This document shows, one piece after another, positions 1 through 64,000 of a stretch of DNA of 64,000 bases. The stretch lies in IMG/VR virus record IMGVR_UViG_3300010885_032885, positions 46,769-110,768 of that record. One strand, given 5' to 3'. Position 1 is the first letter of the stretch. Each line of letters opens with the position of its first letter. The notes below the pieces were generated by a model that saw only the letters and a program-made list of their open reading frames with translations, was not told the DNA's origin and did no database searches. The position numbers and the translations under genes are program-made. Source of the DNA: a virus.

Positions 1-291
1 TATGAACAGTGGATTACAGAAGTGTGGGCAGAACTAGCCTTGGGTGATACTACAAACCCCTTCTATACTGCTAGTGACCTTTTGGGTGTTTACCGAGCAC
101 AGCTATCTAAAGGACCAGTCTCATGTCAGAAAGTTATCACCATTCCCGGTGGTGGACAGAGATTGATTAACTATGCTGGATGTATAGTCCAAAATGTTAC
201 AATTGATGAAATGATTCAAATCGGTACGATGACTATACCGAAGTCCATTACACTAATGTATACACAGAGAACAGAAGTTCTTCCCCAATAA
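1..291 (+). CDS. C-terminal end of a tail tube-like protein (partial)
   Basis: The frame is open from base 1, so only the last 96 residues are present and the start lies outside the window. The stop is followed by a short AT-rich gap and the next ribosome binding site. No catalytic motif is seen; the fragment is beta-strand-like and ends with an ITLMYTQR-type strand. Its place upstream of the chaperone and tape measure genes fits the tail tube slot of contractile-tailed phages, but this is inferred mostly from order. It could be another tail or head-tail joining protein. Confidence 0.55.
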   Translation, partial: YEQWITEVWAELALGDTTNPFYTASDLLGVYRAQLSKGPVSCQKVITIPGGGQRLINYAGCIVQNVTIDEMIQIGTMTIPKSITLMYTQRTEVLPQ

Positions 292-316
292 TATTTATTA
301 AAGAAAAGGAATCAAA

Positions 317-1270
317 ATGCCCGCTCGTTCATTTATCGTACAATTACAGCCAGGAATTGGCCAAGCCATCCTTCCTGACCACCGTAAGATGCTCCCTGGA
401 GTACAATACGTCATTGACTGGGAGACTTTCGAGAAGATCTCGAATGGTGCTCGTCAAAACGTTATCCAGGTAGTTTCAGTCCAGACAGATGCAAGTGACA
501 CCTTTACAGTGGCTCAAACATCTGATGCTAACCCTAGTCTAAATGACATACTAGGTATGTCGTGGAATAGCTTTGAAGAAGCTACACTACAGCTTGCTGG
601 TTTTGGTGCTCAAGGTTCAGCCGGTGACTCACTAACTGGTGTTATGGACAATGTCTACTTTGCAAGTGGTGCTCCACAAGGTCTTAAGGCCCTTACAGGC
701 CCAGATGGAGCTCGTTACCTTCTAGTGTCTAATGATGGTTCTGACTGGAGTGCCGGAGACGTACTTATCTGGCAGGATGAAACTCGAGTTGAAGCTTCTT
801 CAAGTAACAATGAAGCTTCTTATCGTTATATCATCCGTGAAGACGGACAGGGTACACCATACCAAGTTGCAACATTTAGAAGCTCTTATGTAACTGGTGG
901 AAGTAACCAATACTCTACACTACGTGGTGGTTTTGCTGGTGTTGCACTTACTGCAAACAGTACCTACCGTTCGGTCAGTTGGATTCAGGTAGAAGGATTC
1001 TGCCCTAAGGTCAATACTGGTGGAAATGTTGTTGATGCAGGTAATACACTTGCAGTTGATGATAGTACAACAAATATTGCAAAAGCACAGCCAGCTACTC
1101 CAACAGTTGTTGGTAACAATAATGTAGTTACCGGAAGTGCACAAGCCAATAACGTATTTGGTACAGCTCTTACAAGTGCAGATGGTGACGGTACTACATC
1201 AGTACAAGCCGACATCCGTTCAGTAACCAAGGTCAAGAAGCCTTACGTTCGTTTCCTTAACAAGAACTAG
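317..1270 (+). CDS. Putative virion structural protein
   Basis: A 317-residue protein with a good ribosome binding site (AAAGGAAT) before the ATG. It is rich in Gly, Ala, Val, Ser and Thr, has no membrane segment or signal peptide and no recognisable enzyme motif. The C-terminal half (about residues 200-315) has repeated short beta-strand-like segments and ends in a basic tail, a style common in phage decoration or tail surface proteins. It lies between the tube-like gene and the tail assembly chaperones, so a structural role is likely. The exact role is not recognised. Confidence 0.6.
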   Translation: MPARSFIVQLQPGIGQAILPDHRKMLPGVQYVIDWETFEKISNGARQNVIQVVSVQTDASDTFTVAQTSDANPSLNDILGMSWNSFEEATLQLAGFGAQGSAGDSLTGVMDNVYFASGAPQGLKALTGPDGARYLLVSNDGSDWSAGDVLIWQDETRVEASSSNNEASYRYIIREDGQGTPYQVATFRSSYVTGGSNQYSTLRGGFAGVALTANSTYRSVSWIQVEGFCPKVNTGGNVVDAGNTLAVDDSTTNIAKAQPATPTVVGNNNVVTGSAQANNVFGTALTSADGDGTTSVQADIRSVTKVKKPYVRFLNKN

Positions 1271-1345
1271 TATCAAAAGCTTTTAGTAATTAAGTATATA
1301 TAATCAGATAGACGTTTTATCCGTCCTGAACCTGAGAGAGTTAGA

Positions 1346-1870
1346 ATGACTATTAATAATGGGGAATCCTGGGCAGATGCTAATACCACTGCTCAGGATT
1401 CCAACAATAGCACCAGTTTCCCTGATGAATGGAAAAATGAGTTCGAAGGACTCCTATACCTAGGATACCTTCAAAAAGAAATAACTCAAATTCCATTCCA
1501 CCACTTTGTAGTTAGAACACTTACAGTCAACGAAAAACTAGAAGTGTCTTTACTAAGCAAACCTTATATGGACTCGATCGGATACGCTAGAGCCTATAAA
1601 GCAGCTATAGTAGCAGCAGGACTAGTTTCAGTAGATCATAAGCCACTGATTGCAACCAATAGAAATACAAATGTAGTAAGACAAAAGTATGAATATGTCA
1701 TTAACAACTGGTATGATGCAGTAACAGATATACTATTTGATGCCATTGATGACCTAGAGAATCAAGTGGTACTAGTGTTAGAAGAGTTAGGAATCCTAGA
1801 GCTCCCACCAGTAATAAATGTCTTCGAAGATAATGATGAAGGTATTGATACCCCAAAAGGTGGGAAGTAG
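1346..1870 (+). CDS. Tail assembly chaperone, short form
   Basis: A 174-residue acidic protein just before the second chaperone frame and the tape measure gene, the conserved position of the lambda G/GT-type chaperones that hold the tape measure protein during tail assembly. The middle (about residues 45-145) is predicted helical and the C-terminus is acidic. Four codons before the stop there is a slippery heptamer, CCCAAAA, in the right phase for a -1 shift into the next open frame. This gene is therefore both the short chaperone and the N-terminal part of a longer fusion. The function rests on position and frameshift arrangement. Confidence 0.75.
   Translation: MTINNGESWADANTTAQDSNNSTSFPDEWKNEFEGLLYLGYLQKEITQIPFHHFVVRTLTVNEKLEVSLLSKPYMDSIGYARAYKAAIVAAGLVSVDHKPLIATNRNTNVVRQKYEYVINNWYDAVTDILFDAIDDLENQVVLVLEELGILELPPVINVFEDNDEGIDTPKGGK
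1852..1858 (+). other. Programmed -1 ribosomal frameshift site
   Basis: The heptamer reads C CCA AAA in the phase of the upstream frame, which matches the X XXY YYZ pattern for -1 slippage. After the slip, reading continues at 1858 as Arg-Trp-Glu-Val-Asp-Pro-Tyr with no stop through 1891 and on to the stop at 2299-2301. This gives a predicted 318-residue fusion. Such a -1 signal just upstream of the tape measure gene is a hallmark of tailed-phage tail chaperones. Confidence 0.8.
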
Positions 1871-1890
1871 ACCCCTACGTACAGTTCCAT

Positions 1891-2301
1891 ATGGAATTGG
1901 CATATGAACGAGGACTACTCTCTGGAACTGAACTTGGAGAGGTCCAAGAAAAGTTACTAATACTATATCTCTCTAAGAAGAGAAGAGAAGAAGTAGAGTT
2001 AGAAGAGATGAGATTCGAAAATAACTTTATGGTTTCTCAGCCAGAACTCTATCAGGACTGGAAAAAAAGACAAGAAGAAACACAAGAAAATGAAGGGGTA
2101 CTCTGGGGTGCTCCTGAAAGTATTGAAGAAGCTCGTGAACTTGAAAAACTATTTGCACGAATGGATTCTGAAGTCGAAAGAATTAATCGACGAGAAGAAA
2201 CAACTGAAACTTCAATACAAAACTATATTGGTCAAGTAGAAACAACACAGTTACTACCTGATCTAGATCTAGAGAAGTTTGGAGAAGACTTAGATGGTTG
2301 A
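1891..2301 (+). CDS. Tail assembly chaperone, frameshift extension (GT-like part)
   Basis: This frame encodes a highly charged, Glu/Lys/Arg-rich helical segment. It has an ATG at 1891 but no convincing ribosome binding site, and the frame is open upstream to the slippery site at 1852-1858. It is best read as the C-terminal part of the frameshifted chaperone rather than as a separate gene. The end overlaps the tape measure start by eight bases, the usual arrangement. If the frameshift is not used, it would be a 136-residue charged protein of unknown function. Confidence 0.7.
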   Translation: MELAYERGLLSGTELGEVQEKLLILYLSKKRREEVELEEMRFENNFMVSQPELYQDWKKRQEETQENEGVLWGAPESIEEARELEKLFARMDSEVERINRREETTETSIQNYIGQVETTQLLPDLDLEKFGEDLDG

Positions 2302-5068
2302 TATTCCCGGTAGAGGTGATCAGACTGAACGCATCTATCTTGAGGTAGATGGTAATACTAACGCTCTTGAATCAGGCCTAAGAACTAGTGGTACTATTGC
2401 TAATGAACTTAGAAAAGACCTAGAGGCTATTCCTAATGCCATTGACAGTAGTATTGAACGTCTAATCAAGTTTAAGGCTGCACTTGAAGATGAAGTGGGC
2501 CTTGGTCAAGATATAAAGACTGTAATGGAAAGCATTGTCTCTCTCAATCAGTCTAACTCTGCTGCTCTCTCTAATGCAGTCAATAGTATTCGTGAACTTT
2601 TAACAGCCGCTCGTAGTCTAGGTGTTAATGGAAACCAAGTGCTTAGTACACTAGGTCAATATGGACTTCCATTTGGTGGATTTGGCAATATGAACAATAT
2701 GGTCAGAGGCTCTAGCTATAATCCTGATGCCGGTTCAATCTCAAATCCTGATCTACCAGGCCGTCAAGAAACCACTATAAACGGTATTCCAGAGAGCATT
2801 GATAGAGCCGGTTATGCTCGAAGAGTGGTCAACTGGGGCAAAAGAGGTCCTCGAGTTGAAACAGTTGGAGGAGGACTTCCTACAGCTGGTGGTGGTGCTA
2901 GTGCTGGTGCTGGAGGTAATGGCAGTGGCAGTGGTGGAGGCGGTGGAGGAGGCGGTGGAGGAGGCGGTGGAGGTGGAGGAGATGATGGCTACGATGATGA
3001 CCTTAGTAATGAATATAATAGTCGCGGTTACCGTAGATTAAGTGTTAGTCCCAACAACTCATCTGCCAACAACCCTTACCAAGAATACTTTAAAAAGAAC
3101 TATCCCAATGTCTATGATATAGTTAAAAAGAACAACATGGACATAACTAACCCGGCTGGAGAACTAGTCAAGTATGGTCAAGAAACACTACGTAGTGTCA
3201 GTGGTCCACAGGGTGGTGGACTAATGGCACAGTTTGCTCGTAGAACTCTAAGAAACTATGCTGGACGTATTGCTCGTGAACAGCAAGCTGCAGAAGACTC
3301 TGTTTACGGAGGAGTTGACCCTATAACTGGAGAAGTTGGGCCAGCAGGACGCAAGTTTGAAAAAGGTACAAGTCCTTTTGGTAAACATGAAGAAAAAATG
3401 ATTTCTCGACTAGAAGGCACAATAGGCAGGTTTGCCTTTACTTTACTAGATAAGATTCCAGTACTAACACAAGCAGTTACTACAGCTGCATTTGGCTATA
3501 ATGCAGCTAGAGCAGTAATGGCTCCAATACAACAGTTTATGAAAGTATCCGAACAGTATGGTAGTATGACGGGTGCTAACAATCAACAAAATGCTATGGG
3601 TCTAGGTCTACAGGCTATGTTTAAGTCGGGATTTGGACTCAACCCATTTGTAAGCTCACAAGATGTAGTACAGGCACAAATGGCTGGAATGGGTTTGGGT
3701 TATCAAGGTAATGCCAATAGTCAATATGTCTCTTATGCTCTAAACAATCTCGCTCGTTATGGTCTAACCAATCAAGCCAGTCAGCAATATGCACAAGCCG
3801 GTATTTTAGGCGGTATGAGTCTTAGTCAAGTAGGCGGTATGATTGGTGGAACACTGGGTGGTATGCAAGGTACCAATACCAGTACAGCTTATGCTAACCA
3901 AGCGGCCCAAGGCGGAGCAATAACTGGAGCCGGTATAGGATTAAATGGTGCAGCTGCAGGTATATTTGGTCAAGGTTCATCAATGTTTGGTCAAGGCAAT
4001 CAGTTCTTACAGCAACAAGGAGTTAATGGAAGTGAAATACTCAATACACAAGTGGGTACAGCACTACTAGCTCAGCAACTGGGTGTGGGCTATATGGAAG
4101 TGGCTGGAAAACTACACAGTATGGGCAATAATGCTGGAGCCACTCTACTTGGAGATGAACGAAAAGTTGCTATGCAAGTTATAGGCTTTGCTGGTATTGA
4201 ACCAGGACTCACCAAGGATCAGTTTATGTCCGGGTCTAACCCTCAAATGCTACAGATGATTGGTCAACAAGTAGGCCTAAAGAAGAGTATGGATTCTCCT
4301 AAGGCTGCTGCTGAATATTTCTGGAACTTCTATAGTAATCAACCACAAAAGAAAGCAAATGCCGCTAAAAAGAAGATGACTACAGATCTTGCTCATAAAC
4401 ATAGCAGTGGGCTAATGGGTTTTCTAGGGTCAGTTGCAGCGGGTGTTGGTAATTCAGTTAAGGGAATTGCTGAAGGAGCTCTAGGAATTGCTGAAGGAGC
4501 TGTAGGCTATACTCTTGGATATATACCTGGTGACCCTATGCATCTAGGACAAGATCTACGTAATAGAGCACTCAGCACAATGGATGCTAGTGGTAAAGCT
4601 TTCCGTGGTGCCTATAGAGACACTGAAATGGGCAATAACTATGGGGCAAATGCAGCACAACTAACTCTAGAACAAGGTGCTAAATCAATAGTAGTCAATG
4701 GTAAAGCAGTATCTTGGGCCAATGCAATTAAGGAATTTGGTGGTGAATCCAAGGTAATGGCAATGCTAGCCAGTGGAGCAGCTCAAGTTAGTGGTATGGA
4801 AGTTGGGGCCAAAAATTATGGAGCTCAAAGTGTTAGTGCATTCTTAACTTCCAAGGGAGTCAAAGACTATGCCAATGCTACTCCATATGCCACTTCTCAA
4901 AATGTATCGGGACTAACCTATAACAACTCTACTCATACATTTACTCTTACTGCAGGTGCTCAAAAGTGGTTAACCCAACTAGAAAATGGCTCTACCTATA
5001 CAGGCCAAAGAGCTAGTACAGGACAAGCTAGTGCCAATACCAAGCCTACCCCTGGAAGTAATGGATAA
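2294..5068 (+). CDS. Tail tape measure protein
   Basis: A 924-residue protein directly after the chaperone genes. It sets tail length and probably helps DNA entry. The N-terminal 110 residues are helical. Then comes a disordered Gly/Ser stretch with 16 consecutive glycines (residues 214-229), a long Gly/Ala/Gln-rich middle with hydrophobic alpha-helical segments (around residues 370-420 and 710-760), and a Ser/Thr-rich end. At the family's approximate scale of 1.5 angstrom per residue this predicts a tail near 140 nm. Position and composition support the call; there is no lysozyme or peptidase motif. Confidence 0.85.
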   Translation: MVDIPGRGDQTERIYLEVDGNTNALESGLRTSGTIANELRKDLEAIPNAIDSSIERLIKFKAALEDEVGLGQDIKTVMESIVSLNQSNSAALSNAVNSIRELLTAARSLGVNGNQVLSTLGQYGLPFGGFGNMNNMVRGSSYNPDAGSISNPDLPGRQETTINGIPESIDRAGYARRVVNWGKRGPRVETVGGGLPTAGGGASAGAGGNGSGSGGGGGGGGGGGGGGGGDDGYDDDLSNEYNSRGYRRLSVSPNNSSANNPYQEYFKKNYPNVYDIVKKNNMDITNPAGELVKYGQETLRSVSGPQGGGLMAQFARRTLRNYAGRIAREQQAAEDSVYGGVDPITGEVGPAGRKFEKGTSPFGKHEEKMISRLEGTIGRFAFTLLDKIPVLTQAVTTAAFGYNAARAVMAPIQQFMKVSEQYGSMTGANNQQNAMGLGLQAMFKSGFGLNPFVSSQDVVQAQMAGMGLGYQGNANSQYVSYALNNLARYGLTNQASQQYAQAGILGGMSLSQVGGMIGGTLGGMQGTNTSTAYANQAAQGGAITGAGIGLNGAAAGIFGQGSSMFGQGNQFLQQQGVNGSEILNTQVGTALLAQQLGVGYMEVAGKLHSMGNNAGATLLGDERKVAMQVIGFAGIEPGLTKDQFMSGSNPQMLQMIGQQVGLKKSMDSPKAAAEYFWNFYSNQPQKKANAAKKKMTTDLAHKHSSGLMGFLGSVAAGVGNSVKGIAEGALGIAEGAVGYTLGYIPGDPMHLGQDLRNRALSTMDASGKAFRGAYRDTEMGNNYGANAAQLTLEQGAKSIVVNGKAVSWANAIKEFGGESKVMAMLASGAAQVSGMEVGAKNYGAQSVSAFLTSKGVKDYANATPYATSQNVSGLTYNNSTHTFTLTAGAQKWLTQLENGSTYTGQRASTGQASANTKPTPGSNG
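2933..2980 (+). repeat. Glycine-codon microrepeat inside the tape measure gene
   Basis: Sixteen glycine codons in a row are built from GGT, GGA and GGC in an almost periodic 12-base pattern (GGCGGTGGAGGA repeated twice, then degenerating). It encodes a flexible linker between the N-terminal helical part and the long body of the tape measure protein. Such a tract is prone to slippage and may vary in length between relatives. Confidence 0.85.
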
Positions 5069-5673
5069 TGTCTAATACACTTGGCTATACTAATTCTACT
5101 AACAATACCAAGAGTAGTACTGCCACTATGTATGATGCTACTACTGGTAAAACCTATAACTTTCCTTTTAATGTAAATGGAGTTGAGTGGCAATATCAAA
5201 TGAACAATAGATCATTTGATACCATTGGTGGACGTGTTACTCAACTAGTATCAGTTAAAATTAGCACTATGTCTATTCAAGGAGAGGCCGGTAGTAGAGT
5301 AGCACTATTAGACATGTATACCAATATGAAAGCTATGCAGGATAGTCAGAATACTCATCAACAGAGTATGACTCTAAGTATCCCAGTAGTTACTTATAGT
5401 GCCAGTACCAATTTGGGTTTTAGAGTATGGGTCACCCAAATGCAAATGGGCTGGGATGTTAGTACTGTTACTTATCCTTACATGCTACAACTAGAAGTAG
5501 AACAAGACTTTAATGCTATTACAGCACAAACTAGTACTGCTGCAGCACTAGATCAAATAGCTGCAGGTATTGGGTTTAGTCCCGGTTGGACTGGTCTTAG
5601 TAAAGCTGGACTATCGATTAATCTTGATCAAATTACAACTCTATTCCCGTCATTATTAACACCAACTAAGTAG
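5068..5673 (+). CDS. Putative tail protein
   Basis: A 201-residue protein whose ATG overlaps the tape measure stop (TAATG type), so translation is probably coupled. It is rich in Thr, Ser, Asn and Gln with beta-strand patterning and has no enzyme motif or membrane segment. The position between the tape measure and the hub genes is where contractile phages carry the tail tube initiator or LysM-type hub adaptor. I cannot identify it more closely. Confidence 0.6.
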   Translation: MSNTLGYTNSTNNTKSSTATMYDATTGKTYNFPFNVNGVEWQYQMNNRSFDTIGGRVTQLVSVKISTMSIQGEAGSRVALLDMYTNMKAMQDSQNTHQQSMTLSIPVVTYSASTNLGFRVWVTQMQMGWDVSTVTYPYMLQLEVEQDFNAITAQTSTAAALDQIAAGIGFSPGWTGLSKAGLSINLDQITTLFPSLLTPTK

Positions 5674-5681
5674 GAGATTAA

Positions 5682-5852
5682 ATGTCGTCAGAATCTATTC
5701 GTGCAAACTGTAGAGTATCACAACCAATACTTAGACCCAGTGAAGAAGTAGTATGGTTTAATGGATTTGCTTGGTCAGCTAGCTCAGGTATGATACACCA
5801 GAGTGCTCCAATCTCAGAAGAAAGTTGGCAGCAATGGCTGGGAACGCAATAG
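5682..5852 (+). CDS. Small tail-module protein of unknown function
   Basis: A 56-residue frame starting eight bases after the previous stop with a good Shine-Dalgarno sequence (TAGGAG). It is in frame to a TAG that overlaps the start of the next gene. It contains two Trp-containing segments and a single Cys. There is no recognisable domain. The ribosome binding site and tight packing are the evidence that it is real. Confidence 0.55.
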   Translation: MSSESIRANCRVSQPILRPSEEVVWFNGFAWSASSGMIHQSAPISEESWQQWLGTQ

Positions 5853-6541
5853 TCTATCTATATAGTACTGCACAAAATAAATTACTTCCTTATGAAGTAT
5901 ATATAACCAGTATCTCTACTGCTACTAATAATCAGTATGCTCCTCAGCAACTACAAACTGGTATGAATTTTATTCCCATTAGACGTAGTGAAATGTTTGC
6001 TACCTTTACTATTGCTTGGCCTCTACAGACTGCTACTAGACATCTACGTAGTATTCCTTTAGGTTTTGAAGGGATAGATTACCGAGATGGATTTACTCGT
6101 ATGAATAAATTTCAAGATGCCATTAGACAGCATCAACTGGCTATGACTTCTTCTACTATTCCACAACCTATGTCTCTGCACTATAGTCCTGGAGATATAG
6201 CTTCTAACACCACAACTCCTGACCCTCTAACCTCTTATTCTTGGAGTGACCCGAGTAAGCCCAATAAGTTTGCTGGAACAAAACTAGCACCTTTAAATTT
6301 TCAAGGTTGGATACAGTCTTCAGAAAAAGAATACGCTCGTTTTAAGACAGTGTTCTTTAAAACCTATACCATGAACATTATTAATCCCAATACTGCTGGT
6401 ACTGCATCAACTTCTATGATGAAGGGTACAAATGTAGCTTTTGCTCCTACTGCAGCCACTCAAAGGAACTATAGTGGTGACTGGACTAATACACAAACTC
6501 TTATCAATAATGCACCAACAAAAGGATTGCCCACTAAATGA
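5834..6541 (+). CDS. Putative minor tail / baseplate protein
   Basis: A 235-residue protein. The ATG at 5834 is chosen over an in-frame TTG three codons upstream; it overlaps the preceding small gene. The N-terminus is hydrophobic beta-like (VYLYSTAQ) and is followed by a region with conserved-looking IPIRRSEMF and TIAWPLQ segments. The C-terminal half is Thr/Pro/Asn-rich. The next gene starts in the last codons of this one (ATGACA), suggesting coupling to the hub gene. A structural role in the tail tip is inferred from order only. Confidence 0.6.
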   Translation: MAGNAIVYLYSTAQNKLLPYEVYITSISTATNNQYAPQQLQTGMNFIPIRRSEMFATFTIAWPLQTATRHLRSIPLGFEGIDYRDGFTRMNKFQDAIRQHQLAMTSSTIPQPMSLHYSPGDIASNTTTPDPLTSYSWSDPSKPNKFAGTKLAPLNFQGWIQSSEKEYARFKTVFFKTYTMNIINPNTAGTASTSMMKGTNVAFAPTAATQRNYSGDWTNTQTLINNAPTKGLPTK

Positions 6542-9366
6542 CATTTAACAAGTCCGGTACTTTTGTCTATAGCCCAGATGTTCGAGTGGTAATCTATACT
6601 CAGCAACATGGAGCAGTAGACGTCTCTGAAGACTTAACTGACTTCAATATGAATAGACAGACCAATGCTGTTAGTACTTTTCAGTGTACTCTTAACAATC
6701 CTAGAAGAAAATATAACAGAACTATCAATACGATGGATCGAATAGTAGTATTTTTAAAAAGAACCACCTGGGTACAGGCTTTTGCCGGTTATGTTACTTA
6801 TGCCCCAATAGAAACACTAGTGCCTACTCCAGTAACTATTGGAGCTAGTTGTACTCTCTATCAATTGCAGATGACTTACTGGGACAATACTCTTATAGAG
6901 TTTCAACAATTGCTACTCAACTATATGGATACTGCAGCTATGAGCAATAATAAAACTGTCAATAGTGACGGTGGAGTTGATCAAGCTCTAGTAAACATAC
7001 TCAGTAGAGTTGCAGGTTGGGATGCTGCTCACATTCATGTACAAGGTATTCCACAAAACTTTATAAATTTTGCTAGTGCTGCTTATAGTAATCTAACTAC
7101 AGCTCAAAATGAACTAGACCAAAATGTTGTAACAGAACTCTCTACCATACTAGGAGTTGCTGGAATTACTGCTGGAAAATCTACTACAAGTTTGGGTGGT
7201 AGTACAAATATTACCTATAAGGGTGCACCAGCACATACAACATTTAGTGCTAGTAAAGCAGTTCCCTTACTACACAAAAGCAATACTGGTGAATACTATC
7301 CATACCCTTTGCCTGCTCTAGATGTAATTAATGACAACAATGGAGACCTTAGTATATTGCATCATGATATATATTGGTGTACTGCTGATTGGGCCTACTT
7401 AGAAGTCACTCACCCTGCAGGAGCTACTCTAGCCCAAAGGAAAGCTATAGATGATTCAGTCTCAGTAGCAAAACAGTGGCTTGCCAAAGACTTTGGAAAT
7501 ATTGCCAATGCTGGTAATAAGAGTGGACGTCCAATAGTGGTTAGTAATAATGATACAGGACGCATTGTTGTCTTAAGAGCAACTTCAGTCCCACAAGACA
7601 AATTTGGAAACTATGACCCTAAACTCAAGAACACTCTTCAAATACACCCGGGAGTATGGGCTTATCTACAGGATGGTACAGATCCTACCTCTCTTACTGC
7701 AGCAAATACTCCAGTTGCTGGTAGTGTACTCTCCAATATAAATGTCACTTGGGGAGACAGTACACAAATTAGTGCCTTTGGTCCACAAACTGCAATTGAA
7801 AAAGCTGCTGCTAAAAATATTCAATCTACTTATGGCACTAATACAACTAGTGGTTCTAAAGTACTTAGTAGTACTGTAGACAAAGTATTGGCCCTAGCCA
7901 AGAGTAGAGTGGGTTCTAAATATAGTGAAACTAATCGTGGACTTCAAAGTAGCCCTAATGCTAGTGCATCGAGTGTAAGTTTTGACTGCTCTGCCCTAAT
8001 GTATTGGTGTTGGAAAAATGGTGCTGGTATAGATATCGGAACTTGGACTGGAGCTCAATTTGGAGCTTCTGGTGGAGTAGCCGGTAAGTCAGGGGGTCCT
8101 GCTGGTCTATACCTTGATGTAAATACAAAGCCACAAAAAGGAGATTTGCTATTTTTTAATTTTCCAGGAGTAAAAACTGCCAATAATGCACCTAGTCATG
8201 TTATAATGCTCTATAGTGACTTTGATAGTAGTGGAAATGGAACACAAATCGGTACTGGAGGCCCTGGCCCAATGCAGGGGCCTTCGACTCTTAACTGGAA
8301 TACTATAAAGGGTGGGACAGTAGCTTCTAATAGTCAAGTGTATAGCGGTAAGGGAACTCAATACCTAGGAGCCAGAAGGCCTATAACACTTTCTGCTAAC
8401 TATACTGGGCTTAATCAAAATACAAGTGGTGCTGCCAATGCTGCTGCCAATGCTAACAATAGTAGTAGTCTAAACTTAACCAATTCTTGGAATACTGCAT
8501 ATGGTGCTCCAACTGTTGATGTTAGATCACTAGCCTATCTAGGTACTCCTAGATCTTTTATTATGGACAACCCTTTGATTGCTGATCTTCAGCAGATAGT
8601 GGGTGCTGGTTTAAGAAACTTCCAGAGTGCACCCAATGGAGATTTTGTAGCTTGGTTTCCAGATTATTATGGTATTTATACTACAACTCCAACACTTGAA
8701 ATTAGTGATGTAGAAGTAATAGACTTTCAAATCTATCATGATGACTCACAATTGACCACTCATGTAGGTATAGTCGGAGACACTACCGGTATTGGGCAGC
8801 AAGTTACTACTGCTGACTATCTAAGTACAAATGGTATAGTTAGTATACAAGACACTAGTACAATGCAGGTTCTATTTGGAGCATTAAATCTTAATGCAGA
8901 AGCACTAACTACAGCAATGAAAAACTCTGTAGACTTTTTAAATAAATATGGTATGAGACCATATGTAGAAGAACAACAAATGATTCACACACATGCACTA
9001 GAATATCTCTATGCACTCATGGTCTTTATGAAAAAGTGGACAGATCAGTTTGTTAGTCAAGTAAGTCTCACCTATATGCCCGAGCTCTATCCGGGTATGA
9101 GAGTTAAGATGAGTCTTGACAATGAAAGTGGTGGAACTGATAGTTATGAGTTCTATTGTGTAAATGTACAACATCAGGGTTCCCGTACTTCAGGGTTTAC
9201 TACCACTGCTGCCTTTACTGCTCCTATTAAAAATGGCTCTCTATTAGACTATGGACTCAATATGTTTGGTACAGGTTGGACAGAAGCAAACATCAAGAGG
9301 AATGCAAATGCTCCACATACAGGCCTAATGGGCTTCCAAGGCCAAGTACAGAAAACGAGCTGGTAG
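6538..9366 (+). CDS. Tail hub protein with NlpC/P60 cell-wall peptidase domain
   Basis: A 942-residue protein. The N- and C-terminal parts look like a gpD/gp27-type hub, including the late segment VDFLNKYGMRPYVEEQQ. Inserted around residues 445-580 is an NlpC/P60 domain: it starts LALAKSRVGSKY, has the catalytic Cys484 in FDCSALM, followed by GDLLFF and His554 in SHVIMLY. NlpC/P60 enzymes cut D-Glu/meso-DAP peptide bonds in peptidoglycan, so this is probably the tail-borne lysin that opens the wall during infection. The presence of Cys, His and the GD-LLFF strand supports an active enzyme. Confidence 0.85.
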   Translation: MTFNKSGTFVYSPDVRVVIYTQQHGAVDVSEDLTDFNMNRQTNAVSTFQCTLNNPRRKYNRTINTMDRIVVFLKRTTWVQAFAGYVTYAPIETLVPTPVTIGASCTLYQLQMTYWDNTLIEFQQLLLNYMDTAAMSNNKTVNSDGGVDQALVNILSRVAGWDAAHIHVQGIPQNFINFASAAYSNLTTAQNELDQNVVTELSTILGVAGITAGKSTTSLGGSTNITYKGAPAHTTFSASKAVPLLHKSNTGEYYPYPLPALDVINDNNGDLSILHHDIYWCTADWAYLEVTHPAGATLAQRKAIDDSVSVAKQWLAKDFGNIANAGNKSGRPIVVSNNDTGRIVVLRATSVPQDKFGNYDPKLKNTLQIHPGVWAYLQDGTDPTSLTAANTPVAGSVLSNINVTWGDSTQISAFGPQTAIEKAAAKNIQSTYGTNTTSGSKVLSSTVDKVLALAKSRVGSKYSETNRGLQSSPNASASSVSFDCSALMYWCWKNGAGIDIGTWTGAQFGASGGVAGKSGGPAGLYLDVNTKPQKGDLLFFNFPGVKTANNAPSHVIMLYSDFDSSGNGTQIGTGGPGPMQGPSTLNWNTIKGGTVASNSQVYSGKGTQYLGARRPITLSANYTGLNQNTSGAANAAANANNSSSLNLTNSWNTAYGAPTVDVRSLAYLGTPRSFIMDNPLIADLQQIVGAGLRNFQSAPNGDFVAWFPDYYGIYTTTPTLEISDVEVIDFQIYHDDSQLTTHVGIVGDTTGIGQQVTTADYLSTNGIVSIQDTSTMQVLFGALNLNAEALTTAMKNSVDFLNKYGMRPYVEEQQMIHTHALEYLYALMVFMKKWTDQFVSQVSLTYMPELYPGMRVKMSLDNESGGTDSYEFYCVNVQHQGSRTSGFTTTAAFTAPIKNGSLLDYGLNMFGTGWTEANIKRNANAPHTGLMGFQGQVQKTSW

Positions 9367-9368
9367 TT

Positions 9369-10106
9369 ATGGTTGTCCCTAAGAGCACTGGCAGTTACAA
9401 TCAGTTAGTTAGAAAAGTTATTATTTTAAGCCCACCAATTCAGCATCCTCTAAGTTCAGTTGCCAATAACACTTATTGTTTGGCTAGAGATATGAAGGGT
9501 TTTCAGTACCAGGTAGATCTTATGTCTCTCCCTCCTAGGGTTACTCTTAATATGATTCAACCCAATCAAGTCTGGTGGGTAGAAAAAAGATCCACTCTAG
9601 TACGTCTTTTTGCTTATGCTGGTATACTAAACAAGTATAGTGACCCAAATGTCTTTACTTCTCTAACTCCTGAGTCTTATGCACGATTTTCTCTCTCTAG
9701 TTCTATTAAGCTCGGAGTAAGTACTATTAGTGGTAATACTTGGAATCAACCTTATAGTCAGACTTTAAACTGGACTACCAATACCACTCATTCGGGTACA
9801 TTTGGAAATATTGTCTACTCAGGCGGTTCTATAACGGTACCAGTTCCCGGGTACTATAATGTTAACTTAACAGTATCTCCTTCTATAAACGGTGGTACAC
9901 TAACCAATACTCTAAACTGTACTACTATTAGTGGAGCTGCTTCTAGTGTCTATTCTACGGGAACTAACTCTATTAACCTATCAGACACTCTCTACATACC
10001 TACAGTTTCAGGAAGCTTTTCAGTAACTTCCAATGTCTCTAACTATGCACAGTTATCCACAGCAGGAACTTGGATGACAGTGACCTATGTAGGAGACGTC
10101 TATTAA
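9369..10106 (+). CDS. Baseplate or tail-tip structural protein
   Basis: A 245-residue protein; the ATG at 9369 lies two bases after the hub stop. An in-frame TTG further upstream would extend it back into the hub gene and is not preferred. The first 110 residues form a small OB-like beta region containing QVWWVEKRS. The C-terminal 130 residues are Ser/Thr/Asn-rich and resemble a C1q/TNF-like trimeric fibre fold (GYYNVNLTVS, SDTLYIPTVSG). This is compatible with a baseplate spike or short fibre. The assignment is tentative. Confidence 0.55.
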   Translation: MVVPKSTGSYNQLVRKVIILSPPIQHPLSSVANNTYCLARDMKGFQYQVDLMSLPPRVTLNMIQPNQVWWVEKRSTLVRLFAYAGILNKYSDPNVFTSLTPESYARFSLSSSIKLGVSTISGNTWNQPYSQTLNWTTNTTHSGTFGNIVYSGGSITVPVPGYYNVNLTVSPSINGGTLTNTLNCTTISGAASSVYSTGTNSINLSDTLYIPTVSGSFSVTSNVSNYAQLSTAGTWMTVTYVGDVY

Positions 10107-10137
10107 TGTATACATCCCGGAAAGACACTAAGTTAAT

Positions 10138-10590
10138 ATGAAGACACTAGTTGTACGTAATGGTGATATTCAGGTAAATAGCGGTAAGCTATTATTTGCC
10201 AAGGGTACCACTAAGTTAGTTGAAGACATCACTCGATGGTTACAAGAACCTTTGGGCACTGGTTGGACCACTCCAGGTTTTGGCTCTACCCTCTCTGCCA
10301 TGATTGGTACACCTCAAACAGCTGCTAGTACTAATATGGTAAGTACAGAAATACTTAGAGTACTACAACTATACCAAGGTCAGCAGATTCTTGATTTAAG
10401 AGCAGCACAAAATTCAGCACAGCTTGCCTACTATAGTCAAGATGAAGTTATACAGAAAGTACAAAATATAACTGTTGAACTAGGTTTTAATAGTATTCTT
10501 GCAAACGTAAACATTGAGACATTGTCAGGAAGTTTAGTCAATCTTAGTGTTTCTATAGGAAATAATGGAGTTACAGTAACCAATGGCTAA
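10138..10590 (+). CDS. Baseplate wedge protein, T4 gp25 / GPW-like
   Basis: A 150-residue protein of the size and pattern of the gp25-like family, part of the contractile baseplate wedge. The central part has the family signature: LVEDITRWLQEPLGTGWTTPGFGSTL at about residues 28-52, split here by position, then an amphipathic helix region leading to beta strands. It overlaps the J-like gene by eight bases, the usual gp25-J order. A contractile tail is therefore strongly implied. Confidence 0.75.
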   Translation: MKTLVVRNGDIQVNSGKLLFAKGTTKLVEDITRWLQEPLGTGWTTPGFGSTLSAMIGTPQTAASTNMVSTEILRVLQLYQGQQILDLRAAQNSAQLAYYSQDEVIQKVQNITVELGFNSILANVNIETLSGSLVNLSVSIGNNGVTVTNG

Positions 10591-13006
10591 TGCTAGTTCA
10601 GTACTAAATAGACTATTATCAGCACTCTCACTTTCAGACCCATCCTGGGACACTAGTGTTGGTAGTGCTACTTACAAGATCTTTGAATCAGTAGCACAAG
10701 AAATTGCTAATGCTAGCAACAATGCTACTCTACAAACTTACAGTTATGATGTTAATACTAAGTTTGGACCAGAGCTAGATGCTTTTGTTAATCTATTTGG
10801 ACTCTATCGACAACTGGGTAAGAGATCTAATGGTGTTGTTACTTTTTCTGTAACTACAGCTGCTACCAGTATTTACTCTATTGCAGCAGGTACTCAAGTA
10901 GTAGTACCGATTTCTCCTACAAACCCTAACGTAATCTACTTTATAACTAGTTCACCAGCCATTATACCTATTGGTTCATTTAGTGTTGATGTTCCAGTCA
11001 CTGCTGTACTGGCTGGAACTTTGGGTAATGTTGCTGCTGGTTCTATAACTAGTCTGGGTCAAACACTAGTGGGTATTACTTCAGTAACTAATAGTTCTAG
11101 TATTGCAGGTGGAGTTGATCCAGAAACTGATAGTCAACTTCGTAGTCGTTGGACTAGTACAGTATTTAGTAATAATGTTGGTACTAGTAACAAGTATACT
11201 CTTACTGCTCTACAAGACTCAAATGTTACTGCAGCAAACTCTATAGGGCCTCAACAGTACTATGATGAGCAACTACAGGTAGTATCTACAATTAGTGGTA
11301 CTAGTGGTACCAATACTGTTAAGTTTCAATTAGTGGCTTATAGTGGACAAACCATTAATGGAGTCACCTATAATGCAACTACAACTGTAGCTTCTAGTGG
11401 ATTTTTAGGCAGTACTACAGGAACTACACTTGCTGCTGGATTAACTGCTTTGGTATCTGGAGTCTACCCTACACTAGTTTCTAGTGGTTTTAACTTTACA
11501 GTTACCCCTACTGGCAGTACTATTAATGGTAATGCACTAACAATTACAGCACTTAGTGGTAGTCCCTATAGACTTACAGTTAGTGGAACTACTCTTAGTG
11601 GAGTTACCACTATAAGTGGTTTTACTTACTCTGAGTCAGTTACTTCCAATAACCCAGATGTTGGATATGGAACTACTTATTCAGGCTATATTTTTCCACA
11701 AGGTGGAGAACTTGTAGGACAATATCTCAATACCCCTACTCAGACTGTATATAGCAATAACGTAGACTATCTATATCCTACTAATCCAACTCCTCAACTC
11801 TCTCTAACCATACTTAATAATGCCAATAATCCTGCACTCTTTATTGGTAGTACAATAGAAGTAATTTCAGAGTATACCCCAGCTTGCTCTCGTGCTAGTG
11901 CCACTATGCCCAATATCTCTAATTATGCTGATATATTTATTAATGGTACTAGTACCTATCAAGTAACTGAACAAGTGGTATTTAATACTACTCAAATTTT
12001 AAGTGGCACTGGTGGCCCTACTTACTTAAATGCCAATAACTATATTATGGCTAACGGTAGTAGTGCAATAGTAGCTAGTGGTGACTACTATATACAGCTA
12101 ACTCAGCAGCCTTGTATTACTTTTCCTAGTCAAATTACTACCAGTAACTCTGGAATATGTGACTCTATTTATGTCTTTAATACTACTGTCGGTAGTGGAG
12201 TTACTTATCCTATAGCAGACAACTACTATAACTCGGGTCATGGAGGAGGACCCGTCTCTTTTAGTGGTACTGCTATTAGTGGTACAAACTTTATTTCAGT
12301 CCCCAATGCCAATACCTACATCTACTGCGGTCTAAGTCTACCTAGTGGAGCAATAATTCCAGCTTTCTCCTATATTAGCCAGGTTGTTAGTAGTGGAGTA
12401 TATCTCAATAATACAGTACTGGGTTCTGGTGGTGCTACGGGTACATTAACTGGTCGAAGTATAGTTTATCCACTCTATGACAACACTCGTACAAGTAATA
12501 GTATACTTAGTATGACTGGACTAGCAATAGAGAGCTCAACTTATAATGCAGGATGGAGTATTCCTAATACTAACACTTGGGGCACCTATATGCATTATAT
12601 TAACTATGATGTTACTAGTGTAGAAAATCTAATACAACAATCTCGACCTATTGGAGTAAATACACTAGTTCATCAAGCTACTTTTATACCCTTAAACATT
12701 AATCTTACAATTGCCTATACTCCAGGTAGTAATCAAGCTAGTGTCAATTCAGCTATAAGTAATGCTTTGAGTAGTTATCTTAATCAAGTTCCTTACTTGG
12801 GAGTTATTTCATTTGCTAATATTCTTTCTCAAGTAGTGGGTATAGTTGGAGTAAATAATGTTAAAGTAAATAGTATTAGTATTATGTCACTAGATGGTAC
12901 TACAACTATTGGAACCAATAAGAATAGTGACTTTTTATTGTCTAGTAATCAATTGCCAGTTCTTAATACAGTTAACTTTACAGTTAAGGGAATGAGTAAT
13001 TTCTAA
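10583..13006 (+). CDS. Baseplate J-like protein
   Basis: An 807-residue protein of the baseplate J / T4 gp6 family, which forms the baseplate wedge ring. The diagnostic stretch GGVDPETDSQLRSRW lies near residue 176, preceded by the beta-rich N-terminal region and a VTAVLAGTLGNVAAGSI segment. A large beta-rich insertion (about residues 250-650) makes it longer than the usual 300-500 residue J proteins and might carry an adhesin-like or peripheral domain. The C-terminal part (VNLNITIAYTPG-like) returns to the J pattern. It sits between gp25-like and the next tail gene, with overlaps. Confidence 0.85.
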   Translation: MANASSVLNRLLSALSLSDPSWDTSVGSATYKIFESVAQEIANASNNATLQTYSYDVNTKFGPELDAFVNLFGLYRQLGKRSNGVVTFSVTTAATSIYSIAAGTQVVVPISPTNPNVIYFITSSPAIIPIGSFSVDVPVTAVLAGTLGNVAAGSITSLGQTLVGITSVTNSSSIAGGVDPETDSQLRSRWTSTVFSNNVGTSNKYTLTALQDSNVTAANSIGPQQYYDEQLQVVSTISGTSGTNTVKFQLVAYSGQTINGVTYNATTTVASSGFLGSTTGTTLAAGLTALVSGVYPTLVSSGFNFTVTPTGSTINGNALTITALSGSPYRLTVSGTTLSGVTTISGFTYSESVTSNNPDVGYGTTYSGYIFPQGGELVGQYLNTPTQTVYSNNVDYLYPTNPTPQLSLTILNNANNPALFIGSTIEVISEYTPACSRASATMPNISNYADIFINGTSTYQVTEQVVFNTTQILSGTGGPTYLNANNYIMANGSSAIVASGDYYIQLTQQPCITFPSQITTSNSGICDSIYVFNTTVGSGVTYPIADNYYNSGHGGGPVSFSGTAISGTNFISVPNANTYIYCGLSLPSGAIIPAFSYISQVVSSGVYLNNTVLGSGGATGTLTGRSIVYPLYDNTRTSNSILSMTGLAIESSTYNAGWSIPNTNTWGTYMHYINYDVTSVENLIQQSRPIGVNTLVHQATFIPLNINLTIAYTPGSNQASVNSAISNALSSYLNQVPYLGVISFANILSQVVGIVGVNNVKVNSISIMSLDGTTTIGTNKNSDFLLSSNQLPVLNTVNFTVKGMSNF

Positions 13007-13953
13007 TGGCCGGTAATCTTTTCCCCATTATACTTCATCCAACTTTTGATCAAAAAGTACAAAACTTTCCTGACGACGTCTATAACTTTGACTCTAATGA
13101 TAATCTAACTCTACTTATGAAAACTATGCTAGGTAATGCCGGTACCGGTCAGTTATCTATGCTACAAACTGTTGCAAGACTTATTCAACAAAATGTAGAG
13201 TTTTCAAACTTAGATACTATTCTAGGTTCAATCCTTAATATTAAAAGACTCTCTTCAGAGATCTACAGTTTTTCTACTAATCCTTTTATTGACCAGTTGA
13301 CTGTTAATAGTTGGCAAGAAATTTCTCGTAAAGATGCTAGCTATAGAGAGCGTCTACTGGGTGCTGCAGAAGCCTTTCAATTAGGAGCTACAGTCTGGGG
13401 AATATTGACTTTAGCTGAGGCCATTACTCAAATACCCTTTACAGTAGTAGAGAGTTGGAAAACTCCTAATCTAGGCCGATTTGGTTCTCTCACTACTGAA
13501 GTAGTGTTAATACCTACTATAGACGATGGTGGTAAAGTAACTTGGACACAAGATAAAGCTAATGCACTCTTACAAGTCATGGGTCTATTATTACCCAGTA
13601 ACTTTGTAGTGTCTTTTGGGACTCCACAATCTCTACTCAAAGATGTTGCAGCAGTATGGGTTAGTGCTACAGAAGGTTATTCAGAAAACTTTTATATGCA
13701 AAGAACAGTACAGGCATCTAATATTAATAACCCAGCAGTAAAACAACCGGGTTCTAGTACACGTTATTGGCTACAAAACTCATCAACTATAACTGCACCA
13801 GTATTTGCACATTTACAAACACAAGAAAAGATTATAAACTTGACTAGAAATATTAATAGTGTAACTTTAACAGGAGATAGTACAGCTCTCCCACAAGATA
13901 GTCTATCTAGCCCAAGTCTTAGTATTACAGCTACTGTTTATGGGGCACAATAA
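13006..13953 (+). CDS. Baseplate / tail protein downstream of J
   Basis: A 315-residue protein starting on the last base of the J-like gene's stop. The first half is helical and charged, with the segment SRKDASYRERLLGAAEAFQ around residues 108-126. The second half contains beta strands and a Thr/Ser-rich tail. The position right after J corresponds to gpI-type (P2) or similar wedge proteins linking the baseplate to fibres. The sequence itself is not diagnostic. Confidence 0.55.
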   Translation: MAGNLFPIILHPTFDQKVQNFPDDVYNFDSNDNLTLLMKTMLGNAGTGQLSMLQTVARLIQQNVEFSNLDTILGSILNIKRLSSEIYSFSTNPFIDQLTVNSWQEISRKDASYRERLLGAAEAFQLGATVWGILTLAEAITQIPFTVVESWKTPNLGRFGSLTTEVVLIPTIDDGGKVTWTQDKANALLQVMGLLLPSNFVVSFGTPQSLLKDVAAVWVSATEGYSENFYMQRTVQASNINNPAVKQPGSSTRYWLQNSSTITAPVFAHLQTQEKIINLTRNINSVTLTGDSTALPQDSLSSPSLSITATVYGAQ

Positions 13954-16900
13954 TGCCTGTTAATTCATATAATACAGACCCATTACAAGACTATGTAATA
14001 CCTAATGTTAGTGCTGCCATGACTGTTGATGGTCTAGTTATAGATGGGGTATACGCCTATACTGGAGTAATTGACTCTTTGGGTTCAGCAACTAACCCGT
14101 CTTATCTTGATCCAAGTCTTAATCAGACCGATACTAATAACTCTCTCATTACTCTAGCACCAAACCCTCCAACTAGTTGGATTTCAGCTCGTGATTTTGG
14201 TGGAACTAATAGTACTCCTATTGTACTAACCTATAATTTTTCAATTAATACTTACTATAATGCAGTTTCTTTTAATGTACTTAATGTACCTTGTACAGTA
14301 AAACTACTAGATAGTTTAGGCAATCAACTCTACACTGCTACAGTAGAGGGTGGTAATGATATACTTACCACTACTGATTGGCAGACTATTACTTACAATA
14401 CTATGGGAACACAATTGATTCCTGCTAATGGTTCTATACAAGTAGTTATAACTAGAAATGTAGCTGTTCAACAAATTCCAACCAATGGTGGGGTTGCTAT
14501 CAATATTCCCTATAGTGTAGGTATTGAACAATTTTCAATAAGACTAAATATTGTAGAGCTAAATGATGCTACCACTACTGGTTCATATAATATATATGAC
14601 GATAATGTTCCAGCATTTCCAGTTATAACCACTCAAAATGCATTAGGATTTACTGAAAACTATCAACCAGTCATTGACTCAGTGGGAACTCTTTTTGGAG
14701 GTACTAATGCTGCTTTTGGAACCTATTGGAAGTGTGCCCCCCAGCCTGTAAAAGATGCAGTTGTATATTTCTATACTCAAATTGGAACTAATGCCACTCT
14801 AGTGGGGTCTGGTACTAATACTGCTACAATGCAGGTTACTCCAAGTAACATCAATAGAATGTATACAAACCCACTCTATTCTAATTGTAGAATGAATCTA
14901 TACTATACCAATGATGCACCAGTGGTTCCTTTAAGTTCACAAACTGATACTCAAGATACTCCACTAGATTTTAGTAACTGTGTATGGTATCCAGTGCAGA
15001 GAGATTTTGTACTTCGTAAGGGTTTTTATGAGTTTCCAACCATTAATGCCAGTTACTTAAAATTAGAGTTTACAGAACTATCCGGGGAAGTATACGATCT
15101 AGCAACAGATACTATTCCTAGAGTCTTTAATGCTTTTCCTTATTGGGTAGAGCAATATTACGAAAACTTAGAAAATACTATTCAAGATATAAATAGTAAC
15201 AATTATACAGTATATAGTAATAATGATTATATAGCCCCAACCAACGGTGCAAATCAACTTAGTACTTCAACTATTTTTGGTTTAGGTAATACACAAACCA
15301 GTAATTCTAATAACTGGCCATCACTTTCAGCACTAAATAATTCTCAGTTGGACAATAGTACAGTGCAAGGATTGACCACTACTTCATATGTAAGTGACCC
15401 CAGTACTAGTTATAAATTACTAGACTATAATGGAGTCTATAACAATGCTAGTTACAATCAGTTCTTAACCAGAAGATTTCCTTATGCTACTAAGCATCAG
15501 TATCAGCAAATTAATGTCAATCAAACTTGGAATCAAGCATACTTTACTGGACTACAATCTTTGAGCTTTTACTATCAAACAAATCAGTCATATTTGTCTA
15601 CTATGCCAACTACTTTTATTTCCAAAAATGGAACTAACTCAGGATTTACTAGTCAGAGCAATAACTATGTATTACTAAACACTGATGAGTATGCTCTTAC
15701 TCCATTTTTTAATACTTTAGATGGGTTTAGTAGTTTTAAAGTTGCTGGGTTGACCAATGACTGGAACAGTTTCTTAACTGACTCACAAACTTTAATGACT
15801 GATAGTTCTGTACTAAACTATGGTATTAACTCTATACCAAAACCTTTCGGTAAGTTGGGTAGTAGTAGAATCATTCTTGTAAGTGGTAATACAGCAGGAC
15901 AGGTATATGGACTACAGTCTGGGCCCTATCCTTCACAGAGTAACTTAATACCTTATTATGACGCTAACTTTATTAGTGTATCGGGTTATAACTATCTCAC
16001 CAATAGTTGGGTCACTGGACCTGGAGTAACTACAAGTACTGGTACTACTACTCTATATACTTCTAGTGGCATTAGCAATGGAGTTGTTAATTCCCTAACC
16101 TTCTCTGGTGCAACTAATGGCTATATGGCCTATAACTTTCCAGTACCGAATATTATTTCTCCTAGTGGACTACAGTCTTGGAAACCACAATTAGGGTATA
16201 GCCCAGACGGTACTGTGGGTATGGGTAGCTATGTAACTGTTAGTGGTAACTATACTTTTCCTCAATACTATTTCTTAATTGGAGCTGGAACAACAACAAC
16301 TTCTAGTGGTAAAAGTACAGTCAATGACAAGTTAACATTTACCAGTCAATTTATTAACTCCACTACAGGTTCTGGGATTGCTGGTACTACGGTCACTGGT
16401 ACAGTTACCACTATTACTAGTGGTGGTTATGGTCAAACAGTCCTTAGTGGCACTATGTGGACTGGTTCAGTCCCCTCTAATACTATTCAGCTAAAGATTA
16501 CTTCTAGTGGTAATACTGCAGTATCTTTATACCAATTGGGTGCTTTTAATACCCCTACAAACACTTGGATTTCAACTGAAGATAGATCTAATATGCGAGT
16601 TAGTGGAGTAGCTCGAGTATTTTTGCCGTCTACCAATAAGGGAACTTACAAACTCTTTTTAAATGCAGTTAACATAGTTACGGGCAGTACAGTGACTCTA
16701 GTGTCTAGGACTTATGCCGGTGGCTCTTTACCGATTCAAACTTGGATTGATCTAGGTATTACTTCTTATACTCCTAGTTCGAACTATACTAATTTTAATG
16801 TTATAATTGAGCAAGTGAACACTTCAGTAAATGAACCATTATTTATATCTATGCTTGCACCTTTCTATTTCCCTGTACGATATGAATATAGTACCAATAG

Positions 16901-17243
16901 TTCTAATCCCAACTGGACTCCAATAGTAGTAGACATTAATAATCCAAATACTACTATTAATATTGGTACGACTGTAAGTGGAATACAATTAAGACTAACT
17001 GCACTAACCCCCAATACTTTTGCTTCGGGAGTAACCATAGTACCAGTCTATTCTCAGAGCCCCTACTATACAAACATAGACATAGACTATATCGGTAGCT
17101 CTAAAAATAATGAAAGTTATACTCGACTAGATGTACACCAAAAACCTTACTTTCTATTAAACTCAGACCCACACCCCACTAGATTTGGACTAGCTCAAGT
17201 TTCTAGTAATGTGGGTGCATATGGAATAGATTTATATTCTTGA
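13953..17243 (+). CDS. Large baseplate / tail fibre-associated protein
   Basis: A 1096-residue protein dominated by Thr, Ser, Asn, Gly and Tyr, with beta-strand periodicity throughout and no membrane segment. Several modules resemble carbohydrate-binding or jelly-roll domains (for example around residues 60-190 and 740-930). It ends the tail operon and is followed by a new promoter. A peripheral baseplate or receptor-binding role is likely; the domain assignment is inference. Confidence 0.6.
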   Translation: MPVNSYNTDPLQDYVIPNVSAAMTVDGLVIDGVYAYTGVIDSLGSATNPSYLDPSLNQTDTNNSLITLAPNPPTSWISARDFGGTNSTPIVLTYNFSINTYYNAVSFNVLNVPCTVKLLDSLGNQLYTATVEGGNDILTTTDWQTITYNTMGTQLIPANGSIQVVITRNVAVQQIPTNGGVAINIPYSVGIEQFSIRLNIVELNDATTTGSYNIYDDNVPAFPVITTQNALGFTENYQPVIDSVGTLFGGTNAAFGTYWKCAPQPVKDAVVYFYTQIGTNATLVGSGTNTATMQVTPSNINRMYTNPLYSNCRMNLYYTNDAPVVPLSSQTDTQDTPLDFSNCVWYPVQRDFVLRKGFYEFPTINASYLKLEFTELSGEVYDLATDTIPRVFNAFPYWVEQYYENLENTIQDINSNNYTVYSNNDYIAPTNGANQLSTSTIFGLGNTQTSNSNNWPSLSALNNSQLDNSTVQGLTTTSYVSDPSTSYKLLDYNGVYNNASYNQFLTRRFPYATKHQYQQINVNQTWNQAYFTGLQSLSFYYQTNQSYLSTMPTTFISKNGTNSGFTSQSNNYVLLNTDEYALTPFFNTLDGFSSFKVAGLTNDWNSFLTDSQTLMTDSSVLNYGINSIPKPFGKLGSSRIILVSGNTAGQVYGLQSGPYPSQSNLIPYYDANFISVSGYNYLTNSWVTGPGVTTSTGTTTLYTSSGISNGVVNSLTFSGATNGYMAYNFPVPNIISPSGLQSWKPQLGYSPDGTVGMGSYVTVSGNYTFPQYYFLIGAGTTTTSSGKSTVNDKLTFTSQFINSTTGSGIAGTTVTGTVTTITSGGYGQTVLSGTMWTGSVPSNTIQLKITSSGNTAVSLYQLGAFNTPTNTWISTEDRSNMRVSGVARVFLPSTNKGTYKLFLNAVNIVTGSTVTLVSRTYAGGSLPIQTWIDLGITSYTPSSNYTNFNVIIEQVNTSVNEPLFISMLAPFYFPVRYEYSTNSSNPNWTPIVVDINNPNTTINIGTTVSGIQLRLTALTPNTFASGVTIVPVYSQSPYYTNIDIDYIGSSKNNESYTRLDVHQKPYFLLNSDPHPTRFGLAQVSSNVGAYGIDLYS

Positions 17244-17268
17244 TTAAGACACTAATCTAGACTATACT
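17240..17268 (+). promoter_or_regulatory. Promoter, leaderless (TTGATT-N17-TATACT)
   Basis: A -35 TTGATT at 17240-17245 and a -10 TATACT at 17263-17268 are separated by exactly 17 bases. The helicase ATG begins six bases after the -10 box, so the expected transcription start coincides with the ATG. There is no ribosome binding site in front of this gene, consistent with a leaderless mRNA. Confidence 0.75.
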
Positions 17269-17274
17269 AGTTCT

Positions 17275-19137
17275 ATGACTTCCCAAGGAATCGTCTTTGT
17301 ACAAAAAAGTCGAGAACTCAATGGAGTACTAAGGTTCTCCAGTCTAGATAGAAAATTAGAAAGTTCACGTTTAGTGGACAGTTACGGTACACTTCGTAAC
17401 CGTGATAAGGTCTTAGATTTTGAACAGTTTCTAGAGACTAACAATCTAGAATTAAAGTTTAACGACGAGGAGTGTGAACTATACTATAACTCTCTTGTTG
17501 CTTCAGCAAGTAACTCATTCGAGGTTCGAAGTCCATTTTTAGAAGACAACAAACTCTTTCCATTCCAACATATTGGACTAAATACTGTCTGGGAACAGTT
17601 AAAGACTACAAACCCCAGAGTACTGGTGCAGTGGGATACAGGAGCTGGTAAAACTCTACTCAGTTGCTTAACAGCACAAAAGCTATTTGATGAAGGACAC
17701 ATTGATAAAGTTCTAGTCTTCTGTAAAAAGATTAAGCAGTATGACTGGGAACAAGAGTTCAAGCGTATGACCTATCTTGATGTACATAAAGTAGAAGGCA
17801 AATGGAGTAGAAAACAAAGACATGACTTCTACCTAGAAGACTCAAGCCAAGTTCTAGTATTGAACTATGAAAAAATTCGAGGACCTAGTCGAGTTAAGGT
17901 CAAGGGTCAAAGGGCTAAGGTCCTAGACTACTCTAGAACAGACCTAGAACAGGTTCTCGAACTAGTAAAGGGGCAAAGACTACTAGTAGTTATAGATGAA
18001 GCTCAAAAGATTAATACCGGAACTAGTTTACTAAGTGACGGTTTTGATACACTCTTAAACCTACCGGGAGAGCGAGTCATGTCTCTAGCACTTACAGCCA
18101 CTCCCTATACTACAAGTCCTCTAAATATTCGTAATATTCTTAGTACAGTTGCTCCTGGTATTCCTGGAGTTAGTGATCTAAAAAGAGATGCTTTTAAACT
18201 ATTGTATGCTAAAGAAATACAAACTTTTGAAAGAGGCTATGTCAAAGAACTCTATGTAAAAGAATGGGACAAAAACAAACTTCCACTTTTGGGTAAAAAG
18301 CACGAAAACTGGACCCATATTGCTATGAAGAGTGACCCAGATATTGCCAAGCAATTCCCAGAGAGTATGCCCAAAAGAATGATTTATGAACTGAGCGATA
18401 CAGATCGAGAAATTTATGACTATGCTGAAAAACTAGCAAGAGAAAAGTTCAACCCGGATAATCCCACTACTGCATGGGGCTATATCGATACACTAAGAAT
18501 GATCTGTAATACCACGTCTGGACTACTAACCAGTGAGGGAAAGTTTGCCAAAGAGATAGTAGAACAATATGGAGATTTAATAAGTTTAGAAAATAGTTCA
18601 AAATATCAGTTGATTGAGGGTAGCTTGGAAACTTATATTGAAAGTAAGGATAAAGTAGTCTTGTTTACGTTTTGGACTCACGGTACCTTATTTCCATATT
18701 TAGAATCATTAAAAAATAAGTTTAAAGATATACCAGTCTTACCTATATGGGGTGTAGGTATGGATAGTGAAACGATTACTAAAAATATTAAAACCTTTAA
18801 CTCCACTACTGGTCCGGCTATACTAATTACTAGTGATGTTGGCCAAGAAGGACTAAACCTATATGCACCCTACTTGTGGAATATCGAAATTCCCAGAACA
18901 TACTCTGAATACAAGCAGAGAAAAGATCGCATTAATAGAGCGGACAGTAAGAGTAAGGGCATTGAAAAAACTTGGATCTATCGCCCAGTTGCTGTAAATA
19001 CAATTGAAGAACGAGTGGATGCTAAAATCCTCAGAAGAAGAGCAGAAGCAGAAGCCATTCGAGGAGTAGTAGATGAAAATGTTGATATGGAAGACACCAT
19101 CGATACGAGTCCAAGAGCCCTACTCTTTGGTTCTTGA
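17275..19137 (+). CDS. SNF2/DEAD-type DNA helicase
   Basis: A 620-residue superfamily 2 ATPase. Walker A is TGAGKT at residues 122-127, the Walker B box is DEAQ at 241-244, and motif III is TATPYTT. The C-terminal RecA-like half has SDVGQEGLN and QRKDRINR (motifs V and VI), typical of SNF2-like translocases. Such enzymes in phages act in recombination, restart or transcription remodelling. The gene starts a new transcription unit immediately after the tail genes and has its own leaderless promoter, so it may be timed differently from the structural genes. Confidence 0.9.
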   Translation: MTSQGIVFVQKSRELNGVLRFSSLDRKLESSRLVDSYGTLRNRDKVLDFEQFLETNNLELKFNDEECELYYNSLVASASNSFEVRSPFLEDNKLFPFQHIGLNTVWEQLKTTNPRVLVQWDTGAGKTLLSCLTAQKLFDEGHIDKVLVFCKKIKQYDWEQEFKRMTYLDVHKVEGKWSRKQRHDFYLEDSSQVLVLNYEKIRGPSRVKVKGQRAKVLDYSRTDLEQVLELVKGQRLLVVIDEAQKINTGTSLLSDGFDTLLNLPGERVMSLALTATPYTTSPLNIRNILSTVAPGIPGVSDLKRDAFKLLYAKEIQTFERGYVKELYVKEWDKNKLPLLGKKHENWTHIAMKSDPDIAKQFPESMPKRMIYELSDTDREIYDYAEKLAREKFNPDNPTTAWGYIDTLRMICNTTSGLLTSEGKFAKEIVEQYGDLISLENSSKYQLIEGSLETYIESKDKVVLFTFWTHGTLFPYLESLKNKFKDIPVLPIWGVGMDSETITKNIKTFNSTTGPAILITSDVGQEGLNLYAPYLWNIEIPRTYSEYKQRKDRINRADSKSKGIEKTWIYRPVAVNTIEERVDAKILRRRAEAEAIRGVVDENVDMEDTIDTSPRALLFGS

Positions 19138-19162
19138 TTAAAGCAATAAAAGAACATAAACT
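19134..19162 (+). promoter_or_regulatory. Promoter for the lysis genes (TTGATT-N17-TAAACT)
   Basis: TTGATT at 19134-19139 overlaps the end of the helicase gene, and TAAACT at 19157-19162 follows after 17 bases. The predicted start near 19169 leaves a leader of about 65 bases before the TTG start of the Rpf-like gene. Inside the leader is a nine-codon frame with its own Shine-Dalgarno (GAAAGAGGTG); whether it is translated is unknown. Confidence 0.7.
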
Positions 19163-19233
19163 TAAAATCTAAGAAGAAAGAGGTGATGCCTATAGTAACT
19201 AAAAGCACTTATTAATCTAACATTGGAGTAATT

Positions 19234-19617
19234 TTGCGACGTTTAATTGCACTTGGAACTTTAGTAGTATCAATATTTATAATGAATAGTGCTGCTGCTG
19301 ATACTAACAATACAGTAACAACGATAACAGAAAGAACAATAGTAACACCCGTAGTAAATGTAGGACTTGTTCCCAGAAATATAGTACTAAAGTGGGAAAA
19401 GGTAGCAGTATGTGAAACTGGTTATAACTGGACTCTTAGAGGCCCTCTATATTCTGGGGGTCTAGGAATCACTAACTATAACTGGGTTGCATATGGTGGC
19501 AAGCAGTTTGCTAGTAATGCAGCAGATGCTTCCATAGAAGAACAAATATATATAGCAACAAGGATAAATTCGAGTGGCTATGTTCCCGACCAATATGGTT
19601 GCGGGCATGGCTGGTAA
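19234..19617 (+). CDS. Rpf-like secreted transglycosylase (endolysin candidate)
   Basis: A 127-residue protein with a TTG start, supported by GGAG eight bases upstream. Residues 1-22 form a signal peptide ending in SAAA. Residues 53-127 match the resuscitation-promoting factor domain, a lysozyme-like fold of actinobacteria: WEKVAVCETGYNW with the expected catalytic Glu61, then GGLGITNYNWVAYGG, an EEQIYIATRI helix and a terminal Cys near the C-terminus. Rpf enzymes cut the glycan strand of peptidoglycan. Together with the membrane protein next to it, this is a likely lysis gene. A signal-bearing form suggests Sec export. Confidence 0.85.
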   Translation: MRRLIALGTLVVSIFIMNSAAADTNNTVTTITERTIVTPVVNVGLVPRNIVLKWEKVAVCETGYNWTLRGPLYSGGLGITNYNWVAYGGKQFASNAADASIEEQIYIATRINSSGYVPDQYGCGHGW

Positions 19618-19631
19618 AGGAAAGAGATAGA

Positions 19632-19841
19632 ATGACAAGAATGATGAAAAGAGTACTACTAATAGTAGGGATGATTACAGCAGGGTTGGCTCTATTGAGT
19701 GCACTTGCTCTAGCTCCACTACTGATTACAGCATTCTTTAACCATAATGGAGCTGCTGCTGGATGGGCAATTATTTGCTCTCTAGTGTTTCCAATTATGT
19801 CTATGGTTTCTGCAACTCTACTAGGAATACTAAAGAGATAA
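19632..19841 (+). CDS. Small two-helix membrane protein, holin candidate
   Basis: A 69-residue protein starting at ATG 19632 with a strong ribosome binding site (AAAGGAAAG). It has a short basic N-terminus (TRMMKR), then two hydrophobic segments at about residues 7-29 and 38-62 separated by FNHNGAAAG, and ends LKR. The size, topology and location directly after the Rpf-like lysin fit a class II holin. The in-frame upstream GTG/ATG-like start at 19599 would overlap the lysin gene and has no good ribosome binding site. Confidence 0.65.
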   Translation: MTRMMKRVLLIVGMITAGLALLSALALAPLLITAFFNHNGAAAGWAIICSLVFPIMSMVSATLLGILKR

Positions 19842-19842
19842 T

Positions 19843-20061
19843 ATGCCTGTTAACAAATATGATAAGATGCAACGAGAGCTCATGGACTTTATACTATCTC
19901 GTGAATTACACTCTACTATGATCGGTATGACCATTATGGTTGATCACAGTGATAAAGCCGAAGACATTAGAGATGTAGAAAACTTTGTAGAGTATGTTAT
20001 TGGGCTACTGAAAAAAGCAGAAAAATTTGGAAAGGACAATGTAAAAGGTCCTAAAAAGTAA
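19843..20061 (+). CDS. Small protein of unknown function
   Basis: A 72-residue charged protein starting two bases after the holin candidate. It is predicted helical with alternating acidic and basic residues and a Lys-rich end (KGPKK). No motif is recognised. It might be a regulator or an accessory of the lysis cassette because of its position, but this is only proximity. Confidence 0.5.
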   Translation: MPVNKYDKMQRELMDFILSRELHSTMIGMTIMVDHSDKAEDIRDVENFVEYVIGLLKKAEKFGKDNVKGPKK

Positions 20062-20092
20062 CAGTAGACAGTGAGGGTAACTATTTCGGTTT

Positions 20093-20197
20093 AGTGTAAT
20101 TCCCTTGATGAAGAAGGGCCTCAGTCTCCCTGGGAGTCGTAGTCGGTTTTCTACACCTTGCACTCCTCCCGGGGACCCTTCTCTTGTTTACTACACT
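20093..20197 (+). ncRNA. Possible structured non-coding RNA
   Basis: This gene-free stretch can fold into nested stems. AGTGTA (20093-20098) pairs with TACACT (20192-20197); AGAAGGG (20112-20118) with CCCTTCT (20176-20182); GGAGT (20133-20137) with ACTCC (20162-20166); and GTAG (20139-20142) with CTAC (20151-20154). The region is more GC-rich than its surroundings and has no good reading frame. The last stem overlaps the downstream promoter. No known family is recognised; it could be a small RNA, a processing site or a terminator-like barrier. Confidence 0.4.
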
Positions 20198-20212
20198 TAG
20201 ACCCTTTATACT
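20184..20212 (+). promoter_or_regulatory. Promoter, leaderless (TTGTTT-N17-TATACT)
   Basis: TTGTTT at 20184-20189 and TATACT at 20207-20212 have a 17-base spacer. The ATG of the glycosyltransferase gene begins six bases after the -10 box, the same geometry as at 17275 and 50507. No ribosome binding site precedes the ATG. Confidence 0.75.
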
Positions 20213-20218
20213 AGTGTT

Positions 20219-21208
20219 ATGAAGATTTCTTTTACAGGTGTAGCATTACACAACAATAACTCATTCAATACTCAACAGAATGGGTATGCACGAGTTGCAC
20301 GTCAAATCTACAACTCTTTAGAGAGACATGGTTTTGAAGTAGTGATTAATGACTCTACTGCAGAAATTAACATCTGTTGTGATAATCCTGGATGGCTACG
20401 TAGACAGCCCAATCAATATAATATTGGTATAGCCACTCATGAGAGTACAGAAATAATACCCGAATGGCAAGATGGTCTAAATCTCATGGACGAGATCTGG
20501 ACTACAGCCACTTGGGTTAAAGAAGACTGTTTTGATAAGTATACTGATAGAGTAACTCTAGTTGTAAGAGCATGCATAACTGATGGCTTTGACCCAGTAG
20601 AGAGAGTCAAAGATGGACCCTTTTACTTTTTACATACTGGAGAGCCCACTCTAAGAAAGAATGGACGACTAGTACTAGAAGCATTTCTTCAAGAGTTTGA
20701 AGATGATAGTAATGCTTTCCTAGTGTTTAAGTCCTATGGACCTGCTTCTATTACTGGAATACAGCTCTATGATAGAGTGACAGTTATTGCTAGTGCTCTA
20801 GAACAAGAGGACTACAAGAATCTACTTTACAATACACATTGCCTAGTGTACCCCAGTATGGGAGAGGGTGGTGGTATGATGCCATTAGAAGCAATGGCTA
20901 CGGGCATGCCAGTAATTTCAGTAACCGATTGGGCTGACTATGCTGAATATATACATGCTAAGTTGCATACTCGTAAAGAAGCTGTTCCTCAGAACATACA
21001 AGAAGTAAGTTTTCTTCGAGGAGAAGCATTTCAACCCACTATCAAGTCAATTAGAGACCAGATGAGAAGAGTATACAATAACTATTCTGACTATGAACTA
21101 GACTATAGAGAACAAGCAATTAAACTAAAAGAAGAATTTAATTGGGACCGAGAAGTAGAAACACGAGTAATTCCTCGTCTAAGAGAAATAGAAAAAACAC
21201 TAAAGTGA
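20219..21208 (+). CDS. Glycosyltransferase, GT4/GT-B type
   Basis: A 329-residue protein. The N-terminal domain begins MKISFTGVALHNNN with a GYARVARQIYNSL helix, and the C-terminal nucleotide-sugar domain carries PSMGEGGGMMPLEAMATGMPVISV (around residues 219-242, given in parts), the E-x7-E signature of GT4 enzymes. It would transfer a sugar from an activated donor; the acceptor is unknown. It leads an operon with WhiB, a DNA methyltransferase and a second GT4 enzyme, so DNA, wall or virion glycosylation are all possible. Confidence 0.8.
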   Translation: MKISFTGVALHNNNSFNTQQNGYARVARQIYNSLERHGFEVVINDSTAEINICCDNPGWLRRQPNQYNIGIATHESTEIIPEWQDGLNLMDEIWTTATWVKEDCFDKYTDRVTLVVRACITDGFDPVERVKDGPFYFLHTGEPTLRKNGRLVLEAFLQEFEDDSNAFLVFKSYGPASITGIQLYDRVTVIASALEQEDYKNLLYNTHCLVYPSMGEGGGMMPLEAMATGMPVISVTDWADYAEYIHAKLHTRKEAVPQNIQEVSFLRGEAFQPTIKSIRDQMRRVYNNYSDYELDYREQAIKLKEEFNWDREVETRVIPRLREIEKTLK

Positions 21209-21573
21209 CCGTAATAAGTAAAAATAAAATAGACTTTAGATGGCAAGATCAAGCACTCTGTAAAGGCCTAGCAACTGAAATGTTCTTTCCAACACAAGGA
21301 GAGTTAGTAGACCCGATACTAGTACAGACATGTGAGGACTGTCCAGTACAAAAGCAATGTCTTGAACATGCTCTACATCATGAGCATTATGGCTATTGGG
21401 CTGGTACTAGTGAGAAACAAAGAGTTAGTATTCGAAGAAAAATGAATATTGACTGCCATAAACCCGAAGCACTATATTGGATGGATAGTTCTATGGCTAG
21501 AAAAGAGTCAGAGGCCAATAGAATTAAAATCTCTGGACGAGGTCGTAAACCCAAAAGCAATGTATCAATCTGA
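21205..21573 (+). CDS. WhiB-family iron-sulfur transcription regulator
   Basis: A 122-residue protein. The GTG start at 21205 overlaps the previous stop (GTGA). Residues 12-13 are the RW of DFRWQDQALC. The four cluster cysteines are Cys19, Cys43, Cys46 and Cys52 (TCEDCPVQKQC), followed by the GYWAGTSEKQR turn (G-[VIY]-W-[GA]-G) and a basic RRK segment. WhiB proteins bind [4Fe-4S] and act with the primary sigma factor; they occur almost only in actinobacteria and their phages. It may redirect host transcription. The long C-terminal tail is Lys/Arg-rich. Confidence 0.9.
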   Translation: MTVISKNKIDFRWQDQALCKGLATEMFFPTQGELVDPILVQTCEDCPVQKQCLEHALHHEHYGYWAGTSEKQRVSIRRKMNIDCHKPEALYWMDSSMARKESEANRIKISGRGRKPKSNVSI

Positions 21574-22324
21574 AAACAATAAGTTCATCATAGGAGATGC
21601 TCGTAAACTAGACATCCCTAGTGGTAGTATAGATTTAATTATTACCCACCCACCCTATCTTGACATAGATGTAGAACGTTATAAAGGTGACCCACAAAAG
21701 CAGATAAACTTTGGACATAGTCAAATAGATATGTTGTCTATGCTAGTTAAATCTACCAAAGAGATGGAACGTGTTTTAAAGCCCAATGGTAGTCTATTTA
21801 TCTGTATTGGGGATCAGAGAGCTATGCCCTATCTCTACCTAGCCAAAGTTTTAAAAAAAACCAAGCTACACTATTTGGGCTTTACTACTTGGGACTATAA
21901 TGTTCCCCATTCTTTTCTAGAGACAATGAATGGATCTCAAGTATTGTGGTTTCATCTAGCTAGATCTTCATCACACTTGCCTTTTAATAGAAACATAAAG
22001 AAAAGAGACTGGGGGTTAGGCCCTGGGATAAACAATAATATAGGGCAATTACTAGACCAAGAACTAGAAAAAGAAGGAGTAGGTTTTTTACTGGACACCT
22101 ACCCTATTGGGCTTGCACATAAATTTATACAACTCTACACTAGACCAGAGGATACAGTACTAGACCCTTTTGGTGGCAGTGGAGTAACTGCACAAGCTGC
22201 AGTAGAGAATAAAAGAAATTTTATTACCAATGATATCTCAGAAGAGATGACTAAATCAGCTCAAAGAAGAATAGAACTCTATTCCAATAACCCTACAAAG
22301 TATGGTACTTTACGACTGATGTAG
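21560..22324 (+). CDS. DNA methyltransferase, N4-cytosine/N6-adenine type
   Basis: A 254-residue beta-group amino-methyltransferase. The ATG at 21560 overlaps the WhiB end by 14 bases. Motif IV is THPPY at residues 29-33 and motif I (DPFGGSG, residues 202-208) lies near the C-terminus, the permuted order of beta-type enzymes. The His in place of the usual Ser/Asp before PPY is unusual. A GDARKL turn and the ERVLKPNGSLFICIGD strand are also typical. It probably methylates phage DNA for protection; no cognate endonuclease is seen next to it. Confidence 0.8.
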   Translation: MYQSENNKFIIGDARKLDIPSGSIDLIITHPPYLDIDVERYKGDPQKQINFGHSQIDMLSMLVKSTKEMERVLKPNGSLFICIGDQRAMPYLYLAKVLKKTKLHYLGFTTWDYNVPHSFLETMNGSQVLWFHLARSSSHLPFNRNIKKRDWGLGPGINNNIGQLLDQELEKEGVGFLLDTYPIGLAHKFIQLYTRPEDTVLDPFGGSGVTAQAAVENKRNFITNDISEEMTKSAQRRIELYSNNPTKYGTLRLM

Positions 22325-22384
22325 TTGATGAAAGTTAGTAAATATACTACAATAGTTACAGATATATTCACAGATAGGACTCCA

Positions 22385-23656
22385 ATGGCCAAAACAAAGA
22401 TCTTAGTATGGGGTGACTATTGTTGCTCTACTGGTTTTGCTACAGTAAATAGTAATATCATGAGAGAACTATACAAAACCGGCAACTATGATATTGATGT
22501 TATTGCCGTCAATTATGATGGTGGAGTATATGACACCAACAAGTTCCCTGGACAAGTTTGGCCTGCTATTAGTGCATTAAGACAGCAGGGTTCCTATGCT
22601 GATCTTTTTGGACGACAAGTATTTCTTGACTTTCTAGGACGTGGAGACTATGACTTAGTATTTGTAATTCAAGATACTTTTATTGTAGAACCTATTGCCG
22701 ATAAAATTCGTGAAATACAAGCCGGTAAAGCCAAGTCTTTTAGTAGTATTTATTATTACCCATTTGATTGCCCACCTAAGCCATCTTGGGTAGAAAAAGC
22801 AGTTGCTAGTTTTGACTACCCGGTACCCTATACAGAGTATGCTAGAGAAGAAACTCGTAGATATCTAGGCGATGTAGTAGACAGTTTTAAAGTAATCTAT
22901 CATGGGACTAATACCAAAGACTTCTACCCACTTCCACAAGAGCAAATTCAAACTATTCGTAAAGCACTTTTTGGAGTCAATGCTGACCGTTTTATTGTTA
23001 CCAATGTCAATCGTAATCAAGGACGTAAAGACATTGGTCGTACACTTATGATACTTAAGGAACTCAAACGTAGAGGCCATGATGATATCTTCTTCTATCT
23101 ACATATGCAAGAGAGTGACTTTGGTGGAAGTGTACTAGCAATGGCTCAAGCACTAGGACTAGACCCTAACACTGATTTTACTATCCCTAACCCAGCACAA
23201 TTTAGTGCCCATAGTGGTTTCCCCATTGAGGTAGTAAATCAGCTCTATAACTCGAGTGACTGCTATTTGACTACTACTCTAGGTGAAGGTTGGGGCCTTA
23301 GCATTACTGAAGCCATGGCTTGTAAACTTCCGGTAGTTGCTCCAGACAATACTAGTCTGCCTGAGATACTTGGAGAAGATCGTGGTTGGAGAGTTCCTAG
23401 TGGTAGTACTCCAAGTCACTGGGTAATGAAAGAAAATGACAATGATCGAGTTCGTCCATTAATGGATGTAGAAGCTGCTGCTGATGCTATTCTTGAAGTA
23501 AAAGCTGGACTATACCCAGAGAGAGTAGACAATGCCTACAACTGGGTCACGAATGTAACTTGGGAAAATGTTTGTAAAGATTGGAACTCGGTCTTTAATA
23601 AGGCAGTAAACAAACTAAAGTCAGCACAATTACTAAAAGCTAATAAAAAAGAGTAG
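22385..23656 (+). CDS. Glycosyltransferase, GT4 type
   Basis: A 423-residue protein. I choose the ATG at 22385 (MAKTKILVWGDYC), the natural beginning of the GT-B fold; an ATG at 22328 would add 19 residues. The C-terminal domain has LGEGWGLSITEAMACKLPVVAP, given as the E-x7-E motif near residue 301, plus LPEILG. It is similar in plan to the enzyme at 20219 but larger. It would transfer a sugar to an unknown acceptor. A -10-like TATACT at 22343-22348 has no good -35, so transcription probably continues from upstream. Confidence 0.8.
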   Translation: MAKTKILVWGDYCCSTGFATVNSNIMRELYKTGNYDIDVIAVNYDGGVYDTNKFPGQVWPAISALRQQGSYADLFGRQVFLDFLGRGDYDLVFVIQDTFIVEPIADKIREIQAGKAKSFSSIYYYPFDCPPKPSWVEKAVASFDYPVPYTEYAREETRRYLGDVVDSFKVIYHGTNTKDFYPLPQEQIQTIRKALFGVNADRFIVTNVNRNQGRKDIGRTLMILKELKRRGHDDIFFYLHMQESDFGGSVLAMAQALGLDPNTDFTIPNPAQFSAHSGFPIEVVNQLYNSSDCYLTTTLGEGWGLSITEAMACKLPVVAPDNTSLPEILGEDRGWRVPSGSTPSHWVMKENDNDRVRPLMDVEAAADAILEVKAGLYPERVDNAYNWVTNVTWENVCKDWNSVFNKAVNKLKSAQLLKANKKE

Positions 23657-23657
23657 T

Positions 23658-24224
23658 ATGGAAGAGTCCAGAGAAGAAATTCGAATATATGAAGACTTTA
23701 CTAGTTTTGAAGAATGTGATCTCTACAATAGATATCTAGACAAAGCACTAGAACTACAACGAATGAAGCCTCTTACTGTAAAAGACCCCAAAGTGAGAGA
23801 ACTAGAGTTACAAAACCCTCGACTAGTAGTAGATGCCTATCAGATAGAAGATGAAGAATTTGTCTCTACATATCGTAAGCATTTGGACTCTGCTATAGAA
23901 TTAATAGGCCATTCTCGTAAACTCTATGCACACAAAGACAACTGTCTTTTTAACTATTATCCAGTAAATGGACATTTAATTCCACATAGAGATGATCATC
24001 AAATGCCTGACTGCTTTGTTACTTCAGTTCTATACTTGGATGAACCTGAAAACTATGATGGTGGAGAACTATATTTCCCCAATCTAGATCTAGTTCTTAA
24101 GCCCAAAAAGGGCACTCTACTAATCTTTCCAGGGACTTACTGGCATGAAGCTCGTAAAGTTACTTCTGGATTTAAGAGAACTCTTGCATTAAACTATACT
24201 GAAGATGAAAGTGTAAAGTATTAG
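23658..24224 (+). CDS. 2-oxoglutarate/Fe(II) hydroxylase, prolyl 4-hydroxylase-like (copy 1)
   Basis: A 188-residue protein of the P4H-like double-stranded beta-helix family. Iron ligands are visible as H110-x-D112 (HRD) and His163 (YWHEA), and Lys173, ten residues after the distal His, fits the 2-oxoglutarate salt bridge. The LYFPNLDLVLKPKKGTLLIFPG stretch (in parts) is typical of the family. It oxidises an unknown substrate such as a protein side chain, small molecule or base. It starts one base after the glycosyltransferase and is followed by a paralogue. Confidence 0.85.
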   Translation: MEESREEIRIYEDFTSFEECDLYNRYLDKALELQRMKPLTVKDPKVRELELQNPRLVVDAYQIEDEEFVSTYRKHLDSAIELIGHSRKLYAHKDNCLFNYYPVNGHLIPHRDDHQMPDCFVTSVLYLDEPENYDGGELYFPNLDLVLKPKKGTLLIFPGTYWHEARKVTSGFKRTLALNYTEDESVKY

Positions 24225-24226
24225 TA

Positions 24227-24799
24227 ATGGAAGAAAAAAGTGAAGTAGTACTAGTAGAAGACTTCATAGGCAAAGAAACCTGTGACTTTTTATCAGACTA
24301 TGCCAGGAAAGCTTATATTGATGTCAATATGATGATTAGTGGTAGTGATAATGAAGACTATAGGTCAGAACTATTAGTTAACCCTCGAGATGTGCTATTG
24401 CTCTATAAAATAGTAAATAGTCCAGTTACAGCTCTCTATCGTAGTTGTGGTAGAAAAGTAATTGAGTTCTTACAGTCTTCTAAAGCTGTCTATGATTATG
24501 AACACTATATTAACTACTACCCAGTGGGAGGATATATAGTTCCCCACATAGACAACGAAGATATGCCAGAAGCAAATCTCACTTCTGTAGTATACTTAAA
24601 TAACCCTGAAGAGTATGAAGGTGGAGAAATCTACTTTCCCAGCCTAGATTTAGAATTTAAGCCCTCTAAAGGAAGTGTATTGCTATTTCCACCACAATAT
24701 GTACACGGAGTAAGAAAGATCACTAAGGGAGTAAAACTATCTATGTCTATAAACTATACAGACAATCCAAAACAGAAATTAGATAAACATGGACTATAA
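24227..24799 (+). CDS. 2-oxoglutarate/Fe(II) hydroxylase, prolyl 4-hydroxylase-like (copy 2)
   Basis: A 190-residue paralogue of the preceding gene, with the same layout: H107-x-D109 (HID), distal His160 (YVHGV) and Lys170. The two copies share the GGE.YFP.LDL..KP.KG segment but are clearly diverged elsewhere, so they probably act on different positions or substrates. The residue after the 2-oxoglutarate-binding Lys is Leu here and Arg in copy 1. All iron ligands are intact, so both should be active. Confidence 0.85.
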   Translation: MEEKSEVVLVEDFIGKETCDFLSDYARKAYIDVNMMISGSDNEDYRSELLVNPRDVLLLYKIVNSPVTALYRSCGRKVIEFLQSSKAVYDYEHYINYYPVGGYIVPHIDNEDMPEANLTSVVYLNNPEEYEGGEIYFPSLDLEFKPSKGSVLLFPPQYVHGVRKITKGVKLSMSINYTDNPKQKLDKHGL

Positions 24800-25499
24800 T
24801 GAATCAATAACTATAGCATTTGCAACCTCTGGTTCAGTCTATGCTGAATTTGCTTCAAGCATAATGAAAATATTGTTAGCACGCAAAGAAAACATACATG
24901 ATGTAATTGCAATTAATGGAGTCTATATTACTGAAAATAGAAGTATTATAGTAGAAAAATTTTTAGAGAGTAGTTCTGACTGGTTGTTCTTCTTTGACAC
25001 TGATATAGTAATTAAAATTGAAGACTTTGATATTCTAGTGGATGCTGCTGATAAAAAAGACTATCCAATTTTAGGTGGTAAATATTTTGTATATACTCTT
25101 TATGAGCATACTAGAGAAGATGAACTGAACCCATCTCTACTACATCTTGCTGCACAAAAGAAAGGGCCTACTTCAGGGGTCGGCTCTATGGGTAAGTGGA
25201 TGGATGACTACCCTTCTGACACTATAGTAGATGACTTACACAGTATGGGTATGGGCTATGTACTTATTCATCGTAGTGTATTTGAAAAGATTAAAAAGAA
25301 TAACCCACAAGATCGTTACCCTTGGTTTAAACATGAGTGGAGAGACAACTGGGGAGTGTTTATCACTGAGGACATCTGGTTTTATGAACAGTGTAGAATA
25401 CTAGATATTAATATTGCTATACATACTGGAACTAGTTCTCAACATATTAAAAAACTACCCATCAGAGAAGAAAATTTAAAAGGTAAAAATGTTTACTAG
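24789..25499 (+). CDS. Glycosyltransferase-like protein, GT-A fold
   Basis: A 236-residue protein overlapping the preceding gene by 11 bases. The N-terminal half (ITIAFATSGSVYAEFASSI, then SSDWLFFFDTDIVI) resembles GT-A enzymes. The DTD around residue 70 matches the metal-binding DxD, and later EDIWFYEQC and a C-terminal His-rich segment (HTGTSSQHIKK) may complete the site. It has no membrane segment. A sugar transfer to a hydroxylated product of the neighbouring dioxygenases would make sense but is inference. Confidence 0.65.
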   Translation: MDYNESITIAFATSGSVYAEFASSIMKILLARKENIHDVIAINGVYITENRSIIVEKFLESSSDWLFFFDTDIVIKIEDFDILVDAADKKDYPILGGKYFVYTLYEHTREDELNPSLLHLAAQKKGPTSGVGSMGKWMDDYPSDTIVDDLHSMGMGYVLIHRSVFEKIKKNNPQDRYPWFKHEWRDNWGVFITEDIWFYEQCRILDINIAIHTGTSSQHIKKLPIREENLKGKNVY

Positions 25500-26223
25500 A
25501 AAAAAACATAAAAAAATACTAACTGACTCTAGTTCAGGACCAGTCACTCTACTCTGGGAAGGTGGATATCCAAATCAACAATTTGATGAATTAGTACAAC
25601 CCATGTCTAGACATACCCCTGAATGGTATAAGCAGACTCAACGATGGGTCAAGATTGATGGAGAAAAAACCCCAGGTCTTAAACACTGTATGCCTTTTCT
25701 TGATGCACTAGGAACCGGATATGGAGTATTTCTAGCAGAGGATGTCTGGGTACAAGAAGTAGATGGTAAAATAGTTATAAGTCATAATAATCAACAAAGA
25801 GGTCCCGTAGTTAATCGTCCTCCTATTATAACAGATCCCTCTCCCCATCCATCAGGTTACTACCAAGAACATTTTGTTTGGTCTCTTCCAGTTTCTATTA
25901 GAATACCTGATGGGTATAGTTGTCTCTTTACTCATCCACTAAATCGTTGGGATCTTCCATTTATCAGTACTAGTGCAGTTGTAGACGATTATAACTGTCC
26001 GGGTGCCAATATGGCCTTTCATTTAAAGATTGGTTTTACTGGAGAAATTCCTGCTGGAACTATGGTGGCACAACTAATTCCCTTTCGTAGAGAAGAGTGG
26101 GTAGCTAAAGAGAGTATGGATGGGGAACTCAATAAAACTGCACATTGGAATACTGTCCCTAACGAAGAACTTGAAGACGGTTATTATCGTAAAAATCATT
26201 GGAAGAAAAAAATCTATCGATGA
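25489..26223 (+). CDS. Conserved phage protein, DUF6065-like (copy 1)
   Basis: A 244-residue protein related to the one at 40646: both carry a short N-terminal region, a CMPFLDALGTGYGVFLAED-like block (in parts), a P.GYS.L..HPLNR..LPF segment and AQLIPFRRE.W near the end. This looks like the DUF6065 family, whose function I do not know. The two copies lie in the two biosynthetic regions of this window, which suggests a role linked to substrate handling. No catalytic residues can be assigned. Confidence 0.6.
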   Translation: MFTRKKHKKILTDSSSGPVTLLWEGGYPNQQFDELVQPMSRHTPEWYKQTQRWVKIDGEKTPGLKHCMPFLDALGTGYGVFLAEDVWVQEVDGKIVISHNNQQRGPVVNRPPIITDPSPHPSGYYQEHFVWSLPVSIRIPDGYSCLFTHPLNRWDLPFISTSAVVDDYNCPGANMAFHLKIGFTGEIPAGTMVAQLIPFRREEWVAKESMDGELNKTAHWNTVPNEELEDGYYRKNHWKKKIYR

Positions 26224-26912
26224 CCAGTAACATTTACCACTTACATATACCTAAATGTGGAGGTCACTATCTAAGAGACCAACTACTCCCTCACTTAGTA
26301 TCAAGTCTAGAGACAATTGGAATAGAGAATAATTACCATAGCTATCATGCGGCTTGGCAACCAGTTAAAGAAGACACTTATATAGTTACTTCTCTTCGTG
26401 ACCCTGCAAAAAGAACAGTAAGTCACTTTTGTTATGCACTCTATGATAATTTTAAATTTTCTGAGAGATACACCCTAGACATAGATGGTCTTTTTCAGTG
26501 GATAGGCAGAAAACAAAGTTTTATTAGTAATTATCAAGTGAAAAATTTACTTTTTGACAACTCTAGTGATGGGGGTAATGCTTATTTTTTTGCTGAAAAC
26601 TATGAATTTATGTCACTAGAAGTAGATAGAGAACTACTAGATACTAGAATAGAACGTATACAAGTATTGTTAAGAGATAGTCAGTTGACTAGAGATAGAA
26701 TGGAATTGGTAACACGTAAAGTACTCAAAGACTTTAACACTCGATATGTAGCTCCACCCCAAATTACTGGTTTGGGTCACAATATTAACAAAGACTCTTC
26801 TTCTATGTTCTTAGAATTATCTACTAAACAAATTGATAGACTATATGAACTAAACAATATTGATTCAGAGATCTACTTTAACAAAGAACTATTTTTTAAC
26901 AAAGGAGAATAA
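26220..26912 (+). CDS. Sulfotransferase-like protein
   Basis: A 230-residue protein starting at the ATG at 26220, which overlaps the previous stop as ATGA. The N-terminal loop HIPKCGGHYLRDQL matches the 5'-phosphosulfate-binding loop of Sulfotransfer_2 enzymes (HIPKTGG), and TSLRDPAKRTVSHF around residues 58-70 matches the 3'-phosphate-binding motif. Such enzymes move sulfate from PAPS to hydroxyl or amine groups, often on glycans. Its neighbours (hydroxylases, glycosyltransferases) suggest a hydroxylated or glycosylated acceptor. No membrane anchor is seen. Confidence 0.75.
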   Translation: MTSNIYHLHIPKCGGHYLRDQLLPHLVSSLETIGIENNYHSYHAAWQPVKEDTYIVTSLRDPAKRTVSHFCYALYDNFKFSERYTLDIDGLFQWIGRKQSFISNYQVKNLLFDNSSDGGNAYFFAENYEFMSLEVDRELLDTRIERIQVLLRDSQLTRDRMELVTRKVLKDFNTRYVAPPQITGLGHNINKDSSSMFLELSTKQIDRLYELNNIDSEIYFNKELFFNKGE

Positions 26913-27154
26913 TGGCTAAAGGTACTATACAATGGGCTGCACTAACACTAATGTCTATGGCCAATATTCCAGCTAGTCCTACTAATATCAATGCTTTTGT
27001 AAACTTCCAAGAGGAAGGTACAGAACTCTGGATTAAAGGAGTAGTAAAAGCAGCAAACCCTGGAGTGGGAGCTATGAATAGTGGAATCTATCTTCAATGT
27101 GTAAATATCTTGAATGCCTATGGAATAGATACTAGTCTATATAATAGCAATTGA
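26912..27154 (+). CDS. Small protein of unknown function
   Basis: An 80-residue protein with a clear ribosome binding site (AAAGGAG) before the ATG that shares its first base with the previous stop. It begins with a hydrophobic AALTLMSMANIPAS segment and a polar NSN tail. There is no recognisable motif. The stop lies immediately before the tRNA gene. Confidence 0.55.
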   Translation: MAKGTIQWAALTLMSMANIPASPTNINAFVNFQEEGTELWIKGVVKAANPGVGAMNSGIYLQCVNILNAYGIDTSLYNSN

Positions 27155-27226
27155 GCCTCTATAGCACAACGGATAGTGCACTGGAGTTCTAACCCATTGA
27201 TCTCGGTTCGATTCCGAGTGGAGGTA
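27155..27226 (+). tRNA. tRNA-Arg (anticodon TCT), weak anticodon stem
   Basis: A 72-base cloverleaf: acceptor GCCTCTA with TGGAGGT (two wobble pairs), D arm GCAC/GTGC, T arm CTCGG-TTCGATT-CCGAG and discriminator A. No CCA is encoded. The loop GTTCTAA places TCT at 34-36, reading AGA. The anticodon stem is CTGGA with CCCAT, so only the three middle pairs form. The gene follows the stop of the previous CDS directly. Confidence 0.75.
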
Positions 27227-27234
27227 CTTTTATC

Positions 27235-27263
27235 TTGTTTTTTACAAGAAGAGTTATTATACT
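27235..27263 (+). promoter_or_regulatory. Promoter (TTGTTT-N17-TATACT)
   Basis: TTGTTT at 27235-27240 and TATACT at 27258-27263 with a 17-base spacer, right after the tRNA. The predicted start near 27270 gives a leader of about 21 bases containing AGAGAAAGAG before the ATG at 27291. A short CTTG/CAAG hairpin overlaps the -35 region and might also end the tRNA transcript. Confidence 0.7.
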
Positions 27264-27290
27264 ACGAATTAGTATAGAGAAAGAGTAAGT

Positions 27291-27698
27291 ATGGCTAGTA
27301 ATACATGGGGCAGTGGAGCAATGAAGTCTACCTTAAAGCATTCGGGTAGAAGTCTAGTTATAGACACAGCAGGTATAGTTTTAACCAACTATATTTTTAA
27401 TGGAATTCGTAAGACACAAAAGGAGTTAAAGAAAATGGTAGAAGGAACCAATGAACCAGAAGTAGTCAATGAACTAGAAGGCATTGCTGAACTTAGGACA
27501 GAAGATGTATCAGAATATGTATTTCGTCAAAAGGGTGCAGAAGAGATGCAGCACGCTCTAATTCTACTCTTGGCCAATATTACGGATGGAAACGTACAAG
27601 GAGTAACATTCGAAGAAAAGAAGAACTTTGAACTATTACTCGGTACCATTAACTGGATGCTTTCTCCAGATGCTGAAAAGTATTCTCAGGGTCAATAA
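27291..27698 (+). CDS. Protein of unknown function
   Basis: A 135-residue protein, mostly helical, with a hydrophobic stretch at about residues 24-36 (IDTAGIVLTNYIF) followed by a charged region and a Glu/Gln-rich second half (EEMQHALILLLANI). There is no catalytic motif. It is the first gene behind a clear promoter, in a run leading to the proteasome-like hydrolase. Confidence 0.55.
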   Translation: MASNTWGSGAMKSTLKHSGRSLVIDTAGIVLTNYIFNGIRKTQKELKKMVEGTNEPEVVNELEGIAELRTEDVSEYVFRQKGAEEMQHALILLLANITDGNVQGVTFEEKKNFELLLGTINWMLSPDAEKYSQGQ

Positions 27699-28051
27699 TG
27701 GAACTTAAACTATCAGTATCGATTGGAGCCACTCTCCAAGTAAAGAATGCCAAAGGTGAATGGGACTGGATTAAACCCGAAGTAGGAGCAGAACTAAGCC
27801 TATGGGAGAGTGAAGTAGCCGAAGGTAAGCATCAGATTATGTTCGCAGAAATGTGGGACTCTGTAGTGGGCCCCCAATTTAGAAGTGTTGTAAGTGAACT
27901 ACTGGGCACAGCAGAAGGGGCCGCCGAGCTCGAGTCCAATAGTGCCGAAGGCACGGCGCCCGATGCAGACACAGATGCAGATACAGCGGCAGATGTCAAC
28001 GTGGACCCCGATGCAGAACCTACAGTGTCAGCCGAAGAGGACTACTACTAG
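27698..28051 (+). CDS. Acidic-tailed protein of unknown function
   Basis: A 117-residue protein. The first 65 residues have a beta-like pattern (MELKLSVSIGATLQVKNAKG) with three Trp residues. The last 45 residues are a disordered acidic Asp/Ala/Thr tail with repeated DADTDAD units. The DNA of that tail becomes distinctly GC-rich, and this continues through the next gene. The DNA may be a fusion of a low-GC gene and acquired sequence. Confidence 0.5.
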   Translation: MELKLSVSIGATLQVKNAKGEWDWIKPEVGAELSLWESEVAEGKHQIMFAEMWDSVVGPQFRSVVSELLGTAEGAAELESNSAEGTAPDADTDADTAADVNVDPDAEPTVSAEEDYY

Positions 28052-28070
28052 TGTACCGTATGGAGAATGT

Positions 28071-28643
28071 ATGACTGTACTTGCCGCTGCAGTAACCAGA
28101 CTGGACGGTGTAGTTATAGCCGCCGACAGCGAGATCTCGTGGGACTATACCAAGAGTCACGAGGGCAGTGGCAAACTATGGGTCGAACGCGAGCGTAAGT
28201 TTGCATTTGCCTCTTGCGGCGATGTGCGTGCAGCTCAGGTCATACAACACTGGACCGACTGGCCCGAGTTTCGAGACTATCATCAGAATGACATCGAGAG
28301 ATTTGTAATCCGCGAGGTTGTTCCGGCCATACGCGAGGCTCTTAACGATCACGGTAGCCTGAGCGTAAGCAAAAGCGTGGAGACCTTTGGTGCCGGACTC
28401 ATTATGGCCTGGGGCAATAACCTTGTAGCCATCGACGAGGACTTTAGTGTACTTATACCGACCAGCGGTCGATGGGCCATGGGCTCGGGACTATCGGAGG
28501 CATTCGGAAGCCTGGGCGAGGACGGTCCGTGGACCAAGAACGATGTCATCAAGGCCGCTCGTGTGTCTACCAAGACCGCTGCCGGAGTGGGCGGTAACAT
28601 ATGGTATGTTACTACTCGAGGACTAGAAGTCCGACTGGGATAA
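28071..28643 (+). CDS. HslV/proteasome-beta-like Ntn hydrolase
   Basis: A 190-residue protein starting at ATG 28071 with GGAGA upstream. If Met is removed, Thr2 becomes the N-terminal nucleophile of TVLAAAVTRLDGVVIAAD, matching the start of HslV and proteasome beta subunits; the Asp at mature position 18 and Lys42 (ERKFAFASCGD) fit the catalytic Asp17 and Lys33 of that family. Later SGRWAMGSGLSEAFGSL and TAAGVGGNIWYVTT also match. It probably forms a self-compartmentalised protease. No HslU or proteasome ATPase is next to it. The gene is about 57% G+C in its first line, against about 40% around it. Confidence 0.75.
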   Translation: MTVLAAAVTRLDGVVIAADSEISWDYTKSHEGSGKLWVERERKFAFASCGDVRAAQVIQHWTDWPEFRDYHQNDIERFVIREVVPAIREALNDHGSLSVSKSVETFGAGLIMAWGNNLVAIDEDFSVLIPTSGRWAMGSGLSEAFGSLGEDGPWTKNDVIKAARVSTKTAAGVGGNIWYVTTRGLEVRLG

Positions 28644-28644
28644 G

Positions 28645-28673
28645 TTGATTATGAACTCGAATCCCACTATCAT
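28645..28673 (+). promoter_or_regulatory. Promoter (TTGATT-N17-TATCAT)
   Basis: TTGATT at 28645-28650 and TATCAT at 28668-28673, spacer 17 bases. The predicted start near 28680 precedes a strong ribosome binding site (AGAGGAGG) and the ATG at 28709. The -10 box deviates from the others by one or two bases. Confidence 0.55.
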
Positions 28674-28708
28674 AGTATATAGTAAGAGCCAAGAGGAGGC
28701 CTCCAAGT

Positions 28709-29386
28709 ATGGAAAACAAGTTAACACCGGAAACTACCTATTTACGCGAGGTGACCGAACCACCTGCATTTGGGGAGTCAGCACGGTCAAGAAGTCGAGC
28801 TGAAGTTCGTCGCGAGAGTGCACAAGATGTAATTGCTGCCGGTGCCGATGAAACTTTCGGTGCACTATTCGAAGTGTTGGGAATGACCGACATCTCGAAC
28901 CCACATAGACTAGACAATGACGAGATTGATGTCTTGGCCACTGAACTATTGACAGTTCGTGCTGCCCAAGATATCATTACCGGTCGTGCAGACGCTCTAA
29001 AGAGCTATACCACCGAAGTTATCAATCTTGCCATCGAGTATGATGGACGAGACAGTTTGACCGAGAGTGGTTCACTATACAGTGTAGAAAACAAGGTCAA
29101 GCTCAGCAAAGAAGTGTCCGGTGGTAAACTAAACCTAGACATAGACTTGCTCAAAACTGTTCTAGAACCAGATCAGTTTGCCAGCATTACCAACGAGATC
29201 GGTACCAATAGGACCATCAAGTATCCGGGAGGTAAAACCGAGACAACCTATACCCTAGAATACGAACTCAATGAAAAAGAGTTGGAACGACAGCTCAAAG
29301 TCGGTAATATTGGTATGGAGCAGATTGTAAAGGCAGCAATCCCCGGCAAGAACCGGACGGCCTTCTATGTCCGATCAGCCAAATGA
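28709..29386 (+). CDS. Protein of unknown function, charged
   Basis: A 225-residue protein with a strong ribosome binding site. Residues 20-50 are Arg/Ser/Ala-rich (SARSRSRAEVRRES), the middle is helical (LATELLTVRAAQDIITGRADALKSY) and the end has a beta segment (TTYTLEYELNEKELERQL). The G+C content is intermediate between the GC-rich island and the phage average. It overlaps the MerR-like gene by 20 bases, so they are probably coexpressed. I do not recognise a family. Confidence 0.55.
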   Translation: MENKLTPETTYLREVTEPPAFGESARSRSRAEVRRESAQDVIAAGADETFGALFEVLGMTDISNPHRLDNDEIDVLATELLTVRAAQDIITGRADALKSYTTEVINLAIEYDGRDSLTESGSLYSVENKVKLSKEVSGGKLNLDIDLLKTVLEPDQFASITNEIGTNRTIKYPGGKTETTYTLEYELNEKELERQLKVGNIGMEQIVKAAIPGKNRTAFYVRSAK

Positions 29387-29711
29387 CGTCAAGAGACAGG
29401 GACTGGCTCGTCGGGATGATGACCCAGTGTTCACTCTTGGAATGGCTGCTGCTTTCTTTGATTTACAGCCTCAAGCATTTAGACGTAAAGAGAATTTAGG
29501 TCAATTTATTGACCGTGAGGGTAATCCTTTGACAATTAGGAGAACCTCTGGTGGAGACAGAAGATATAGTTTAAATGATATCGTTAGAATAGCTCATGGT
29601 CTAAGAAGACAGAGCAAGATGACCGATAGACAGTTGAGACTTATAGTATTAAGAGTGGATGCCTTTAAGGAACCCATTAAAAAACATAGAAAGAGATATC
29701 GAAAAGGATGA
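29367..29711 (+). CDS. MerR-type helix-turn-helix regulator
   Basis: A 114-residue protein with a MerR-like N-terminal DNA-binding region: FTLGMAAAFFDLQPQAFRRKE (helix-turn-helix, given in parts) followed by RRTSGGDRRYSLNDIVRI, the wing typical of MerR and HspR proteins. It has no effector domain or metal-binding cysteines; the C-terminus is basic. It could regulate phage genes or act as an excisionase-like DNA-binding protein. The start at 29367 is chosen for its position inside the previous gene's end. Confidence 0.7.
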   Translation: MSDQPNDVKRQGLARRDDDPVFTLGMAAAFFDLQPQAFRRKENLGQFIDREGNPLTIRRTSGGDRRYSLNDIVRIAHGLRRQSKMTDRQLRLIVLRVDAFKEPIKKHRKRYRKG

Positions 29712-30325
29712 GAATAGCATTTACTGGTAGTCATGGAACCGGCAAGACTACGGCAGCTAGAATTCTAAGAAAGGTTATCAATGAAGAAATGGAAGCAGTC
29801 ACTATTGCTCCTCTTGGAAGTGTCACTCGTAATGTATTGTCTTGGGGCAGTGGTAGCCCAACAAATTCTGGACCAATACTTTCCCCAGAAGGAAACTCCT
29901 TCCAACTAGCCTGTATCTATGAACGTCGTAGAATGATGATGGCTAAAGGTTCTATGTCCGCTGACTTTGTTATTAGTGAGCGATGGGCCATGGACGAGAC
30001 TGCCTATCAACTACACAAGGCCAAAAAGCAAATGATGGACCGTGACACTGGCTTTACTCTTAGAGTGTGTCAGATGGAAATGGACTGGGAGTATCACAAT
30101 TACTGGGACCGAATCTACTATATTCCAGCAGATCAAAGGCCTGTAGACGGGGATGGAACCCGTCCTACTGACAAAGAGTACCAGGTAGATATCGACGAAC
30201 TAATCAAAATGAGCTTGAATATGTACAAGAGATCTACTAAAATTAAAACTATACCCACTAGTTTGGAAGATCTAGAGGACTACTTTAGGAAGGAAGTAGA
30301 GAGTTGGAAAGTCAAGAAAAAGTAG
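29708..30325 (+). CDS. P-loop NTPase / nucleoside kinase-like
   Basis: A 205-residue protein beginning MRIAFTGSHGTGKTT, with Walker A GSHGTGKT at residues 7-14. The SERWAMDETAY motif near residue 97 resembles the DRxx base-binding motif of kinases, and the overall shape resembles AAA_28 / NadR- or thymidylate-kinase-like NTPases. A nucleotide or small-molecule kinase is the best reading; the substrate is not clear. It overlaps both neighbours. Confidence 0.65.
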   Translation: MRIAFTGSHGTGKTTAARILRKVINEEMEAVTIAPLGSVTRNVLSWGSGSPTNSGPILSPEGNSFQLACIYERRRMMMAKGSMSADFVISERWAMDETAYQLHKAKKQMMDRDTGFTLRVCQMEMDWEYHNYWDRIYYIPADQRPVDGDGTRPTDKEYQVDIDELIKMSLNMYKRSTKIKTIPTSLEDLEDYFRKEVESWKVKKK

Positions 30326-30708
30326 ACTATCAAGAGACTTTTGATAAGTCAGAAGTTTTAAGAGCACAGTGGATAATTGAAAAGGCCACTCGTAACGGTT
30401 GGAATGTCATAGAGAGTTTGGTTACTCATATGGTCAGTAAGAGTCTAATAGAAGAACTAACCGGACAGACTCCACAACTAGTAAAGAAGACCAAGGAAGA
30501 CAAGACACTTAAACTTCGTGAGTGGGTTTTGGCTCACTTAGAGCAAGAGTATGGTACTTCTGATCTAGGTCGTAAACTTGGAGTAAGTTACGATACCGCT
30601 ATTAAGACTATAAAAGAAAATCCTTTTTACTTTGTTAAGACCAGAAGAGGTTACTATACTGTAAGAGATGGCCTATCAGAACGAGAAGAAGCCAAGAAAG
30701 ATAAGTAA
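30304..30708 (+). CDS. Predicted helix-turn-helix DNA-binding protein
   Basis: A 134-residue protein with a TTG start supported by AAGGAAG seven bases upstream. Residues 78-115 form a helix-turn-helix (VLAHLEQEYGTSDLGRKLGVSYDTAIKTI, in parts) followed by a YYTV wing. The first half is helical and charged. A transcription or replication role is possible; no family is recognised. Confidence 0.55.
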   Translation: MESQEKVDYQETFDKSEVLRAQWIIEKATRNGWNVIESLVTHMVSKSLIEELTGQTPQLVKKTKEDKTLKLREWVLAHLEQEYGTSDLGRKLGVSYDTAIKTIKENPFYFVKTRRGYYTVRDGLSEREEAKKDK

Positions 30709-31731
30709 GTGAAAAAACGAGTAGGTTTTTGTTGTAAGTGGATTGACCATGATGGTCAGATTAACGGTATTGGCCCCAAAGATGATGCTAGGGCATTAAG
30801 CACTAGAAGTCTTACTTTGACCTGGATGAATAATAATCTGGGCCATACTGCCGATATGAAATTGATTGAGGTTCTAGAGCATAACCTTCGTAGTGTAGAG
30901 CTTTTACTAGAGCGTGTTGCTGCTCGTGACGATATCTATCATATGGTTCGTCTGGGTAGTGATCTATTGCCTCTGTATAGTCTACCCTATTGGCGAGAAG
31001 TATATCGTAGACCTGGTATCCTTCCCAAGATCGAAGATGGTTTTGGACGTATTGGTGACTTTGCTAGAGAGCATGATATACGTTTGAGTTTTCACCCTGG
31101 AGAGTTTACGGTATTGGCTAGTCACCGTCCTGATGTAGTTCAGCGTAGTATAGACGAGATGGAATACCATGCTGATATGGTCTATTGGATGGGCTATACT
31201 GACCCTCTAGATGTCAAGATTAATGTACATATTGCCGGTCAGATGGGTGCTCGAGGTATTATAGAGGCACTACCTTATCTTTCTAGAACTGCTCGTGAAA
31301 ATATAACTATTGAGAATAGTGAAATGAACTGGGGTATTGAAGAGAGTCTTAAGCTAGAGCACCATGTCCCTCTAGTACTAGATATCCATCACCACTGGGT
31401 CAAGACCGGTGAGTATATTGAGCCTGATGACCCTAGAGTATTGAGAATTGTAGACTCTTGGAAAGGCAAGCGTCCTGTTATTCACTATAGCCTTCCTCGT
31501 GAAGACGTACTAATAGGTCATGACCCTTATGTAGCTCCTGATTTTGTAGAACTAATCAAGCAAGGTTTTAATAAACCCAAGCTAAGAGCTCATAGTGACT
31601 ACTATTGGAACCAAGCCAGTAATCAATGGGCTTGGCGTTTCCATGATGACTTTGATATCCAACTTGAAAGTAAGGCCAAGAATCTTTCTCAAGAGCGTTT
31701 TGTAAAAGAAAGACTTTTAGTTGTATCCTGA
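30709..31731 (+). CDS. uvsE: UV damage endonuclease UvdE/UvsE
   Basis: A 340-residue protein with a GTG start. It matches the UV damage endonuclease TIM-barrel: VGFCCKWID near the N-terminus, MVRLGSDLLPL, LSFHPGEFTVLAS around residue 130, ENSEMNW and the metal-binding DIHHHW around residues 226-231, then HSDYYW at the end. The enzyme nicks DNA 5' of UV photoproducts. Sunlight exposure of the host habitat is a reasonable inference. It ends the small-gene operon and is followed by a new promoter. Confidence 0.9.
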   Translation: MKKRVGFCCKWIDHDGQINGIGPKDDARALSTRSLTLTWMNNNLGHTADMKLIEVLEHNLRSVELLLERVAARDDIYHMVRLGSDLLPLYSLPYWREVYRRPGILPKIEDGFGRIGDFAREHDIRLSFHPGEFTVLASHRPDVVQRSIDEMEYHADMVYWMGYTDPLDVKINVHIAGQMGARGIIEALPYLSRTARENITIENSEMNWGIEESLKLEHHVPLVLDIHHHWVKTGEYIEPDDPRVLRIVDSWKGKRPVIHYSLPREDVLIGHDPYVAPDFVELIKQGFNKPKLRAHSDYYWNQASNQWAWRFHDDFDIQLESKAKNLSQERFVKERLLVVS

Positions 31732-31749
31732 TAATTAATGGTTTATAAT
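31721..31749 (+). promoter_or_regulatory. Promoter (TTGTAT-N17-TATAAT)
   Basis: TTGTAT at 31721-31726 and a perfect TATAAT at 31744-31749 with a 17-base spacer. The expected start near 31756 gives a leader of about 47 bases ending with AGGAGA before the ATG at 31803. This is the start of the biosynthetic block with PanD, amidoligases, DpdA and LuxE/LuxC genes. Confidence 0.75.
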
Positions 31750-31802
31750 GTAACTAAACCACAAAACCAAGCTATACAATCACAGCAACAATAGGAGACA
31801 CA

Positions 31803-32153
31803 ATGAGACAATACGTAGGAGCCAAGCTACATGGAATTAGAGTAACTCATAAGAGTTTGGACTACCATGGTTCTGTTACTATTCCAGAAAACTACTGCCT
31901 GGAACTTGGTATTGAAGAATATGAGTGGATCTATTGTGTAAATGCTAACAATGGTCTTCGTTGGGAAACTTATGTACTCTATGGTCCAGATAGAGAGTTC
32001 CACTTAAACGGTGGAGGTGCTCGTTTAGGAGAAATTGGAGACAAGTGTATTCTATTTACTCGTAAAACTAGTACAGAGTATGAACCAGCCAAAGTAATGG
32101 AAATAGATCAGAACAATGAAAAGATTAAGGCCTTTACTTATGACATTGGGTAA
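31803..32153 (+). CDS. panD: Aspartate 1-decarboxylase-like (PanD)
   Basis: A 116-residue protein close to the size of bacterial PanD (about 126). Family residues all appear with a constant offset from E. coli: Lys8, His10, Gly23-Ser24 (self-cleavage site, YHGSVTI), Arg53, Thr56 and Tyr57 (RWETY) and Asn69 (LNGGGAR). PanD cuts itself at Gly-Ser to form a pyruvoyl group and turns L-aspartate into beta-alanine. Here it opens an operon with amidoligases, so the beta-alanine may feed a modification rather than pantothenate. I know of no usual phage role for PanD. Confidence 0.85.
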   Translation: MRQYVGAKLHGIRVTHKSLDYHGSVTIPENYCLELGIEEYEWIYCVNANNGLRWETYVLYGPDREFHLNGGGARLGEIGDKCILFTRKTSTEYEPAKVMEIDQNNEKIKAFTYDIG

Positions 32154-33885
32154 GTTTACTTATGGGTTAGAGCTCGAATGGAGTGATGTAGACCGTAGAA
32201 TAGAACTACCCCCTACTGCCACTTGGAACAAAGATGATGCCACTCTAGTTAACAGTGATGGTCAAGCCAATGACCCCACTATGAAAAAGACTCATCTTGG
32301 TGGAGAGATTAATACTAAACCAACTGACTCTATAGAAGAACAAGTTGCCATCGTAACTGAACTCAGAGATCTTTTAAGTCCTCTATCCTTTTACCGGGCT
32401 AATCTACACGTACATGTAGGAGTAGAAGGCCTAAAAGAGGAACTAGATGCACTAAAGCAACTGTTCCAATATACTCAAGACAATCAAAACTTTGTATACT
32501 TTGATATGCTTCCTTACGCTGAGCCTACGGAAGAGAAGTTCCCAGACAAGGGAGATCTTAAACTAGCAAAAAACTTCTATCGTCAACAAAACTATTGGGC
32601 CAAACAAGGAGTACCATTAAATCGTGCACAAGATATTCTCAATTCAACAACCTGTAAAGAATTTTATGATTACCACTTCCAGTATAATGAAAAGCTCGGA
32701 CGTAGACTCTATCACATCGGAATTGTTCGAGCTGGAATTAACATTAGAGCAATCTTTAAGCACGGGACTACAGAATTTCGTGTCTTTGCCGGAACAACAG
32801 ATCCTGAGCAAGTAAGAGATGCACTAGAGTTTGCCAAGCAATATATGGAAGCTGCTCTGTATAATCCTAGTAGAACTGCTAGAGAAATTTATGAGAGTAA
32901 AACTTGGAACTTCCCTCAATGGCAAGAGTTCCTTCCGGAACTAGAAAAGGGATTTCTAGCGACCAAGCATAAGTATATGGAGTACCCAGACCCTAATGCT
33001 GCAGCAGCAAGAAAAAAGATTATAGAGAAAAGGAAAAAGCGTTTGGGAACTTTTACTTATGGTGCTGAACTAGAGTGGAGTGACTGTGACGCTCGAATTA
33101 AACTACCAGAGGACTGTGGACGATGGAGTCCCAAGGAATGGACCATTGTTAACTCAGATGGTAGAGCCAATGATCCCACTCTCCAGAGAAACTTTTATGG
33201 AGGAGAGATCAATACTCTACCAACAGATTCTATCGAGAGACAAGTAGAGATTGCCTCTACTCTAAGAGACCTGCTAGAACCCAAAGCACTATACCGTGGT
33301 AGTCTACAACTACACATTGGAGTTCCAGGACTAGTAGATGATGTCGAAGCACTCAAGAGTCTATTTGACTATACAATTAAAAACCAAGATTTTGTATTCA
33401 CTGATATGCTGCCTCGTGAACGTCCTAGAGAAGGAGAATATCCTAACAAGCAAGATTATGCATTGGCTATGAAGTTCAATAGACAAAAAAATCTTTGGAC
33501 CAAGCAAGGAGTTCCTCCCACTCGTTGGCAAGCTATTCTAGATGCTACTACTCCTCAAGAGTTTTATGATGGTCACTTTCACTTTAATGAACGACTTGGT
33601 AAGAGACAGTATCATATTGGGGTACACCGTGCAGGTATTAATGTTCGTAGTGTATTTGCTCATGGTACTGTAGAGTTTAGATGTTTCCCCAATACTACTG
33701 ATCCAGAACAAATTCATGACTGTTTTGAGTTTGCTAGACAGTTTGTAGAAGCCGGTCTCTATAACCCAGATAGACCAGCCAAAAGAATCTATGAGAGTAG
33801 AGAATGGAACTTTCCTACTTGGGCTCCCTTTGATGTAGAATTGGAGAAGGGTTTTATAGCAACTGCTCAAAGGCCTAATATCTAA
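32140..33885 (+). CDS. Tandem amidoligase (two COOH-NH2 ligase domains fused)
   Basis: A 581-residue protein made of two similar domains of about 290 residues. Each begins with a GLELEW or GAELEW motif (TLGKFTYGLELEWSD and RLGTFTYGAELEWSD) and has GGEINTxPTDSIE, an LHVHVGV or LQLHIGV strand, FDMLP and a TTEFRVF or TVEFRCF core. These are the acidic and His residues typical of glutamine-synthetase-like amidoligases (Amidoligase_2), which join carboxylates and amines using ATP. The start at 32140 gives domain 1 the same beginning as domain 2. It overlaps PanD by 14 bases, so coupling is likely. Confidence 0.8.
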   Translation: MTLGKFTYGLELEWSDVDRRIELPPTATWNKDDATLVNSDGQANDPTMKKTHLGGEINTKPTDSIEEQVAIVTELRDLLSPLSFYRANLHVHVGVEGLKEELDALKQLFQYTQDNQNFVYFDMLPYAEPTEEKFPDKGDLKLAKNFYRQQNYWAKQGVPLNRAQDILNSTTCKEFYDYHFQYNEKLGRRLYHIGIVRAGINIRAIFKHGTTEFRVFAGTTDPEQVRDALEFAKQYMEAALYNPSRTAREIYESKTWNFPQWQEFLPELEKGFLATKHKYMEYPDPNAAAARKKIIEKRKKRLGTFTYGAELEWSDCDARIKLPEDCGRWSPKEWTIVNSDGRANDPTLQRNFYGGEINTLPTDSIERQVEIASTLRDLLEPKALYRGSLQLHIGVPGLVDDVEALKSLFDYTIKNQDFVFTDMLPRERPREGEYPNKQDYALAMKFNRQKNLWTKQGVPPTRWQAILDATTPQEFYDGHFHFNERLGKRQYHIGVHRAGINVRSVFAHGTVEFRCFPNTTDPEQIHDCFEFARQFVEAGLYNPDRPAKRIYESREWNFPTWAPFDVELEKGFIATAQRPNI

Positions 33886-34751
33886 TGACTACTTATGGGC
33901 TAGAAATAGAGATGGGGGATATTAATCTCCTTAAGGCTGCTCAAGTAGTTTTTAAATTACAAGACATTTCCTTTGAGGAATGGCGAGATAGAGGAGTATC
34001 ACTCAGTGAAAAAGTTCGTAGGTATGATCGTTGGAATATTTCTAGTGATAAAACTATTAGCAATCATAATGGCACTAGGTGTAGAAGACTAGTAATGTTG
34101 CCTGACGGTAGTATTGTTGGAGGCAAAGAAAGCAATAGACAATATTGGCAGGGTGCAGAACTAATCTCTCCGATACTAAGACCTGAAAATATGGAAGAAG
34201 ACTTTTATACTCTTAATAAAATGCTATTAAATCTAGATCTATATGGAGCTGAAATTGACCCAGATCTATTTCATGACCTACATGTTCACGTGGACTTTGG
34301 AGCCCAGAGTGAAACAAACTGGAAAAGATTACTAGAATTTACTGAGTGGGTAAGAGAAGCACAGTATCTATTAATAGCCGTACATGAAGCAGCAACTTCT
34401 CAACATTCTCCCAAGACCTACCGCTATAGTGATGACTTTGTAAATGATCTATTGAAGACCAAGGACTATGAAGAATATAGTTACGAATACCGTAGGCATC
34501 ATAAACTACCGGATGGTTCTAGACAAAGTTTTGAACTATATCAATACCGTAGACTAATCTGCCCTGGTGCTGTTATGGACCCCACTAAGAACTATAATAC
34601 TCTCGAATGGAGAGTGTGGCCGGGTACTAGAGACCCTAAGTTAATTCAAAGGATTGCAGAATTTAGTATTAAAAGCACTGAAAAACTACCAACTCTAGAA
34701 TATGTAAGAGACTGGTCACAAGAAACTATAGAAATGATTAAAAATGGTTAA
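33885..34751 (+). CDS. Third amidoligase domain protein
   Basis: A 288-residue protein of the same superfamily, starting on the last base of the tandem amidoligase stop. It has YGLEIEMGD at the start, GAELISPIL near residue 92, LHVHVDFG around 138-145 and TLEWRVWPGTRDP near 245-257. It is more diverged from the tandem pair than they are from each other. Three amidoligase domains in a row suggest sequential amide-bond formation or different substrates. The Glu/His pattern is complete. Confidence 0.8.
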   Translation: MTTYGLEIEMGDINLLKAAQVVFKLQDISFEEWRDRGVSLSEKVRRYDRWNISSDKTISNHNGTRCRRLVMLPDGSIVGGKESNRQYWQGAELISPILRPENMEEDFYTLNKMLLNLDLYGAEIDPDLFHDLHVHVDFGAQSETNWKRLLEFTEWVREAQYLLIAVHEAATSQHSPKTYRYSDDFVNDLLKTKDYEEYSYEYRRHHKLPDGSRQSFELYQYRRLICPGAVMDPTKNYNTLEWRVWPGTRDPKLIQRIAEFSIKSTEKLPTLEYVRDWSQETIEMIKNG

Positions 34752-35394
34752 AAAAGGATTGGGTAAGTTTGACATCAATACACTGTCAGACGAGCAACGT
34801 AAAGAGTATTGGAATAATTTTACAGAAAAGAAAGTATTGGGACTCTACCGTAAGAGGACTGTTAATTTTGTTCGAGAAAAAGCCAAAGAGATTACAGATT
34901 ATTTTTATGCACTAGACTCTAATGTTACGGTACATGAAGTGGGTTGTGCTTATGCTATGACTCTAAGAAGTATTAACCCAGATATTAAATACCTAGGAAC
35001 TGATCTAGCTGAAAATATGGTCTATGGTTCTCGAGAGATTTATGCTGATTTACCCAATGCTTCTTTCGAAGTAGAAAGTATAGAGAGTGCTTATGACAAA
35101 GGAATACGAGCAGATATAACTCTAGTATTGTGCATGATGGACTCTTTGCCTCATGACTATTCCCTAGAATTACTAGAAAAGGTTATGGCTATGAGTAATA
35201 AAGCTGTTCTATTTATCTCTCAAAGACATGAATTTAATCGAAGTCTAAATGATCCTAACTGGGATTGGAGTCGTAACTTTAATAGTCATGACCCCCAAGA
35301 AATAGTTGAACTAGCTGAAAAGAATGGCTATAATTGTGAATTAGATGTTCGAGAAAAGTATTCGAACTTTGCTGCTACCCTAGTAAGGAAATAA
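34744..35394 (+). CDS. SAM-dependent methyltransferase
   Basis: A 216-residue class I methyltransferase-like protein. The SAM-binding motif I is VHEVGCAYAMTL near residue 63, with YLGTDLAENMV (motif II, an acidic residue after the second strand) and a VLCMMDSLPHD segment. It has no substrate-specific motif. It overlaps the amidoligase gene by eight bases and precedes the DpdA-like gene, so it may methylate a modified base, nucleobase precursor or amidated product. The target is inferred only. Confidence 0.7.
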   Translation: MVKKGLGKFDINTLSDEQRKEYWNNFTEKKVLGLYRKRTVNFVREKAKEITDYFYALDSNVTVHEVGCAYAMTLRSINPDIKYLGTDLAENMVYGSREIYADLPNASFEVESIESAYDKGIRADITLVLCMMDSLPHDYSLELLEKVMAMSNKAVLFISQRHEFNRSLNDPNWDWSRNFNSHDPQEIVELAEKNGYNCELDVREKYSNFAATLVRK

Positions 35395-35395
35395 T

Positions 35396-36259
35396 ATGGA
35401 TTTATATCTGGGTAAACCCCATAAGTTATCTCACCCAAGATCTCTAGGGTATGCTTTATCTCATGAGATGAAAGATTCTACAGTTATTGAATCCTATAAG
35501 ACTATGAACAAACTTGTTCTAGATAATGGTGCAGATGAACTAGGAGAAGGTCAAGGTGGGGCTCGTTTGGCCTACTTGGCTGGACGTTTACAGCCCAACT
35601 GGATTATCCTTCCGGATGTTCTACATAAGGATAAGAAAACTCGTAAGCGTAGTATAGAGTTTTATGAGAGTATAAAAGATACTGACTACCATGGTAAATA
35701 TATGGCAGTTATACAAGCTAAAGATCTCCAAAGTGGGCTAGAGAGCTATAGATTCTGGGATCAGAGTGGTATTATAGATCGTATTGGGGTCACTTATGAT
35801 ACTAAGATTAAGACTGAAACTAGTGAAGGGTTACCTTTCTGGGCTAAAAGATTGGGCTTTCTAGAGCACTTGACCACTAGTCAAGAATTTACTAAGGGTA
35901 ACGGTACAGGCATTCATATGCTCGGCACTCTAGAGGTTCGTGAACTATTTACTCTATTTAGACATCCTATGTTTAAAAAGATACTGGAACTAGGACTAGT
36001 GCATAGTCATGATACTACTGCACCCTATGCCTGCCCTACTAAGTTTAAGGCTCTTAGAAATATTTCTTTTGGTAGAGACAAAGACTGGACTCCATTAGAC
36101 TTTAGTAGAACTTATACTCGAGAAGAACAAGAAGTGATTGCTTGGAATGTTGCTTGCTATCTAGCTGCCTGTAAGATACCCAAAGAACAGTGGGAACAGT
36201 ATCTAGGCTTTAGTGATATTAATCTTCTATGGGGAGAGCTTGAAAAGTATTATGGATAA
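35396..36259 (+). CDS. dpdA: DpdA-like 7-deazaguanine DNA transglycosylase
   Basis: A 287-residue protein resembling phage DpdA, the tRNA-guanine-transglycosylase relative that swaps guanine for a 7-deazaguanine in DNA. Visible TGT-like residues include Asp74 in LPDVLH, His174-Met-Leu-Gly (HMLGTLEVR) and Asp206 in SHDTTAPY near the C-terminus. The HMLG loop and SHDT fit substrate binding and the base-exchange Asp. It lies within a block that also holds FolE, QueD and QueE. Which base it inserts cannot be read from sequence. Confidence 0.7.
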   Translation: MDLYLGKPHKLSHPRSLGYALSHEMKDSTVIESYKTMNKLVLDNGADELGEGQGGARLAYLAGRLQPNWIILPDVLHKDKKTRKRSIEFYESIKDTDYHGKYMAVIQAKDLQSGLESYRFWDQSGIIDRIGVTYDTKIKTETSEGLPFWAKRLGFLEHLTTSQEFTKGNGTGIHMLGTLEVRELFTLFRHPMFKKILELGLVHSHDTTAPYACPTKFKALRNISFGRDKDWTPLDFSRTYTREEQEVIAWNVACYLAACKIPKEQWEQYLGFSDINLLWGELEKYYG

Positions 36260-37202
36260 AAGTACACTCCTAATCTTTGATGGACACAATATCTTTATTC
36301 GTGGCTATAGTGGATTAATGAAACAAGAACTAAGAAATAGTGATGGAGTTGGTACTTGGGGAGTCTACGGTACAATTAATACTATTTCTAGTATGATTCG
36401 TAGATTCGAACCTTCTCATGTTCTTATTGCTTTTGATCAGGGTAGAAGTAGTAAACGATTAGCTATCGACCCACAGTATAAGGCCAACCGTAATCGTAAG
36501 AAAGAAGAAAATGAAGAACCAGTAGTTGATGAGTTTAGACCTCAACTAGAACTAGTCTTTGAAATTGTAAAGAGTATGGGTATACCCTACTTACGCTTAC
36601 AAGATGTAGAAGCAGATGATATTATAGCCAAGGCAGCAACTGCTTTTGGCCCAGTATTTGATAAAGTAGTAATTGTTAGTGCCGATCACGATATACGTCA
36701 ATTAATTCGTAAAAATGTTATTGTAGTAAAGCCCAGTTTAGGGCAGAGCAAAGATACTAAAGAAGAGATCTTTGATGTAGAGTCAGTTGTAGATGAGTGG
36801 GGAATAGACCCCTGGAGACTACCAGAGATTTGGGCTCTTATGGGAGATAAAGGAGACAATATCCCTGGAGTCCCCGGCATTGGCCCCAAAAAGGCAACCA
36901 AACTAATACAAGATTATGGCTCTCTAGACAATATCTTTAATGAAGGTAATGATAAGATCTCCCCTCATGAAGAAGTGGTACGTAGAGCATTTAGTCTAAT
37001 TGAGCTAAAGGGACTAGATGATATTCCATTTCCACCTCTAGGTAATTTACAGTTTAAACCTGTAGTACCAGATACCCCACATCATGGAGAACACCTATTA
37101 AAGTTGTTTGATTACTTTGAACTTAATAGTATTAAGGATAGATGGCTTAAAGGCACACTATGGACCGAATCTACATTTGGAAGGAAATTATTCAATGAAT
37201 AA
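36252..37202 (+). CDS. 5'-3' exonuclease / flap endonuclease
   Basis: A 316-residue PIN/FEN-type nuclease. It starts at ATG 36252, eight bases inside the previous gene. Signatures are LLIFDGHNIFIRGY at the N-terminus, VEADDIIAKAA, VIVSADHDIRQL, and ALMGDKGDNIPGVPGIGPKKATKLI (helix-hairpin-helix, given in parts). The acidic metal ligands (Asp in DG, EADD, SADHD, GDKGD) are present. It removes RNA primers or flaps during replication. It sits oddly inside the biosynthetic block, before the LuxE-like gene. Confidence 0.85.
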   Translation: MDKSTLLIFDGHNIFIRGYSGLMKQELRNSDGVGTWGVYGTINTISSMIRRFEPSHVLIAFDQGRSSKRLAIDPQYKANRNRKKEENEEPVVDEFRPQLELVFEIVKSMGIPYLRLQDVEADDIIAKAATAFGPVFDKVVIVSADHDIRQLIRKNVIVVKPSLGQSKDTKEEIFDVESVVDEWGIDPWRLPEIWALMGDKGDNIPGVPGIGPKKATKLIQDYGSLDNIFNEGNDKISPHEEVVRRAFSLIELKGLDDIPFPPLGNLQFKPVVPDTPHHGEHLLKLFDYFELNSIKDRWLKGTLWTESTFGRKLFNE

Positions 37203-38268
37203 GAACGAGATTGATAGAGCTATAAAGAATGCTACTGAGTTTGTTAGGAATCCGTTACACCAAGAGAAGTTTGGTGAGATTGCACTCGGACTCTATGATC
37301 TACATCGAGAATTAAATCCAGTATACGAGCGTTATAGTATTGGAGAACTCTCTGACTGGAGAGAAATTCCACTTATGCCTATTAGTGAGTTTAAAAGACA
37401 TGATGTAGGTATTGTACTTAGTGACCGTATGCCCTTTCCCGGAATAGAATTTCACTCTAGTGGTACTACTCAAGGTGATAAGAGTATGCATCGTATGTAT
37501 GATACTGAAGCCTATAGAATTAGTATTGCAGAAGGGTTTAGAGCATTTGTAGATGGTTCTCCATTCCCCAAGTATCGAGTGATATTGTTAACTCCAGTAT
37601 TAGGTAATAGTAGTCTCTACTATATGATGGTACATATCTCAGCTCAGCATGATCGTAGAGGAATTACTGAACGTTTTGAAGGAATGACTGACCCCCAGAG
37701 AGTCAGAAGTTTTATTGAATTAGATCTAGCAAAAGAGGAAGAACCAGTATTGTTATTTGGTACTAGTTTAGCTTTCTATGACCTAATGACTACAATTAAT
37801 AATTCTTCTCTAATGCCCATAAAACTTCCAGAAGGTTCTATATTTATTGAAACTGGTGGTTGGAAGGGCAGAGATATTAAACTTACTGCTAGTCAACTAA
37901 CCGCTAGGGTATCTGACTTTTTTGGGATTAGTCCTCAAGATAGTATTCGAGAATATAGTATGAGTGAAATTAGTAGCCAACTTTATGCTACCGGTAACTC
38001 TCAAGAAGTAGAATACGAATGGCCTAACTGGTTAAATGTTCGTTTAGTAGACCCACTTACTCAGACTGAAGTTAAAGATGGGGAAAGTGGAATTATTGCC
38101 TTTGTAGATCTAGCCAATATCTGGAGTTGTCCTTTTATATTAACTGAAGATGTGGGTCACTTTAAGTATAGTTCAGATGGGCCTCCAACACTAGTATTGG
38201 AAGGAAGGGCAACCAATGCTCCTGAGAAAGGATGTAGCTTAACTTATGCCCAAGCAATGGATAATTAA
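37195..38268 (+). CDS. LuxE-like acyl-activating enzyme
   Basis: A 357-residue protein of the acyl-protein synthetase (LuxE) family. It starts at ATG 37195 with AAGGAAA upstream. The ATP-binding loop is SSGTT at residues 88-92, with PLMPISEFK before it, FIETGGWKG around residues 218-226, YSMSEISSQLY (the ANL-like adenylation motif) and EGRATNAPEKGCSLT at the end. LuxE activates a carboxylic acid as an acyl-AMP and passes the acyl group to itself and then to LuxC. In lux systems the acid is a fatty acid; here the acid is unknown. It overlaps the LuxC-like gene by 23 bases. Confidence 0.8.
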   Translation: MNKNEIDRAIKNATEFVRNPLHQEKFGEIALGLYDLHRELNPVYERYSIGELSDWREIPLMPISEFKRHDVGIVLSDRMPFPGIEFHSSGTTQGDKSMHRMYDTEAYRISIAEGFRAFVDGSPFPKYRVILLTPVLGNSSLYYMMVHISAQHDRRGITERFEGMTDPQRVRSFIELDLAKEEEPVLLFGTSLAFYDLMTTINNSSLMPIKLPEGSIFIETGGWKGRDIKLTASQLTARVSDFFGISPQDSIREYSMSEISSQLYATGNSQEVEYEWPNWLNVRLVDPLTQTEVKDGESGIIAFVDLANIWSCPFILTEDVGHFKYSSDGPPTLVLEGRATNAPEKGCSLTYAQAMDN

Positions 38269-39286
38269 TCCAGAAGTAGATATGGTTGGTGTACTTTCTC
38301 AGTATGGACGATTTCTAGAGACTGACTATCGTATGGCCATAGAGGCCATGGAGGTCCCCAGGGAGTTTGAAGAGTATACTGAAAAGAGTGGTAGAAAGTT
38401 TGTTATTATTGGTGCCAAGAGTGTGCCTGGTGCTACTGCTAAAAGTGTCTTCTTATGCCTTAAGCTTGCTGGCCCCGAGAGTGTAACTATTAAAGCACCC
38501 ACTCTAGATGAATATTTCTTAATTGAGAATGTGATAGAACATCACGGTAAAGATGTTCAAACTAAAGTCTTTAATACTGCTAGTGATGAATTAAAACTTT
38601 CTGAGGAGTGGAGAACTGCTCTAGAAGAAGCCACTGATGTAGTGGTCTTTGGAGGACAAGATACAGTAGACGCCTTTATTGGTCTAGAGAGTGAACATAG
38701 AACAGTACACGTCCATGGACCCAAGTTTAGTTTTGGGATAATTCGTGCTGAGGATCTTACTCCAGTTACCATTAATGAAATTTGTTTTGATTTCTTTTCT
38801 TTCTATGGAGAAGGTTGCCTAAGTCCCAAGTTCTATATAATTATAGGACGTGTTAGTGAAAAGCAATGGAAAGAAATTAGTGACATTATGACTGTTATGT
38901 ATGGAGAAATGGTCGATCAGTTTAGAGGTAAACTGCCACTAACTCGTAAGAGTGAATTAGTACAGCAATTTATCTCTGCTAATTATGTACAAAAGTATAT
39001 TCGCAGAGAAGAGTTGATAAGTCCTGAGATTTTTACTACACTATATGGAGATGCTAGATTTTGTGTAGTAGACTACCTTGATGAAGTAGAAGAATTTATC
39101 GAGAAGTGGCATAGTAGTATTAGTACAGTAGCCTGTCTTCGAGAAGATGACGGAATAAATGATATACTAGAAGACCTTATGGTTACTAGAATTTGTGACC
39201 TCGGTTATATGCAGTTTCCACAATTCTTTGAACAGTTTGATACTGTTGATGATTTTGATATATATGTAGGAGATACCAGTGGATGA
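38246..39286 (+). CDS. LuxC-like acyl reductase
   Basis: A 346-residue protein with the hallmarks of LuxC, a NADPH-dependent reductase of activated acids to aldehydes. VVVFGGQDTVDAF around residue 131, HGPKFSFGI around 152, and the catalytic Cys191 in GEGCLSPK match the family (LuxC QQGCLSPQ). It is shorter than typical LuxC (about 480), having a reduced N-terminal part. It overlaps the LuxE-like gene and so likely forms a complex with it. It would reduce the acid bound by LuxE to an aldehyde. Confidence 0.75.
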   Translation: MPKQWIINPEVDMVGVLSQYGRFLETDYRMAIEAMEVPREFEEYTEKSGRKFVIIGAKSVPGATAKSVFLCLKLAGPESVTIKAPTLDEYFLIENVIEHHGKDVQTKVFNTASDELKLSEEWRTALEEATDVVVFGGQDTVDAFIGLESEHRTVHVHGPKFSFGIIRAEDLTPVTINEICFDFFSFYGEGCLSPKFYIIIGRVSEKQWKEISDIMTVMYGEMVDQFRGKLPLTRKSELVQQFISANYVQKYIRREELISPEIFTTLYGDARFCVVDYLDEVEEFIEKWHSSISTVACLREDDGINDILEDLMVTRICDLGYMQFPQFFEQFDTVDDFDIYVGDTSG

Positions 39287-39473
39287 AGAATATCAGTTCC
39301 AAGTTGGGGATATAGTTACAGTTAAGACTAGTCTAGGCCAAGTGGTCGGTAAAGCCATCGATGGTAGAGTTATTGTAGAGTGGGTCTATGACGAGATTGA
39401 TCCCTATAGTACAGAAGATCTATTTTTAATTGAACAAAAGAAAGAAGAAGATGGACTTTCTAGCGAGAACTAA
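39279..39473 (+). CDS. Small protein with SH3-like fold, unknown function
   Basis: A 64-residue protein with a GTG start supported by AGGAG upstream, overlapping the reductase by eight bases. It begins DEEYQFQVGDIVTVKTSLGQVVGKAIDG, given in parts, a beta-barrel KOW/SH3-like pattern, and ends with a charged tail. It might be a small subunit of the reductase/aminotransferase complex because of its position. Confidence 0.5.
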   Translation: MDEEYQFQVGDIVTVKTSLGQVVGKAIDGRVIVEWVYDEIDPYSTEDLFLIEQKKEEDGLSSEN

Positions 39474-40644
39474 CCCTTGGCCCTATGATATTACTATTAG
39501 AGGTGCACAAGGTAGCTACCTACATACCAAAGAGTATGGTGATATGTTTGATATGGCTTGTGGTATTGCTGTTAATAATATGGGTCATAACTATGGACCT
39601 ATTCAAAAGGCAGTCAAGAGGACAGTAGAGAAGTATGCTCATATTAATGTCTACGGTGAGTTTAATATTAAAGAGCAATTGAAATATGCTGAAGCTCTTG
39701 CCGAAAGGTTTTCTACTCTAACTATGAGTAATGGTATTGCCGAAGAGTGTAGAACTTGGTTCTGTACTAGTGGTACCGAAGCAAATGAACTAGCAATGAA
39801 GTTAGCCACTCTCTCAACTGGGAGACAGGGTTTTATAGCACTAAAGGATGGATTCCATGGTCGTAGTCTCGGTAGTCTTAGTCTCACTTATAAGCCAACT
39901 TATCGTGAGCCTTTCGCTCATATGGTTAGTCCGGAGCTTACTCGGTGGGTCCAGCAGGGAGAAGAAATCCCAGAGGAATATGGAAACCGAGCTGCTTTCT
40001 TTATGGAACTCGTACAGGGGGAAGCTGGGGTAGTACCCATTGACCCTGAATGGGCCAAGTATGTTAGTGACTGGTGTAAGAGCCACGGAGTACTATTGGT
40101 AATTGATGAAGTACAGACGGGTTTTGGTAGAACTGGTACTCAGTTTGTACTAGATCAGTATCAAGATGTACACCCAGATATAGTTACACTAGGTAAGGCT
40201 CTTGGTGGTGGATATCCTCTAGGAGCAGTTTTGTCTAGTAGTGAACGATGGAACTCTATGAGCGTAGACAATCCCTTTACTCACTTGAGCACCTTTGGAG
40301 GAAATCCTGTTAGTGTTGCCGCTGGGTATGCTATGTTTCGAGCCACTAGTGACCCAGTGTTTTTGGCTCAGGTAAGGTCTCGTGGTGAACAGGCACGACA
40401 TGCTTTTCAAGGCTGCACTGAAGCTAGTCTACATGGATTGGGACTTATGCTCGGTATGAAGATCAATACCGATACTGATGTAGAGATTGATGGACTAGTA
40501 CAGAGAATTTGGAACAATAAAGTATTTACTGGACGTGTACTATACGGAGCCAATGTTGTAAGACTATATGCTGCTCTAAACTCTCCGAGTGGAGATCTAG
40601 TTGCAGCTTTCTTGCGTGTAAGAGCAGCAGTAGAGGAGAACTAG
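39451..40644 (+). CDS. Class III PLP aminotransferase
   Basis: A 397-residue fold type I aminotransferase. It starts at ATG 39451, inside the preceding gene's end. GSYLHTKEYGDMFD and a WFCTSGTEANELAMKL segment are typical of class III (ornithine, GABA and GSA aminotransferases); VIDEVQTGFGRTG is the cofactor-binding Asp region and Lys249 in TLGKALGGGYPLGA binds PLP. This family usually moves an amino group to or from a terminal aldehyde. Right after a LuxE/LuxC pair it would convert an aldehyde to a primary amine. The substrate is inferred. Confidence 0.85.
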   Translation: MDFLARTNPWPYDITIRGAQGSYLHTKEYGDMFDMACGIAVNNMGHNYGPIQKAVKRTVEKYAHINVYGEFNIKEQLKYAEALAERFSTLTMSNGIAEECRTWFCTSGTEANELAMKLATLSTGRQGFIALKDGFHGRSLGSLSLTYKPTYREPFAHMVSPELTRWVQQGEEIPEEYGNRAAFFMELVQGEAGVVPIDPEWAKYVSDWCKSHGVLLVIDEVQTGFGRTGTQFVLDQYQDVHPDIVTLGKALGGGYPLGAVLSSSERWNSMSVDNPFTHLSTFGGNPVSVAAGYAMFRATSDPVFLAQVRSRGEQARHAFQGCTEASLHGLGLMLGMKINTDTDVEIDGLVQRIWNNKVFTGRVLYGANVVRLYAALNSPSGDLVAAFLRVRAAVEEN

Positions 40645-40645
40645 T

Positions 40646-41392
40646 ATGAAACATATACGTGTAAGTATGAGTCATAACTTTAAGAGACAGACTCCAGGTA
40701 TACAGCCCAACATTGAGAACGTAAAACCTGTTCTAAGAGTAATGCCCAAATGGATGAGAGATATGCCACTATGGGGTGGAGATGGTACAGTGGGGACCTA
40801 TGATGATGGGAAAACTATCCCCACTATAAAGTTCTGTATGCCAGTACTCGATGCATTAACTGTAGGCTATGTTATAACACTTGCCGAAGATGTTGTCATT
40901 ACTCAAGATGAGAACAGTACTAGTTTTTCTTGTACTCCTAGTCTAATTAGTGGACATGATTTAATGCAGATTCCTGACTACCCCATTCCAGAGGGTTATG
41001 ATGAAGCCATCCATAAATGGAACTGTGACTATATATTAGCAGCTCCTCGTGGTTATAGTATTCTATGGGTTAACCCTCTACATAGACATGAACTACCCTT
41101 CTACTGCCTTCCAGGAATAGTGGACACTGATCGTTTTAATGCCATGAGTGTCAATTTCCCATTTGTCTTAAAGAAAGGTTGGACAGGCACTATACCCAAA
41201 GGTACTCCAATTATACAAGCCATCCCGTTTAAAAGACATCGCTGGGGACTTCGTGAAGGAGTTATTGGTGCTCGTAAATTTCATCGTTTTGAGTGGAAGT
41301 ATAAGGGTAGACCAGAAAAGCCTAAAACTCTAAGATTATATCAAACTGGGTTTAGAACTAAAAAGATTTTTAAAGGATTTGGGAAGGACTAG
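40646..41392 (+). CDS. Conserved phage protein, DUF6065-like (copy 2)
   Basis: A 248-residue paralogue of the protein at 25489. Shared features are the CMPVLDALTVGYVITLAEDV block, PRGYSILWVNPLHRHELPF, and AIPFKRHRW near the end. It is basic at both termini (final RTKKIFKGFGKD). It follows the aminotransferase by one base, so it belongs to the same operon. The function is unknown; its repeated association with biosynthesis genes is worth noting. Confidence 0.6.
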   Translation: MKHIRVSMSHNFKRQTPGIQPNIENVKPVLRVMPKWMRDMPLWGGDGTVGTYDDGKTIPTIKFCMPVLDALTVGYVITLAEDVVITQDENSTSFSCTPSLISGHDLMQIPDYPIPEGYDEAIHKWNCDYILAAPRGYSILWVNPLHRHELPFYCLPGIVDTDRFNAMSVNFPFVLKKGWTGTIPKGTPIIQAIPFKRHRWGLREGVIGARKFHRFEWKYKGRPEKPKTLRLYQTGFRTKKIFKGFGKD

Positions 41393-41393
41393 T

Positions 41394-41594
41394 GTGCAGG
41401 ATCTAGTAGAGATGTTGATCTTTCGATTAACAGGAGCCAAGAATAATATACGAGCATTTGCCCCACATGTAGATGACTCAGATGCACCTTTAAACTATGA
41501 ACTAGGACGGTATCATGCCTATGGAATTGTTGAGAGTTGGATTGAGCAATGGCAATGGGAAGAAAAACTTAAAACAGTTGTTCCCGAAGAATAA
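41394..41594 (+). CDS. Small protein of unknown function
   Basis: A 66-residue protein. The GTG at 41394 is preferred to an in-frame TTG at 41379 because GGAAGG lies about seven bases ahead of it. It is mostly helical, with a Trp-rich helix (ESWIEQWQWEEKL) near the C-terminus. No motif is recognised. Confidence 0.5.
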   Translation: MQDLVEMLIFRLTGAKNNIRAFAPHVDDSDAPLNYELGRYHAYGIVESWIEQWQWEEKLKTVVPEE

Positions 41595-41606
41595 AAGCAC
41601 TATAAT
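41578..41606 (+). promoter_or_regulatory. Promoter (TTGTTC-N17-TATAAT)
   Basis: TTGTTC at 41578-41583 and a perfect TATAAT at 41601-41606 with a 17-base spacer. The expected start near 41613 gives a short leader with TAGGAG before the QueD ATG at 41628. It lies over the end of the previous gene, so this promoter would drive the QueD-QueE-FolE set. Confidence 0.75.
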
Positions 41607-41627
41607 TAATATCAGTTAGGAGTAAGA

Positions 41628-42086
41628 ATGAATCTTATTAGTAAAGAAATCGAATTTGATCTAGGACACCGTGTTAGTACTCATGGTAGCAAATGTCGAA
41701 ACCCACACGGTCACCGTTATAAAGTTCGAGTAACCTGTGAAGGAGATATAATTGATGACCCTAGTCGTCCTGATCACGGAATGCTTATTGACTTTGGTAA
41801 TCTTAAGACAATTATGAACAATAGAATTCATGATATCCTAGACCATGGGTTTGCTGTTTGGCAAAATGACGATATAGTTCGTAGTATGATGGAAACTATT
41901 TCCCAAGAGCAAGACTGGAACTATATTGTGTTCCCCTATATCCCTACAGCAGAAAATATTGCTCGTTGGGGTTGGGAGCAGATTGAGAACGACATTGAGG
42001 TAGAATTTGGTAACGATCTTAAGTTGTATGAAGTAGCCGTGTGGGAAACTCCTACATCGGTAGCCTATTGTAGAGGAGTAAAATAA
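41628..42086 (+). CDS. queD: 6-carboxytetrahydropterin synthase (QueD)
   Basis: A 152-residue protein matching QueD/PTPS, a zinc enzyme that makes 6-carboxy-5,6,7,8-tetrahydropterin from dihydroneopterin triphosphate. FDLGHRVSTHGSKCRNPHGH gives Cys23 and zinc-binding His14, His27 and His29; later PTAENIARWGWEQI and VAVWETPTSVAYC carry the family's conserved Glu. It is the second step of the 7-deazaguanine pathway. The start follows a ribosome binding site and its own promoter. Confidence 0.9.
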   Translation: MNLISKEIEFDLGHRVSTHGSKCRNPHGHRYKVRVTCEGDIIDDPSRPDHGMLIDFGNLKTIMNNRIHDILDHGFAVWQNDDIVRSMMETISQEQDWNYIVFPYIPTAENIARWGWEQIENDIEVEFGNDLKLYEVAVWETPTSVAYCRGVK

Positions 42087-42262
42087 TGAATAAAACACTA
42101 AAAGGTTTTTTGGGTTTTTTAGGTGGTCTCACTGGTGGTAATAACAATGTCCCAGATATCCCACTCCCAATGGAAGTAGAAGCTCCAAAGCCTGTAAAGA
42201 AAGCCACTACTAAAAAGGCTACACCTGCTAAGAAAGCAGCACCAAAGAAGAAGGAACAATAA
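42086..42262 (+). CDS. Small Ala/Lys-rich basic protein
   Basis: A 58-residue protein whose ATG overlaps the QueD stop (TAATG). The N-terminus is Gly/Phe-rich and hydrophobic (LKGFLGFLGGLTGG). The second half is a histone-H1-like tail of Lys, Ala, Thr and Pro (PVKKATTKKATPAKK). It likely binds nucleic acid or acidic protein. It is short but its tight coupling and composition support it. Confidence 0.55.
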   Translation: MNKTLKGFLGFLGGLTGGNNNVPDIPLPMEVEAPKPVKKATTKKATPAKKAAPKKKEQ

Positions 42263-42453
42263 TGCATGTAATGTTAGTATTAATTTTTCCAGCACTATTC
42301 TTTATGGGTGTTGGGGCTTTTATTCATATGTTTAGCCAAGGTGTAAAGAATGGTATCTACCAGAAGACAGTGTCTCCAGAGCAGGTCAAGAGAATCTCTA
42401 AAAAGCAACAGGCTTGTGGTTGTGGTGAATGCACCTGTGGTAAAAAGAAGTAA
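42262..42453 (+). CDS. Small membrane protein with Cys-rich tail
   Basis: A 63-residue protein. Residues 3-24 form one transmembrane helix (VMLVLIFPALFFMGVGAFI). The cytoplasmic or external tail ends with CGCGECTCGKKK, a metal-binding-like cluster of four cysteines. It overlaps the previous gene's stop. The function is unknown; a membrane anchor for a metal centre is possible. Confidence 0.55.
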   Translation: MHVMLVLIFPALFFMGVGAFIHMFSQGVKNGIYQKTVSPEQVKRISKKQQACGCGECTCGKKK

Positions 42454-42455
42454 CT

Positions 42456-42563
42456 ATGGAACGAATCGGTAACGAAGATACTGGCTGGTTTAACGATAAG
42501 TTAAAGATGGCAGATGACCTACCAACTACTGAGAAAGTAGAAGAGGAAGAAGAAAATGGCTGA
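42456..42563 (+). CDS. Very small acidic protein
   Basis: A 35-residue frame starting two bases after the previous stop and overlapping the QueE start by eight bases. It is acidic, ending in a run of Glu (VEEEEENG). The coding frame contains no stop and is coupled to both neighbours, but the shortness makes it uncertain. Confidence 0.4.
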   Translation: MERIGNEDTGWFNDKLKMADDLPTTEKVEEEEENG

Positions 42564-43266
42564 TCTAAGATTAGTAGAACATTATGTTAGTACCCAGGGT
42601 GAAGGTCCTAGAACCGGAATTCCTACACACTTTGTAAGATTTGCCGGTTGTAATATGACTTGTGCTGGCTGGCCTTGTGATACTCCTTTTGCTGTAGATC
42701 CTAAGATCTGGGGAGCAGAAGGTGGTAGTTACAAGCGTACCCCAGAAGAACTTCTCAAAGACTGCAAAGACAAGAGAGAAGAAACTGGAGCCAATAATAT
42801 CTGTTTAACTGGAGGAGAACCCTTTCTACAGCCCAATAGTAAAATGGAAGAACTCATTGTGCTATTGGTCAGTGAAGGATTTGAAGTAGAGAGTTTTTCT
42901 AATGGTAGTTTTATCTATAGTGAGAATGTTCTTAGAACTGTTAACTTTATGATGGACTGGAAACTATTGGGTTCTGGTGAAGGGGACACTAAACTAGAAA
43001 ATCGTAGAACTAATGCTCTCAATCTTCGTAGTGGTAGTGGTATTAAGTTTGTCTGTAAAGACAGACACGACTTTGAACTAGCCATTGAAGTATGGAATAG
43101 TCTCAAGGATGAAGTCAAGCCGGGAGTTCGATTCTGGGCTGGTAGTGCTTGGGATGTGTTTCCTACTAGTGAACTAGTAGAACTAATTCTAGAGAACAAG
43201 CTCCCTTGGAGTCTAAATGTACAAGTACACAACTATATCTGGCCTGCTAATGAACGTGCACGCTAG
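42556..43266 (+). CDS. queE: 7-carboxy-7-deazaguanine synthase (QueE-like radical SAM)
   Basis: A 236-residue radical SAM enzyme. The cluster is C32-x3-C36-x4-C41 (CNMTCAGWPC), not the usual C-x3-C-x2-C, but is followed by DT, as in QueE. STQGEG near residue 12 and CLTGGEPFLQ around 87-96 (SAM binding) fit the family. QueE converts carboxytetrahydropterin to 7-carboxy-7-deazaguanine. The two-residue insertion in the cluster loop is unusual; the enzyme is otherwise of normal length. It lies between QueD and FolE. Confidence 0.85.
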   Translation: MADLRLVEHYVSTQGEGPRTGIPTHFVRFAGCNMTCAGWPCDTPFAVDPKIWGAEGGSYKRTPEELLKDCKDKREETGANNICLTGGEPFLQPNSKMEELIVLLVSEGFEVESFSNGSFIYSENVLRTVNFMMDWKLLGSGEGDTKLENRRTNALNLRSGSGIKFVCKDRHDFELAIEVWNSLKDEVKPGVRFWAGSAWDVFPTSELVELILENKLPWSLNVQVHNYIWPANERAR

Positions 43267-43394
43267 TGAGGTGTAGTGAGTGTACCGGAGACTTTAGTAA
43301 AGCCTCTAGGGCAGTAGAACCCAAAGAACTAATCACTTGTGATTTTTGTAATGCAGAATTTTATATATCTAAAAAAGAAAAGAAAGAAGAGTAA
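43266..43394 (+). CDS. Small zinc-ribbon protein
   Basis: A 42-residue frame with a GTG start overlapping the QueE stop (TAGTG). It has CSECT near the N-terminus (Cys3, Cys6) and TCDFCNAEFY (Cys25, Cys28), a classic CxxC-x18-CxxC zinc ribbon, and a Lys/Glu-rich end. It is six bases before the FolE ATG. Its function is unknown. Confidence 0.55.
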   Translation: MRCSECTGDFSKASRAVEPKELITCDFCNAEFYISKKEKKEE

Positions 43395-43399
43395 GTATT

Positions 43400-43963
43400 A
43401 TGTACCTAGATGAAGGTAAAGTAGCAGTAAAGGCACTCCTGGCCTCAATGGGAGAAGATACAGAGCGTGAAGGTCTATTGGACACTCCTCGTAGAGTATC
43501 AGAAATGTATCAAGAGTTGACTGCTGGTTATAATATTGACCCTCAAGCTCTTGTAGAAAAAGCTATCTTTAAAGAAGGTTCAAATGAAATGGTTATCGTC
43601 CGTGACATCCCGTTCTATAGCCTTTGTGAGCACCACCTTGCTCCTTTCTTTGGTACTGCTACTATTGGGTATATCCCTAAGGGCGGTCGTGTTGTTGGGC
43701 TCAGTAAATTGGCTCGGGTACTTGATGCTTATAGCAAAAGACTCCAAGTACAAGAGAGACTAGGAAGTCAGATTGCTGACACTCTCTACGATTGTGGACT
43801 ACAACCTCAAGGTGTAGGAGTCTATATTTCGGCCGAGCATCTTTGTATGGCCATGCGAGGAGTACAGAAGCCGGGAACTAGTACAGTGACCAGTACACTT
43901 CGTGGTAACTTCGTAGAACCTTCTGTTAAGGACGAGTGGCTAAGGGCAGTATCAGGACGATAA
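43400..43963 (+). CDS. folE: GTP cyclohydrolase I
   Basis: A 187-residue FolE. Key motifs are RDIPFYSLCEHHLAPFFG (zinc-binding Cys and His), a RLQVQERLGSQIAD segment and SAEHLCMAMRGVQKPG (second zinc Cys and active-site residues). It opens GTP to dihydroneopterin triphosphate, the first step of the 7-deazaguanine pathway. It overlaps the next gene by one base. In this context it feeds QueD rather than folate synthesis. Confidence 0.9.
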   Translation: MYLDEGKVAVKALLASMGEDTEREGLLDTPRRVSEMYQELTAGYNIDPQALVEKAIFKEGSNEMVIVRDIPFYSLCEHHLAPFFGTATIGYIPKGGRVVGLSKLARVLDAYSKRLQVQERLGSQIADTLYDCGLQPQGVGVYISAEHLCMAMRGVQKPGTSTVTSTLRGNFVEPSVKDEWLRAVSGR

Positions 43964-44496
43964 TGAACGGTATTGTTAACCCTAAGGATGTCGTAGACTT
44001 TGGTTTTATTACCGGAGTAGATGAAGAAGATATCCAACCGAATAGTATTGACTTAAGAGTAGAAAATGTCTATACTATCAATGGGCCCCTGGTATTGTTT
44101 GCCAATAAAGAAAATCAAAGGCAACTGCCAGAATACTCTCCTCTTAGAGCTTTTAGCTACCCTGTAGATGTAGAGCTTAAAAATAGTGTAGATATGTACC
44201 GTTTAGAACCCGGACAGAGATACCAGATAGAGTTTAGTGCTAAGCTAGACCTACCCGGTAATATTTGTGGACTTACTCTGGTTAGAAGTACTATGGCCAA
44301 GAGTGGGTGTAGTGGAGAAAATGGTCTATTCGATAGTGGGTATCAAGGAGCATGTGGTATGATGGTCTCAGTACAAGCCGAGAGCTATATCGAAGTAGGT
44401 TCTAGTATTGCCCAGATGTTGTTCTTCAATGCAAGTAGTTCAAAGATGTATAATGGTTTTTATCAAGGAACTAGTTCCCCAATGGAGTGGTCGTAA
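43963..44496 (+). CDS. dUTPase/dCTP deaminase-family protein
   Basis: A 177-residue protein. It starts at the ATG that overlaps the FolE stop. SIDLRV near the N-terminus, LVRSTMAKSG (phosphate-binding motif) and GLFDSGYQG (family motif 3) place it in the dUTPase/dCTP deaminase fold. The Glu used for catalysis in dCTP deaminases is not obvious after GYQGACGMMV, so the activity may be dUTP/dCTP hydrolysis or a regulatory role. It would adjust the nucleotide pools. It belongs to the queD operon. Confidence 0.7.
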   Translation: MNGIVNPKDVVDFGFITGVDEEDIQPNSIDLRVENVYTINGPLVLFANKENQRQLPEYSPLRAFSYPVDVELKNSVDMYRLEPGQRYQIEFSAKLDLPGNICGLTLVRSTMAKSGCSGENGLFDSGYQGACGMMVSVQAESYIEVGSSIAQMLFFNASSSKMYNGFYQGTSSPMEWS

Positions 44497-44879
44497 TGGA
44501 CAAAATAGAAAAGTTAGCACAAAGTGAAGAAGTCATGTTCGAAAGAAACTTGGCTATTATTGCTAGTAGAAAACAAGAAGTACAGATCTATAGTGATAGC
44601 TTCGTCTATGAAGGTTTTATCTGTGGGTTAGATAACCGATGGGTACAACTCTACGGACACGAAGAGACCAATAAAGATAACCCTACAATTCAATGGCGTT
44701 TTATCTTGATCGGTAAAGACAAGATTTCGGCCATTGGTTCTAACGGTAGAAGTATACATGACCTAGATGAAGACATTAGAGAATGGATTAATAAAAAAAT
44801 CCATACCTTCTCTGATGTTAGTGAAAAGTTTCTTACAGTAAGAGGATATAAGAATGACAATAGAAAAGAAACCCGCTAG
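44496..44879 (+). CDS. Protein of unknown function, possible Sm-like fold
   Basis: A 127-residue protein starting at the ATG within the previous stop. Residues 20-80 have an LSm/Hfq-like beta pattern: EVQIYSDSFVYEGFICGLDNRWVQLYG, given in parts, then FILIGKDKISAI. This resembles the sm-fold strand order but lacks diagnostic residues. The C-terminal third is helical and basic. RNA or DNA binding is possible; low confidence in function. Confidence 0.5.
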   Translation: MDKIEKLAQSEEVMFERNLAIIASRKQEVQIYSDSFVYEGFICGLDNRWVQLYGHEETNKDNPTIQWRFILIGKDKISAIGSNGRSIHDLDEDIREWINKKIHTFSDVSEKFLTVRGYKNDNRKETR

Positions 44880-45321
44880 TACTCCTTTACAGGATTACGA
44901 CAATGACAGTTATGACGAAATAGTAGTAGCAGTTGAGTCTGTAAAAGAAGGCTTTAATGCTTCTATAGATCTGTCCGAAGCCAAACCCAAAGACCTTCTT
45001 GTCTATTTTGCCAATAGATTTAAAGAAGCACAAGGATATGAATATGTAGTATCCTGGGAAAAAGAGATCGCTATTATGAAGAGTTTTAAAGAACGATATG
45101 GACTAGATGCTGGTCCTATGATTGCTTTATTATTTGACAAATACAATTGCCTACTCAATGGACAAGTAATGACCGTTACTGCTTTTAGTAAAGGTAGTAA
45201 ATGGATTCAAGACAAGTTGTATATAGAGCTTAGACAAGATATAATTAAGCAAAGTGAACCGAAAGTTAGCGTAGAAGGGTTAATGGATTCTAATGACTTC
45301 CTCAATCGACTCGCCCTTTAA
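44854..45321 (+). CDS. Replication-associated protein of unknown function
   Basis: A 155-residue acidic protein with ATG at 44854 inside the preceding gene. The N-terminal 40 residues are disordered and acidic; the rest is helical (SWEKEIAIMKSFKERYGLDAGPMIALLFDKY). It is coupled to the DnaC-like gene by overlap of 29 bases, so a role in primosome loading is plausible. No family motif is visible. Confidence 0.5.
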   Translation: MTIEKKPASTPLQDYDNDSYDEIVVAVESVKEGFNASIDLSEAKPKDLLVYFANRFKEAQGYEYVVSWEKEIAIMKSFKERYGLDAGPMIALLFDKYNCLLNGQVMTVTAFSKGSKWIQDKLYIELRQDIIKQSEPKVSVEGLMDSNDFLNRLAL

Positions 45322-46093
45322 TTGGGCCAAAGATTATGTGGACTTAAAGTATAAGTTTCTTAAAGATGAAGAGACCGACTACCTAGAGATCAAAAATCCT
45401 CAATTTGAAAAGATTAACAAGAGTGGTTGTCCTAGTTGTAGTGATCGTAGTTGTGGAGAGTGTAAGGTACAGTTGCAGCTCTATAAGCACTATCTCAATG
45501 CCGGTATTGGACTTAACTACCAAAGATTAAACTGGGATGACTTTAAGGGTGACGATAATGCTCTAGCAACTGCTCAACTTTACTTGGGTAGACACGAACA
45601 AATGATTAAAGGTGGCATGGGTCTACTCTATCATGGCAGTTGGGGTACGGGTAAAACTCTACTAACTGCACTTATGGCCAAAGAACTAGTTAAACTTGGA
45701 TATACAGTTTACTTTGCTACTTTTACTCAAATGGTAGATGAGTTTACTCGAGGATGGGGTAGCAATGAAGAAAAAGCTAGATTTGAGTCTAAAGTGGTTA
45801 AGAGTGATATTTTCTTTCTCGATGATGTTGGAAAAGAATTCCGAAGTAAAAACAATCTCTCTGAAGCAACCTTTGACCATGTTCTTCGTCAAAGAGCATT
45901 AGATAATCGTCCAACCTTTATGACCACTAATATGAGCATAGAGGAGTTGAATACCGGCTATGGATCTGCTATATTTAGTCTATTGAAGGAACGAGTTATT
46001 ATCCACCATATGGTAGGAGATGACTTTAGAGAACATGCTCGTGATAGAACCTTGTCCGAGATTAGTGAAGGTAAGCAGAGGAAGATTTACTAG
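45293..46093 (+). CDS. DnaC-like helicase loader
   Basis: A 266-residue AAA+ protein. Walker A is GSWGTGKT at residues 115-122; Walker B is IFFLDDVGKE; the sensor segment is TFMTTNMSIEEL and ERVIIHHMVGDDFRE carries the arginine finger region. The N-terminal part has a zinc-like CPSCSDRSCGEC cluster, unlike E. coli DnaC. It overlaps the preceding gene and is followed directly by the DnaB-like helicase, so it loads that helicase. Confidence 0.85.
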   Translation: MTSSIDSPFNWAKDYVDLKYKFLKDEETDYLEIKNPQFEKINKSGCPSCSDRSCGECKVQLQLYKHYLNAGIGLNYQRLNWDDFKGDDNALATAQLYLGRHEQMIKGGMGLLYHGSWGTGKTLLTALMAKELVKLGYTVYFATFTQMVDEFTRGWGSNEEKARFESKVVKSDIFFLDDVGKEFRSKNNLSEATFDHVLRQRALDNRPTFMTTNMSIEELNTGYGSAIFSLLKERVIIHHMVGDDFREHARDRTLSEISEGKQRKIY

Positions 46094-47367
46094 TGGACAT
46101 TGAAAAGAGTTTTGTACCTCATTTCGTAAAGTTAGAGAATATTAAGATTATTTGGGATAAAGGAGTAAGGCCCGAACACTTCTTTGATGCTGGAGTTCGT
46201 GAACTATTCGAATATACTCTTGATTACTATCTAAAGAGTGAGTTTAGACAGACGGTTGATAGAGATTTTCTAGAGACCAAGTTTGCTGACTACTTTGTTA
46301 AGAATGAATGGCCAGAAGAAGAGTATCTACCCATTGTTCTAGTTGATGAACTAATGACCAAGTATCGTAGAAGTACTACTCAAAATGTTCTACTAAAGGC
46401 TGCAAGTGAACTAGAAAAAGACCCTGAGGCCGGTATTAGTTTGGCTCTTAACAGTCTTACTCAAATCCAGAATGATACTTCTACTCGTGAACGAATCGAA
46501 ATCTATGGTGAGGGTTATGATCGTAGAAGCAATGAGTACATCGAAAACTCTCTGAGTAAGGCTCATGAAAAACGAGGCATCTACTTTGGGTGGGATGAAC
46601 TTAATGAACAGATGTATGGTATCCAAAAAGGTGAACTGGCTGTAGTGGTCGGTATTCCTAACGTAGGTAAGAGTTGGATTGGTAGTGTTATTGCTCTTGA
46701 GGCTGCTAGAAGAAAGCAAAAGGTTTATTTTGCTTCTCTAGAACTAAGAAAAGAACTAACTCTTATGAGACTAGACTGCCTTGTATCCGGTGTACCATAT
46801 ACGAGATATGAACGAGGACAGCTTACCCCTAACGAACTTAAAAGACTAAAAGAGGCACGAGAAGAGGTTATGGAGTTTGGTGAATACCTTCTAATCGATA
46901 GTCCTAGTCGTAAGAGTGAACGAACAGTAATCGAACTTTACTCGAAGGCCAAACACTGGGGAGCTGATCTAATGGTCGGTGACCAGTTGAGTTGGATTAC
47001 TACTGAAAAGAACTATGGTACTAATAGTAACTTTCAAACCTTACAGATGGCTGAAGTGATCACTGACGTAGCCAGTATCAATCGAGAGATGGGTATGGCT
47101 AGTGTATGGCTAGCCCAATTTAACCGAGAAGCAACCAAGAGTAAAAAAGGTCGTGGAGGTCTTGCCCAGATTGGACTAACTAGTCAAATTGAGCAGATTG
47201 TAGACTGGGCTTTTGGTATTGGTGCTACTAAAGAAATGAAACAGCAAGAGGCCTTGGTTCTAGATATACTTAAGAGTCGTAGAAGTGATCTCAAGAGCTA
47301 TATGATGAGTTTTGAATTAAGAGAACAGACTAGTCTAAAGATTGTGAGAGAGTATGACGAAGAATAA
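46093..47367 (+). CDS. dnaB: Replicative DNA helicase, DnaB-like
   Basis: A 424-residue helicase with a GTG start on the last base of the loader stop. Walker A is GIPNVGKS at residues 187-194, Walker B LMVGDQLSWI, and SVWLAQFNREATKSKKG gives the sensor and basic finger. It unwinds DNA at the fork. The N-terminal domain is short (about 150 residues), as in phage DnaB proteins. Next to loader, primase and polymerase genes it forms the core of the phage replisome. Confidence 0.9.
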   Translation: MDIEKSFVPHFVKLENIKIIWDKGVRPEHFFDAGVRELFEYTLDYYLKSEFRQTVDRDFLETKFADYFVKNEWPEEEYLPIVLVDELMTKYRRSTTQNVLLKAASELEKDPEAGISLALNSLTQIQNDTSTRERIEIYGEGYDRRSNEYIENSLSKAHEKRGIYFGWDELNEQMYGIQKGELAVVVGIPNVGKSWIGSVIALEAARRKQKVYFASLELRKELTLMRLDCLVSGVPYTRYERGQLTPNELKRLKEAREEVMEFGEYLLIDSPSRKSERTVIELYSKAKHWGADLMVGDQLSWITTEKNYGTNSNFQTLQMAEVITDVASINREMGMASVWLAQFNREATKSKKGRGGLAQIGLTSQIEQIVDWAFGIGATKEMKQQEALVLDILKSRRSDLKSYMMSFELREQTSLKIVREYDEE

Positions 47368-47632
47368 TGACTTTACTGCAGAGGAGATGGCAGATATGAG
47401 CAATGAAGAGCTAACTGAAATCAATAGACAAAAAAATCTATATCACTCTGAGGGAAAACTTATTGACCCTAACATGGTTGAAGTAGAACTAGACCTCTCT
47501 GATGCTGAACTTAAACAGATACTTAGTGCAGCCGAAGAAAAGGGTATGAGTCTCGAACAGTATGTCAACTATGCTCTAGAAAAGTTTATTGAAAAGTATA
47601 TCTTGGAGTCTAATGATGATCAAGTGCACTAG
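47354..47632 (+). CDS. Small acidic protein of unknown function
   Basis: A 92-residue protein overlapping the helicase by 14 bases. It is acidic with a helix-rich end (EQYVNYALEKFIEKYI) in which LSDAELKQILSAAEEKGMSLEQYV looks like a ribbon-helix-helix region, given in parts. It could bind DNA weakly. No strong evidence for function. Confidence 0.5.
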   Translation: MTKNNDFTAEEMADMSNEELTEINRQKNLYHSEGKLIDPNMVEVELDLSDAELKQILSAAEEKGMSLEQYVNYALEKFIEKYILESNDDQVH

Positions 47633-47786
47633 TGCCTACTATGATGAAAATAGAAAAGAAGTAGTAGTTTGTGGTCTAGATGAGTTTCATGTTCTAGAAA
47701 GAGAAAGAGAGTCTCATTATGCTCTTGATCCCAATGGAAACCCTACACATATATGGAGTGTAAGCAATGTCCCTAGCCCTAGATAG
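47613..47786 (+). CDS. Small protein of unknown function
   Basis: A 57-residue frame from the tandem ATG codons at 47613 or 47616, with TTGGAG just upstream. It has a beta-like pattern (EVVVCGLDEFHVLE) and ends with Trp. It overlaps both neighbours. There is no recognised motif. Confidence 0.45.
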   Translation: MMIKCTSAYYDENRKEVVVCGLDEFHVLERERESHYALDPNGNPTHIWSVSNVPSPR

Positions 47787-48009
47787 ACACATAGAGAACT
47801 TAAAAAACTGGCTTGAACTTAATTCTCAGTATGTCCCTCGATGGTGGAAGTTTCGTAAGAAGAGCTGGCATAAAGGCTACACTGAGGCCTGTCAACAAGC
47901 ACTAGAACTTCTTGAAAACGATAAGGTCTCTCTATTAAAGTTAAATGACTATAGAGCACTAGAAGGTTACTATAGAGACATACATATGGAAAGTTACGAT
48001 CAAAAATAA
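47767..48009 (+). CDS. Small basic protein of unknown function
   Basis: An 80-residue protein with ATG 47767. It is Lys/Trp/Tyr-rich (VPRWWKFRKKSWHKGY) and helical in the second half. It lies between the helicase and primase genes with tight overlaps, so a DNA-replication link is possible. No motif is recognised. Confidence 0.5.
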   Translation: MSLALDRHIENLKNWLELNSQYVPRWWKFRKKSWHKGYTEACQQALELLENDKVSLLKLNDYRALEGYYRDIHMESYDQK

Positions 48010-49010
48010 TGAATAAACTTAGTGAGATCTTCCAAGGACTAGATGCCGAAGGAGTTTTAAGAGACCTTATTGGGGCTCATGAAATTATTGAGAACGATAC
48101 AGAACTAATACACTCTTGTAAACTTCCATTTGGTATGCATAAAAATGGAGACAGTAACCCTAGTGCAAGTTTAAATAGAGAGAGTTTACTTTTTAATTGC
48201 TTTACTTGTGGTGGTGGAAGTATTATCTGGTTAGTGCAGAACTGTATGGATATTTCTCGAGATGATGCTATTGCCGAACTCCAGAACTATGCCACTGGAT
48301 TAAAGCATATGCCTGTAGAGCAATTTATGGAACGATTGGGTAAACTATTCGATGATGAAAAAGAGCAACGTGTAGATATACCCAAGTATAATGAAAAGAT
48401 CTTGGAACGATGGACTCAACCCACTGACTATCTCACTGAACGTGGAGTAAGTGTAGAAGTACAGAAAGAAATGAAGACTGGACTCGATAGTGGACGTAGA
48501 GAGATTGCTCGAGTCAATGGTAATGAAGTAATCGTAAATTGTGATCGAGTGGTACTTCCTCACTTTATGAACGGACGACTTGTAGGTTGGGTGGCTCGAA
48601 AAATAAAGAACATAGAAGGAATTGCTAAGTATAAAAACTCCAAGAGCTTTCCTAGACAATATGGACTCTACAACTATGATAATGTTTCAAAGAATAAACC
48701 AGTCTATGTAGTAGAGAGTCCTATGAGTGTACTAGTGCTAAAGAGTAGAGGTACAACCAATGTAGTTGCTACCTTTGGAGCTAAAGTATCTAAGCCTCAA
48801 CTAGAACTACTAAGAAATTTCCCAGAAGTCACCATCTTTCCAGATGGAGATGCTCCTGGTAGAGTCTCTACTCATAATCTAATTGACGCTCTTCGTGACT
48901 ATACTAGTGTAAAAGTTATAGATACTCCCGATGGAGAAGACCCAGCAAGTTTAACTGAAGTACCTTCTAGTCTAAGTAGTTTTGTTTATGAACTATCTGA
49001 AATTAGTTGA
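48009..49010 (+). CDS. dnaG: DnaG-type primase
   Basis: A 333-residue primase. The N-terminal zinc domain has SCKLPFGMH, the NPSAS strand and NCFTCGGGS. The Toprim domain contains PVYVVESPMSV (conserved Glu) and TIFPDGDAPGR (DxD of the active site). It is shorter than bacterial DnaG and lacks a long C-terminal helicase-interaction domain. It makes RNA primers for the polymerase encoded downstream. Confidence 0.9.
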   Translation: MNKLSEIFQGLDAEGVLRDLIGAHEIIENDTELIHSCKLPFGMHKNGDSNPSASLNRESLLFNCFTCGGGSIIWLVQNCMDISRDDAIAELQNYATGLKHMPVEQFMERLGKLFDDEKEQRVDIPKYNEKILERWTQPTDYLTERGVSVEVQKEMKTGLDSGRREIARVNGNEVIVNCDRVVLPHFMNGRLVGWVARKIKNIEGIAKYKNSKSFPRQYGLYNYDNVSKNKPVYVVESPMSVLVLKSRGTTNVVATFGAKVSKPQLELLRNFPEVTIFPDGDAPGRVSTHNLIDALRDYTSVKVIDTPDGEDPASLTEVPSSLSSFVYELSEIS

Positions 49011-49035
49011 TTTAATACGAGTATTAACCTATACT
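49007..49035 (+). promoter_or_regulatory. Promoter (TTGATT-N17-TATACT) for the ssDNA-binding gene
   Basis: TTGATT at 49007-49012 overlaps the primase stop and TATACT at 49030-49035 follows after 17 bases. The predicted start near 49042 gives a leader of about 49 bases with AAAGGAAAC before the ATG at 49091. A strong, dedicated promoter for an ssDNA-binding protein fits its high expected dosage. Confidence 0.75.
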
Positions 49036-49090
49036 TGTAGTGGCTTAGGCCAATGAATAAAAACCAAAACCCAAACTAAAGGAAACTAAA

Positions 49091-49894
49091 ATGGCACTAA
49101 AAAAAGGTATGGCAGCAGTAAAGGAAAGCCTAGAGCGTTCCCAACGGAGCAGTGCTCCAAGTAAAGACTATGTAGAGACCAACTGGTTCTACTGGAAGGC
49201 CGGCGAAAGCAAGGCTGTAAGATTTCTAACCGATGCTAATGACATCTTTGTTGTTCCAGTACACGAAAATGTTCCTGCTCATGATGGTAAGACTAAGACA
49301 TTTGTTTGTCGACAAGCATTCGATGCTAGTTGTGAACTATGTGCCGATAAAGTCTATCGACGTGATGTTGGTTACGGTGTAGCAGTTCTTCGTGAAGAAG
49401 TTTACGAAGAGGTTGATGGACAGAAGAAACTGACCGGTTACCGTGATGTTGTCAGTAACTATGAATCTGAAGAAGGCGGCAAGACCGTTATTAAGAAGAA
49501 GCCTTATGTAGGTATCGTAAGTCAAGGCATGCGTAACTTCTGGAATCAGATTGCTGTTATTTCTGAAAAGTATGGCAGTCTTCGTGATCGTGAAATCGAG
49601 ATTATGCGACAAGGTGCAGGTACAGATACTACCTATATGGCCTTTGCACTAGATCCTAAGCCAATTGAAAATATTGATACTCGTTATGCTAAGTTTGTTC
49701 CAGACATTGAAGGATTCTTGACTCGAATCGGTAGTGAAGACTACTATGCTGCTCAACTACACGGTATTAAGCCAGAGGCCAAAGAAGAAGCTTTTGTAAC
49801 CTCTGATGAAGATGAATATGCAGAGGACGAATATGTTCCTCTAGAAGAAGAAACTACTGCAGATCGACTTCGTAAGAAGCTATCAGCAGAATAA
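49091..49894 (+). CDS. Single-stranded DNA-binding protein, gp32-like
   Basis: A 267-residue protein. The first 20 residues are basic with Ala/Ser (MALKKGMAAVKESLERSQRS), then an OB-like region with a Cys cluster CRQAFDASCELC around residues 78-89, similar to the zinc subdomain of T4 gp32. The tail is strongly acidic and then basic (SDEDEYAEDEYVPLEEETTADRLRKKL), the usual interaction region of SSBs. It lies between primase and polymerase genes. Confidence 0.75.
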   Translation: MALKKGMAAVKESLERSQRSSAPSKDYVETNWFYWKAGESKAVRFLTDANDIFVVPVHENVPAHDGKTKTFVCRQAFDASCELCADKVYRRDVGYGVAVLREEVYEEVDGQKKLTGYRDVVSNYESEEGGKTVIKKKPYVGIVSQGMRNFWNQIAVISEKYGSLRDREIEIMRQGAGTDTTYMAFALDPKPIENIDTRYAKFVPDIEGFLTRIGSEDYYAAQLHGIKPEAKEEAFVTSDEDEYAEDEYVPLEEETTADRLRKKLSAE

Positions 49895-49900
49895 GTTTGA

Positions 49901-49961
49901 GAGTCCGGTGGTTGGTCTTGTTCCTTCCTCGCATCAAGCCTCCACACAACCACCGGATCTC
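49901..49961 (+). other. Long hairpin after the ssDNA-binding gene
   Basis: TCCGGTGGTTG at 49904-49914 is perfectly complementary to CAACCACCGGA at 49947-49957, extended by GAG/CTC pairs with one bulged A. The 32-base loop contains a further CTTG/CAAG pair. No U-run follows, so this is not a standard intrinsic terminator; it could be a processing or stability element between the ssb and groES-like genes. There is no good reading frame in it. Confidence 0.6.
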
Positions 49962-49984
49962 AATTAATCTAAAGAAAGAATATA

Positions 49985-50275
49985 ATGTCATTTAATGCTC
50001 TAGAAGATAAAGTAATACTACAGTTGGATGAAGTAGAAGAAAAAACTGAAAGTGGACTCTTTATACCAGATGGTGCTACCGAGATGTCCAATATTGGAAC
50101 AGTAGTTGCTGTAGGCCCTGGACGAACTGCTATGGATGGTTCAATTATCCCAACTGGTATTAGTGTTGGAGATCGAGTAATGTTTGCCAAGAGAAGTGCT
50201 CAAAAGATCGAAATTGATGAACAAGAGTATCTAGTGTTCCTAGTAGAACACATTCTAGCCATTGTTGAGGCCTAA
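49985..50275 (+). CDS. groES: GroES-like co-chaperonin
   Basis: A 96-residue protein matching GroES (Cpn10): the mobile-loop region EEKTESGLFIPDGATEM, then GTVVAVGPGRT, GDRVMFAKRSAQKIEIDEQEYLVF and the terminal LAIVEA. T4 gp31 is a known phage-encoded GroES substitute for folding the large capsid protein with host GroEL. No GroEL gene is next to it. It is probably used with the host chaperonin. Confidence 0.85.
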   Translation: MSFNALEDKVILQLDEVEEKTESGLFIPDGATEMSNIGTVVAVGPGRTAMDGSIIPTGISVGDRVMFAKRSAQKIEIDEQEYLVFLVEHILAIVEA

Positions 50276-50466
50276 TGTTATCACATCTCACTCACATAAA
50301 ATTCTATTTGGAAATAATTACTCCAATAGCAATATATTTAGGCTTTGGTGCTCTTGTTGCTGAAAACAAGAGTGACTGGTACTATCTATTACTATTGCCT
50401 TTTGGAATGGTACTATTTGTAGCATCATTTGCTGTTATAGTATTTTTCTTTAAGTGGCTCTACTAA
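50275..50466 (+). CDS. Small membrane protein
   Basis: A 63-residue protein whose ATG overlaps the GroES-like stop. It has two hydrophobic segments, about residues 12-27 and 36-60 (PFGMVLFVASFAVIVFFF), joined by ENKSDW. It resembles small holin-like or anti-holin proteins, but its position in the replication region gives no support for lysis. The function is unknown. Confidence 0.5.
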   Translation: MLSHLTHIKFYLEIITPIAIYLGFGALVAENKSDWYYLLLLPFGMVLFVASFAVIVFFFKWLY

Positions 50467-50471
50467 TTATC

Positions 50472-50500
50472 TTGTTTACTATACCAAGATCTATTAAACT
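50472..50500 (+). promoter_or_regulatory. Promoter, leaderless (TTGTTT-N17-TAAACT)
   Basis: TTGTTT at 50472-50477 and TAAACT at 50495-50500, spacer 17 bases. The DNA polymerase ATG at 50507 starts six bases after the -10 box, the same geometry as at 17275 and 20219. No Shine-Dalgarno is present. Confidence 0.75.
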
Positions 50501-50506
50501 AAGAGT

Positions 50507-53500
50507 ATGGATAACCTAACCCACCTACATGTACACTCGGAACATTCGTTCTTAGATGGACTAGCAACCGTAGAGCAAATTGTCTCTAGAGCAGTAGAAC
50601 TAGGTCAAGGTTCTATAGCACTAACTGACCATGGAGAGGTAAGCGGCCACCTTAGGTTACAGAGAGAAGCCGATAAGGCTGGAATTAAGCCACTATTCGG
50701 TATGGAAGGTTACTTTACCGAAGACCGTTGGGTTAAAGAAGGCAAAAAAGGCCAGAACTATGACCATATGACTATGGTTGCTCTTAATCAAAAGGGACTA
50801 GAGAATCTCTGGGCCCTAAGTAGTCTAGCCTACATTGAAGGAACCTACTATGGTAATCCTAGATTTGACTGGGAACTACTAGAAAAGTATTCAGAAGGCC
50901 TAATGGTCACTGGTGGTTGTATGGGTGGTTGTATCGGTAAGCATCTTCATGGTGCTGATCGTAATCTTGAAAAAGCCATAGAGAGAATTTCTCGTTACCA
51001 AGCCATCTTTGGTGATAACTTCCATCTAGAACTCCACACTTATCTAAGTGAAGAGAGTAACCGATGGAATGAAAGAGTGGTAGAGATTGCTCAAGAGTTC
51101 TCTGTGCCCTTACTAACGGTTAGTGATGCTCACTATGCTCGACCAGATGACTGGTATGCTCACGAACTAATGACTGCAATTCAAATGGGTAAGAATATGG
51201 AAGACCCTGAAAGATTCTCCTATGGTCCTAACCAATTGTGTCTCTTTAGTGAGGCTGAAACTCGTGAACGTTTAAGTTATCTACCCGAAAGTGTAGTGAG
51301 TGAAGCCATTAAGAATACTAGTGAGATTGCTCGTAGATCAGATGCTAGAATTCCTGAAGGTAGAAGTATGCCCGTCTTCTTTGCTACTCCAGAAATGGAT
51401 GAGAGGCAACTTACCAAGATGGTTTGGGAAGGTTTTGATCGTAAGATTACTCCTGTAGTATTGGCTGATAAAATAGAAGAATATAAGAAGAGGTTGGATT
51501 ATGAACTTACGATTATCTGCAATCAAGGATTTCCTGGCTACTTTCTTACGGTTAAAGATATCATATCGTGGTCTAAGGAAGAAGGCTATCTTATTGGTCC
51601 TAGTCGTGGGTCTGTTGGAGGGTCTCTTCTGGCTTATTGTCTGGACATTACTGAGGTAGATCCCATTAAGGCCGGACTACTGTTCGAAAGATTTCTGGAC
51701 CCAGAACGAGCAAGTCTACCGGACATCGACATTGACTTTCCTAGAAACGAAAGACAGTTGGTTCGAGAGCATTTGGAGCAGCAATACGGTAAGTTCAATA
51801 TTGCTAGTATTGGAACTCTAAATACTCTAGGAGTAAAGCAAACTCTAAGAGACCTTTGCCGTGGACTCAATATTGACAGAACCGATACAGACAAGATTTG
51901 TAATATTGTAGAAGACCATTGGAATATAGCAGATCAGGGTGCAGGACACTATGGTTGGGATCGAGTAGAGAAGGCATACGAAAAAGAGTTTTTTCCTTGG
52001 AAGAAAAAGTATCCTAAATTATTCGAGATGATGCCCGAGTTTCTCACTCATATTCGACATGCTAGTGCTCATGCTGCTGGTGTAGTGGTCTCTAAAGATA
52101 GTTTGATTGGACGTTTGCCTCTTCGTTATAAGAATGGTGATGTTAGAACTCAATTCGACATGTGGGATGTTGAAGCATTGGGTTTTGTTAAGATCGATAT
52201 GTTGGGACTAAGAACCCTTAGTACACTAATGGATGCCTTTAACCTAATTAAGCAAAACCATGGAGCAGATGCTCTTCCTCACTTCTATGACTGGCAATAC
52301 GACTGGGGAACCTTTTACGAAGACCCTAAAGTATGGGACAGTATCTGTACTAGTTATAATATTGGTAACTTTCAAATCGAAACTAGTAACCTTAGAAGTT
52401 TGGTTAAAAGATTCCAACCTAGAAGTATTGAAGATCTAAGTACCATGATTGCTGTATGTCGTCCGGGTATTACTAGAAGTACAGATGCTGAGACCGGATT
52501 AAACCTTCTGGAACTCTATCTTCAGAAGAAGGAAGGTAAAGTAAGGGTCAAGTACAAGCATCCGAATCTAGAAAAAGTTTTGGGTAGTACCTATGGTACT
52601 TTTATCTATCAGGAACAGATTATGCAGGCTTGTGTAGAACTAGCCGGATATTCCTTGAGTGAGACTGACCGTGTTCGAAAGATCATGGGTAAGATGCTAT
52701 TCGACAAGATGAAGAAGGAAAGAATAGTCTTCCTTAAAGGTTGTGAAGACCAAGGAGTAGATCCTAAAATTGGAGAAGCAGTATTCGATGAGATGCAGGC
52801 CTTCGGTACCTATGGGTTTAATAAGAGTCACAGTTACGGTTATGCTATGGTGGCCTACTGGTGTGCTTACTTAAAGCATTACTACCCTAAAGAATTTATG
52901 GCTGCTCTATTTAGAACTAATCCTATTATGAGTGTAGTCTATACTCGTGAAGCTAGAAGAATGGGTATTAGTGTACTAGGCCCAGACATTAATGAGAGTG
53001 GCAATAGATTTACTCTAACCAAGAGTGGTGCTATTAGATATGGTCTAAGTAGTGTTAAGTTTGTAGCCAGTGGAGCACAAGAACTACAAAATCTAGGGCC
53101 CTATACAGATATGGAAGATTTTGTTAAGAGAGTTCCTAGTAGAAAGATCAATAAGAGAGCTGCTATTAGTCTCATTAAGTGTGGAGTATTCGATAGTATG
53201 TGTGGAGATAGTAAGACTGCACTCTATCAATACTGGAAAGCCAGAAAGGATTTTAAGAATATAGATGGAACTTGTAAAGATGATTGTGAGCATTGTCATG
53301 GCTCTCTCCCTACTTTCGATTGCTATGCGGATCTTCAGGAAGAAATCCATGCTAGGGGCAAACACGAGCAAGAGCTACTGGGAACCCTTGTTAGTGTTGA
53401 TCCTCTTGGTGACTATATTGAAATAATCTCTGAGGAGGATAACTTCCCAGGAGAGAGCAGTATGTTTACTGGAGAAAAAGCCATGGTCGGTGGACTAATT

Positions 53501-53803
53501 GTAAAAGTTAAGACACTAGTAACCAAGAGTGGTAAGAATCCTGGAGCAGAGATGTGTCAAATCTGGGTAGAGTTACCTCTACATGCTAGTGAAGTTGGAG
53601 AGGATGAAGTCTATGGAGAAGAACAAGAAGAAACCCCTAAGGATGAGAGTATTCAGATTGTAGCATTCCCAGAAACTTATGCACGAACCAGAGATCACCT
53701 AGAAGTGGGTGCTCCAGTTCTTCTCGAAATTGAAAAACTAAAGAGTGGATTAAGCCTAAGAAATATTTTTAGACTAGATCTATTAAAGGAAAAGGCATCA
53801 TGA
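50507..53803 (+). CDS. dnaE: DNA polymerase III alpha subunit (DnaE-like)
   Basis: A 1098-residue replicative polymerase. The N-terminal PHP domain starts LHVHSEHSFLDGL with TDHGEVSG and SDAHYARPDD later. The palm has GPSRGSVGGSLLAYCLDITEVDP and the catalytic LPDIDIDF around residues 405-412. The region LGLRTLSTL...QFDMW (VKIDMLGL) and FNKSHSYGYAMVAYW are typical. It lacks most of the bacterial C-terminal tau-binding region. A DnaE polymerase instead of family A or B makes this a distinctive phage replisome. It has its own leaderless promoter. Confidence 0.92.
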   Translation: MDNLTHLHVHSEHSFLDGLATVEQIVSRAVELGQGSIALTDHGEVSGHLRLQREADKAGIKPLFGMEGYFTEDRWVKEGKKGQNYDHMTMVALNQKGLENLWALSSLAYIEGTYYGNPRFDWELLEKYSEGLMVTGGCMGGCIGKHLHGADRNLEKAIERISRYQAIFGDNFHLELHTYLSEESNRWNERVVEIAQEFSVPLLTVSDAHYARPDDWYAHELMTAIQMGKNMEDPERFSYGPNQLCLFSEAETRERLSYLPESVVSEAIKNTSEIARRSDARIPEGRSMPVFFATPEMDERQLTKMVWEGFDRKITPVVLADKIEEYKKRLDYELTIICNQGFPGYFLTVKDIISWSKEEGYLIGPSRGSVGGSLLAYCLDITEVDPIKAGLLFERFLDPERASLPDIDIDFPRNERQLVREHLEQQYGKFNIASIGTLNTLGVKQTLRDLCRGLNIDRTDTDKICNIVEDHWNIADQGAGHYGWDRVEKAYEKEFFPWKKKYPKLFEMMPEFLTHIRHASAHAAGVVVSKDSLIGRLPLRYKNGDVRTQFDMWDVEALGFVKIDMLGLRTLSTLMDAFNLIKQNHGADALPHFYDWQYDWGTFYEDPKVWDSICTSYNIGNFQIETSNLRSLVKRFQPRSIEDLSTMIAVCRPGITRSTDAETGLNLLELYLQKKEGKVRVKYKHPNLEKVLGSTYGTFIYQEQIMQACVELAGYSLSETDRVRKIMGKMLFDKMKKERIVFLKGCEDQGVDPKIGEAVFDEMQAFGTYGFNKSHSYGYAMVAYWCAYLKHYYPKEFMAALFRTNPIMSVVYTREARRMGISVLGPDINESGNRFTLTKSGAIRYGLSSVKFVASGAQELQNLGPYTDMEDFVKRVPSRKINKRAAISLIKCGVFDSMCGDSKTALYQYWKARKDFKNIDGTCKDDCEHCHGSLPTFDCYADLQEEIHARGKHEQELLGTLVSVDPLGDYIEIISEEDNFPGESSMFTGEKAMVGGLIVKVKTLVTKSGKNPGAEMCQIWVELPLHASEVGEDEVYGEEQEETPKDESIQIVAFPETYARTRDHLEVGAPVLLEIEKLKSGLSLRNIFRLDLLKEKAS

Positions 53804-53934
53804 ATAGAATAACACACTTTTGTCATATATGCAATATTAGATTTCATAAAGCACTAGACTTCTTACTACACCGACAAAAGCATGTTAATGAAGATATTGA
53901 AATCTGGGAAGACAAAGAACACTGGGAAAAATAA
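53800..53934 (+). CDS. Small C2H2 zinc-finger protein
   Basis: A 44-residue frame whose ATG overlaps the polymerase stop (ATGA). It begins MNRITHFCHICNIRF and has LLHRQKH downstream, giving a C-x2-C...H-x3-H pattern of a C2H2 finger. The tail is acidic with Trp. It was not in the long-gene category because of size, but its overlap with polymerase and the next gene supports it. Function unknown. Confidence 0.55.
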   Translation: MNRITHFCHICNIRFHKALDFLLHRQKHVNEDIEIWEDKEHWEK

Positions 53935-54107
53935 TGGATGAGTGGGTTAGAGCTTTTTGTAGTAATTGTTATCGAAGACTTGGAGATATAAGAGAAATTA
54001 TTCAAGGAACTAGTGGCACTTGGGTTCATAATAATCCACCCCACTATACTCTTAAATGTCACCCGTTTGAAGAATATGTAGCAGAACCTAGAAAGGAAGA
54101 AGAATAA
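53934..54107 (+). CDS. Small Cys-containing protein
   Basis: A 57-residue frame overlapping the previous stop and the RecA-like start by one base. It has FCSNCYRRLGD near the N-terminus (CxxC) and LKCHPFEEY later (Cys, His), so a zinc site is possible. The end is acidic. Nothing else is recognised. Confidence 0.5.
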   Translation: MDEWVRAFCSNCYRRLGDIREIIQGTSGTWVHNNPPHYTLKCHPFEEYVAEPRKEEE

Positions 54108-55219
54108 TGGCACGTGGTGATGAAATGGACAAATTAATTGCTGATCTAAATAAGTTTACTCCGGAGGGAAGTAAACCACTTGCTTTAAGAGGCAACAATA
54201 TAGAGAAGATTAAAGTAATACCTACCTTCTCCCCAGCACTAGACTATCTATTGGCTGTAGGTGGATGGCCTGAGGGAAAACTAATTGAGTTTTTTGGTAA
54301 AGAGCATTCGGGTAAAAGTAGTTTTGCTTTTATGGCTCTTAAGGATTGCTATGATTTCTATAAGGGTGAAAAGATGGTTGCAGTTATTGACCTAGAACAT
54401 CGATTTAATCCTGAATGGGCTGAAAAGCTAGGACTTAAAGTTGACGAGAGCCTAATTGTAGTACAGCCACCAGATGCTGAAACTGGAACGGATATGATGG
54501 TTCGTTTAATCAAGAGTAAGCAGATCTGTGCTATTGTCTGGGATAGTGTAGGTGGAGCAGCAACCAAGCACTCTATGAATGAACTTACCGACAAGAATGA
54601 CAAGATGGGTGGTAATGCTGGAGTAATGAAGAGAAATGTACAAACTGTTGCTCCTCTAGCCAATCTCTACGATGTTACAGTCTTCTATCTCAACCAACTT
54701 CGACAGGACATGGATGGATATAATCGTCCTATGACTCCCGGTGGTAATGCCGTAAAGCATGCTATGAGTGTTCGTATCTATCTCCGTCCAGGCAGTGATA
54801 AATACTTCGATAAGGTCGACGGAGAAAACGTGCAGGTAGGTAATCCGATCGTAATGAAAACCGTTAAAAACTCCTATGGCCCTCCTTTCCGGGAAGGTTG
54901 GACGGACTTCTATAATCAACCGAACTCTACTCTAGACCATCCGGGTATTGACACTAAACGAGACCTTGCTCGAATGGGAATTCTATTGGGGGTGGCTCAG
55001 AGACAGGGTGCCTGGTTCTCTTGGAAAGACATTAAGGCTCAAGGACGAGATAGTTTCTTCCAAGCCATCTGGGACCAAGGCCGAGGTGAAGAGTTTGCTG
55101 CTGAAATTACTGACACCATTAAGAACGGTAACGCTCTAGTGTTAACTAGCCAAGAGGACGAATACTTTGGACGTCCATTAACAGAAGATTCAGATGATAT
55201 TGATACCCCCGACGTCTAA
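54107..55219 (+). CDS. RecA/UvsX-like recombinase
   Basis: A 370-residue RecA-fold ATPase. Walker A is GKEHSGKS at residues 64-71, Walker B AIVWDSVG, and VFYLNQLRQDMDGYNRPMTPGGNA includes the ssDNA-binding loop region, given in parts. It drives strand exchange in recombination-dependent replication and repair. It is longer than the core and has an acidic C-terminus. It is followed by resolvases and nucleases. Confidence 0.9.
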   Translation: MARGDEMDKLIADLNKFTPEGSKPLALRGNNIEKIKVIPTFSPALDYLLAVGGWPEGKLIEFFGKEHSGKSSFAFMALKDCYDFYKGEKMVAVIDLEHRFNPEWAEKLGLKVDESLIVVQPPDAETGTDMMVRLIKSKQICAIVWDSVGGAATKHSMNELTDKNDKMGGNAGVMKRNVQTVAPLANLYDVTVFYLNQLRQDMDGYNRPMTPGGNAVKHAMSVRIYLRPGSDKYFDKVDGENVQVGNPIVMKTVKNSYGPPFREGWTDFYNQPNSTLDHPGIDTKRDLARMGILLGVAQRQGAWFSWKDIKAQGRDSFFQAIWDQGRGEEFAAEITDTIKNGNALVLTSQEDEYFGRPLTEDSDDIDTPDV

Positions 55220-55412
55220 AACTCCTCGTAAGCTTAAAAAGCAGATGAAGAAGTTTCATAGAGGGCTCTTAGAACACTTAGACAAGTCACCGTCTGGTTG
55301 TATAGTGTTAAAACCGGTGGGTAAGAGTAACAAGTATGATGTTTATACTCAAGAAGAAGCATTAGAAGAGCTTACAAAAGTACAAGAACAATTAGGAATG
55401 TATAATGAGTGA
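55194..55412 (+). CDS. Small basic protein of unknown function
   Basis: A 72-residue protein with ATG 55194, overlapping RecA. It is basic at the start (TPRKLKKQMKKFHRGLLEHL) and helical. It may be a DNA-binding accessory. No motif is recognised. Confidence 0.5.
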   Translation: MILIPPTSKTPRKLKKQMKKFHRGLLEHLDKSPSGCIVLKPVGKSNKYDVYTQEEALEELTKVQEQLGMYNE

Positions 55413-55545
55413 ATGTAGTATTTGTAAAGACAAAGAGTCTTTACTACTAAAACTATCCAAAGACAATACAACATTGTTTACAATAGAGCTAGACGGTCTC
55501 TATACCCACTTAGCAGAGATGGACCATGGGAAAATTTCAAACTAA
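55405..55545 (+). CDS. Small CxxC protein
   Basis: A 46-residue frame starting inside the previous gene's end, with CSICKDK at residues 4-10. There is only one CxxC pair, so it could bind metal as a dimer or be redox-related. It overlaps the Hjc-like gene start by 20 bases. It is shorter than a usual gene and so uncertain. Confidence 0.45.
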   Translation: MSECSICKDKESLLLKLSKDNTTLFTIELDGLYTHLAEMDHGKISN

Positions 55546-55939
55546 GATGAGTCAACGCCAAGAGCGTGAACTTGAAGAACAGTGGCCCAAGAGCAAAAGA
55601 ACCATCGGTTCTGGTGCCAAGTGGGAGAAGGCTGATCTTCAAACTACCGAATTCCAGGGAATGGAGTTCATGATAGAATGTAAAAGCACTCAAAGTTCAT
55701 CTTTTAGTATAACGAAAACTATTTGGAACACCGTTAAAAGCCATGCTCAAAATAAGAGTTGGCTTAGTAGACCAGTATTGGCTATAAGACTCTATGGTCC
55801 TACTATCGAGATGACCGAGTGGGGAGAACGGGAGAATACTCCCGAGAACCTGCCAGTATTACTAGATCTAGTGGTCCTTGATAAAGATGACTTTTTGGAA
55901 CTATACTCGGACTATCTAAGACTAAAGGAAAATGAGTGA
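55526..55939 (+). CDS. Hjc-like nuclease / resolvase
   Basis: A 137-residue protein with a PD-(D/E)XK core: ERELEEQWP at the start, GSGAKWEKAD (Asp37) and MEFMIECKST (Glu51-x-Lys53). This matches archaeal-type Holliday junction resolvases and related phage nucleases. It cuts DNA structures during recombination. It overlaps the Cas4-like gene by four bases and sits in the RecA operon. Confidence 0.75.
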   Translation: MGKFQTKMSQRQERELEEQWPKSKRTIGSGAKWEKADLQTTEFQGMEFMIECKSTQSSSFSITKTIWNTVKSHAQNKSWLSRPVLAIRLYGPTIEMTEWGERENTPENLPVLLDLVVLDKDDFLELYSDYLRLKENE

Positions 55940-56685
55940 GCTTTTTAGAGAGAACTCTGGCTACTTACCAGACCCAGGAACCTATTACTCCACACTTGGA
56001 GGAAGCTCTAATTCATGCCGACTGGCCTGAAGAGTATCCGGTAAAGGTCTATAATAAAGAACGCAAATTCGACAATATGTATCACCCGAGCAGTGATATT
56101 ACTGCCGGAGAGATGCAACTATACTATAAGTTTCACCCTGAATGGAGACCACTATTACAAGAAGAACGAATAAGCCCAACTCTACAAATGACCTTTCAAG
56201 TGGGGTCAGCATTCCACTCGATCATACAAAGCATGTTGATCCACTTGGGTTTTACCTCTTTAGACAAGGTCGAAGTAAAGTTTCTAAACGAAGAAAGAAT
56301 GATCGCTGGAGCAGTGGACGTTCTGGAACTAACGACTCCAGATGGAGAACGTTTTTTAGTTGACATTAAGAGTACCAATATGCTTCCTAAGGAAGCAAGT
56401 TACAGCTACTCAATGCAACTAAGAGTATACCAAGACAACTGCCCTGGTGCTCCAGATCGTATGGCTCTACTATTTGTAGAAAAAGCATACCCACATAGAC
56501 TTAGAACAATAGAGGTTAAGAAAGATGAGCAAGAATTACAAAAAGTGTACACAAAGTGGAGCAAAGTCCGTGTGGCCATCAGCAGTTCGGACCCCTCGGA
56601 TCTCAGATCCTGTTGCAATGGACCGAATGATAAGACATACTTGGAGTGTCCAGCAAGAAACTTCTGTGAACGATGGGCTAAGTGA
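55936..56685 (+). CDS. RecB/Cas4-like exonuclease
   Basis: A 249-residue PD-(D/E)XK nuclease with a GTG start overlapping the previous stop. FQVGSAFHSIIQSML precedes the core: Asp128 in AGAVDVLEL and Asp143-Ile-Lys145 in LVDIKSTN, then YSMQLRVYQDN. A C-terminal group of cysteines (SCCNGP, LECPARNFC) resembles the iron-sulfur cluster of Cas4/AddB-type nucleases. It likely processes DNA ends. No CRISPR genes are present, so it is not part of a CRISPR system. Confidence 0.75.
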   Translation: MSFLERTLATYQTQEPITPHLEEALIHADWPEEYPVKVYNKERKFDNMYHPSSDITAGEMQLYYKFHPEWRPLLQEERISPTLQMTFQVGSAFHSIIQSMLIHLGFTSLDKVEVKFLNEERMIAGAVDVLELTTPDGERFLVDIKSTNMLPKEASYSYSMQLRVYQDNCPGAPDRMALLFVEKAYPHRLRTIEVKKDEQELQKVYTKWSKVRVAISSSDPSDLRSCCNGPNDKTYLECPARNFCERWAK

Positions 56686-57194
56686 TTTTAAGTTTGGACC
56701 CCGGTTCCTCTAGGATAGGCTGGTCTATAACTTCTCTAAATGGGGAAGTACAAGAATATGGATTTCTAAGTCCAATATCTGATGTCCCTAAGAGTATGGC
56801 TTTTAATCAAAAGATGAATCTTTTAATGAGAAGATTAATTCCAGAATTTAATCCATTACTAGATCGAGTGGCCTATGTAGCCTGGGAGATCGTACCGGCA
56901 TTCGGTCAGATGTCTCAAAGAGAACTAGTACAGGCCACAGCCAGTACACTCAAAGTCCTAACTCTACAGAGAGGGTATGCTTATCAACAGTTTACTCCTC
57001 AGGCTTGGCATAAGAAGTTTGTAGGCAAAGCCAAATGTACAAAAGACGAAGTAAAAAGTTGTGTTATTGAAAATAACATACTAAAATCAGGAGAGGAAAT
57101 AGCATCCGATTTACCCTATGATGTTTATGATGCTATAGCCATTGGCCTTGTCGCCAGTCAGTATAAAGAATGGATAACGAATGAGTCAATTTAA
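56682..57194 (+). CDS. ruvC: RuvC-like Holliday junction resolvase
   Basis: A 170-residue protein with a GTG start (GTGATT) overlapping the previous stop. The RNase H-fold resolvase motif is ILSLDPGSSRIGWSI with Asp6; WEIVPAF supplies the Glu, and DVYDAIAIG near residue 155 the later Asp. It cuts Holliday junctions in recombination and possibly resolves replicated concatemers for packaging. Two resolvase types in one operon is notable. Confidence 0.8.
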   Translation: MILSLDPGSSRIGWSITSLNGEVQEYGFLSPISDVPKSMAFNQKMNLLMRRLIPEFNPLLDRVAYVAWEIVPAFGQMSQRELVQATASTLKVLTLQRGYAYQQFTPQAWHKKFVGKAKCTKDEVKSCVIENNILKSGEEIASDLPYDVYDAIAIGLVASQYKEWITNESI

Positions 57195-57726
57195 GAAAGG
57201 CCTCGAAGGTTTACAAGAACCTAGCCTTGCTGAAGAACATGACGAAAAGTTTGGAGACCTTCATAGTTTTGTAGTTCGAGCGTTTACTTGGGAAAGTAAA
57301 CCAGAAGAATTTGATGCTCTAGAAACCATTGAAAAGATGGTAGAAGAGTTTATGAAAGAATATCTCCATCCTGCCGAAGTGATTATTGCTCGTTTTAATA
57401 GTGATGTACATATGGGCTCAGATGAAGCAGATCGTTTGTTTCTAAACCTACAGAGTACAATCGTAGCCATTGAAGAAGAAGTAACCAGAAGATATTTAAA
57501 GGCTCAGTTTAGTTACTATATTTGGGATGATAAGTATTGGGAAGCCTACCGTAAACCGGTAAGTGGTACTCAGAGTGATCTACAGGCTCGTGCTCGTATG
57601 GAAACTCGTGATGATCGTTACTTCTACTTTGTACAGTATGCTGCTTGGAGACAGATTAATGATAAAGTACAATCTTTGAAAGCCACTCAAAGGTATATAC
57701 AAAATCAAATATACCGAAGAGGTTAA
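57181..57726 (+). CDS. Protein of unknown function
   Basis: A 181-residue protein overlapping RuvC by 14 bases. It is helical and charged throughout, with Tyr/Trp-rich parts (FSYYIWDDKYWEAYRK, YFYFVQYAAWRQI). No catalytic motif. It lies in the recombination operon before the sigma-like gene. I cannot identify it. Confidence 0.5.
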   Translation: MSQFKKGLEGLQEPSLAEEHDEKFGDLHSFVVRAFTWESKPEEFDALETIEKMVEEFMKEYLHPAEVIIARFNSDVHMGSDEADRLFLNLQSTIVAIEEEVTRRYLKAQFSYYIWDDKYWEAYRKPVSGTQSDLQARARMETRDDRYFYFVQYAAWRQINDKVQSLKATQRYIQNQIYRRG

Positions 57727-57727
57727 A

Positions 57728-58093
57728 ATGACCCAGCCCAGAAAATCTCGTAAGCAAGAGATCGTTCAGGGACAGATAACTTGGCAGATATTAGAGCGTT
57801 TGCTCAATAACTATCGAGAATGGTATGAGATCTATAAGACTAGTGGTAACCCTGAACTAGAATTACTCAACGGGGTAACAGTGAATATTTACGACCTCTT
57901 AGAGGGTATAAAAGAACTACCTCTAAGACAAAGACAGGCCGTAGTCCTTTCGTGTCTAGAAAACCGTAAGGAAGTAGAAGTAGCAAAAATTATGGGTTTC
58001 ACTAAGTGGAGTTCACAAGTAGGGATGTACAAGCGTAAGGCTTTAAAGACACTTTGTGAAAACATTTGGGGAAACTATGAATCTGGAGAATGA
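57728..58093 (+). CDS. Sigma factor region 4-like protein
   Basis: A 121-residue protein. Residues 60-110 match a sigma-70 region 4 helix-turn-helix: IKELPLRQRQAVVLSCLENRKEVEVAKIMGF, given in parts, then a recognition helix and KRKALKTL. There is no region 2 for -10 binding. It may act as a phage transcription factor or a terminase-like DNA-binding protein. The gene starts after a single base gap from the previous CDS. Confidence 0.7.
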   Translation: MTQPRKSRKQEIVQGQITWQILERLLNNYREWYEIYKTSGNPELELLNGVTVNIYDLLEGIKELPLRQRQAVVLSCLENRKEVEVAKIMGFTKWSSQVGMYKRKALKTLCENIWGNYESGE

Positions 58094-58436
58094 AGAAAAC
58101 GAAGAAGTAGCTGAACCTACCGAAATCGATCTTATCGTACAGCAGTACAATATTAAACTACCCAAGCATTGGGAGACCTATACCCATGAACAAAAGCTAG
58201 AATACATCGGACACCGAATGTTACTAGATATGAGAACTAGTACCAGTCACACAGTCATTAAAGAAGAAGGATGGCTAAGTAACTATCAATTGGAACGAAG
58301 AAGAAAACGAGAAGTTCTTTCCAAGTTTGGTAGTTGGGATGAAATTCCACCCAAGCGTGGAGTATTCTCTAGAACCTATATCAATGAGAATGCCATCAAT
58401 ATAACACCACCCACTCCCACCCCCAAGGAAGAATAA
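58077..58436 (+). CDS. Protein of unknown function
   Basis: A 119-residue protein from ATG 58077, overlapping the sigma-like gene by 17 bases. It is acidic at the start (NLENEENEEVAEPTE), then helical and basic (YQLERRRKREVL), with a Pro/Thr-rich end. An upstream in-frame start at 58056 would lie deep in the preceding gene. No motif is recognised. Confidence 0.5.
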   Translation: MNLENEENEEVAEPTEIDLIVQQYNIKLPKHWETYTHEQKLEYIGHRMLLDMRTSTSHTVIKEEGWLSNYQLERRRKREVLSKFGSWDEIPPKRGVFSRTYINENAINITPPTPTPKEE

Positions 58437-59155
58437 TGGACAAGAGAAGTAAAGAATATAAAGATCTAGTCAAGATGACCCCTCCTACTAGTGAACTGCT
58501 CAGTGAGCAGATTGATGGAGAAACCTATCTCTACAAGACCAGTAATAAGTGTAAGGTTTGTACTGCTGGAGAAGATATTAGAAACCTAGTGGATACCCTG
58601 CTAATGTTTCCCAAGAGTTATGCCGAAGTGTTAAGGTCTATACAGCCTCTACAAGAGAAGTTAGAGGTACCCATAGACGATAGGCTTAACTACGAAAATA
58701 TCCGTAATCACCAAAGGAATCACCTTCCTTTTGATAAGATTGCTGTTAGAGAGATAGTAGAGCGTAGAGCCAAGGAAAAGAATATAGCAATTCTTAATGC
58801 TTCTAATCGTCTCCTTACTGCTGAAGCATTCTATGAAGTGATTGCTGCTAAAGGTTGGGAAGATCTAGTCAGTGGCTACACTCGTCCTACGCTAAGTCAA
58901 ACTATGCAGGCCATGGATATGCTCTCCAAGTTTGATGAAGAAGCTGGAGATAGCTACAGGCCAGAAGACCTCATTCAACAATTGGACATTATCCTTATGG
59001 CTGTTCGTGAAGTACTACCACCGGACCTTAGAGAAAAACTATTCCAAAGAATCGAAGAGTATCAGAGTGCCAATAAAAAGGCTAATTCTCCTAAAGCCCT
59101 AAAGTCAGCAGAAGAAGATGAAGACTTTGACTATATAGATGATGATCTTATTTAA
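58436..59155 (+). CDS. HTH-containing protein, possible terminase small subunit or regulator
   Basis: A 239-residue protein starting at the last base of the previous stop. Residues 37-95 look like a zinc/HTH module seen in phage small terminase-like proteins: KCKVCTAGEDIRNLVDTLL, SYAEVLRSI and NYENIRNHQRNHL, where the Cys pair and the terminal His may bind zinc. The rest is helical with an acidic tail (EEDEDFDYIDDDLI). Function is inferred weakly from the helix pattern. Confidence 0.5.
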   Translation: MDKRSKEYKDLVKMTPPTSELLSEQIDGETYLYKTSNKCKVCTAGEDIRNLVDTLLMFPKSYAEVLRSIQPLQEKLEVPIDDRLNYENIRNHQRNHLPFDKIAVREIVERRAKEKNIAILNASNRLLTAEAFYEVIAAKGWEDLVSGYTRPTLSQTMQAMDMLSKFDEEAGDSYRPEDLIQQLDIILMAVREVLPPDLREKLFQRIEEYQSANKKANSPKALKSAEEDEDFDYIDDDLI

Positions 59156-59158
59156 GAG

Positions 59159-59187
59159 TTGTTTTGTATATTCTGTTCATTTAAACT
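59159..59187 (+). promoter_or_regulatory. Promoter (TTGTTT-N17-TAAACT)
   Basis: TTGTTT at 59159-59164 and TAAACT at 59182-59187, spacer 17 bases. The expected start near 59194 is at the foot of a hairpin (59195-59211), so the mRNA would begin with it. It drives the DUF932-like gene. Confidence 0.75.
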
Positions 59188-59194
59188 AACTAGG

Positions 59195-59211
59195 TCGAAG
59201 AATCTTCGACA
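59195..59211 (+). other. Palindrome / 5' hairpin in the DUF932-like leader
   Basis: GTCGAAGAATCTTCGAC is a near-perfect palindrome; as RNA it forms seven base pairs around a three-base loop, right at the predicted 5' end. It is flanked by CTAACTA (59186-59192) and TAGTTAG (59215-59221), which extend the symmetry. It could stabilise the mRNA or be an operator. AGGAG follows before the ATG. Confidence 0.65.
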
Positions 59212-59228
59212 ACATAGTTAGGAGAATT

Positions 59229-60245
59229 ATGAGTACATTTACAATTAAAGAAATGAAGGACTTTGTAGATTCACAAGTGCCTTCTTTTAGTACAGTGCAG
59301 TTAGGAGACCTGGAGTTTCTTCCAGTTACTACTGCAGTTGCTTCAACAGTACCAGGCACTCATATTATGGGTGGTGGTCCTGCAGTAGTGGATAAGAACA
59401 CTGGAGAAAACTTTTATCTTGGAGAAGATGGTCTAAAAAGTTTTTGTACCTACATTGGAGTACCAGCCAACTTTTTAGTTAAGTTGACAGCCAAAATGCA
59501 ATCTGATGTAGTAACTCATATTTTGGATAAGAGCAGAGACAACCTTGGAGTATTTAGTCATATTAGTAATGACTTGCAGGCTGTTTATAAGCCCAGTGCA
59601 GTTATTCTTCCACCACAAAAGGTAGCTGAAATGATTGGTCGAGTGTTTAAGGACACTGATCTTATTGGGCACTTTGACTATAATGAAGGACTTGTAGTCA
59701 ATGTACATACTCCAGATGTATTTATTGATGCAATTGGTGGTGATCGTACCAATGGTGGTATTCGTTTTAAGGCCTATCATGGTAAAACTCCACAAGTAAG
59801 TGCCTATATGGAACGTTTGATTTGTACCAATGGTGCAGTTGCTCAAGGTGACTTTGATAATATCTCAGTTAAAGGCTACTCATTGGATGAAATTATTAAT
59901 AATATGGAAGCTGCAGCACAACTTCTTCTCAATAAGACAGTGCCTGCCTATTTGGAAAATTGGAAAAAGCTAACTACCATTCGTAGTACTAATCCTGAAC
60001 AGCTAATCCACCGTTTGTCTCGTGAAGCTGAACTATCTACTAAACTAGAAAGTCGCATTATTGAGGCTGCATCTAGTCTTACTGGTGATAGTTACTACGA
60101 TGTAATTAATCTAATTACTTCATTCCAGCACATTGATGGAGTAGATGGAGAACAGTTTGACAAGATCCAAAAGTTGGGTGGCAATGCAATTCGTGATCTT
60201 GGGGGACACCGTTGCAATAATTGTCAGCACAACTTGGAAGCCTAG
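59229..60245 (+). CDS. DUF932-like phage protein
   Basis: A 338-residue protein. It begins with a beta-rich domain (SFSTVQLGDLEFLPVTT), then LGEDGLKSFCTYIGVPANFLVKL, and has a GGIRFKAYHGKTPQVSAYMERLICTNGAV region typical of DUF932 proteins. It ends GHRCNNCQHNLEA, a Cys-rich finger. The role of DUF932 is not established; copies occur near phage replication and plasmid genes. Its own strong promoter with a leading hairpin suggests high expression. Confidence 0.65.
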   Translation: MSTFTIKEMKDFVDSQVPSFSTVQLGDLEFLPVTTAVASTVPGTHIMGGGPAVVDKNTGENFYLGEDGLKSFCTYIGVPANFLVKLTAKMQSDVVTHILDKSRDNLGVFSHISNDLQAVYKPSAVILPPQKVAEMIGRVFKDTDLIGHFDYNEGLVVNVHTPDVFIDAIGGDRTNGGIRFKAYHGKTPQVSAYMERLICTNGAVAQGDFDNISVKGYSLDEIINNMEAAAQLLLNKTVPAYLENWKKLTTIRSTNPEQLIHRLSREAELSTKLESRIIEAASSLTGDSYYDVINLITSFQHIDGVDGEQFDKIQKLGGNAIRDLGGHRCNNCQHNLEA

Positions 60246-60289
60246 TTTTCGGACAGGTCACACCTGGGTATGTGTATAAACTATCCAAT

Positions 60290-60376
60290 GGAAGAATGGC
60301 CGAGTGGTTTAAGGCAGCTGTCTACTAAACAGCCAAGGTGTTAAAGCCTTCGAGGGTTCGAATCCCTCTTCTTCCT
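60290..60376 (+). tRNA. tRNA-Ser with anticodon ACT (class II)
   Basis: An 87-base class II tRNA: acceptor GGAAGAA/TTCTTCC, D arm GCC/GGC, anticodon stem GCTGT/ACAGC around loop CTACTAA (anticodon ACT), a long variable arm AAGG...CCTT, and T arm GAGGG/CCCTC with TTCGAAT. All stems pair. The anticodon reads AGT serine codons. The discriminator base is T, and CCA is not encoded. ACT is rarely seen in bacterial tRNAs. Confidence 0.85.
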
Positions 60377-60381
60377 CTGCT

Positions 60382-60465
60382 GGATGGGTAGCGAAGTGGC
60401 CAAACGCGGCTGGCTGTAAACCAGTTCTTTATTGTTCGGGGGTTCGAATCCCTCTCCATCCACCA
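60382..60465 (+). tRNA. tRNA-Tyr (GTA)
   Basis: An 84-base class II tRNA. Acceptor GGATGGG pairs with TCCATCC (one G-U), D arm GCG/CGC, anticodon stem CTGG/CCAG with loop CTGTAAA (anticodon GTA), a long variable arm and T loop TTCGAAT. Discriminator A and CCA are encoded. Confidence 0.9.
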
Positions 60466-60466
60466 A

Positions 60467-60543
60467 GGGGCTGTAGCTCAGTCGGTTAGAGCGTAGGACT
60501 CATAATCCTTTGGTCGTGGGTTCAAGTCCCACCGGCCCTACCA
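60467..60543 (+). tRNA. tRNA-Met or Ile2 (CAT)
   Basis: A 77-base class I tRNA. Acceptor GGGGCTG pairs with CGGCCCT, D arm GCTC/GAGC, anticodon stem AGGA/TCCT around CTCATAA (anticodon CAT), T loop TTCAAGT, discriminator A and encoded CCA. Whether it is elongator Met or lysidine-modified Ile cannot be told from the sequence alone. Confidence 0.85.
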
Positions 60544-60544
60544 A

Positions 60545-60573
60545 TTAATGTAAATATTACCGAAACTTAGACT
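60545..60573 (+). promoter_or_regulatory. Weak promoter candidate (TTAATG-N17-TAGACT)
   Basis: TTAATG at 60545-60550 and TAGACT at 60568-60573 are 17 bases apart, directly after the tRNA cluster. The -35 has several deviations. The predicted start near 60580 would serve the CDS at 60604, which has AAGGAAA upstream. Confidence 0.4.
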
Positions 60574-60603
60574 AAGAAGTGATCGTTTCTAAGGAAATAC
60601 ACT

Positions 60604-61011
60604 ATGACAAAAAGATCACCAGTGGAAGAGATACCTACTTATCCCGAGGACATCTCTCGAGTAGTAAGTAAACGTACTGGAAAAACACTGTTTACACCTC
60701 TTGAAGATATTGCTAGTTCTAGACAACAGCAAGTTCGTGGAGATCAAGCTCCTGTTGCCTATCTACACACTACTGATGAAACTTATGATGAACCGGGCAC
60801 TCGACACATAGAGTGTGACAATTGTAAGAGACGAATTCCTTTTAGTTTTGCTGTTCCAATCATTGGTAAGAGTCTAAAGCTTTTGTCCAAGCAACGTTAT
60901 CGTTGTCCCAAAGATGAGGATGAAAGTGGTAAAGTTGCATATGAAAAGTATGGTATACACTGTATTAAAAACAATAGTGGTTTTGTAAGTTCTCTAGGAG
61001 AAAACCAATGA
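60604..61011 (+). CDS. Zinc-ribbon protein of unknown function
   Basis: A 135-residue protein with a good ribosome binding site. Residues 78-100 contain ECDNCKRRIPFSFAVPI and RYRCPKDED, three or four cysteines that could form a zinc site. The N-terminus is Pro/Thr/Glu-rich and probably disordered. It begins a run of three related-style genes, all ending near small Cys motifs. Confidence 0.5.
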   Translation: MTKRSPVEEIPTYPEDISRVVSKRTGKTLFTPLEDIASSRQQQVRGDQAPVAYLHTTDETYDEPGTRHIECDNCKRRIPFSFAVPIIGKSLKLLSKQRYRCPKDEDESGKVAYEKYGIHCIKNNSGFVSSLGENQ

Positions 61012-61709
61012 GCTTTAATTCTAAGTTTGCTGATGTAGACAGAGAGAGTTCTTCTCTTGGTGGTCTATGGAAGAAGTTTGACCCACAGACTGAAGAACCC
61101 AAGACAGGACGTGAACGTCTAATGTCTGCTTTTCGTAAGAATGTAAGTTCTATTCAGGACTACCCTGAAACTTTCCCTAAAATGACTTTTGATAAGAAAT
61201 CTCCAGTCACTAGAGCACTCGTAGAACATGGTCCTAAACTAGTGAGTCTTTTTACTCATCCTAGTACCGGTTGTCTAAAACTAAAAGATACTCCACAAAC
61301 TAGAGGACGAATTAGAGATTTTGTTGCTCGTGGTAAAGATCCCAAAGAAATAGACAATACAGTTAGTCCTAATACTCTAGAGTCTTGCAATAATAGAGCA
61401 TGTGGTGGACCTTGCCAAGACTGTAAAGACTTTCAAGAACAAGGTATGTCTGCTATTAGAGGTATTCAAGAAAACGATCCCAATACTCAAATAGTGCACA
61501 CTAAGAATTTAATTTCTGCCCTACACGGCTATAGACAACATCTATTGTCTCGTGGACTAGATAAAGATTCTTATACTAAAACAAGTTTTGACCCTTGTGT
61601 AGAAGGACACCAGGCACTCTCAGACAGTCTCTATGGTGCTGAAAAAGACATTAAGAGTGCTCTAGAGAGTCACGGTATCCCCCACAGTGATGAGAAAGCA
61701 CAGATTTAA
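61008..61709 (+). CDS. Protein of unknown function with Cys cluster
   Basis: A 233-residue protein overlapping the previous gene by four bases. Residues around 125-145 contain LESCNNRACGGPCQDCKDF, a dense four-Cys cluster. The rest is charged and helical, with no catalytic motif. It could be a structural or regulatory zinc protein. Confidence 0.5.
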   Translation: MSFNSKFADVDRESSSLGGLWKKFDPQTEEPKTGRERLMSAFRKNVSSIQDYPETFPKMTFDKKSPVTRALVEHGPKLVSLFTHPSTGCLKLKDTPQTRGRIRDFVARGKDPKEIDNTVSPNTLESCNNRACGGPCQDCKDFQEQGMSAIRGIQENDPNTQIVHTKNLISALHGYRQHLLSRGLDKDSYTKTSFDPCVEGHQALSDSLYGAEKDIKSALESHGIPHSDEKAQI

Positions 61710-61710
61710 T

Positions 61711-62988
61711 ATGTTTGAACAAGATCAATTAGATAATCCAACAGAAATCTGTAACTGTAGTCAACACCTTTTTGATGAAAAAGAACGTGCAGGATTAGCC
61801 AAGCAGAGTGCCCCAGAACAACATGCTTCTATCCTCAGTAGAATAGTTAAAAGACTCTCTACTCCTCGTACAGATCTAGAAAAAGAAGAGGGTGGAAGTC
61901 ATAACCCTACTAGTGTACAAGATTGGGTTACTAGTACTCATCCAATTGCTAGTCTAGACATAGAAAACCCTATAAGTAGTAGACACCCATTGGCTGAAAA
62001 ATATCAGCAGCATAAGGCTCTAACCCAAGAGCTAGGACAGCATACTGCTCAAGGTATGGCTACTAGAGTTTCTAGACGTCGTTATCTTCCTGAACAACAT
62101 AGTGAAGACCGTGAGTGGGGAGAGAGTCCAGAGGGTATGAGTACACTATCTGACTGGAACAAAGAAGACTCTCTTCACAGATCTAAGACACTGGGTCTTA
62201 AGTCACGTTTGGGTGTACTAGAACAAGATCTAAAAGAACTTCCCCAAAAACCCAAACATGATCTAGAGAGTCACATAGCTTTTCATGCTGCTGGTGCTGG
62301 CATAGACAAGGCCAAAGAAATTATGGGTATGAGTGATAGTGATCTAGAAGAACGCCCAAGTATGCCAGAAGTCACTAGGAGAACCACTACTCCAGAAGAC
62401 ATCTTCCAAAAGAAAATTCCAGTGTCACGACTAAGTATAACCACTGGACCTAGTACTGCAGAAGTATTAGACACCATTTTAAGGGGTAAAACTCGAGAGC
62501 CTAGAATAGGAAAAATAATGAATTTTGATAAAAAATATACTACTGAAAAGAATTCAAGTGCACTAATACAACATGCCCCACTAATCTCCGAGATTGCTAA
62601 AGGGGTAGGGCATGTACTCAAAGATACTTTTATGGAACCGGAGAATGCTGTTAAGACTGTAGTTAACACTGTTCATAAGTTCACTACAGGTGAAGGAATT
62701 CCTACAGTAGATCCAGCATCAGGCCACTATTATGATTCTGCTCCTCTTCATTTGACCCCAACAGAAGTAGGTGCTCCAGGTGCAGCCTACTTAATTAATA
62801 AGTCTAAGAATGTACTTAAGAGTCTAATGCCTAAAGGCAAACATGAAGCTGCTAAGAAGGTAGACAAACCACCTATGTGTCTAGACTGTGGACGTAAAAC
62901 TAGTGACTGTAAGGGCAAGTTTGACTGTCGTCAATTTGTTCTAGAAAAAGCTCGTGGTGCTGACCCACATCAGATGGATATCTCTTAA
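61711..62988 (+). CDS. Large charged protein of unknown function
   Basis: A 425-residue protein. The ATG at 61711, just after the previous stop, is chosen; in-frame GTG/ATG codons at 61687-61692 would overlap the previous gene. It is rich in Glu, Lys, Ser and His and looks largely disordered or helical, with short patches such as SALIQHAPLISEIAKGVGHV. The end has MCLDCGRKTSDCKGKFDC, a Cys-rich zinc-like site. No enzyme motif is visible. Confidence 0.5.
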   Translation: MFEQDQLDNPTEICNCSQHLFDEKERAGLAKQSAPEQHASILSRIVKRLSTPRTDLEKEEGGSHNPTSVQDWVTSTHPIASLDIENPISSRHPLAEKYQQHKALTQELGQHTAQGMATRVSRRRYLPEQHSEDREWGESPEGMSTLSDWNKEDSLHRSKTLGLKSRLGVLEQDLKELPQKPKHDLESHIAFHAAGAGIDKAKEIMGMSDSDLEERPSMPEVTRRTTTPEDIFQKKIPVSRLSITTGPSTAEVLDTILRGKTREPRIGKIMNFDKKYTTEKNSSALIQHAPLISEIAKGVGHVLKDTFMEPENAVKTVVNTVHKFTTGEGIPTVDPASGHYYDSAPLHLTPTEVGAPGAAYLINKSKNVLKSLMPKGKHEAAKKVDKPPMCLDCGRKTSDCKGKFDCRQFVLEKARGADPHQMDIS

Positions 62989-63003
62989 ATAACATACTAT
63001 AAT
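62975..63003 (+). promoter_or_regulatory. Promoter candidate (TGGATA-N17-TATAAT)
   Basis: A perfect TATAAT at 62998-63003 follows TGGATA at 62975-62980 with a 17-base spacer. The -35 is weaker than in the other promoters. AAAGGAA stands before the ATG at 63031. Confidence 0.5.
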
Positions 63004-63030
63004 AAATAGTAACTCTATCAAAGGAACATA

Positions 63031-63513
63031 ATGGCTAAAGATGTAGGTATTCCCGGGATTGCCCCAGAAGATGTTAAGGTAAGCCCAGAAGCCCAAGCCC
63101 AGATTGACGCTTATCTAGCCAGTCAAAAGGCCGAGGAGGCTGCACTCGGTAAAGAACAAGAGATCGAGCTCTACGAGAGTGAACTTATGGCTGTATGGCA
63201 GGTTCTAAAAGATCTACAAGAAAAGTATGCCTACCGTAAGGCCAGCTTTGAGAATCTAGTTTCACTTAAAGGTGAGGCTGATGAAAAGTTTGAAAAGATT
63301 GGGCTACAGGTTGTAGTGGACTGGGTATTGCCCGGTATCTCACAAACTCCTCAACCTCCAACCATTACAATTGTAGGAAGAATTGGCGAAGCCGAGTTTA
63401 ACCCAGAACAGGCTCGTTATGAAATTGGTGAAGGTATTGCAGACGATTACTATAAAGCCAAGCGTGAAGTAAACAAGATGGGTAACAAGAAACTAATTAT
63501 ACCCGGAAGGTAA
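63031..63513 (+). CDS. Protein of unknown function
   Basis: A 160-residue protein with a good ribosome binding site (AAAGGAACAT). It is acidic with an Ala/Glu-rich helix (ASQKAEEAALGKEQEIELYESEL) and a second helical segment; the C-terminus is basic (NKKLIIPGR). It may be a structural or coiled-coil protein. No motif is recognised. Confidence 0.5.
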   Translation: MAKDVGIPGIAPEDVKVSPEAQAQIDAYLASQKAEEAALGKEQEIELYESELMAVWQVLKDLQEKYAYRKASFENLVSLKGEADEKFEKIGLQVVVDWVLPGISQTPQPPTITIVGRIGEAEFNPEQARYEIGEGIADDYYKAKREVNKMGNKKLIIPGR

Positions 63514-63516
63514 CTT

Positions 63517-64000
63517 ATGAGAAAAGTATCTCGTGCACAAGAACTATTTAGTGAACTAAACTATCGTACAGCAGCTGATCGTGGTTGGGTAGACAAAAAT
63601 CATGCTGATGTTATGAAAAATGGTTTTAATTGTAATGCTTGTGGTAAAAAGTTCCCTCCAGGTACAGACTTTGATGACATTATGGAAAATGGTGGAGCTA
63701 ATGAAGAAACTGGAAGATCTTGTAGCACTGAGTGCCAAGAAAAATTAGCAGAAATTCAACGAGACGCTGAAGATGGTGCTTCAACTGCTAATGCAGAATG
63801 GAACTACTCCCGCAGAGCATCTGCTGATAATGAAGGTGAAAAGTGTATGTCTCCCAATGGAGTATCATACGAATCTGCTGCAGCCACTGGTGGAAGAACC
63901 ACTTGTGGAAGACCAGCTGTAGGATATGGATTTAACAAGAAACCTACTTGTGGTGGAAAAACTTGTGCCAGGATAGAATATACACATTATTTAGGTTCTG
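63517..64000 (+). CDS. Partial Cys-rich protein of unknown function
   Basis: The ATG at 63517 follows GGAAGG and the frame runs off the window end; 161 codons are visible. It has CNACGKKF near residue 47 and further Cys pairs (CSTEC, TCGR, TCGGKTC), suggesting several zinc or metal sites. The rest is Glu/Asn/Gly-rich. It may be a nucleic-acid binding or structural protein. The start is well supported; the C-terminus is unknown. Confidence 0.5.
   Translation, partial: MRKVSRAQELFSELNYRTAADRGWVDKNHADVMKNGFNCNACGKKFPPGTDFDDIMENGGANEETGRSCSTECQEKLAEIQRDAEDGASTANAEWNYSRRASADNEGEKCMSPNGVSYESAAATGGRTTCGRPAVGYGFNKKPTCGGKTCARIEYTHYLGS

Follow-up and report, generated by a model that had tools for sequence, protein, structure and literature searches.

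Bacteria make the queuosine of their tRNA by way of preQ1 (7-aminomethyl-7-deazaguanine), which also occurs as a base of phage DNA. To our knowledge the only steps leading to it from 7-carboxy-7-deazaguanine (CDG) are those of QueC and QueF, a route that costs two ATP, ammonia and two NADPH. Cui et al. are said to have reported in 2023 four later phage 7-deazaguanines, including CDG and methylated or formylated preQ1 in DNA, reportedly with no description of a LuxC/LuxE or aminotransferase route. In dsDNA phages with DpdA systems for dG+, dPreQ1 and dPreQ0, genes for FolE, QueD and QueE cluster with that of a TGT/DpdA-fold transglycosylase (Hutinet et al. 2019, PMC6884629). In excerpts of that paper a first group of phages has QueC plus ArcS, QueF/QueF-L or Gat-QueC, and dPreQ1 was detected in phages with QueF. 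The locus described here shares the four clustered functions but, compared to the systems of these excerpts, it has LuxE, LuxC and a class III aminotransferase instead, QueC and QueF not being found. Flavobacterium phage immuto (MW353176) is likewise annotated with QueD, QueE, FolE and DpdA together, and its DpdA, an annotated DNA guanine transglycosylase, is the best annotated tblastn match to the DpdA-like protein studied here (31% over 104 aa). Immuto differs by its annotated QueF and formyltransferase.

The window analysed is a stretch of 64,000 nt of the record IMGVR_UViG_3300010885_032885 (positions 46,769 to 110,768), from an uncultured phage, with the cluster of interest at 31803-43963. 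The presence of genes for FolE, QueD, QueE, a DpdA-like protein, LuxE, LuxC and PanD, claimed in the preliminary description, was borne out by Pfam, PHROGs, NCBIfam and fold comparisons. All named genes lie at or close to where they had been placed, and the gene cluster is real. Seven genes form the core, coding the DpdA-like protein, LuxE, LuxC, the aminotransferase, QueD, QueE and FolE:

29708..30325, + strand, AAA_28 P-loop kinase-like gene, pathway-associated (Pfam AAA_28 4.1e-9)
31803..32153, + strand, PanD-like aspartate 1-decarboxylase, accessory (Pfam PF02261 1.3e-23)
32116..33885, + strand, tandem double amidoligase, accessory (Pfam Amidoligase_2 PF12224 8.2e-11, two stretches)
33885..34751, + strand, second amidoligase, accessory (Pfam Amidoligase_2 3.2e-10)
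34744..35394, + strand, class I methyltransferase-like protein, weakly assigned, accessory (PHROG methyltransferase 8.4e-6)
35396..36259, + strand, DpdA-like DNA-guanine transglycosylase, core (AlphaFold model, Foldseek, VIA-align, tblastn)
36255..37202, + strand, 5'-3' exonuclease (FEN), between DpdA and LuxE (Pfam 3.3e-38)
37195..38268, + strand, LuxE-like acyl-protein synthetase, core (Pfam LuxE PF04443 1.6e-11)
38246..39286, + strand, LuxC-like acyl reductase, core (Pfam LuxC PF05893 2.7e-6, above cut-off)
39451..40644, + strand, class III aminotransferase, core (Pfam aminotransferase III 7e-68)
41628..42086, + strand, QueD, 6-carboxytetrahydropterin synthase, core (Pfam PTPS 5.6e-32)
42556..43266, + strand, QueE, CDG synthase, core (PHROG QueE-like 1.2e-30; Pfam radical SAM 3.5e-8)
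43400..43963, + strand, FolE, GTP cyclohydrolase I, core (Pfam 2.3e-69)
43951..44496, + strand, dCTP deaminase/dUTPase-like gene, pathway-associated (Pfam DCD 3.7e-16)

CDG would be produced from GTP by FolE, QueD and QueE, all present in the window according to Pfam, PHROGs and NCBIfam; CDG as the product presupposes QueD and QueE functions that are assigned by homology. FolE scores above its NCBIfam cut-off (folE, 1.1e-66) and QueD under it (1.8e-23, 82.8 bits for a cut-off of 89.25). In NCBIfam the radical SAM protein scores best with QueE models (up to 1.3e-29, under curated cut-offs), and in PHROGs the two proteins are named QueD-like and QueE-like. The distant lineage L036, whose LuxE is ~43% identical, has a QueE of another subtype at the same locus position, with a best NCBIfam model of the B. 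subtilis type (below cut-off) and 66 bits against the profile built from the QueE of this analysis. The core order is kept there despite the other subtype, which argues that what is conserved is the supply of CDG and not a given type of QueE.

QueC, not seen in the window by the preliminary description, was not found in the remainder of the record either. A QueC or QueF gene elsewhere in the phages can be ruled out for the records searched, which are linear and may be fragments: QueC was found in 0/11 pathway records (six lineages) and in none of the four records without the pathway, and QueF in 0/9 pathway records. The canonical dPreQ1 pathway, requiring phage-encoded QueC and QueF, is thus not what the pathway records code. 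FolE gives a faint match to QueF-II (19.8 bits, NCBIfam cut-off 86.9); FolE and QueF belong to the same fold family. The host could supply the products of QueC and QueF, which counts against the QueC- and QueF-independent route proposed below.

Searches of Pfam, PHROGs and NCBIfam gave no family for the DpdA-like protein encoded in the window, and its profile gave one chance match only among solved sequences (E 0.85). Its AlphaFold model (pLDDT 79) has the TGT fold that 7-deazaguanine modification of phage DNA requires: TGTs are all of the 50 Foldseek matches listed (best E 2.4e-5), and VIA-align superimposes the model on DpdA 7ui4 (Z 13.7, 222 aligned, rmsd 3.5). The protein is predicted to exchange guanine in DNA for a 7-deazaguanine base. 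In VIA-align, DpdA is tied with phosphonopyruvate hydrolase and PEP mutase, which is put down to the barrel fold that these enzymes have in common. Assignment to the TGT fold by structure, with no DpdA family model matched, would also suit a cluster that acts on tRNA, or one whose product is a free metabolite of the deazaguanine type, in place of DNA modification. Such a role is very improbable, given that the best annotated phage match is a DNA guanine transglycosylase and that DpdA 7ui4 stands slightly above TGTs in VIA-align (13.7 vs 13.0, a tie under the rule of the tool).

LuxC/LuxE-type enzymes supply the aldehyde in luminous bacteria. The sequence of the phage LuxE and the fold of the phage LuxC match both chains of a single solved complex, the LuxC-LuxE fatty acid reductase 7xc6. 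Chain 7xc6_E (LuxE) is the sole match of the LuxE profile within E 0.001 among solved sequences (E 7.9e-17), and the SSGTT and C-terminal GCSL stretches align with it; we take these to be the ATP motif and the acyl-carrying cysteine, respectively. The terminal C347 is invariant in five lineages and in L036, hence in 6/6 pathway lineages. LuxE reaches 44 bits for a cut-off of 550 with the NCBIfam model of fatty-acid LuxE, and its scan of bacterial and archaeal genomes gave one match only, at 24% identity. The Pfam LuxC family is matched by 5/6 LuxC homologues that were scanned; one of them comes from a pathway-less phage. The LuxC model, which has low confidence (pLDDT 68, with residues 1-46 below 50), has 7xc6_A LuxC as its top fold (Foldseek 5.4e-9; Z 17.5, 305 aligned). 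Sequence comparison with solved LuxC gives a weak match (E 0.07-0.19), in which Cys191 aligns to a cysteine of solved LuxC (E 0.07), and the catalytic cysteine is found in 6/6 pathway lineages. The window LuxC is ~130 residues shorter than that of 7xc6 (346 vs 477) and 16% identical to it and, unlike the enzymes of luminous bacteria, the phage LuxC and LuxE sit in a nucleobase gene cluster. The aminotransferase has, besides its Pfam class III match, a conserved lysine, K248 (LGKA motif), presumably the PLP lysine, which is invariant in four lineages; seven solved sequences lie within E 1e-50, all acetylornithine-type. Searches of phages with LuxE and LuxC (tblastn, 50,697 records, E 0.01) and with the cluster (megablast) gave no match.

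These assignments point to a route in which LuxE and LuxC probably reduce CDG, the aminotransferase makes preQ1 and DpdA inserts it in DNA, without QueC or QueF. LuxE would adenylate the CDG carboxylate with ATP and hold the acyl group as a thioester. LuxC, of the aldehyde-dehydrogenase fold, would then accept this acyl group at its cysteine, where reduction with NAD(P)H would yield 7-formyl-7-deazaguanine, whose aldehyde the class III aminotransferase would turn to the primary amine of preQ1. The three enzymes would replace nitrile formation by QueC and nitrile reduction by QueF. CDG may be reduced before its insertion, as the free base, or afterwards, as dCDG in DNA. Direct observations are the gene complement and its co-occurrence across lineages, together with protein folds and residue conservation; the substrate and product of each step are those we infer.

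Five lineages beyond that of the window carry DpdA-LuxE-LuxC-aminotransferase, followed by QueD-QueE-FolE except in L011, where the contig ends earlier; the full core is found in 5/6 lineages. The six pathway lineages are syntenic with one another, also in the flanking replication genes, and co-occurrence may partly reflect common descent. DpdA, LuxE, QueD, the aminotransferase, QueE and FolE are absent from 4/4 whole records (G010-G013) of three related lineages, a joint absence that amounts to one clade. The missing genes make three separate gaps between retained genes. Two other genes travel with the pathway: the AAA_28 kinase-like gene is found in 6/6 pathway lineages and the dCTP deaminase/dUTPase-like gene in the 5/5 whose locus reaches that far (L011 ends earlier), and neither is in the loci of L022-L024. 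The FEN exonuclease is kept in pathway-less phages and is probably outside the pathway. The scans of viral contigs used short exact peptide patterns that miss distant copies (the DpdA scan missed L036), so that unlisted contigs are weak evidence of absence.

The joint absence bears on whether LuxE, LuxC and the aminotransferase belong to a separate pathway, for instance of virion, lipid or host-surface chemistry, with host QueC and QueF completing the deazaguanine route. In an excerpt of PMC11945000, an amidoligase cluster of another phage is discussed as a peptidoglycan-modification module. LuxC-like proteins occur also without LuxE, DpdA or the aminotransferase in six related lineages (three searched as whole records and three, L040, L044 and L047, covered at their loci). 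The catalytic cysteine is kept in two of these six, which suggests that LuxC serves or once served a different function, or that it persists once the pathway is lost, and counts against a simple form of the proposed route. A separate pathway for LuxE, LuxC and the aminotransferase is nevertheless quite unlikely: LuxE and the aminotransferase are missing from all four whole records that miss DpdA, QueD, QueE and FolE, even though the two lie in different gaps flanking two retained genes, and a phage using host preQ0 or preQ1 would need no QueE of its own.

Strict coupling of the LuxC cysteine to the pathway was considered and rejected. It fitted the first nine lineages and failed in 2/3 new ones, L040 and L044 keeping the cysteine with no pathway genes in their loci, while L047 has serine. 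The LuxC columns that differ in L022-L024 are no evidence either, since their number (13, including one start-codon gap) barely exceeds the 9 of another trio. The comparison of the LuxC cysteine in pathway-less lineages left out L041 and L050 (LuxC identical to L040 and L044, respectively), L042 and L043 (identical to L040) and L049 (LuxC split). Trees had a single row per lineage, the LuxC of L025 being identical to that of L022.

PanD, the amidoligases and the methyltransferase adjoin dpdA in 3/6 lineages. PanD covers PF02261 nearly in full (residues 2-106, profile 3-113 of 115), with an NCBIfam panD match below cut-off (5.8e-17); it is found in 3/6 pathway lineages, while the remaining three, searched as whole records (G002, G008, G014), lack it. 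The methyltransferase-like gene, weak also in Pfam (0.007, under cut-off), is present in 3/6 lineages, only those with PanD. The tandem amidoligase corresponds to separate genes in L011 and L012 and to one copy in L005, and the best-matching copies of the second amidoligase are confined to PanD lineages. G008 and G014 have the full core with no PanD, amidoligase or methyltransferase, and G002 has one amidoligase and neither PanD nor methyltransferase. LuxE, LuxC and the aminotransferase therefore need none of these genes, which are accessory and outside the core, and the PanD product is rejected as their required substrate.

The accessory genes relate to another reading, in which dCDG or decarboxylated CDG is inserted and LuxE, LuxC and the aminotransferase act on another acid, for instance an amino acid, the resulting amine being joined by an amidoligase to the CDG carboxylate. 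The base dCDG is reported from phages, and PanD and the amidoligases are next to dpdA in half of the lineages. In the CmoA-CmoX-CmoY system of cytosine hypermodification, according to excerpts of PMC12783734, a base of phage DNA likewise bears a carboxyl handle, which is paired with an ATP-dependent amide ligase, amide ligation by CmoY to the carboxylate of carboxymethylcytosine being demonstrated. That system differs in these excerpts by its base (cytosine), by a ligase related to asparagine synthetase and by an acid that is kept as amide, not reduced. The reading is unlikely, as PanD is missing from three lineages and G008 and G014 have LuxE, LuxC and the aminotransferase with no amidoligase of the same family, hence no such ligase to join an amine to CDG.

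With the full core free of accessory genes in G008 and G014, its simplest reading is a new route to preQ1, which is already known from phage DNA (dPreQ1), and not a new base. Conversion of CDG to an amine placed in DNA, as the preliminary description had it, is probable, while its PanD-derived group drops out of the core, and the hypermodification that it envisaged is possible as an accessory step only. PanD would make beta-alanine, which is one example of a group that the accessory genes may attach to the amine as further decoration; a base hypermodified through PanD and amidoligases is a possibility that we infer for the 3/6 lineages with these genes. The combined proposal, in which CDG is reduced and transaminated to preQ1 independently of QueC and QueF and the lineages with the PanD module carry in their DNA a hitherto unseen aminoacylated (e.g. 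beta-alanyl), methylated aminomethyl-7-deazaguanine, is tentative.

If the proposed route is correct, reductive transamination would be a second solution for preQ1 chemistry, apparently cheaper at one ATP, one NADPH and glutamate, and might account for the apparent lack of QueC or QueF in some organisms. LuxC and LuxE would gain a nucleobase substrate, and the primary amine would give phages an extra handle for decoration of their DNA.

All genes named in the preliminary description, which had proposed a possible undescribed 7-deazaguanine hypermodification pathway, are present in the window (positions 46769-110768, the final 64 kb of a virus record 110,768 bases long). The weakest calls are those of the methyltransferase (Pfam 0.007, below cut-off; PHROG 8.4e-6) and of the DpdA-like protein. 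A WhiB-like gene at position 21142 (Pfam 1.3e-15) suggests an actinobacterial host. Elsewhere in the window, a tandem pair of 2OG-Fe(II) oxygenase genes adjoins a glycosyltransferase-like gene (23658-24799, Pfam).

Relatives were gathered from IMG/VR with DpdA, LuxC and LuxE queries. Their gene tables were built from local profiles and agree with a comparison of the window ORFs at 25400-50300 made without prior selection. The system is carried by six lineages: the window together with a 132-kb relative (DpdA 99%, LuxC and LuxE 100% identical), the viral contig loci L005/L006 and L013-L016 (LuxC identical within each group), L011, L012 and the distant L036. DpdA, the 5'-3' exonuclease FEN encoded between DpdA and LuxE, LuxE, LuxC and a class III aminotransferase are found in 6/6 lineages, while QueD, QueE, FolE and a dCTP-deaminase-like gene occur in all five that reach that far, L011 ending inside the aminotransferase gene. 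PanD and the methyltransferase are found in three of the six (window, L011 and L012), each with at least three amidoligase domains; a single amidoligase gene is present in L005. For the remaining lineages, one whole record each was checked (G002, G008 and G014). All seven core genes, FEN not counted among them, are found in each, PanD and the methyltransferase were not found in any, and amidoligases of the window's family were not found in G008 and G014. PanD, the methyltransferase and the amidoligases therefore form an accessory module.

The genes of an AAA_28 kinase-like protein (29708-30325) and of the dCTP-deaminase-like protein (43936-44496) track the presence and absence of the pathway. 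A UvdE-like UV endonuclease gene (30709-31731, Pfam 4e-40) lies in the loci of 3/6 pathway lineages. One family has four members in one phage (window 25489-26223 and 40646-41392; L001:3658-4341 and 4341-5090); the member at 40646 is phrog_7084, of unknown function, and only in the lineage of the window does it separate the aminotransferase gene from queD. Locus L002 codes for a 1770-residue protein built of many similar repeats (12772-18084) and a 498-residue Cys-rich repeat protein (10639-12135).

The DpdA-like protein of the window phage has no match to any family model. In a structure model built from five sequences (pLDDT 79), the 50 Foldseek matches listed are all tRNA-guanine transglycosylases (best E 2.4e-5). 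Superposition on the DNA preQ0 insertase DpdA (7ui4) with VIA-align gives Z 13.7 over 222 aligned residues, a score with which other barrel enzymes tie. The sequence shares 31% identity over 104 residues with a Flavobacterium phage immuto protein annotated as a DNA guanine transglycosylase, and 25% over 122 residues with a Bacillus phage protein whose annotation is hypothetical. The alignment of all three keeps LDN, PD, HxLG and SxDTxxP, which we take to be the TGT catalytic regions.

LuxE matched one solved protein by profile, 7xc6_E (7.9e-17), which is LuxE in the LuxC-LuxE complex from Photobacterium; its SSGT motif and terminal GCSL cysteine align with this chain. The LuxC profile is weak against solved LuxC by sequence (E 0.07-0.19); the best fold of its low-confidence model (pLDDT 68) is, by both methods, the LuxC chain of that complex (Foldseek 5.4e-9; Z 17.5, 305 residues aligned, rmsd 6.0). 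Seven solved sequences lie within E 1e-50 of the aminotransferase, all of the acetylornithine type, enzymes whose substrates are terminal aldehydes and amines.

These assignments fit a route that accounts for the seven core genes, with putative substrates. FolE, QueD and QueE would yield 7-carboxy-7-deazaguanine (CDG), whose carboxylate LuxE would adenylate and keep as a thioester. LuxC would reduce the thioester to the aldehyde, the aminotransferase would convert this to the aminomethyl base preQ1, and DpdA would insert preQ1 into DNA. The co-travelling AAA_28 kinase and dCTP-deaminase-like genes are left unexplained by this route. Action of LuxE, LuxC and the aminotransferase on beta-alanine instead is disfavoured because 3/6 lineages are without PanD, as is ligation of an amine to CDG, because the whole records of two lineages are without an amidoligase of the window's family. 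In lineages with PanD and amidoligases, the amine could plausibly carry a beta-alanyl or similar group, since a phage base, carboxymethylcytosine, has been demonstrated to undergo enzymatic amide ligation (PMC12783734). A phage amidoligase cluster is also discussed as a peptidoglycan modifier (PMC11945000).

L036 is 36% (DpdA), about 43% (LuxE) and 44% (LuxC) identical to the window, and its QueE is of another subtype. Its best NCBIfam model is B. subtilis QueE (1.2e-32), that of the window QueE a different one (1.3e-29), both below the curated cut-offs, and it reaches only 66 bits against a profile of the other lineages' QueE proteins. Gene order around it is unchanged, which points to CDG, and no particular QueE protein, as the probable shared need. 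The QueE cysteine spacing is CX3CX4C in the window, L005, L012 and L013 and CX3CX2C in L036.

Four records of 62-132 kb (G010-G013, loci L022-L025), standing for three lineages as the LuxC of L022 and L025 are identical, retain FEN and a LuxC-like protein; DpdA, LuxE, QueD, the aminotransferase, QueE and FolE are each found in 0/4. The AAA_28 kinase and dCTP-deaminase-like genes are also missing from loci L022-L024, where the missing genes correspond to three distinct gaps, one ahead of FEN, one separating FEN from LuxC and one following LuxC. In the LuxC tree and the FEN tree alike, a single branch (100/100 in each) sets all phages without the pathway apart from the rest, and the joint absence thus counts as one event.

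The LuxC catalytic cysteine is Ser in L022-L024, at first suggesting strict coupling to the pathway. Three further LuxC lineages have loci free of pathway genes; the residue is Ser in L047, but Cys in L040 and L044 breaks this coupling (Cys in 6/6 pathway lineages versus 2/6 others). The contigs of these three were not listed by LuxE and DpdA scans, which can miss distant copies. The SVPxATAKS motif is intact in 6/6 pathway lineages and altered in 6/6 others, a comparison of one clade with the rest. LuxC-like proteins with no LuxE or deazaguanine genes nearby are encoded in L040-L044, L047, L050 and L022-L025 (Ser in four lineages, Cys in two). L049 LuxC also has Cys and was excluded from the count as a split copy; its gene, in two open frames (10001-11133), is decaying or an assembly error. 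The presence of LuxC in lineages without the pathway, with Cys kept in L040 and L044, means that LuxC outlives or pre-dates the pathway; it may have a second role.

For the preliminary description, a QueC or QueF gene elsewhere that supplies the base would have refuted its proposal. QueC was found in 0/11 pathway records and in none of four without the pathway (15 in all, several being near-copies, the pathway ones standing for six lineages), and QueF in 0/9 pathway records covering all six lineages; every record is linear and may be a fragment. As controls, QueC was matched in 12/14 genomes and QueF in 8/14. FolE faintly matches QueF-II (19.8 bits, cut-off 86.9), in keeping with their shared fold. 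In contrast, QueF is annotated in the immuto cluster, home of the best annotated DpdA match, and, in the sections consulted of Hutinet et al. (PMC6884629), dPreQ1 is reported from phages with QueF, and a phage group has QueC plus ArcS, QueF/QueF-L or Gat-QueC. None of 50,697 phage records matched LuxC or LuxE. In the open literature searched, LuxC occurs together with deazaguanine in one paper, as part of a transposon reporter name; the term carboxylic acid reductase occurs together with deazaguanine terms in one paper, inside a cited reference; and the 7-formyl base appears in chemical synthesis. No LuxC/LuxE-type biosynthetic route was found there. Compared with this open literature, the biosynthetic route is possibly new within an otherwise known type of deazaguanine system.
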